Origin: a virus
Reading direction: 5' to 3' (one strand)
Length of the DNA: 27,825 nt
IMG/VR virus record: IMGVR_UViG_3300046820_000168
Span: 1-27,825 of that record
The notes below the pieces were generated by a model, which saw only the letters and a program-made list of their open reading frames with translations, made no database searches and was not told the DNA's origin. How positions within the stretch are numbered: position 1 is the first letter of the stretch; the number at the start of each line of letters is the position of its first letter. The translations under genes were made by a program, and so were the position numbers. Below are positions 1 through 27,825 of the stretch, piece by piece.

Positions 1-1370
1 AATGTAAGAGTTGCTGTTGTACCGTTACCGCTGGCTGACAATGTTGATAGTGTAGGGATGCCTCTTTGGCCGTCGAATTCAACTTGGCTACTAACTACGT
101 CACCGGTTAATTCAAAAACTGTTGAACTAGCAAGTTTACTTGCAGATCCAGATACGTTACCTGTAACACTACCGATCAATGGACCGTAAAAACTTCCGTC
201 TACTCTGCTGGCAATAATTCTATTAATACGCTTTTCAGTTGATCCAATATCTGCGCCAAGGTCAAAGTTAGGTAATAATGCACCACCTACAACAATGTCT
301 TGATCTTCCGCAACAACTAAGTCGCCGCCGACATGAACTGTTCCGCCAATACCTACACCGCCAGTTATAATTACAGCACCAGTTGCAGGACTAATAGAAT
401 CTGTAGCATTGGTAAATTTTGAAATACCGTTAACTGCTAGTGTACCGTTAATATCTACTGTTTCTTGTGGAGCAAAATTGTTAGGGCCTAAACCAATACG
501 TTCGTTACTGTCAACACGCACCATAGTGCGAATTGTTCCATTGTTGTTAACACGGATATCAGTGCTAGAACCAGTTGTCTTATTAAGCAAGACACCAATA
601 GTACCTTCAAGGTTTAAACTAAGTTGTCTGTCTGAACCGACGGAAAGACCTGCACTGTTTCTAATGTCAATACCAAAGTTTGTACTACTCGTAACGTCAC
701 TGCGTAAGAAATTCGAAGCAGGTACTGAAGTAGAACCAACTAAAAGTGCAGAAGCATTTTCTGCAACTCCATAATAATTTTCATACAGGTTATTAAGATT
801 TACACCTGCTTTAATTTCCGGAAATCCTGTGATAACACTCTTAGGAATAAAATCAACTTTAGAGATAATCATCACACGCTCGCCGCCAACGAACTGACTA
901 ACTACTGTTTGGCTGTTGTTCGATGTGTCAACAATAATTTCAGGTTCAGCGCCTGTCTTAGCACCACTTGAAACGTTAGGACCAACTAGAATCCAACTAG
1001 ATCCTGTGAACAAATATAACTGTTGAGTATCAGTGTTTACCCATAAATCGCCAGCAATACTGCTTTCTGACTCAGGAGCATTAGATCCTTTCTTCAATCC
1101 ACCGGCAGCACCCCAACCTGTACCATCATAAACTTTAAGTTGGTTAACGCCTTCTGTGGTATCATACCACAACTGACCTTGAATAGGTGTGCTTGGCTCA
1201 TTAGGGCTGGCAAAATTTTCTAATAAATGAAGTAAGTCTTCGCCGATAATCTGACCATAACCTGTAGTGTTTCTACCTGGAAAACGCAATGAGGTTGTGT
1301 CATCGATTGTGTTGTCTTCGACAGTGATCGATCCGTTTAATTGATTAGTTCTAAAAATTCTATATGACAT
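1..1370 (-). CDS. Tail-fibre-like virion protein, N-terminal 456 residues (3' end outside window)
   Basis: The frame is open from an ATG at 1370 to the left window edge, so the C-terminus is missing. The protein begins MSYRIFRTNQLNGSITVED. Residues of about 60-85 (GQLWYDTTEGVNQLKVYDG) and about 103-128 (GDLWVNTDTQQLYLFTGSSW) are two copies of a 'GdLWyDt...LyvydGssW' module common in phage tail fibres. Further on are Gly/Asn/Thr-rich stretches such as TGGVGIGGTVHVGGDLVV, typical of beta-structured fibre shafts. The start lies two bases after the stop of the preceding gene and has GAGG about nine bases upstream, so it is probably co-transcribed and coupled. I infer a host-contacting fibre or its baseplate connector. 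The receptor-binding tip, if any, would be in the unseen part. Confidence 0.7.
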   Translation of the reverse strand, partial: MSYRIFRTNQLNGSITVEDNTIDDTTSLRFPGRNTTGYGQIIGEDLLHLLENFASPNEPSTPIQGQLWYDTTEGVNQLKVYDGTGWGAAGGLKKGSNAPESESSIAGDLWVNTDTQQLYLFTGSSWILVGPNVSSGAKTGAEPEIIVDTSNNSQTVVSQFVGGERVMIISKVDFIPKSVITGFPEIKAGVNLNNLYENYYGVAENASALLVGSTSVPASNFLRSDVTSSTNFGIDIRNSAGLSVGSDRQLSLNLEGTIGVLLNKTTGSSTDIRVNNNGTIRTMVRVDSNERIGLGPNNFAPQETVDINGTLAVNGISKFTNATDSISPATGAVIITGGVGIGGTVHVGGDLVVAEDQDIVVGGALLPNFDLGADIGSTEKRINRIIASRVDGSFYGPLIGSVTGNVSGSASKLASSTVFELTGDVVSSQVEFDGQRGIPTLSTLSASGNGTTATLT

Positions 1371-1372
1371 GT

Positions 1373-1987
1373 TTAAGCCTCATTGAAACCTGTTAGACTC
1401 TGTACACGAACTGTATAATCAATTTGAATAAGTCTGTTCAAAGATTTCTGTACAGGGTGAAAAATAACATGAGTTAACAGTCTGCCTGTGCCGTTAGGAT
1501 TGTAACTACGCAGTCCTAGTTCATCAAAAACATAAGGACTTTCAGTGTATGTTGCATTATCAAATGCTTCTTGGTCTGCTGGCTCACCGTAGTCTAACAA
1601 ACAAGTAACAACAATGTCTGTATAGTTTGTACCTGTTAAGTGGCGTGTTTCGATCTTATTACGCACTGGGTCAATGTTGTTTGCCGAACGATCATCAACA
1701 ACTTTAGCATAAGTTTCATTGTATAAACTACTGTTAATACCAATAGTGTTAGGAGTCAAATAGGTAATAATTCCTGTTGGATCAACTGTAGTTCCGCCGT
1801 TGCCAAAGACCATCTCGTAGATAAATCCCTTGCCTTCGTTGCCGAGACTTTCTGCAAGACTAATACTCATATTTTCGTAATGAATAGCATTACGTTTATC
1901 GATGGCGATTTCTCCAGTTTCGGGATACCAAATCTTAATGTGTCCTTCTACGTGGAAACCTACGTTTTCATTGGGTGATTTTGTCAT
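1373..1987 (-). CDS. Virion structural protein downstream of the giant baseplate gene (position of T4 gp8/gp9)
   Basis: A complete 204-residue ORF with no signal peptide or membrane segment. I do not recognise a named family with certainty. The composition is that of a compact beta-rich structural protein, for example GKGFIYEMVFGNGGTTVD at about 53-70 and LTHVIFHPVQKSLNRLIQID near the C-terminus. Its place between the giant wedge-type gene and a fibre gene matches where T4 carries gp8-gp9-gp10, so a baseplate periphery or fibre-connector role is likely by context only. The ATG at 1987 has AGG (1996-1998) eight bases upstream, and a late-promoter-like octamer lies at 2007-2014. The gene may therefore have its own late transcript as well as read-through. 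Confidence 0.65.
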   Translation of the reverse strand: MTKSPNENVGFHVEGHIKIWYPETGEIAIDKRNAIHYENMSISLAESLGNEGKGFIYEMVFGNGGTTVDPTGIITYLTPNTIGINSSLYNETYAKVVDDRSANNIDPVRNKIETRHLTGTNYTDIVVTCLLDYGEPADQEAFDNATYTESPYVFDELGLRSYNPNGTGRLLTHVIFHPVQKSLNRLIQIDYTVRVQSLTGFNEA

Positions 1988-2006
1988 AATTTCTACCTAT
2001 TTTTTA

Positions 2007-2014
2007 TATTTATT
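2007..2014 (-). promoter_or_regulatory. Late-promoter-like octamer AATAAATA before the 204-residue structural gene
   Basis: On the minus strand the octamer reads AATAAATA, seven of eight matches to the T4 late promoter TATAAATA. It overlaps the TAA stop of the giant gene. A start site about six bases downstream would give a leader of about 14 bases carrying the AGG ribosome-binding site for the ATG at 1987. The position is right, but the sequence is AT-rich and one mismatch is present, so this is a candidate only. Confidence 0.45.
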
Positions 2015-5000
2015 CCGATAAATCTACGCCCTTAGCGCGGATGAATTTAGCAGGATCGCTTGTAGCATCGGATAATCCAATACCATTTTGTGTCCAAGTT
2101 CTACCAATACGTTTCTGTACAACAATCTTTACACCAGGAGGAGGTGCGTCAGTTAAACGTACATAAGCGCCAACGTTTTTGTTAACAGCAAATTCTGCTT
2201 CTAACATCTTATCTCCGCTTGGGCTATCTTGTCCTAGTGTTTCGTCATAAACTTGTACAGGACTCTTACGTAGTCTGCGGCCACCTACAAACACTTCAAT
2301 GTCCATGCTTTCCCAATATTCATAAGGAATGCTTGTATAGTCAATGACTGTGCCTGTGCCTGTGCCGACTGCTGTTGCTTGGAATGATGCGCCTGGTAAG
2401 TTAGCACCGCTGCCAATTAAACCAAAGTTAGTATCTCCCACAGTACTAATAGTATACCAACGTCCTGGTAGTATATCAGTTACTGGTATAATTCTAGTGT
2501 CTTTATACCAGCCAGTTTCTGTTGCAGGATTTGGTCTAGGTGCAAACGGTAACAATATCTGAACATATTTAATAGCCGCAGGCACTACAACGCTTGTTGC
2601 TGGAATGCTAAATGGAACAGTTTTTGGTGGGTTATAAATTACCAAATCATATGCTCCAACACTCTTTGCTGGGGTAATAAATGTCAATTTAGTTTCGTTA
2701 ATATATGTTGTAGAACATTCTGTGTCACCGACATAAACTTTAACGTTGTCTCTAAATCCTGTTCCTATAACAGTAGTAACTTGTCCGCCTAGAGGGAAAG
2801 CAGTTTGGTTATTAAAGTTGTAGGTAAACTTCTCAACAGTTACGCCTGTGCTATTTGGATAGAACTGGCTGGCTGTTGTGTATCCGTCTGAAACAACTTC
2901 TGCTGTTTGTACTTCGTCCTTGTAAGGAACAGTGTTGATATTGCCTTGATCTCTTACACGAGTACCAACAGTGTACTGGTTCTTAATGCCTGTACCTAAT
3001 GTACCGCGGCGTAATTGACTTAAAATATTTCCAGTCTTCTTTAAGTACTCGATACGTTCTTTGTCAATATAGATTACACCTGGCTCATTCTTTAATGCAT
3101 TAGGTGTTGTTAACCCACTAGCGTCGACTACAGTAATCTTAGCATCAAAACTGTTCAACGGTTCTGCTAGTGTTGTGCTAGTTGAATCATCAATGCGCTT
3201 GTAGACTACTCTGTTTGTCATGTCCTTGAAGATACGGTATCCAAATGCACTACGAGTAGTATTACTGCTGAATACTATAACTTCAATCTCGTTAGTTGAT
3301 AGTAAAGGTCTTACAATTCTAATATACTTTAGATTGTTTTCAAGAACATAGTCAACGTCAGGAACTAACAATTCGCCATCAACTGAGATCCAAACATACT
3401 GCGGAGCAATTGACTGCTTGTCTAATGCTATTCTTCCTGAAGAAAGTTGAGTATACTTCTTATAGTCAACAAGACCTTCTGATACAGTTGAATCAAAAGT
3501 TATTTGATCGTTGAATCTTCTAATATCTAAAATGTCATGGTTATTAAATGTTGTTACATCTATAACTGTAAATGCAGAGTATGTATCTAAGAATGTTATA
3601 CTATTGTTCTCGATAATGTAATTTGCATTTTTAAAGATAGATAATGTTACTTTATCACCGACATTTGCGGCATTACGTTTTAGTTTCAATTCGTTGTTAC
3701 TAGATACCCAGTTCCAATCTTTGGCTCGTTGAATTTCAACGCCGTTGACATACACACGAATATCATCCGGATCCACTGAGTTGTAAGGATAATCGGCTAC
3801 ACTAATTGAATAAGTCCTAGATGTTCCCGCAACATCAAAATAATAATTGTCAATAGACTTTAATAACTTTCCATCTACTACAATAACTACGTTGCTTTCT
3901 AGAGGACTTAGTGTAGCAGGAGGATATTGTAACGAATAGGTATTTGTCACACCATCATGTACAATAGTTTCTCTCTGTACTTTACTAATTGTATTAAAGA
4001 ACCCTTTGATAATTGTAAAGTTAATTATAGAACCCTGAACTGGTGGGCTTGGGAATCTTAAAACAATATTACCAGCATTATCAAATGTGTCGTCTGCAAT
4101 AAATGTTGTCACAGATTCTGGCACACCGTCGATGGTTACAAAGGCAGTATAGTCTTCGTTCCAGCGAGCGGCTGTAACATAGTCAGATGTAGTTCCGTCA
4201 GCAACAAAGAAATCTAAGTCTAAGATTCCTGAGCCGTTTTGACTTAAACTTATAACAGAAATCTCATCGTCAACTGCGGGTGTAATCAACAATCTAACTT
4301 GTTGTTCTTGATAATCAATCTCGTACTCCTCGCCAAGTCTAGCAATTCTGTCATTAATTTTAACAACAACAGATTCGGCAGTACCTGGACGTTGGCCTAT
4401 AGCAAATGCTATATCGTTGGTTGCTGTAACTTTATAGAAACGATTTAAAATGCTCGGTGCACCATCGCTAACTTTATCGTAGACTTGGATGTCAACGCTA
4501 TCTACAATTTGACCAGGAACAACTTCTTCTGGAGCATGGCTAGATGTAGTCGAAACAAATGCATCACCGTCAACGTTAATTGCTTCTGGGTTAACACCTC
4601 TTGCACTAGCATAGGCTAAATCGCCACCGTCTAAATCAACATCAAATGTTTGATCGTCTGGTCTAAAACTACCGTCGCTGGTACTTTCACGCAAGATAAT
4701 CTTGTCACCATTGCTCAACGGAACATCATTAGGTAGAGCAAATACTTGTGTACTTGCATCACCATAAAAACTGTTCATAATAGCATTAGAGTTAGTAATA
4801 GGATCTAATTGATCCAATGCTGTTTGTGCATCATTAACAACTGCTTGTTGATCTGCAACTTCGCCTTGTTTGTTATTAACTGCTGTGGCAGCAATGTTGT
4901 ACTGTGACGTAGCCGATGTTAACGCACTATTTGCGGCTAACACGACGTTGGCTTGCTGAACAACCAATGCTTCAATTTGCATGGCCAAGATCATATTGTT

Positions 5001-8000
5001 ATCTAACAATGCTTGGTTATATTGACCAGTTAAGTCGTCAAGAATACTTTGCTGTAATACAACATTATCTGCGGCATCTTCTTTTGCGGCATTCTTTTCT
5101 GCACGAACTTGAACTAAGATTTCTAATTCTTCTTCTAATGCTGTAAGAGCATTTTGATCTTGTGTTAGAATGTCTTGTGCGGCAGTCACTTGATCGTAGT
5201 TAGGATCATCAATCTTAACAGTGTTCTTATAGACGTTGATTTCTACTCCGTCTGCTGGAACATAGCCAATATCAAGACTTCTGTTTGTGCCGTTACTAAT
5301 AAACAACTTGTCTCTGAATTCAGTGTCAAATGTATCCCATCCACCAACGAACCATGGTAGGGCGTCCCAACCAGAACCGATTTCAAAACTCAGACCAGTT
5401 ACTTCTACACCGCCGTAGTCAACACCTTGCATTAATTGTCCAAGGTCCTTGCCTAGTTGTCCGCTAGTTGGAGCATAATAGAATTGAATTCTATCTGCGG
5501 CTGATAACAGATCAATGTTCTTTTTATAAGATATAGAAATAGTACTTTGATTTGCAGGTGCGTTTACAAAAGTAATTCTAGCAAAGTATCGAGTGTATGA
5601 CGCAGAAGTATCTTTGACATTAACTATTGTAAAATCACTGTCAAGAATATCAATACCGTTAACTGAAATTACATAAGTGTTAGGACGGATATCTGCAGGC
5701 CACTTTAAATCGTAGCGTGTTCTAGAACCTGTTCCAGTGAACTGCTGAACAACAGTTAAAGAAGAAATTTGATACTTTGGAGAAATTCTATCAAACTTAA
5801 CTCCAACTTTATTAGAACGTACTAAACCTCTTTCTAATTCGATACTAGTTTGAGCCGATACTCCGTCAGTGTCTAAGCCACCGTCCAGTATAACTGTAGG
5901 TGTTGTTAGGTACCCTTCACCAGGATCTGTAACAATAATCTTAATAAGTTTTCCTTGACTTACATAAGCAGTGGCTTGTGCAGGTACAGAACTTATGCCA
6001 GTAATAATAACTTGAGGTGCAGTCTTGTATCCTGAACCGCCGTCTCGAACGTTAATAGACTTAACTGAGTGTCCTACATTATAATACCAAGAACTATATG
6101 GCTCTTGAAGAATAATATTGTTATCAACAACTACTACACCGTCTTTGACTTGTGTAGAGATAGGAGAAATTAAACCAGTATCGGAATTATAAACTGCTGG
6201 CAGGTCGAAGTCGGCAACTAGTGTTCTTGATTGTTCAACTTTTTCATATGCGCTGACAAATTCTCTAATCTTACTACGATAAGGTTTAACTTCTCTAATG
6301 TAGTCTTCGTAACTTTCTAAGTTATCGTTTTGATAGGTAATCTTTTGTTTGAGTTCGCCAAGGTTGTGTTTACTCTTAACAAAACTTGTCTTAAATGCCC
6401 AGTCAACAAACACTTGTTCTGCAAATACGTAACGTAGACTTGCAAAGAATAGTTGGTTGTATTCGTTAGTTAACTGGTCAACAAAAATGTTGTTCTTAAT
6501 TACATCAACAATAATGCGTAATTCTTCTTTGGGTTCATCATCAAACACATCCACGTCAAAGAACGGACCGTCGTAGCCAACGTTACTGTTCTTAAACTGA
6601 TAAATGTTTTGATTAAGTTGCAAGGTACCGTTCTGGCGGCCGATGACTTTAAAACTACTGTTAATGTCTAGTAAGTTAGTACTGTCAGTGTTTTTCTCTA
6701 ACAACATCCAACCAGAAGATCCAACGTTTTTAATTTTTACAACATCGCCGATATCTAAAGTTAATCCAGCAAGTTGATAAGAAAAATCAATAGACGCATC
6801 TACTTTAGTGAACGAACTGTAACCAGTAGCATACCAGTCAACAAGTGTCCAGTACTTGTTAACGTCATAGGTCTGTACAAGGTCTTTGATCCAAACTTTG
6901 TTAGTTGTGTCCCAAATATACAGTGCCCACTTACCGCCAGAATTTTCATCTGTTCTTACTAGAGCAGTAAAAGGTCTAACTGTCAGTGTAGTACTTGGTC
7001 GATATCCTTCGCCAGGATTATCAACATTCACTTTAATAATTTCACCCTTAATATTAATTACTGTACTAATCTTGGCGCCGGTGCCAATACCTGATACTTG
7101 AACATAAGGTCCTTTGCGTGGCTTTCCTAGACTTTCGTCGTAACTCAAGTCAACATAATTTCTACCAGAGTCAATGATGTTAACACGGATAATTCTTCCG
7201 TTTTCAATTACTGGTTCTAATTGTGCAGTACGGCTTGGCGCAACGTTAATAAATCTTAATTCAGAATATAAATCTCTAACTGCATCATACTTTAGAGAAT
7301 ATACACTTGGCTCTTGATCTTTTTCGTATAGTTTAGAGATGTCAATGTCGTCAACAATATTGTTCTTAATTAGAACAGAGTTAACACGTTCAACAAATTG
7401 TTTTAGTGCTTCAAGTCTGTTAACAAACATGCTTTGGCGTGGCTTGCTTAGTATGCCGTACTTTAACTTCAATGGAAGTTTTGGATCTGGTACAGGGTTT
7501 CCTAAATCGTCAACGCCGATTAAACTTTCAAGCCATTTCTTTTCAATGTACTTGTTAAGTTGTTTTGTTTCATCACCTTCAGACAGTAACTGATAATGGC
7601 TGTGAATATTCAACTCAGTATTATCAACAGTCCAGTAACGGAAGTTAATTGCAACTCGTCTGTCTGCAATTAAGTCTTTACAGTTGACTAAACTAAATTG
7701 TGTTGGGCTATGCAATACTGCATATCTAATGCCTTTGCTCTTAGGATCTGCAATAAGCAATGAAACATCGTTGGCTGAGTAACTTCTGCCGTCAATGTCA
7801 GGCACTGTAACTTTATTCTTTACCCAGAAATAGTAAGTTGTAGATACACTTTGAGAAATTGTATCGTAAGTTTGTGTAATAGAGTATGCAAGGTCTCCGT
7901 ACTTACTCTGTCCACTGATACCAAGTGCTAGTCCTTCTTCTGTATCGGCAAGACTATCCCAAACACTTGGCTTATAACGTGAACTTACCCATTCGTAGAC

Positions 8001-11000
8001 TGCAACTTCTTGGTCATTGAATCTGTTATTCCAACTGTTAGATTTGAATACTACAGAGCCTTGATATGTGTTAATAAATTTAGCACTCGACAAGTCCCAC
8101 CATAGTCTACCTACTTGGGCTCCGTTCCATCCTGTTAACTGATCAACGTTGACACTTTCTGTACCAACAATATATGTTGCAGGATCATAGTAAGTTTTGT
8201 AACTTAATTCTTGTTCTGCAATACCTAAAATTTTTCCTTGTAAAGGATCAACAAAATCTAGATATTGGATAACACTACTTTTATCTGTGTCGTACAAGAA
8301 AATAGATTTAATTTTCTTTGCATCAACAGACAAATCGGGTACTTGATGTCTACTCCAACTCTTAGTTGGGCTTGTAAATTCATAAACACCGCCACGCTCT
8401 CTGCCTGGATCGCCGATGTAAATTGATTTTACAAAAGATAGTGATTGACCGTATTTTAAACCAAATGCTCCGTCTACTTCTAGAGTTTCAGCAAACACAT
8501 ACTTTGTATCGTATTTGTCAAATAAGAATACTGCACCAGCGGCTGGCTCTGCATCAGTGAATCGTGTGTTTGTTAAATCAAACACTGTTGTGTTACTGTC
8601 AAATGTAGTTGCTTTGTCGTGTACTATACCTGAAGCATACACCGACAACTGGTCCCCTGCAAGATTAAATTCTACTTGTGCGCCAAATTTTCCTGCAGAA
8701 TTATTATTCGGTGTTGTTATTAGATATCGAGGAACAAAATTAGTTCCAACCAAATTAAAGATTATTACGCCACCTTGTTCTGAATTTAATCCAGAGTACC
8801 CAGGTGCACCTACTGCTAATGTTGTGCCGTCTTGTGTTAGTGCAATGCTTTCGGCAAAGTTAGATCCTGTAGAAATAACAATGTCTGTGTTAGGAACTAG
8901 ATCACCAAATGTAACAGTATCTATTAAATCTAAACTATTAGATTCTACTGAGAATACTTTAACAGATTCATCAGTAAATGACACTGCAACAGATTTTGCA
9001 CTTGTAGAAACATCTGCAATTTCTATTTGTGTAGAAGTTTCAACAATACTGTCTAACAACTCGCCTGTTAGACTGAATAAGAATATTGCTGGCGATGTAA
9101 CGCCAACTGTTCCCTTTGAAACTACTACTAAAGAACTATCTGTAAAGTAAACTTTTGATCCGAATAGTTCGTTGGCTCGACGTGTTGCGGCTGTAAGATT
9201 AGTTGTAAACTGGAAAATATTTCCAGCGTTTAGAGCAAAAAGTGATACATGACCTTGGTCAGTGTCTGACTTAGGAGATGCTACTGCTAGTATATTTCCA
9301 TCTTTAGATAGTGCTACAGCCGAAGCAAATGAGCCGTTAGTTGTAGTAAGTCCTGCTGAACCTGCGTTGATAGATTCTGCAAATGCCCAGTTAAATGTAG
9401 GAGCAGGTCTTGTAAAATACAATACTTGATTGTCGGAGTTCAAATTAGCACTTACTGCCATTACTCGTTCATTTTTACTAACTGACAATGCTTGACCAAA
9501 GTTGTTACTTTCGTCTAAAAGTTTTCTTAGAGAATAGTTATTATTATATTGCCACACTGACCAGTTATTATCTGCACCGTCAATCCATACTAGATCTCCG
9601 TTGTTTTTAATAGGTAGATTTACTTCATCTAATCTATCAATAGAAGCAGTTAGTGTTTGACCGTTAAACAATCTTTCTTTAATTCTCAGAGAACTAAACT
9701 TGTAAACTATAAAAGTATTACCAACTGTTGCTAATAATATATCATCTTCAGTTAGATCGCCTGCGGCAAATTCAATGTAGTTGTATCCTACATTAGTAAT
9801 CTGATATACGCCGTCAACAACTGTTGTTGAGTTGATACCAATGTATTCGCCGATTTGTAAATCTGCATCTCTGTTAGATGCAAATGTTAATCGAATAGTT
9901 TCTTCGTCTGGTAAGGTAGCACTGGCTAACTTTTGTGCTAGTGCTGTAAATCTATAGATACCCCAAGAGTTTTTATCGTTACCGATCCAAATTCTAGTAC
10001 CTTCTGTCAATAGTGCAAAATCTAAAGAAGAGATATCGTCTTTAGTATTGAAGACATAATCAACATCGTCTCTTCTCACATAACCTGAAGTTTCGACAAA
10101 ATAGTCACCGTTAGGATTTATAGGGAAAGGTGCGTGATTATAATTCTCGCTAGGCACATATACTTCGTGTGGAAGTATTCTGTAAACAAAATCATTTAAA
10201 TCTGGATCAATGCTAGAAACTAATTCAAATGGTTGAGGGTTGATCAACATCTTAGTTTCGTTGATCTTATATTCAACTTCTTCAAAAGCAGATGTTGCAC
10301 CGTATGTTCCTAGACGGATGGCCCATTCTTCATAAAATTCTAAACTGTCTTTATCAGCAGAACTTAATGGATCAAATAACTTTGTCAATACATTTTGTGT
10401 GCCCTTGTCACGGATCATACCTTGATAGAACTTGTATTGTGCAATATCGTCATTGATGATGTTTTCTAGATAATCTCTGCGCTGATAACCGATTAGGTGT
10501 TTAGCAATAGTCTGCTGGTCAACGTCAAAACTATCTGTGTCTAGATCGTAGAAATCAAAGAATTGATTTGACTTGTAGTCCCAGTTAGGTACTAACTTAC
10601 TTTCTGGCTTGTTTGGAAGTCTATTCCATTGAGAGTCATCAAACTCTTCTGTACCTGTTACATTGCTCTTGGCAGAATAATAGAATTCTTTGTACTTGAC
10701 TGTATCACTTAGTGAATAATCTTTCCATTGTTTCCATTCTGTTACATCTGCACGGTCATAGATGAAACCCGGAATGTTGAAGTCACCTTGCCAGTTACTT
10801 GTTCTATAACCTACTGCTTTGATACGTTCTTGACGATATCCCTGAACTTGGTCATAGATGATATCGTTGAATACTGTAACGTTATCTAAAATAATAACGT
10901 GTTCTTTTTGTACTAAGTTTAGTGTAGCATGATAAACACCGTCGGCACTGTCTCTTGGACGTAGCACAAACAGGTTACCTTTACGGATAGTGTTTACAAA

Positions 11001-14000
11001 TAGCGGATCAAATAAATTTCCGTCTTGTTTATAGATGCTGTATTCGTAGAAACTATCATAGATATTGTCTACCACAGAAGACGGTTTAGTAAATCTAACT
11101 TCGTCTGCACCTGGGCTTAAACTGATTACAGAACCAGCACTCCAGTTTTGTGTAGTCCAGAAGGCAAATTCTTTAATTGCAGTACTCCAGTCTGTTACTG
11201 TTGCTAAAGTAGTATTAAAGTACTCAAAGTCAAAACCTTGAGTAACTAACCACTTTCCGTAACCTGCTAGGAAGTCACTGACTTCTTGAACTGTTTTTAA
11301 TTCTGAACCGTAGTGTAATGATGATTCCTCAGTTGAAAATGCACTGCGAGAAATAATTTGTCGACCGCCAGTAATTGGTAGTTTAGGTAGTTTTGTAAAA
11401 TACTTTAATTCAAACGCTTGGCCGCTAGTATGGCTAGTTGTTACTCTATAATAGTTGTTATCATAGCGTACAACTTGAGTTTTGTTATAAAACTTTTCTC
11501 TATCCCAATCAACGAACGGCTCACTGATACCGCCAATAGTAATTACAGGATCACTGGCTGTCTCTAATGCCTTGTAATACTTAAATTCTGGTGTGACTAA
11601 ATTGTAACCTCTAACTACAAATCCTTGTGTTTGTTTTTCAATAATAACACCACTGTAGTCTATACTCAACACAGGTGTACTTGTATTAAGAATAATCTTG
11701 TAGTTTTCAAAAGGAACAAATATGTTCTTTTGATTTAAAGGACTACGGCTGTCTAATACTAGTTTAAATTTTTCCTTGGTAATAAATCCGCCAACTTTTG
11801 TTGAAAGATTTACTTGAAGTCTTGAAAGATTTTGCTTGTAAATGTCAAAACTATCTTGGCTACGTGAAATAGCATAGTTTTGAATATAGTTTACTAGACC
11901 GCTAGTATATACTCTAGAAGTATCTTCTAATGTATTAGGAAATTCTATATTTTTATGAGTGAAGCGAGTTAATCCGTTTGTAGTTTTGTAGACAATTTGA
12001 CCTGTAAAGTCGCGGATCTGTCTTGCTCGGTCATAGATTGTAGCAAACGCTTTTGCCGGTCTTAGTAGTGTAATACCTGTGATTAAACTGAACGGATACT
12101 CACTGCTACGTCTCCAAGCATTTTCAATAGGTGCTCTGTCACCAAAACTAAATTCTGCTTCGGCAAGATAGAAAACATAATCTCTAACTGAGTTAGACTC
12201 CAACGGTGAAAGTAAATTGCCGCCGTCGTCAACTGGTAATTGTTGAAGAATAGTAGGTCTTGCAAACTTAGGTTTAATTTCTACAAGTTTACCTGGCTCT
12301 CTAATAGCACCTTGAGCAATGTCGTTCCAAAGCACTAAGTTATCTCTAGTGTAAGGAGCAGGTCCGTAGACAGTTTCCCACCATGTTGGTTGTTCGCTAA
12401 ATCCTAACATTTCCCATGGATGACTGTGAGGTCTGTCGGTGTCATACATGTGTGTGTAGATACCTCTCCAGTGACCCGGAATGCCAGTACCGTCAGGGGC
12501 AGAGAAATTTTTGTAGTTATAGGTAAAACTATTGTCTGCATCGAAGAATGTATGCTTGGTATAGTCTTCGGAAATAAAACGACTCCACTTTAAAAAGTCT
12601 TGTCTAATAGTATTATCTAAAGTAGTTTTACTTAAACCTGTGTCTCTAAAATAACCGCTGACAAAATCAGTAAGATCGAACAACTCAGTGTTGTATTTCA
12701 TCTTAATGTTGTTATAGATTCTTCTTTCTAATTCTAAAATTAAGTCGTCACGGTAATCACCAAATGATGCAATAACACTACCGTCGTGGCCTTGAATAAC
12801 ATTAATTGGATCAACTAGAGTGTCGTCAAGATAAATTTTTGGTTCAAATACTGGATACAATCCTAACTTGCTAGGAGTTGGCGGGACATAACAGCCGTTG
12901 GTGTTTTCATACTGGACTATCTTTAACTCGTCGCCGGTTACTATAGGTTTTAAAATTCTAACAAAGTTAACATTAAAAAATTCATAGTCGCGGCCGTGAA
13001 CTAGTTGTTCTTCATTTAGATAAACCAATACGGCTTTATCACTAAGTGTGGTTAAGTCAAAATCAAATGTCAACGGATACTCTGTAATAGAGTCATCAAT
13101 TACTTCTTGGTCGAAAATAAAACTTCCGCCAAACGGTACCATATCTGTAAAGAAGAATGGCATTGTATTTGTCTTGTCTTTGACTAGTTCTTTTAGGATC
13201 AAATCTAAATGAATTCTAGTTATGCCGTCAAATCCGTAACTTGTTGCTACACGAATAAAGTTTCGTTTAAACTTACTGTATTCGTCCTTGGCGTATCGTA
13301 ACGCTTTAACAACATTGTGTTCTTTATCAGTAAGATGATAAATCACAGGAGTTAAAGGACCACTATGTTGAATAATCTTTTTACCGTAAGCAGATAATCC
13401 TGCAAGGTCTCGTAAATTACCAGTGCCGGGCACTGAGCCAACAAAATCTTCTCTGTCATTGGCTATTGTTTTTAAATGATTAATAACTTCGCCTAGTGTG
13501 CAATCTTCCAATGCTAAATTGTTTGGATTACTTTCTAAGTTAGAAGGAATTTCATAATAACCGTTGTCATTCTTTTTAGCGTTACTTGATGTCTTAAGGA
13601 AAATACTGTCAGTTTCTGTTAAGTCTTTTGTTAACTGAACATAAGCAACATCATTCTTTGTAACAATGTCATAGTCAGTTAAACTAGAAAGAATTTTTCC
13701 GTTAACAAAAACTTTAACTTCAAGGTCGTCTAATAATGCACTGCGAGTATAAACATCAACAGGGAAGAAGTTAGTTCTATTGCTGCCGTCAAATTGACGA
13801 ACTACATATTGCTTACTAGGTGCTACTGCTTTTTCCCATCCATTAACAAATGTGTAGTTAGTTAGACTAGAAGATTTTTTCAAGTAACCTTTGTCTAATG
13901 TTATTGTAACAATATCGGCTAACTTTTTATAAATGAAAGAATCTTTTTGTAAATTAAAATCAAAAACAATGTCGCCGATGTTACCAATGTTTTTGTAACT

Positions 14001-15803
14001 GATGCCGAATCCTAATTCAGTGTCAATGTTTGTACCTAACTTATAACCAAAAATTCTTGTACCGGCAAATGTTGTTCCTTGGTATGTTGCTTCGTCACCG
14101 TAACTTAATCCGTTCTCGTCAAAGACATCAAACAAAGGCGCTTGATTAACAGTATCTTTAGACTGTGCTTCAAGCCACACTGTACCATTGTAATAGTACA
14201 TTTTACCTTTGTTAGCAACACCATCTAAAGAAAGAACTGTTTCTCCTTCAACTGGATTAGTGTCACTTTCTTGGATCAAAGTTATACGCTTAGTGCCTAA
14301 GTGTGTTACAAAAGCAACTCTAAAAATTCTACCGTTAACTTGTACATCTGGGTCTGCGGTGAACAATACTCGCATACCTTCTAAAAGATCTACACCGTCT
14401 ACGTTGTAACCTATGCTTCCTTCAATTGTGCTGAATACATCTCTTGTAAAGGAATCAACTAAATTAACGTTTTGTTTAAATTGTGTTCCAAACTTCCAAA
14501 GTTTTAAATCTGATTCAAATTCGATAATTGGTCGTGTAGCACGTTGACTCTGGTCTAATACTGTAGGAATGCCATTAACTTGAGAAGCAACGTCAATGAC
14601 ATCTTTATGGAACCAACGGTTAAATCTAGTCCAAGGATTTAAATCTTTACTTGAACGATTAATTGTAATATATTCCTTGTTTAAAGGAATGTTAGCAGAA
14701 ACATCAAACCCTTGGCTATCAAATTGTTCGTTGTCAAATTCTACTACAGCAGAAGTAGAATATGATGATGGTGTTGCTAGGTCACTTTCTTTAACTAGTT
14801 TGATTGCGCTGCCAACACCTTCAATATACCAATTTCCTGTAGCATATTTGTTAGGTGTAACTCTGCCTTGGAAGAAAACTTTCATACCATTAGACAATTG
14901 AATGTCGTTGGCTGTTGTGTAATCTTTCTTTCCAATAATTTCCTTTTCTACGTCAATGCTAGATGCATCTGTAATGTCGTAGACTTTAAAGATGCCGCCG
15001 GTATTAACATCTGATTGGCTTACATAATAAATGATATTAGGAGCATCAATAGGGACTGTAAATTCAATCACACCTTTTTCAACGTATTGATTTCCTGTGC
15101 TTACACCAGTAGTATAGAAGTAACTGTCACCTGTTTCTCTTACAGTTTTAAATGCAATACCGTAGTTAGGGCAGTCAACTTCAAAACGATATGTTTGGCC
15201 ACGGTAAAGTTTTAAGTTAGGATTACGTGTAAGTCCGTCCGGTGTAAACAAATAGGCTCTGTTGTCAACATCGTCAACAATGCTTACGGTATAGGTACTT
15301 GTAATAGTATCTGCTTGTCCAGCAACTGGTATGCTAACTGGGCCACCTGGCAACCAGTAGTAATCGCGATAGTTTACAAATTTGTCCCAATCAAAGTGCG
15401 GATTCCAAGCATAAAATTCTTGACTATTAATCTTGTTATGATCTGCGTCGTCAACGTTAAAGAACGCTAACTGGTTAACAAAGTCAGGGTAATCTTTAAA
15501 GAAGGTTACATTGTCTAAATCGTCTTTAATAATTACTGCTGGTTCAAATTGATAATCTTCTCGTTGCTTAGTTGCACCTTCAAGGTACTTGTCTGAAGCA
15601 CGATAAGGTTCAAATGTTTTTCTACCAATGAAGGCACTGACCTTCTCAACATCTCCTTCGGAGATCATTTGATCTATCGTTGCATTTAAGAACTTTTGAT
15701 TAGCACTAGTTCTAAAATACTTAGGTAAGAAACCAATAGATGTTTTGTCTGAGGTGTCTGATATTGGCAGACTTGGGTCGAATTGATCGTTATTAAATGC
15801 CAT
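2010..15803 (-). CDS. Giant 4597-residue multidomain baseplate/tail protein at the T4 gp7 locus
   Basis: One uninterrupted frame of roughly 0.5 MDa; T4 gp7, at the same place after gp6, is about 1030 residues. I see no clear sequence match to gp7, so the link is positional. Modules by approximate residue: conserved-looking N-terminus (10-160, GFLPKYFRTSANQKFL); two 'L.nGMkVfF' modules (about 295-340 and 470-515); His/Trp-rich block (1122-1148, DRPHSHPWEMLGF); two CBM5/12-like modules (1432-1475, 1690-1735); seven FG-GAP-like propeller blades (2082-2492); four 'DxGxxY' motifs (about 2870-3310); coiled coil (3537-3668); about ten 'V.VNG..L...DY' beta modules (two at about 690-970, the rest beyond 3370); IPT/TIG-like domain (4325-4392); a 'PGRWYTI...TNFGLIG' fibre module (4439-4489). 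The ATG follows the gp6 stop by two bases with no Shine-Dalgarno, suggesting reinitiation. Likely role: wedge periphery or host adhesion. Confidence 0.85.
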   Translation of the reverse strand: MAFNNDQFDPSLPISDTSDKTSIGFLPKYFRTSANQKFLNATIDQMISEGDVEKVSAFIGRKTFEPYRASDKYLEGATKQREDYQFEPAVIIKDDLDNVTFFKDYPDFVNQLAFFNVDDADHNKINSQEFYAWNPHFDWDKFVNYRDYYWLPGGPVSIPVAGQADTITSTYTVSIVDDVDNRAYLFTPDGLTRNPNLKLYRGQTYRFEVDCPNYGIAFKTVRETGDSYFYTTGVSTGNQYVEKGVIEFTVPIDAPNIIYYVSQSDVNTGGIFKVYDITDASSIDVEKEIIGKKDYTTANDIQLSNGMKVFFQGRVTPNKYATGNWYIEGVGSAIKLVKESDLATPSSYSTSAVVEFDNEQFDSQGFDVSANIPLNKEYITINRSSKDLNPWTRFNRWFHKDVIDVASQVNGIPTVLDQSQRATRPIIEFESDLKLWKFGTQFKQNVNLVDSFTRDVFSTIEGSIGYNVDGVDLLEGMRVLFTADPDVQVNGRIFRVAFVTHLGTKRITLIQESDTNPVEGETVLSLDGVANKGKMYYYNGTVWLEAQSKDTVNQAPLFDVFDENGLSYGDEATYQGTTFAGTRIFGYKLGTNIDTELGFGISYKNIGNIGDIVFDFNLQKDSFIYKKLADIVTITLDKGYLKKSSSLTNYTFVNGWEKAVAPSKQYVVRQFDGSNRTNFFPVDVYTRSALLDDLEVKVFVNGKILSSLTDYDIVTKNDVAYVQLTKDLTETDSIFLKTSSNAKKNDNGYYEIPSNLESNPNNLALEDCTLGEVINHLKTIANDREDFVGSVPGTGNLRDLAGLSAYGKKIIQHSGPLTPVIYHLTDKEHNVVKALRYAKDEYSKFKRNFIRVATSYGFDGITRIHLDLILKELVKDKTNTMPFFFTDMVPFGGSFIFDQEVIDDSITEYPLTFDFDLTTLSDKAVLVYLNEEQLVHGRDYEFFNVNFVRILKPIVTGDELKIVQYENTNGCYVPPTPSKLGLYPVFEPKIYLDDTLVDPINVIQGHDGSVIASFGDYRDDLILELERRIYNNIKMKYNTELFDLTDFVSGYFRDTGLSKTTLDNTIRQDFLKWSRFISEDYTKHTFFDADNSFTYNYKNFSAPDGTGIPGHWRGIYTHMYDTDRPHSHPWEMLGFSEQPTWWETVYGPAPYTRDNLVLWNDIAQGAIREPGKLVEIKPKFARPTILQQLPVDDGGNLLSPLESNSVRDYVFYLAEAEFSFGDRAPIENAWRRSSEYPFSLITGITLLRPAKAFATIYDRARQIRDFTGQIVYKTTNGLTRFTHKNIEFPNTLEDTSRVYTSGLVNYIQNYAISRSQDSFDIYKQNLSRLQVNLSTKVGGFITKEKFKLVLDSRSPLNQKNIFVPFENYKIILNTSTPVLSIDYSGVIIEKQTQGFVVRGYNLVTPEFKYYKALETASDPVITIGGISEPFVDWDREKFYNKTQVVRYDNNYYRVTTSHTSGQAFELKYFTKLPKLPITGGRQIISRSAFSTEESSLHYGSELKTVQEVSDFLAGYGKWLVTQGFDFEYFNTTLATVTDWSTAIKEFAFWTTQNWSAGSVISLSPGADEVRFTKPSSVVDNIYDSFYEYSIYKQDGNLFDPLFVNTIRKGNLFVLRPRDSADGVYHATLNLVQKEHVIILDNVTVFNDIIYDQVQGYRQERIKAVGYRTSNWQGDFNIPGFIYDRADVTEWKQWKDYSLSDTVKYKEFYYSAKSNVTGTEEFDDSQWNRLPNKPESKLVPNWDYKSNQFFDFYDLDTDSFDVDQQTIAKHLIGYQRRDYLENIINDDIAQYKFYQGMIRDKGTQNVLTKLFDPLSSADKDSLEFYEEWAIRLGTYGATSAFEEVEYKINETKMLINPQPFELVSSIDPDLNDFVYRILPHEVYVPSENYNHAPFPINPNGDYFVETSGYVRRDDVDYVFNTKDDISSLDFALLTEGTRIWIGNDKNSWGIYRFTALAQKLASATLPDEETIRLTFASNRDADLQIGEYIGINSTTVVDGVYQITNVGYNYIEFAAGDLTEDDILLATVGNTFIVYKFSSLRIKERLFNGQTLTASIDRLDEVNLPIKNNGDLVWIDGADNNWSVWQYNNNYSLRKLLDESNNFGQALSVSKNERVMAVSANLNSDNQVLYFTRPAPTFNWAFAESINAGSAGLTTTNGSFASAVALSKDGNILAVASPKSDTDQGHVSLFALNAGNIFQFTTNLTAATRRANELFGSKVYFTDSSLVVVSKGTVGVTSPAIFLFSLTGELLDSIVETSTQIEIADVSTSAKSVAVSFTDESVKVFSVESNSLDLIDTVTFGDLVPNTDIVISTGSNFAESIALTQDGTTLAVGAPGYSGLNSEQGGVIIFNLVGTNFVPRYLITTPNNNSAGKFGAQVEFNLAGDQLSVYASGIVHDKATTFDSNTTVFDLTNTRFTDAEPAAGAVFLFDKYDTKYVFAETLEVDGAFGLKYGQSLSFVKSIYIGDPGRERGGVYEFTSPTKSWSRHQVPDLSVDAKKIKSIFLYDTDKSSVIQYLDFVDPLQGKILGIAEQELSYKTYYDPATYIVGTESVNVDQLTGWNGAQVGRLWWDLSSAKFINTYQGSVVFKSNSWNNRFNDQEVAVYEWVSSRYKPSVWDSLADTEEGLALGISGQSKYGDLAYSITQTYDTISQSVSTTYYFWVKNKVTVPDIDGRSYSANDVSLLIADPKSKGIRYAVLHSPTQFSLVNCKDLIADRRVAINFRYWTVDNTELNIHSHYQLLSEGDETKQLNKYIEKKWLESLIGVDDLGNPVPDPKLPLKLKYGILSKPRQSMFVNRLEALKQFVERVNSVLIKNNIVDDIDISKLYEKDQEPSVYSLKYDAVRDLYSELRFINVAPSRTAQLEPVIENGRIIRVNIIDSGRNYVDLSYDESLGKPRKGPYVQVSGIGTGAKISTVINIKGEIIKVNVDNPGEGYRPSTTLTVRPFTALVRTDENSGGKWALYIWDTTNKVWIKDLVQTYDVNKYWTLVDWYATGYSSFTKVDASIDFSYQLAGLTLDIGDVVKIKNVGSSGWMLLEKNTDSTNLLDINSSFKVIGRQNGTLQLNQNIYQFKNSNVGYDGPFFDVDVFDDEPKEELRIIVDVIKNNIFVDQLTNEYNQLFFASLRYVFAEQVFVDWAFKTSFVKSKHNLGELKQKITYQNDNLESYEDYIREVKPYRSKIREFVSAYEKVEQSRTLVADFDLPAVYNSDTGLISPISTQVKDGVVVVDNNIILQEPYSSWYYNVGHSVKSINVRDGGSGYKTAPQVIITGISSVPAQATAYVSQGKLIKIIVTDPGEGYLTTPTVILDGGLDTDGVSAQTSIELERGLVRSNKVGVKFDRISPKYQISSLTVVQQFTGTGSRTRYDLKWPADIRPNTYVISVNGIDILDSDFTIVNVKDTSASYTRYFARITFVNAPANQSTISISYKKNIDLLSAADRIQFYYAPTSGQLGKDLGQLMQGVDYGGVEVTGLSFEIGSGWDALPWFVGGWDTFDTEFRDKLFISNGTNRSLDIGYVPADGVEINVYKNTVKIDDPNYDQVTAAQDILTQDQNALTALEEELEILVQVRAEKNAAKEDAADNVVLQQSILDDLTGQYNQALLDNNMILAMQIEALVVQQANVVLAANSALTSATSQYNIAATAVNNKQGEVADQQAVVNDAQTALDQLDPITNSNAIMNSFYGDASTQVFALPNDVPLSNGDKIILRESTSDGSFRPDDQTFDVDLDGGDLAYASARGVNPEAINVDGDAFVSTTSSHAPEEVVPGQIVDSVDIQVYDKVSDGAPSILNRFYKVTATNDIAFAIGQRPGTAESVVVKINDRIARLGEEYEIDYQEQQVRLLITPAVDDEISVISLSQNGSGILDLDFFVADGTTSDYVTAARWNEDYTAFVTIDGVPESVTTFIADDTFDNAGNIVLRFPSPPVQGSIINFTIIKGFFNTISKVQRETIVHDGVTNTYSLQYPPATLSPLESNVVIVVDGKLLKSIDNYYFDVAGTSRTYSISVADYPYNSVDPDDIRVYVNGVEIQRAKDWNWVSSNNELKLKRNAANVGDKVTLSIFKNANYIIENNSITFLDTYSAFTVIDVTTFNNHDILDIRRFNDQITFDSTVSEGLVDYKKYTQLSSGRIALDKQSIAPQYVWISVDGELLVPDVDYVLENNLKYIRIVRPLLSTNEIEVIVFSSNTTRSAFGYRIFKDMTNRVVYKRIDDSTSTTLAEPLNSFDAKITVVDASGLTTPNALKNEPGVIYIDKERIEYLKKTGNILSQLRRGTLGTGIKNQYTVGTRVRDQGNINTVPYKDEVQTAEVVSDGYTTASQFYPNSTGVTVEKFTYNFNNQTAFPLGGQVTTVIGTGFRDNVKVYVGDTECSTTYINETKLTFITPAKSVGAYDLVIYNPPKTVPFSIPATSVVVPAAIKYVQILLPFAPRPNPATETGWYKDTRIIPVTDILPGRWYTISTVGDTNFGLIGSGANLPGASFQATAVGTGTGTVIDYTSIPYEYWESMDIEVFVGGRRLRKSPVQVYDETLGQDSPSGDKMLEAEFAVNKNVGAYVRLTDAPPPGVKIVVQKRIGRTWTQNGIGLSDATSDPAKFIRAKGVDLSE
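4800..5195 (-). other. Coiled-coil segment inside the giant protein
   Basis: Residues about 3537-3668 are rich in Ala, Gln, Glu, Asn and Leu with heptad-like spacing and almost no Gly or Pro (for example ALTALEEELEILVQVRAEKN and AATAVNNKQGEVADQQAVV). The surrounding protein is beta-rich. It follows the strand VEINVYKNTVKIDDPNYD, which looks like the first half of a repeated beta module, so the helix pair may be an insertion protruding from that module. Confidence 0.7.
8330..9560 (-). other. Seven-blade FG-GAP-like beta-propeller inside the giant protein
   Basis: Residues about 2082-2492 of the giant protein carry seven repeats. Most open with F-G/A-x-x-(L/V)-x-(L/V/F) and end in a hydrophobic strand such as GGVIIFNL or GGVYEF. 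Readable blade starts are FGQALSVSKNERVMAVSA, FASAVALSKDGNILAVAS, FGSKVYFTDSSLVVVSKG, IADVSTSAKSVAVSFTDE, FAESIALTQDGTTLAVGA, FGAQVEFNLAGDQLSVYA and FGLKYGQSLSFVKSIYIG. The pattern is that of FG-GAP/integrin-type or WD-like propellers, and seven is a normal closed-ring number. Such domains usually mediate protein or glycan binding. The fold is inferred from the pattern, not computed. Confidence 0.6.
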
Positions 15804-15805
15804 AA

Positions 15806-18800
15806 TTATGCGCTTTGAATACCATTATTATTGTTCAATGATGTTGACACTGAACCACTAGCACGAATTCTTGTTGCTGTGATTTCGCTGATGATTTCAA
15901 CGTCATTAACTGTTGCACTACTGATAAAAATTTCATCAGCATTAGACTTGATTTCGTACAAACTACCAAAACTTAAATTTTGATCCTTAGGAACAATTAC
16001 AATGTTGCTAATATTAGGAGCAACTTTGTTCATGATATAAGTTGTTAATTCTGTAAAGAAGAATGTATCACCGAACTCCCAATTTTCAATTGCAAAAAAT
16101 TCGTTGATTGCATTAATTACAGATAACTTAATGTCGCTGTCACTGACTGCAACACTACCACTCTTAACTACTTTAAAAGTTGCTTGTAAAGATAGAGGCG
16201 CTGTTGAGCCAAATACTTCTTTGTATTTTACAGGATGGTAGATTACTTCATCACTGACTGCTTTAATTTTTTGTAGTTTAGATCCAAAGTTAACAAACAA
16301 TGCATCACTGCTAGGTGGAAGCGGCTTGCTGTCAACTTCTTTTCTAATCCAACGACGATAATCTGTATCGTAAGACTTAGTCAACACATAAACATCCATA
16401 ATGTTTGTTGCACTTGGGTCTAATCTTGCACTACTGTCTGCTGAATGAACATACTGGAACTTTAGATCTCCGCGACCAAAGAAACCTCTATATTCGTTAG
16501 TAACTTGGAATTGTGGTAGACCGTTTCTAACAAATTTCTTAACTAGTTTTTCATCTAACAAATAAACTAACTGACCATCAGCAATACCTGTTTGCAGACT
16601 TGTATCGATGTCAGTTTGAGTATCGTATGTTAAAATTAAATCGTTGTTGTTTGAAATATAATAGTAATCAGTTACACCGTCAATACCTGTTCGACGTTGT
16701 TGGAAAATTATTTTCTTAGTTGTTTCCAAGTCTGGCTCAACTATACGATCGAAAATTTCTGGATCGTCAATGACTCCATCTTCGTCACGATCTGTGAAAG
16801 TAATACTAATTTTCTTACTGTCAATGTATCCGTCGGCGCCTTTGAACTCATCAATAATTTCCCAATCATAGTCTTTACCTAAAGGAAAATCATCTAACGG
16901 CTTTGTGTTGATACCTAGAACTGCAACTTTGTCTTTGACAATTTTACCAGTGTTAGTATCGTAAATCTTGTCGGCGCTGTCGTAGAAGAATCTAACTTCT
17001 TTAACGCTTTCAAAAACGTAACGAGTTGAGCGGTGTGTTACTGTATAAACTTCACCGTCGGTTTCAAATAAAATCAACCAACTAGCATCAAGTTGCTGGT
17101 TACTGATGTCACCAGTCTTACCTAAACTAAAGTTAGAAATTTTATCTATGTTAGACTCTGTGACAATCTTCCATGAGTTATCATTAGTGTCGTAACGCAA
17201 GCCAAACTCTTTCTGTGCAAAAATTAAATCAAAAATTCTAGTTCTTACACTGTCTGAAAATTCTTTAACAAACTTAGGAATGATACTTTGTAATTCTGCA
17301 CCAGTTGGCAGAACTTCGTTGAGTTTTACAGGGCCTTCGCCGTTGGCTAAAACATTATCTGCACCGTAGACACCACTACCTGTAATGTTTACAACTTTAG
17401 TCCACACATAACTCTTCTCACCTTGTTTAACAGGATCAGCATTGGCTATTAAATTATTTTTAGTGTCAAATGCTCTATATCCTGGTGGAGGAACAAATTT
17501 TAATAACGAGTCATTGATAATAAATCTTAAGTTAGAACTTGTAAACGCACCTAATGTTCTTGGTTCGCCTGTGGTGTTGTTTGACAAGTACCCTGTTGAC
17601 AAGTTAGTTGCCTTAGAAATTCTGTTCCATGCTAAGAAGGGTGTACCAAGATTAATATCTGGAAAATTATCTAGATAGAAATCATAGATAGTTTTCTTCT
17701 TAAGGATAGGTACAATTTGATTTGTTACCACTCCCTCAATTTCGCTTTTTGTAGCAAAACTAAAATTAAATTTTTCTGTAAAGTTTTCTTTATAGATAAT
17801 ACCGTCTGTGCCAAATAAATTTGTACTGCTGTATTTTCCAGTAGCATCTTTAAGATCAAAATATCTGCTGATTCCAGAACTTACTCTGTTAACTGCTTTA
17901 ACTTTTAAAATTTCTTGACTGATACTTAATGGTAAGACATTATAGTCTTCACCGGTGATCATTCTATTTTGTGTATAGTATGTTCCTGGTGCGTTTTGTT
18001 TAATAGAATCAGAAGTTTCTGCAGAACTTGCATTTGTTACAGTATATTTTAAACCTAATGTAACTGTAAGTGTTTCTTCTCTACCACGGCGACTGATATA
18101 AGGAATGTCAATAGTAACACTCTTAATACTGCTAGGACTAATCTTATATGTTAAGCCGTTGCTGACTCTATAGTAAACTTTAAAATTACCTTGAGGTAGA
18201 TCACCAAACACACCGTCTGAGAACACTAGTCTAACTCTATCACCGGTGCGTGATTGCACAGCATAGATCTTTCTATTGCCTTTCTGTGTAGAATTATAAA
18301 TGATGTTGTTGCCAGTTAATGCTTCAACTTGTGTCCAAGCAGTTGATTCAATACCAATAGCATCTAGACCGTATAACCAAACGTCTGTGTTATTAATTCC
18401 AGTTGCCTCTAAATCGACTGCTTCGTTAGGATTTGGTCTTGCAACATTAAAAGTACCTTGCTGTAGACTACCTTGACGGAAGTGTACAAAAAATCCTGTG
18501 TTACTACTTGCTGGGCCACCGCCGTCGTCTCTGTACAAGAATGCTAGGTTGTTACCTGGAAATGGGGCTTCTTCATAAACTGTAGTAGAATTTTTAAACA
18601 CAGATGAAACAATATCAAATTCCATGTTGCGGCCGTCAATGTTTTTATTAAAACTATATGTTGGCACTTCTGTGTTTGTAGCATTAAAGCGATATTGTTC
18701 AGTTGTAACACCGCTAAGGACAGCACGATCTTGTGGGCGACCAAACTGAACTGTTTCGCTCATTGATGCATTAATAACTTTAATAAACTGCTCATACCAG

Positions 18801-19252
18801 TTATTATTACTTGGGTCGTTCCATAGGATTGTTTGGTTGGCTAGGTTTCTACCGTTACTATCTATGACTTCTTCTGTGGTAGTAATAGCATTAAATTTTA
18901 AAAGGCCGCTTGCAGGAATGTTACGCTTAGGGTTGTAGGATAGTAGACGTGCTAGACGTAGAACGCTTTCACGACGTTCTGCTAGTTCAAGGAAGTTGTC
19001 GCGGGCATTTAAGTCAAATCTAAATGCTAGATTTTGACCCAAAAATGCAATAAGATCGATAAGGGCCAAGTACTCACTTGACTCAATATAATCGTTGAAA
19101 TCTTCTGGATAATTCTCACGCAGGTACGCAATCATCGTACGGCGTAAGTTGTCAAAGTCGTAACTTTGAAAGTCTGCGTTGCGGAAACTCTGGTAGATTT
19201 TCTTCCAGTCTTCTGCGGCAATTAAGCGATTTTGTCTATCTATGCTACCCAT
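15806..19252 (-). CDS. gp6: Baseplate wedge protein gp6 (enlarged)
   Basis: A homologue of T4 gp6, which dimerises to link baseplate wedges into a ring around the hub. The N-terminal 120 residues are characteristic: an acidic/aromatic start, then YLALIDLIAFLGQNLAFRFD and a 'R.ARLLSYNPKRNIPASG' stretch. FSDGVFGDLPQGNFKVYYR at about 345-362 and ITGEDYNVLPLS at about 430-441 fit the baseplate-J-like core. At 1148 residues it is far longer than T4 gp6 (about 660). The extra C-terminal part includes a perfect EF-hand-like loop at 821-832 (D, D, D, G, I, D and E in the canonical places). GAGGG lies six bases before the ATG, with a late-promoter-like octamer at 19270-19277. The gene sits between gp25 and the giant gene, as 25-6-7 would in related phages. 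Confidence 0.9.
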   Translation of the reverse strand: MGSIDRQNRLIAAEDWKKIYQSFRNADFQSYDFDNLRRTMIAYLRENYPEDFNDYIESSEYLALIDLIAFLGQNLAFRFDLNARDNFLELAERRESVLRLARLLSYNPKRNIPASGLLKFNAITTTEEVIDSNGRNLANQTILWNDPSNNNWYEQFIKVINASMSETVQFGRPQDRAVLSGVTTEQYRFNATNTEVPTYSFNKNIDGRNMEFDIVSSVFKNSTTVYEEAPFPGNNLAFLYRDDGGGPASSNTGFFVHFRQGSLQQGTFNVARPNPNEAVDLEATGINNTDVWLYGLDAIGIESTAWTQVEALTGNNIIYNSTQKGNRKIYAVQSRTGDRVRLVFSDGVFGDLPQGNFKVYYRVSNGLTYKISPSSIKSVTIDIPYISRRGREETLTVTLGLKYTVTNASSAETSDSIKQNAPGTYYTQNRMITGEDYNVLPLSISQEILKVKAVNRVSSGISRYFDLKDATGKYSSTNLFGTDGIIYKENFTEKFNFSFATKSEIEGVVTNQIVPILKKKTIYDFYLDNFPDINLGTPFLAWNRISKATNLSTGYLSNNTTGEPRTLGAFTSSNLRFIINDSLLKFVPPPGYRAFDTKNNLIANADPVKQGEKSYVWTKVVNITGSGVYGADNVLANGEGPVKLNEVLPTGAELQSIIPKFVKEFSDSVRTRIFDLIFAQKEFGLRYDTNDNSWKIVTESNIDKISNFSLGKTGDISNQQLDASWLILFETDGEVYTVTHRSTRYVFESVKEVRFFYDSADKIYDTNTGKIVKDKVAVLGINTKPLDDFPLGKDYDWEIIDEFKGADGYIDSKKISITFTDRDEDGVIDDPEIFDRIVEPDLETTKKIIFQQRRTGIDGVTDYYYISNNNDLILTYDTQTDIDTSLQTGIADGQLVYLLDEKLVKKFVRNGLPQFQVTNEYRGFFGRGDLKFQYVHSADSSARLDPSATNIMDVYVLTKSYDTDYRRWIRKEVDSKPLPPSSDALFVNFGSKLQKIKAVSDEVIYHPVKYKEVFGSTAPLSLQATFKVVKSGSVAVSDSDIKLSVINAINEFFAIENWEFGDTFFFTELTTYIMNKVAPNISNIVIVPKDQNLSFGSLYEIKSNADEIFISSATVNDVEIISEITATRIRASGSVSTSLNNNNGIQSA

Positions 19253-19262
19253 ATATGGCCCT

Positions 19263-19282
19263 CACACATTATTTATCGTGTG
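19263..19282 (-). repeat. Inverted repeat CACAC/GTGTG framing the gp6 late-promoter-like octamer
   Basis: Perfect 5-base arms at 19263-19267 and 19278-19282 enclose ten bases that contain GATAAATA on the minus strand. The right end of the structure touches the GAGGG ribosome-binding site of gp6 at 19259-19263. In DNA this could be a short palindromic protein site. In read-through RNA it could form a weak hairpin beside the ribosome-binding site. Short arms make chance possible. Confidence 0.4.
19270..19277 (-). promoter_or_regulatory. Late-promoter-like octamer GATAAATA upstream of gp6
   Basis: The minus strand reads GATAAATA, seven of eight to T4 TATAAATA, in the 50-base gap between gp25 and gp6, the longest gap in the leftward unit. 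A start about six bases downstream would leave a leader of about 12 bases with GAGGG six bases before the gp6 ATG. Location and spacing support a real late promoter; the mismatch and AT richness limit certainty. Confidence 0.5.
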
Positions 19283-19302
19283 CGAAAAAGTGGGTAGTTA
19301 AT

Positions 19303-19737
19303 TTAAAGAATGCTGTTGTCTTGATCAAATCTGTAGCGTAGGCTTTCAGAAATGTTGTATGGCAAGTATGTTAGTTCACACTCAATTTGAATACCACTTT
19401 CATATTCACTAACAACAATATTTGAAACTTGTACTCGAGGATCGTAATTAATAATAGTAGTTACATCTTCTAGTATAAGTTGTTTAACATCTTCTGTTAG
19501 CGGCTCAAACAAGATATCCCAAATAATAGTACCAAATCTGGGATTTTCTAGTTTTTCACCTTTACGTATGTGAAAATGATTGATCAAGTCTTGCTTGATT
19601 AGTGCAATGTCGTAAAGAGCAAAAGATCCGGCTTCTGCGACCGTGCTGATACCTCTATAGGTACGACTAGTCACTATGCTAGTGTCCTTGCTAGATGGGA
19701 TTTTAATTCTAGATATTAAGTTCTTTTCAACATTCAT
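19303..19737 (-). CDS. gp25: Baseplate wedge protein gp25 (gp25/TssE family)
   Basis: 144 residues, close to T4 gp25 (132). It has the family core: LINHFHIRKGEKLENPRFG at about 51-69, then IIWDILFEPLTEDV at 71-84, and a C-terminal beta hairpin ending SESLRYRFDQD. The 'G E...PRFG...LFEP' arrangement is the hallmark of the gp25/TssE lysozyme-like fold, which has no enzyme activity in T4. In the baseplate gp25 forms the wedge core with gp6 and gp53 and helps start sheath assembly. The ATG at 19737 lies eight bases after the gp5 stop; there is no clear Shine-Dalgarno, so translation is probably coupled to gp5. The stretch before it contains AATAAATA, but too close to the ATG to be a useful promoter. 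Confidence 0.93.
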   Translation of the reverse strand: MNVEKNLISRIKIPSSKDTSIVTSRTYRGISTVAEAGSFALYDIALIKQDLINHFHIRKGEKLENPRFGTIIWDILFEPLTEDVKQLILEDVTTIINYDPRVQVSNIVVSEYESGIQIECELTYLPYNISESLRYRFDQDNSIL

Positions 19738-19745
19738 ATGTTTAT

Positions 19746-21113
19746 TTATTTGCCAATTTTTCTAAAAGTGTCCATGGTCTTAATTAATTTGCCGTCTTTA
19801 GGTTTGGCGTCCGGCGTGTGGCCTGCTGGATTTAAGTTTTCATGGCCACTCCATGGTTCTGCTTGTGGGACTCTTCCCGGTTTGTCGCCTGATCCTGCTG
19901 AGGCTGCGGCTGGTCCGTTCATGTGTATTTGTGCGGCTGTTTCTAAATGGTTGCCGCCACTGTTAATGTGTGTAGTTCCGCTGGTTGTAATCTTGGTATC
20001 AGCACCACTTACTACTTCCATGTCTGCGCCGCTGTCTAAGTGCATTTTGTCACCACTAAGGATATTAACTTTACGTCCAGCACTCATGTTAATATCTCTG
20101 TCAGCAGTAATGTTTAAATCATTTTTAGTATGCAAACTAATGCTGTCTGCGGCATAGATATCAATTTTACCGTTACTAGTAAGTTCAATCCAGGTTGTTC
20201 CTCTAGCATTGCCAATGTAAATCAAATCTTCAGTATTGTGTAAAAGAATTTGATGCCCAGTACGTGTACGAATTCTAACTAATTCATTTTGTGGCAATGT
20301 TGGATCACCTTCTTCACCGTTTTCAACACTGGCATATTCTGGAGGACCTTCGCTGGCTGGAGTTTTTCTTAACATTGTTGGATCACCGTCGTCCATAACA
20401 AATGTTGATCCGCCTAGTCTGCTGACAAAAGCACCTGACACTTTACTTTCATGGTAACCAATTGTTCCTGTTTTTGCACCTGACCTACGATCTACAGGGC
20501 CAGGCGTACTCCAACCATAGACATTACTAGGCATATCTCTTCTAGCACTAGAAGTTGTTGTGCCTCTAATTTCGTCTGTGGCTAGTCCTTGCGCACCTAT
20601 AACTGAGTCAAACGGATGTACAGGTTTTTTAATTTGTGTCGTATCTTTTTGTACGTTTTCGTTAGTTCGTTTATTAAACTCGGCTACTACTTTTTTACCT
20701 TTACTTGTGTCGTTGTGCATCTCTGTGGCAGCAAGTCCTGGTATCATAAAGTTCATGTACTCGTCTTGTACACAACCAATCCAATAACCTTGTTTAATAT
20801 CACCTTCGACAAACACTACTAAAACTAAAGATCCTACATCGGGCGGAACTGCCCAGAATCCATAACTCTTTTGTGTACTTCCGTAGTCGTTGTTTAGGTC
20901 AGTGTGTTGTATATTTGTAACACCGTAGAAAGGACTTAGGTACTTTACTGGTATAGATTGCCCTTGTCTATTGTGAGTATTACCAACTTCTCTTAAAAGT
21001 TGTACTTGAAGTGTTCCCATGTATTTGGGATCAATATTACTTACGACCCTTGCTAGATATGGGCCTCCATCAAATTTACTTGATTGTTCCGACGATCTTT
21101 CTATTTCAGGCAT
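19746..21113 (-). CDS. gp5: gp5-like baseplate spike: OB-fold plus beta-helix, no lysozyme domain
   Basis: 455 residues. Positions about 17-125 form an OB-fold-type domain as in T4 gp5 and VgrG (ARVVSNIDPKYMGTLQVQLL, then YGFWAVPPDVGSLVLVVFVE and GYWIGCVQ). Positions about 280-310 (VRIRTRTGHQILLHNTED) lead into a needle of short repeats at about 305-400 (NGKIDIYAADSISLHTKND, LNITADRDINMSAGRKVNIL), the triple-stranded beta-helix of membrane-piercing spikes. T4 gp5 has a lysozyme domain between these parts. Here the 125-280 linker shows no lysozyme motifs and is rich in Gly, Ser, Thr and Arg. The tail RVPQAEPWSGHENLNP at about 414-429 may cap the spike. The start overlaps the hub stop by one base (TAATG), so the two are translationally coupled. 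Trimer formation and membrane piercing are inferred from the family. Confidence 0.88.
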   Translation of the reverse strand: MPEIERSSEQSSKFDGGPYLARVVSNIDPKYMGTLQVQLLREVGNTHNRQGQSIPVKYLSPFYGVTNIQHTDLNNDYGSTQKSYGFWAVPPDVGSLVLVVFVEGDIKQGYWIGCVQDEYMNFMIPGLAATEMHNDTSKGKKVVAEFNKRTNENVQKDTTQIKKPVHPFDSVIGAQGLATDEIRGTTTSSARRDMPSNVYGWSTPGPVDRRSGAKTGTIGYHESKVSGAFVSRLGGSTFVMDDGDPTMLRKTPASEGPPEYASVENGEEGDPTLPQNELVRIRTRTGHQILLHNTEDLIYIGNARGTTWIELTSNGKIDIYAADSISLHTKNDLNITADRDINMSAGRKVNILSGDKMHLDSGADMEVVSGADTKITTSGTTHINSGGNHLETAAQIHMNGPAAASAGSGDKPGRVPQAEPWSGHENLNPAGHTPDAKPKDGKLIKTMDTFRKIGK

Positions 21114-24043
21114 TATGGCACCATCCAGTCACTTGTAAACATTTGTTTTCTTTCAGCATCGGTCATTGTTGGAGAAGCAGAGTTGGCGGCCACTGTTGTA
21201 GTCTTATTGGTTTCACTTGTATTATTTGGGTTTGCTGTTGCGCGGCCACCACTATTATACAAACCGGTACCATCGTATAACTCGCCAGTTTCTGTGTTTC
21301 TTCTAAGATTACTTACTTGTCCAGTTTCATCTACAATTTCTTCGCTGCCGCCGGCATACGGTGCGGCTGCTTCGTTTTCTGATATTGCCTCTGCAGATTG
21401 TTTTTTTCTACGTTGAAGTTTTAATTCTTGTGTGAATTTACCTCGTTGGAATCTGTGTGTAACAAAATTAACTTTATACAAACCGCTGAACTGATCAACA
21501 ATTTCTGTATCACCAAAACTCATTATTCCTGTGTCCTGATCGTAATCCAACGGTGTTCTAAAATTAATAATAATATCAACTTCTCCGCTTTGATAATCCA
21601 TTGCGTTAGTATCTGTAACATTAAATCTTCCAGATCCTCTATTACTAAAGTTGCCTAGCCCGCTATCTGCTAGGAAATAAGGATCACCTATGATTGTCAT
21701 TGTTGCAGTTACTAGGTCAGTTTCACTCTCATTTAATGCACGTTGAAACTGTTTAGCAATTAATGTCTTATGATCTTCTGCTGTAGTTCCGCCGTCGTTG
21801 GGGTCTACTTTTAAATTTTTACCTGCTCTATCATTGCCAGATAAAACTTCTTTAGCCACCGGAGTGTTATCTGGTGTTTTAGGTGCGGTATTACTTTGTG
21901 TTGTTGCACTGTATTGCCCGCTATTAAAAGTTTGTTTGTTTTGCTTATTTTGGTCGCTGGCTACTGTATTAAAGAATGCTTGTTTAAATTCTATTTCAAA
22001 GTTTAAAACTTCTGTATTCCTTCCAGTGTAGATATAATCATACACTTTTGCGGCTTCACTCTTTAACTTATCGTAACCTTTAACTAATGCACTAGGAGCA
22101 GATGATTTTTCGCTGTGCGCTTTGTAAGGAACAATTTTAAAAATTAAAAGTTTAGGTTGGCTATTATTACCAATGTTACCTTCTTTAGGTGTTTGATAAT
22201 CAACTTGTGTTTCGATCCTGAACCAGTTAACCATGCCTATCTCGTCAACTTTGTTAGTTTCTAATGCATTTTTACAGTATTTGCTGTTTATCAAAATACT
22301 AGATATTGCATTAATAATACTTGTACCTTGACTGTATATAAATTGTCTAGTTTTAGCATCATAGACTACTTTGTTTCTAGCAACAGGTTTCTTTGGATCT
22401 TCTTGAACATCATTCTGCTTATTAACTTTACTTTCGCCAGATGTTGTATTATCAAAATCCATTTCACTTAAACCAATTTCATTAAGTGTTTCAGTATCTT
22501 GAATTAAGTTACTAGCACTGTCGTTTCTACTAACTGTTATAACTTGAGTAGTACCCTGACTAGTTGCTGAGCCGTTAGAGTCTTGTCCTTCACCCTCAAG
22601 AACATTAGAATTATCTACTTTAGGAAATACTATAACAATTTCGTCAAAGGCTGTTGGTGACTTTTCTTTTTCTGCAAATTCTTGTAGTCGTTTATTAAGA
22701 ACTGTTTGAAGACTGAACTCGCCTGTTTGTAAAACCTCTTGCACAGTTTTACCGCTAACTGCAATATCAACCTCAAACAATCTATAATTGTTATCAAGAG
22801 GCAGTTCGTTTGACGGATGTCCTTTTACTGTATAGCGGGCGCCACCGTGTTTTACTGTCATTGCAATATCTTTAATTGTTATAGGAATATTGCGAGTAGT
22901 GTTTGGTATTGTTATCGGATCACCGTTGTCATCAAATCCAATAAATTCTATTGTTACTAAAAATACAGCATTTAAATATCCGTTGGGCCAGTCATTTTTT
23001 CTAGCGGCTAGTTCGCATGCCTGTAAAAATACTCCCATACTGTATGGTTCGACAACTTCAAATGTAACATCAGTTGCATTACTACCTTTAGTTTGTTGGT
23101 TGAAGGTAATAATAGAATTCATGTCGAAATTGTCTATATAGAAATCATATTGCCCGCTAGGATTATCTCTAGTCGTCATTGCAGTTTCTTGACTTCGAGA
23201 CCCTGCGCCTGCACTTCTTAAAACAATTTCTCCAAGATCGCCTGCCTTATAAGTATTCTTTGGATCTCTATGTGCATCTGCTGTAATACAACTTAAAGTG
23301 AATACTGCATTAAATTTAGAAAACGCAGACAACGGATTAGGAAATGGTACTGGAATATCTTCTACTGGATTAGAAGCACCTATTGTTACCGTATTAGGTA
23401 TTCTAGTCTCGCCTAACTTTCTGTCCGAACCATTGTAAACTGTACGTTTATCAGGAGTATTACTTCGAGGAACTGTAGACGATGCTGTTGGTCTATCAGG
23501 CGGAACTCCTGTGGCTGCACCATTAACAGCCTTAGATGCTCCTTTAAAATAAGCAGAACCAGAAGTACCGTTGGCATCTGTCTTGAGTAGTTTTCCGTTT
23601 GCAACAGCGCCTGCACCAAGCAAGTGTGATGCGGCACCATACCCAGCAATTTGATCAGGCGGAGTATCAGGAGTAATAACTCCCTTTTTACTTAGAGTAC
23701 TAAAATTTTGTTCAGACAGTCTATCAAATGCTTGGTCTTGTAGTTGTCTATTATTTAGGTAGGCCTGTTTGCCTCCAGGGATAGTCCAGTTAGAATCGTC
23801 TTCGAGTAACCTCTTGTGTGCGGCGGCTCGTTCTGCTTGTGTTCGACCAAGACTGCCATAGTCTGTTACAACACCAGGTTTAATTAATCCCTGTGCTTGT
23901 AATGCTTGCGCACCAAACTGATAGGCGCCAATATAACCAAAAGGATTTTCAATTTGATAATTGCCGCCACTTTCTTTGTTCCTGACAAAATTACGATACT
24001 TTTCGTAATTGTCGGCACCCATGGTGTTTTGCATCTTACTCAT
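21113..24043 (-). CDS. Baseplate hub protein with N-terminal lysozyme/transglycosylase-like domain
   Basis: 976 residues. Positions about 10-150 look like a peptidoglycan lytic domain: NKESGGNYQIENPFGYIGAYQFG with Glu24 in an 'ESGG.Y' motif and G-A-Y-Q-F-G at 39-44, followed by a helical part and GYGAASHLLGAG at 134-145. A Pro/Ser/Thr-rich linker (170-235) leads to a beta-rich body from about 240 (FNAVFTLSCITADAHRDPKN, YDFYIDNFDMNSIITF). Low-complexity Asn/Gln/Ser/Thr linkers lie near 490-580 and 720-780, and the C-terminus (from about 910) is also Gly/Asn/Thr-rich. By position (before gp5) and size the body probably takes the place of the T4 gp27 hub ring, though no gp27 motif can be shown by eye. 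AGGA lies ten bases before the ATG, three bases after the gp53 stop. A second Met at residue 4 is a possible alternative start. Confidence 0.75.
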   Translation of the reverse strand: MSKMQNTMGADNYEKYRNFVRNKESGGNYQIENPFGYIGAYQFGAQALQAQGLIKPGVVTDYGSLGRTQAERAAAHKRLLEDDSNWTIPGGKQAYLNNRQLQDQAFDRLSEQNFSTLSKKGVITPDTPPDQIAGYGAASHLLGAGAVANGKLLKTDANGTSGSAYFKGASKAVNGAATGVPPDRPTASSTVPRSNTPDKRTVYNGSDRKLGETRIPNTVTIGASNPVEDIPVPFPNPLSAFSKFNAVFTLSCITADAHRDPKNTYKAGDLGEIVLRSAGAGSRSQETAMTTRDNPSGQYDFYIDNFDMNSIITFNQQTKGSNATDVTFEVVEPYSMGVFLQACELAARKNDWPNGYLNAVFLVTIEFIGFDDNGDPITIPNTTRNIPITIKDIAMTVKHGGARYTVKGHPSNELPLDNNYRLFEVDIAVSGKTVQEVLQTGEFSLQTVLNKRLQEFAEKEKSPTAFDEIVIVFPKVDNSNVLEGEGQDSNGSATSQGTTQVITVSRNDSASNLIQDTETLNEIGLSEMDFDNTTSGESKVNKQNDVQEDPKKPVARNKVVYDAKTRQFIYSQGTSIINAISSILINSKYCKNALETNKVDEIGMVNWFRIETQVDYQTPKEGNIGNNSQPKLLIFKIVPYKAHSEKSSAPSALVKGYDKLKSEAAKVYDYIYTGRNTEVLNFEIEFKQAFFNTVASDQNKQNKQTFNSGQYSATTQSNTAPKTPDNTPVAKEVLSGNDRAGKNLKVDPNDGGTTAEDHKTLIAKQFQRALNESETDLVTATMTIIGDPYFLADSGLGNFSNRGSGRFNVTDTNAMDYQSGEVDIIINFRTPLDYDQDTGIMSFGDTEIVDQFSGLYKVNFVTHRFQRGKFTQELKLQRRKKQSAEAISENEAAAPYAGGSEEIVDETGQVSNLRRNTETGELYDGTGLYNSGGRATANPNNTSETNKTTTVAANSASPTMTDAERKQMFTSDWMVP

Positions 24044-24046
24044 GGA

Positions 24047-24349
24047 TTACAGTCCTAATAACTTAAACAACCCCGACTTTTTAGGAACATAGATTTCTAC
24101 ACCTGATCTAAAATCAAATATAGGATCTCTAATTACATCTAAATTTCGTTGAGCAAACACCCACCATAGTTTAGGTGTGTCATACAAATAGTTTGCCAAC
24201 AAGTCTGGTCTATAATTAAACTGTGGCTCAATTTCATAGAGGATGTCATCATCTTCTGCGGCTACTGGTCTGATAGCAAAGTAGTCAAGGTAGCCTGACT
24301 TTAGTCTAGTCTTGCTCCATGGGCTTGTATTAGAATATTTTGCAGGCAT
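24047..24349 (-). CDS. gp53: Baseplate wedge protein gp53
   Basis: 100 residues, shorter than T4 gp53 (about 196). The conserved centre is clear: FNYRPDLLANYLYDTPKLWW at 44-63 followed by VFAQRN at 64-69 and the C-terminal DFRSGVEIYVPKK at 79-91. This matches the LysM-like gp53 family, where an aromatic-rich helix is followed by 'G..i.iP'. In T4, gp53 is a wedge subunit that clamps neighbouring wedges around the hub. AAAGGA lies eight bases before the ATG. The start codon shares one base with the gp48-like stop (TAATG), indicating coupled translation. The N-terminal half of the T4 protein seems absent. Confidence 0.85.
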   Translation of the reverse strand: MPAKYSNTSPWSKTRLKSGYLDYFAIRPVAAEDDDILYEIEPQFNYRPDLLANYLYDTPKLWWVFAQRNLDVIRDPIFDFRSGVEIYVPKKSGLFKLLGL

Positions 24350-25185
24350 TAAATGAATCCTTTATCAAAAATATAATTACCTTTAACAAAGTCTTGCAAG
24401 TTAAAGTTCCTAACTGCCTCTCTGCTGTACACTGGCATAAGTGTTATATTGATTGTACTCTTAACAGGTACATATCCAACACCGTCCATGTCAAAGTCTG
24501 CATTTTCAACAGACTGATTACCAACAAATTTGCTCGGAATGTAGTCTACGTCTTTGGGCATTTCAACTGAAAAGTTTGTAACAACTACAGGAACATTGTT
24601 GAATACAAAATCCCCGTAGCCGTTAAGTTTTAACACTGGCGGTGGTGCTCCTGCATTTTCAGTATTCTCACCAAAGTACATTTTTGTAACGCTACGTAGA
24701 AAATGTACTGATGCTATCCAATATGCGGCATCGTCGCTGTTCTCACAGTAAAAGTCCCCAGTGATACTAATCTTTTCCAATTTACTATTTTCATAAGACG
24801 AAAAAGAATAATTATTGTGTATAGGATCCATTGCAGAGTAGCCGGCTTGATGACTCAAGTTAATTACCGGTGTAAACGGAAAAACAAATTTTCCTATCGT
24901 AGTTAGCGGTTTAAGCACTTTGCTTTCGCTATAAGATCCACCTGGAATACTCAAACTTACACGCCAGTCTTTGGCTTCTGTACTAGCAAAAGTTGCCGAA
25001 GCATTTTGTGTACCAGACTTTGGTTGTGCTCCTTTAGGTAAAAATGCACTAATTGGTCCTGATGCAAGTCTGCTAATGTTGCCAATTAGGCCAGCACCTG
25101 CTTGTATTGCCGAGCCGGCTCGACCCCCAAGTGTACCTCCAAGTTTATTAGCACCTTGGACGAAATTATCTAGATTAAATGGCAT
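24349..25185 (-). CDS. gp48: Tail-tube initiator / baseplate cap protein, gp48-like
   Basis: 278 residues. The first 50 residues are Gly/Ala-rich with a helix-prone, weakly hydrophobic character (GANKLGGTLGGRAGSAIQAG). From about 72 the protein is beta-rich, with DWRVSLSIPGGSY, FVFPFTPVINLSHQAGY and YENSKLEKISITGDFYCEN, as expected of the tail-tube-like fold shared by T4 gp48, gp54 and gp19. A 'Y..N..PV.VtnF....P.dVDYIP' stretch at about 193-216 also fits. T4 gp48 is about 364 and gp54 about 320 residues; which of the two this replaces cannot be settled by eye. It is the first gene of the leftward unit, with GGAG (25196-25199) ten bases before the ATG and a late-promoter-like octamer at 25208-25215. 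Confidence 0.7.
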   Translation of the reverse strand: MPFNLDNFVQGANKLGGTLGGRAGSAIQAGAGLIGNISRLASGPISAFLPKGAQPKSGTQNASATFASTEAKDWRVSLSIPGGSYSESKVLKPLTTIGKFVFPFTPVINLSHQAGYSAMDPIHNNYSFSSYENSKLEKISITGDFYCENSDDAAYWIASVHFLRSVTKMYFGENTENAGAPPPVLKLNGYGDFVFNNVPVVVTNFSVEMPKDVDYIPSKFVGNQSVENADFDMDGVGYVPVKSTINITLMPVYSREAVRNFNLQDFVKGNYIFDKGFI

Positions 25186-25207
25186 ATTTGGCTATCTCCG
25201 TTACACA

Positions 25208-25215
25208 TATTTATT
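25208..25215 (-). promoter_or_regulatory. Late promoter AATAAATA driving the baseplate gene unit
   Basis: The minus strand reads AATAAATA, seven of eight to T4 TATAAATA, 22 bases before the gp48-like ATG. A start about six bases downstream leaves room for GGAG at 25196-25199. It stands at the head of a nine-gene structural unit, where a late promoter is expected. Its first two bases overlap the -35 box of the divergent gp55 promoter. Confidence 0.6.
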
Positions 25216-25242
25216 GACTTTTAAAAGTGCTGAGTTTATTAT
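25214..25242 (+). promoter_or_regulatory. sigma70-type promoter of gp55 (TTGACT, 17 bases, TATTAT)
   Basis: TTGACT at 25214-25219 (five of six to TTGACA), a 17-base spacer, and TATTAT at 25237-25242 (five of six to TATAAT). The predicted start near 25249 would give a leader of about 19 bases containing GGAG (25251-25254). This would let host polymerase express gp55 before the late genes. The 13 bases between GGAG and the ATG at 25268 are longer than usual. Confidence 0.6.
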
Positions 25243-25267
25243 ATGCTAGAGGAGTTCCATAAGAATA

Positions 25268-26092
25268 ATGAAAAAAGTAAACTACTTAAACAACAAGGAT
25301 TTATTGGCAGAAATCCATAAAAGCAAAAACACTTACTCGAGTTATGCCAAACAAGAATACCATCAGTACGATCTTATTCTTCCGAGTTTAGAAAAAATCA
25401 ACATTCGCACCATTGCTGAAGCCAAACGCAATCGTGCCAAGCGTCTAGCACAACAAGCATTTGAAGCCGCCAAGGTTTTAGACACTAAGGTCAAACTTGC
25501 AGAGTTTGAAGTCGATTATAAAAAGATCGAAAAGACTGACCTAGTGTTTCGCATTATGACTTATGAGCATATTCCAGATGCTCCTGGTCGTAAGAAGAGT
25601 GTTAAAAGTGCGGCAGATGCCAAAGAGAAAGTTAACTTTCCTGCGTTCCAACATTGGAAGTTTGACGAAAATGACAACTTAGAATGTGTGGGCAAAAGTC
25701 ACTGGAAAGGTGGAATTAAAACTGGCAAGTTTAGCAAGGACCACGGACAAATTACAGATACACTAGCCCGTATGTTTATTAAACTTTGCGAACGCTATGC
25801 TACTAGGGGCAACGTTAGAGGTTATACCTACAACGACGAAATGAAGGGGCAAGCCATCCTTCAACTTACACAAATTGGACTACAATTCGATGAATCAAAA
25901 AGTGATAATCCTTTCGCATATTTTACCGCCGCGGTTACTAACTCGTTTGTCCGTGTCATCAATATCGAAAAGAAAATGCAAAACATTCGAGACGACATCC
26001 TCGAAATGAACGGTATGAATCCAAGTAATACTAGAATGGTTAATCATGAATATGATAACGCAATGAAACGAGAAGGTGAAACTGAGAGTTGA
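25268..26092 (+). CDS. gp55: Late-transcription sigma factor gp55 with a long internal insertion
   Basis: 274 residues; T4 gp55 has 185. The start KVNYLNNKDLLAEIHKSK resembles the T4 gp55 N-terminus (NYVNNKELL). The sigma region-2-like core is at about 164-236: DTLARMFIKLCERYATRGNV, GYTYNDEMKGQAILQLTQIG and FDESKSDNPFAYFTAAVTNS. It binds core polymerase and reads the late promoter octamer. Between these parts (about 45-160) is an insertion containing a basic helix (AEAKRNRAKRLAQQAFEAAK) and a segment with PAFQHWKFDENDNLECVG. The C-terminus (about 250-274) is polar and shows no hydrophobic-acidic clamp-binding epitope like that at the end of T4 gp55. The gene is divergent from the baseplate unit it should activate and precedes gp47. 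Confidence 0.88.
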   Translation: MKKVNYLNNKDLLAEIHKSKNTYSSYAKQEYHQYDLILPSLEKINIRTIAEAKRNRAKRLAQQAFEAAKVLDTKVKLAEFEVDYKKIEKTDLVFRIMTYEHIPDAPGRKKSVKSAADAKEKVNFPAFQHWKFDENDNLECVGKSHWKGGIKTGKFSKDHGQITDTLARMFIKLCERYATRGNVRGYTYNDEMKGQAILQLTQIGLQFDESKSDNPFAYFTAAVTNSFVRVINIEKKMQNIRDDILEMNGMNPSNTRMVNHEYDNAMKREGETES

Positions 26093-26117
26093 CCTTTTGT
26101 TAGTTTTTCTTTACACT
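26089..26117 (+). promoter_or_regulatory. Possible sigma70-type promoter before gp47 (TTGACC, 17 bases, TACACT)
   Basis: TTGACC at 26089-26094 overlaps the gp55 stop codon; after 17 bases comes TACACT at 26112-26117, four of six to the -10 consensus. The predicted start near 26124 is only about four bases before the gp47 ATG, so the message would be nearly leaderless and would lose AGGA at 26121-26124. This weakens the call. Confidence 0.3.
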
Positions 26118-26127
26118 CATAGGACTT

Positions 26128-27132
26128 ATGTTTAAAAAAATAGCCGCTTTTACTGATATCCACTTTGGATTAAAATCAAACTCTAATACGCATAATCAAG
26201 ACTGCGAAGATTTCGTAGATTGGTTTATTGCTGAAGCCAAAAAGGAAGGTTGCGACACTGGCATATTCTTAGGCGACTGGCATCATAATCGCAACAGTCT
26301 TAACATGTTGACTATGGTGTCTAGTATCCGCAGTTTAGAAAAACTAGGCAAAGCATTTGATAACTTCTATTTCTTTCCAGGTAATCACGATTTGTACTAC
26401 AAAGACAAGCGTGATGTACACTCTGTAGACTGGGGACGTCATATTCCGGGCGTGACTATTGTCGGTGATATTACAACCATCGGCGATGTTACTATGGTTC
26501 CGTGGCTTGTAGGCGAAGAATGGAAGAAGATGGAGAAACTAAAAAGTCGATACATCTTTGGACACTTTGAATTGCCATTGTTCCAGATGAATGCTATGGT
26601 AACTATGCCGGATCACGGTGAACTTCAAGCAAGTCATTTCAAAAATCCTGAATATGTATTCTCAGGACACTTTCACAAACGTCAGGCTAAGCAGAACATT
26701 GTTTACATTGGCAATGCGTTCCCACACAATTACGCAGATGCATGGGACGATGATCGAGGAATGATGATTCTTGAGCACGGAGGCAAACCAGAATATCGTG
26801 TTTGGCCAGATGCTCCTAAGTTTAAAAACGTAAAACTCAGTCAACTTATCGACGACGGTGAAAACTTAATTAAAAGTAAAACATATCTTCGTGTAGGTAT
26901 TGATATTGATATCAGTTACGAAGAAGCCAGTTTCATTAAAGAAACATATCTTTCTAATCCGGATCTCAGAGAACTCACACTAATTCTCGAAAAGAAAGAA
27001 GTTGAAATTAACACAGACATTGACGTTGAACACTTCGAAAGTGTAGATCAAATCGTCAGTAATCAAATTGCAAATATTCAAAGCGACACATACGATCCTA
27101 AAGTATTACTCGCAATTTATAATAACCTATGA
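26128..27132 (+). CDS. gp47: Recombination endonuclease subunit gp47 (SbcD/Mre11 family)
   Basis: 334 residues, about the length of T4 gp47 (339). All calcineurin-like phosphoesterase motifs are visible: DIHFG at 10-14 (Asp10, His12), GDWHHNR at 49-55 (Asp50), GNHD at 85-88, GHFELP at 145-150 (His146) and SGHFHKRQ at 179-186 (His181, His183). These bind two Mn ions. With gp46 it forms the Mre11/Rad50-type complex that resects DNA ends for recombination-dependent replication and helps degrade host DNA. AGGA lies only three bases before the ATG, which is tight. The stop overlaps the gp46 start as ATGA. The active site looks complete. Confidence 0.96.
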   Translation: MFKKIAAFTDIHFGLKSNSNTHNQDCEDFVDWFIAEAKKEGCDTGIFLGDWHHNRNSLNMLTMVSSIRSLEKLGKAFDNFYFFPGNHDLYYKDKRDVHSVDWGRHIPGVTIVGDITTIGDVTMVPWLVGEEWKKMEKLKSRYIFGHFELPLFQMNAMVTMPDHGELQASHFKNPEYVFSGHFHKRQAKQNIVYIGNAFPHNYADAWDDDRGMMILEHGGKPEYRVWPDAPKFKNVKLSQLIDDGENLIKSKTYLRVGIDIDISYEEASFIKETYLSNPDLRELTLILEKKEVEINTDIDVEHFESVDQIVSNQIANIQSDTYDPKVLLAIYNNL

Positions 27133-27825
27133 TTAGAATAAAAGACCTAACAGTTAAAAACTTCATGAGTGTAGGTAATGCTACACAGGCAGTAAACTTT
27201 AACAAAGAACAACTAACACTTGTCTTAGGTGAAAACTTGGACCAAGGCGGTGACGACAGCGGTTCACGTAACGGTACAGGTAAAACAACTATTGTCAATG
27301 CACTAAGTTATGCATTGTATGGACAAGCATTAACTAACATTAAAAAAGACAACTTGATCAATAAGATCAACGGTAAAAACATGTTAGTTACTGTAGAGTT
27401 CGAAAAAGATGGTAAACTTTACAGAATCGAACGTGGACGCAAGCCTAACGTCTTAAAGTTCTATATTGACAATCAGATTGTAGAAGATCAAGATGTAGAA
27501 GACGAAGGGCAAGGCGACAGCAGAGAAACACAAAAAGACATTGACGAACTATTTGGATTAAGTCACGATATGTTCAAGCACATTGTTGCCTTGAACACAT
27601 ACACTGATCCGTTTTTATCAATGAAGGCCAATGACCAACGTGCTATCATTGAACAACTGCTTGGTATTACTGTACTCAGTGAAAAGGCAGAATTGCTCAA
27701 AGAACAAATTAGAATTGGCAAAGATGAAATCTTTCAAGAAACTACACGCATCGAGGCTGTTAAAAAGAGTAACGATCGTATTCAAGAAAGTATCAACAGT
27801 TTAAAAATCAAACAAAGTGCATGGC
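27129..27825 (+). CDS. gp46: Recombination endonuclease subunit gp46 (SbcC/Rad50 family), N-terminal part
   Basis: Open from the ATG at 27129 to the right window edge, 232 codons; the C-terminus is outside. It begins MIRIKDLTVKNFMSVG, the usual start of SbcC/Rad50 ATPases. The Walker A motif GSRNGTGKTT is at residues 45-54, after a long loop (GENLDQGGDD). The Q-loop region is near 155-165 (IVALNTYTDPF, compare 'q....f' before the coil in the family). A coiled coil begins after residue 175 (QLLGITVLSEKAELLKEQIR). It hydrolyses ATP to drive DNA-end processing by gp47. No Shine-Dalgarno is evident; the ATGA overlap with gp47 implies coupled translation giving balanced subunit amounts. Confidence 0.95.
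   Translation, partial: MIRIKDLTVKNFMSVGNATQAVNFNKEQLTLVLGENLDQGGDDSGSRNGTGKTTIVNALSYALYGQALTNIKKDNLINKINGKNMLVTVEFEKDGKLYRIERGRKPNVLKFYIDNQIVEDQDVEDEGQGDSRETQKDIDELFGLSHDMFKHIVALNTYTDPFLSMKANDQRAIIEQLLGITVLSEKAELLKEQIRIGKDEIFQETTRIEAVKKSNDRIQESINSLKIKQSAW

Follow-up and report, generated by a model that had tools for sequence, protein, structure and literature searches.

What kind of protein stands in the place of gp7 in a T4-type baseplate gene cluster when a single reading frame there runs to 4597 residues? The question is raised by a complete IMG/VR viral fragment of 27,825 bases, referred to here as the window. Its giant ORF (2010..15803, minus strand) encodes a gp7-position protein of 4597 aa (~515 kDa), and the start codon lies 2 bases past the stop codon of a gp6-like gene. 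T4 gp7, the baseplate wedge initiator, likewise sits directly after gp6, but at 1032 aa it is 4.5 times shorter. An earlier reading of this DNA from its letters alone (the sequence-only reading) had described a single-frame ORF of 4597 residues, and it is present exactly at those positions, on the minus strand, which that reading left unstated. Its direct succession to gp6 was likewise borne out, with a PHROG “baseplate wedge subunit” encoded immediately upstream. It is probable that the giant is a baseplate wedge protein of a contractile tail, standing beside gp6 in gp7’s place and doing the job of T4 gp7. A wedge role is supported by the position after gp6, by the conserved gene order, by the intact and constrained reading frame, and by the presence of relatives’ counterparts in virions.

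The genes upstream of the giant place it in a baseplate context. On the same strand, the gp6-like wedge gene (15806..19252, 1148 aa; phrog_10646 E=0, phrog_219 3e-21) is preceded by a gp25-like wedge gene with a PHROG/Pfam match (19303..19737), a gp5-like hub gene (19746..21113), a virion structural protein with a baseplate hub and tail-lysozyme match (21113..24043), and a gp53-like wedge gene (24047..24349). The window thus holds a T4-type baseplate cluster of gp53, gp5/hub, gp25, gp6 and the giant, and the gp7 position that had been claimed within such a wedge/hub cluster stands. Pfam PF21379, used as a check on gp6, had no match anywhere. Beyond the gp53-like gene lie one further structural protein and then genes on the opposite strand that encode a late sigma factor and proteins like SbcD and SbcC. 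A scan of bacterial genomes for a hint of the host returned none.

An ORF of this size invites the suspicion of an assembly or frame artefact that fused several genes, for which the extreme length is the sole support. Full-length relatives already refute it, and the probability left to it is negligible. A scan with residues 1721-1920 of the giant found at least 595 related loci in viral contigs, and 44 of the best 80 among these hold complete ORFs of 4472-5260 aa in an unbroken frame, while isolates carry versions of 3323-4555 aa. Compared with two relatives at 74-76% identity, the giant has a dN/dS of ~0.07 over 4590 codons; each 460-codon slice for which the ratio could be calculated also gives a low value, and constraint is weakest in the slice that starts with aligned codon 1840, near the accessory region described below. 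These ratios are approximate because dS is near saturation. Together, the complete one-frame relatives and the low dN/dS put the ORF far beyond chance. The number of loci makes a giant wedge-position protein a common feature of environmental phages, although its annotation reads only “hypothetical” or “structural”.

The closest known system is that of the Rak2-like jumbo phages, whose giants (phrog_10938; CBB_236, phAPEC6 gp245, 121Q gp582, Atu_ph07 AUZ94962.1) share with the window protein the post-gp6 position and a collinear series of conserved blocks at lengths of 3323-4555 aa. The window giant matches phrog_10938 over four stretches (E=0, 1093 bits) and the individual Rak2-like giants in BLASTP blocks down to 1e-153, at 24-31% identity to the isolates. 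A giant directly follows a gp6-type gene in Atu_ph07 (4449 aa), Phosso (4555), PAC2 of the PA5oct group (3857), 121Q (3323), CBB (CBB_236, 3340) and XaC1 (3332), and the order gp25-gp6-giant is kept in all six. The giant of Vibrio 2.275.O (3771 aa) is preceded by an unassigned 3.9-kb gene, and that of SCTP-2 (3807 aa) by an unlabelled gene of 9.3 kb. This gene of Salicola phage SCTP-2 encodes 3096 aa (segment coordinates 5630-14920), so that the gp6 place, too, may be taken up by a giant protein there. Unlike the Rak2-like giants, the window clade has added a cupredoxin-like domain, a TIG domain and a coiled-coil-like insertion, and its accessory region differs.

Virion mass spectrometry of a related phage, proposed by the sequence-only reading as a check, exists for two of these counterparts. 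CBB_236 was found in purified virions with 21 peptides (PMC5259590), and phAPEC6 gp245 (381.9 kDa), equated here with the giant by size and position, yielded 17 virion peptides and adjoins gp244, a “baseplate wedge” protein (PMC7247149); virion presence is shown in relatives only. The authors of the Atu_ph07 study list gp181 and gp182 as baseplate proteins (PMC6102473), and from adjacency gp181 would be the giant. The authors of the CBB study oriented their genomes by the largest ORF, for which the passages concerned state no function (PMC5259590). Sequence search found no solved structure of a relative, and the literature on Rak2-like tails and baseplates yielded only a 25-Angstrom phAPEC6 tail (PMC7247149). 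PHROGs assigns the wedge-position giants phrog_10938, phrog_4406 and phrog_701 to “head and packaging”, and the gp7-type protein of HTVC008M (I899_gp055) bears the annotation “head closure Hc2”; these labels look wrong because the gene context is that of a baseplate.

Half of the residues of the window giant fall in blocks common to eight isolates with different hosts, the hosts of the block-sharing phages being Agrobacterium, Sinorhizobium, E. coli, Pseudomonas, Pectobacterium, Xanthomonas, Salicola and Vibrio. The blocks extend from residue 18 to ~3841, so that conservation goes well beyond a short N-terminal anchor. All features of the protein given here lie on the minus strand. The N-terminal block (aa 18-146; 15366..15752), with a helix at 33-47 and low AlphaFold confidence, is followed by a cupredoxin-like fold (aa 165-280; 14964..15311; 2dv6_A, Z 10.6, rmsd 2.5 A over 100 residues), an insertion present in the window clade and much shorter or absent in the Rak2-like isolates. 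Two long conserved blocks come next (aa 382-881, 13161..14660; aa 972-1435, 11499..12890), and at the edge of the second lies a small CBM5/12-like (chitin-binding type 3) domain (~aa 1428-1474; 11382..11522). Its Pfam match (PF02839, E=0.004) is below the cut-off of that family, and its structure matches include a baseplate chain of phage Milano and chitin deacetylases (Z ~7, 45 residues).

The block at aa 1743-1956 (9936..10577) is predicted to be helical, is modelled with low pLDDT when alone, and includes the 100 residues with the highest conservation in the whole protein (1751-1850). Within it lies the motif FYQGMIRDKGT (aa 1792-1802; 10398..10430), for which the block is called the KGT segment here; the pattern FYxGxIxxKGT occurs in 78 of the best 80 of the at least 595 environmental loci, and this or a near form is found in 9 of 9 full-length proteins. 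The variable accessory region follows (aa 1957-2481; 8361..9935), spanning 102-1411 aa in relatives and holding a sub-threshold FG-GAP-like Pfam match at aa 2312-2348. Conserved sequence resumes at aa 2482-2831 (7311..8360), 3092-3212 with the motif EVKPYRSKIRE (6168..6530) and 3756-3841 (4281..4538), and GSGY-type motifs occur at aa 2880-2945 (6969..7166) and 3256-3320 (5844..6038). An Ala/Gln-rich insertion at aa 3540-3665 (4809..5186), judged by eye to be probably a coiled coil, is found in a minority of relatives only. Towards the C-terminus, a small domain at aa 4187-4273 that ends in RRGTLGT (2985..3245) is shared with the PA5oct-group giants at 45% identity, and an IPT/TIG domain (aa 4334-4392; 2628..2804; Pfam PF01833 E=4e-9) is a clade-specific insertion. 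The strongest length differences among relatives fall in ~1950-2480 above all, in 3540-3665 and in 4300-4500. Blocks shared across many hosts and interrupted by variable insertions argue against a fibre and for a conserved scaffold that carries exchangeable modules. The “many repeat modules” seen earlier reduce to a few GSGY-type motifs, the TIG domain, and weak CBM5/12 and FG-GAP matches; the description was overstated, and self-BLASTP of the giant gave no internal repeat at E<1e-3.

AlphaFold models were made without partners for residues 1-960 (mean pLDDT 76) and 961-2010 (mean pLDDT 73). Structure searches with these slices, in line with a further check proposed at the outset, recognised the inserted folds. 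T4 gp7 itself was absent from the structure matches shown for aa 1-2010, a result to be read with the low pLDDT of the key segments and their modelling in isolation. Residues 1-125 and the helical KGT region are of low confidence although they are well conserved, as would perhaps fit segments that need a partner. Cupredoxins and laccases were the top Foldseek matches of residues 1-960; an oxidase reading was rejected, as they reflect a single inserted domain and the overall TM-scores are low.

Whether the giant descends from gp7 was approached through profile comparisons. Against a gp7 core profile, windows of the KGT segment rank 1 and 2 of 112 at E 0.0075-0.0088, values that are not significant since unrelated windows score 0.011, close to the best of them. 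A separate comparison gave 0.0024 for the KGT segment and, against the N-terminus of cyanophage gp7, 1.5e-4 for region ~4180-4300, where the control comparison of T4 with cyanophage gp7 gave 5e-9; the ~4180-4300 match seems to reflect a small insert common to both proteins, ending RG..GT, and not the core. Windowed comparison with thin target profiles gave no support for the N-terminal LP-helix or the C-terminal HP-GF motif of gp7, and the N-terminal profile had no match in the genomes of T4, KVP40-like phages or cyanophages. The Pfam gp7 domains PF21428, PF21427 and PF21456, together with PF23786, have no match in the window, but this test lacks reach because the full S-PM2 protein and the first 2600 aa of P-SSM2 gp7 fail the first three, the T4 domains, as well, and T4 fails PF23786. 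In the same way, the lack of a PF09684 (Tail_P2_I) match in the giant is uninformative, because T4 and cyanophage gp7 are also missed. The sequence-only reading would have been undermined by a separate gp7 in close relatives; none was found in seven related jumbo genomes with the T4 gp7 profile phrog_964, which finds T4 and P-SSM2 gp7 but misses the S-PM2 and HTVC008M proteins at E<=10, so that a diverged copy would escape it. Overall, descent from gp7 is somewhat likely but unproven.

That the gp7 locus can encode a giant protein is established for T4-type cyanophages. T4 gp7 matches phrog_2885, a “baseplate wedge subunit” family of 4179 positions, and phrog_17744, which ties T4 gp7 to the post-gp6 proteins of P-SSM2 (5195 aa), S-PM2 (3048) and HTVC008M (1016). 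In P-SSM2 the order is gp25-gp6-gp7-gp8, with the gp7 annotation already present, and in S-PM2 it is gp25-gp6, the structural protein of 3048 aa, an extra ORF and gp8. The P-SSM2 protein and the extent of phrog_2885 show that the size of the window giant is not unusual for its kind. The Kyanoviridae giants (P-SSM2 PSSM2_111, S-PM2p084; phrog_2885, phrog_701, phrog_4406) are similar to it in size and place and share GSGY-type motifs and a possible small domain with it; unlike the window relatives they have no BLAST-level similarity to it, and no cyanophage is among the matches listed. In P-SSM2 gp7 and S-PM2p084 (segment coordinates 9006-24593 and 7073-16219) Pfam recognises a YHYH domain (PF14240, E 1e-24 and 1e-27). 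That this domain is shared with cyanophage gp7 was considered and rejected, the motif not being found in the window family. BFVD gives the name “YHYH domain” to two of the closest structural matches of the window protein, both from uncultured phages.

An unrelated protein might also have taken gp7’s place, the core function having passed to an enlarged gp6 or to some other, unrecognised protein. The giant carries no significant gp7 signature, the gp6-like protein has 1148 aa against 660 in T4, and in SCTP-2 the gene right before the giant is itself very large, all of which such a replacement would accommodate. It is nevertheless unlikely, since the place of the giant matches that of the recognisable giant gp7 of P-SSM2 and S-PM2, and the KGT helical motif of its best-conserved segment ranks first against the gp7 core. 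A main role as a tail fibre or host-range appendage on the baseplate is less probable still. The binding-type modules (CBM5/12-like, TIG, cupredoxin-like, GSGY motifs) and the 102-to-1411-aa range of one region speak for it. Against it, half of the length is conserved among phages of unrelated hosts, the gene is located in a wedge/hub cluster, the long tail fibres of RaK2 have been assigned elsewhere (gp526-534; PMC10253068), and the slice under least constraint is the one around the module region. No fibre family is among the PHROG/Pfam matches of the giant, the fold searches covering aa 1-2010. Of the interpretation first offered, the gp7 position holds, whereas the “host-range device rather than wedge core subunit” is not supported, half of the residues lying in host-spanning blocks while only inserted modules vary; the host-range idea fits those modules at most.

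For the giant as a wedge protein, a T4-like arrangement can be proposed. In it, the N-terminal segment and aa 1743-1956, the helical KGT segment, would pack against gp6 within the wedge core in the manner of T4 gp7, and the remaining conserved blocks would form an enlarged wedge body; each baseplate would probably have six copies of the protein, the number known for T4 gp7. Inserted into this body would be the cupredoxin-like and CBM5/12-like domains, the GSGY motifs, the variable region of ~100-1,400 residues (1957-2481) and the TIG domain, and these modules, which differ between lineages, may sit on the rim as decoration, support adjacent parts or make contact with the cell surface. A more specific version, offered tentatively and with rather low probability, is that in the Rak2-like lineage and its very abundant environmental relatives an insertion of ~1,600 residues came to separate the first helix of the gp7 core from the KGT segment and the core grew to 3,300-5,300 residues, parallel to an independent growth of cyanophage gp7. 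If so, the wedge would carry a large multi-domain outer structure from one chain. Giant gp7-position proteins were already known; this family stands out by its abundance, by the presence of relatives’ proteins in virions and by a structure still to be described. With a place in the baseplate, one of the largest phage proteins gains a testable role, and the question arises why two T4-type lineages have giants at this one wedge locus.

Downstream of the giant, a conserved ORF of 204 aa (1373..1987, minus strand) has counterparts of similar size that follow the giant immediately or at a short distance in Atu_ph07, PAC2, Phosso, SCTP-2 and Vibrio 2.275.O. Its identification as gp8 found no support, with an hhalign E of 0.41 and no phrog_977 match in the window. 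The structural protein that follows on the same strand (3..1370), cut by the window end, occupies the place of the PAC2 gp10-like gene.
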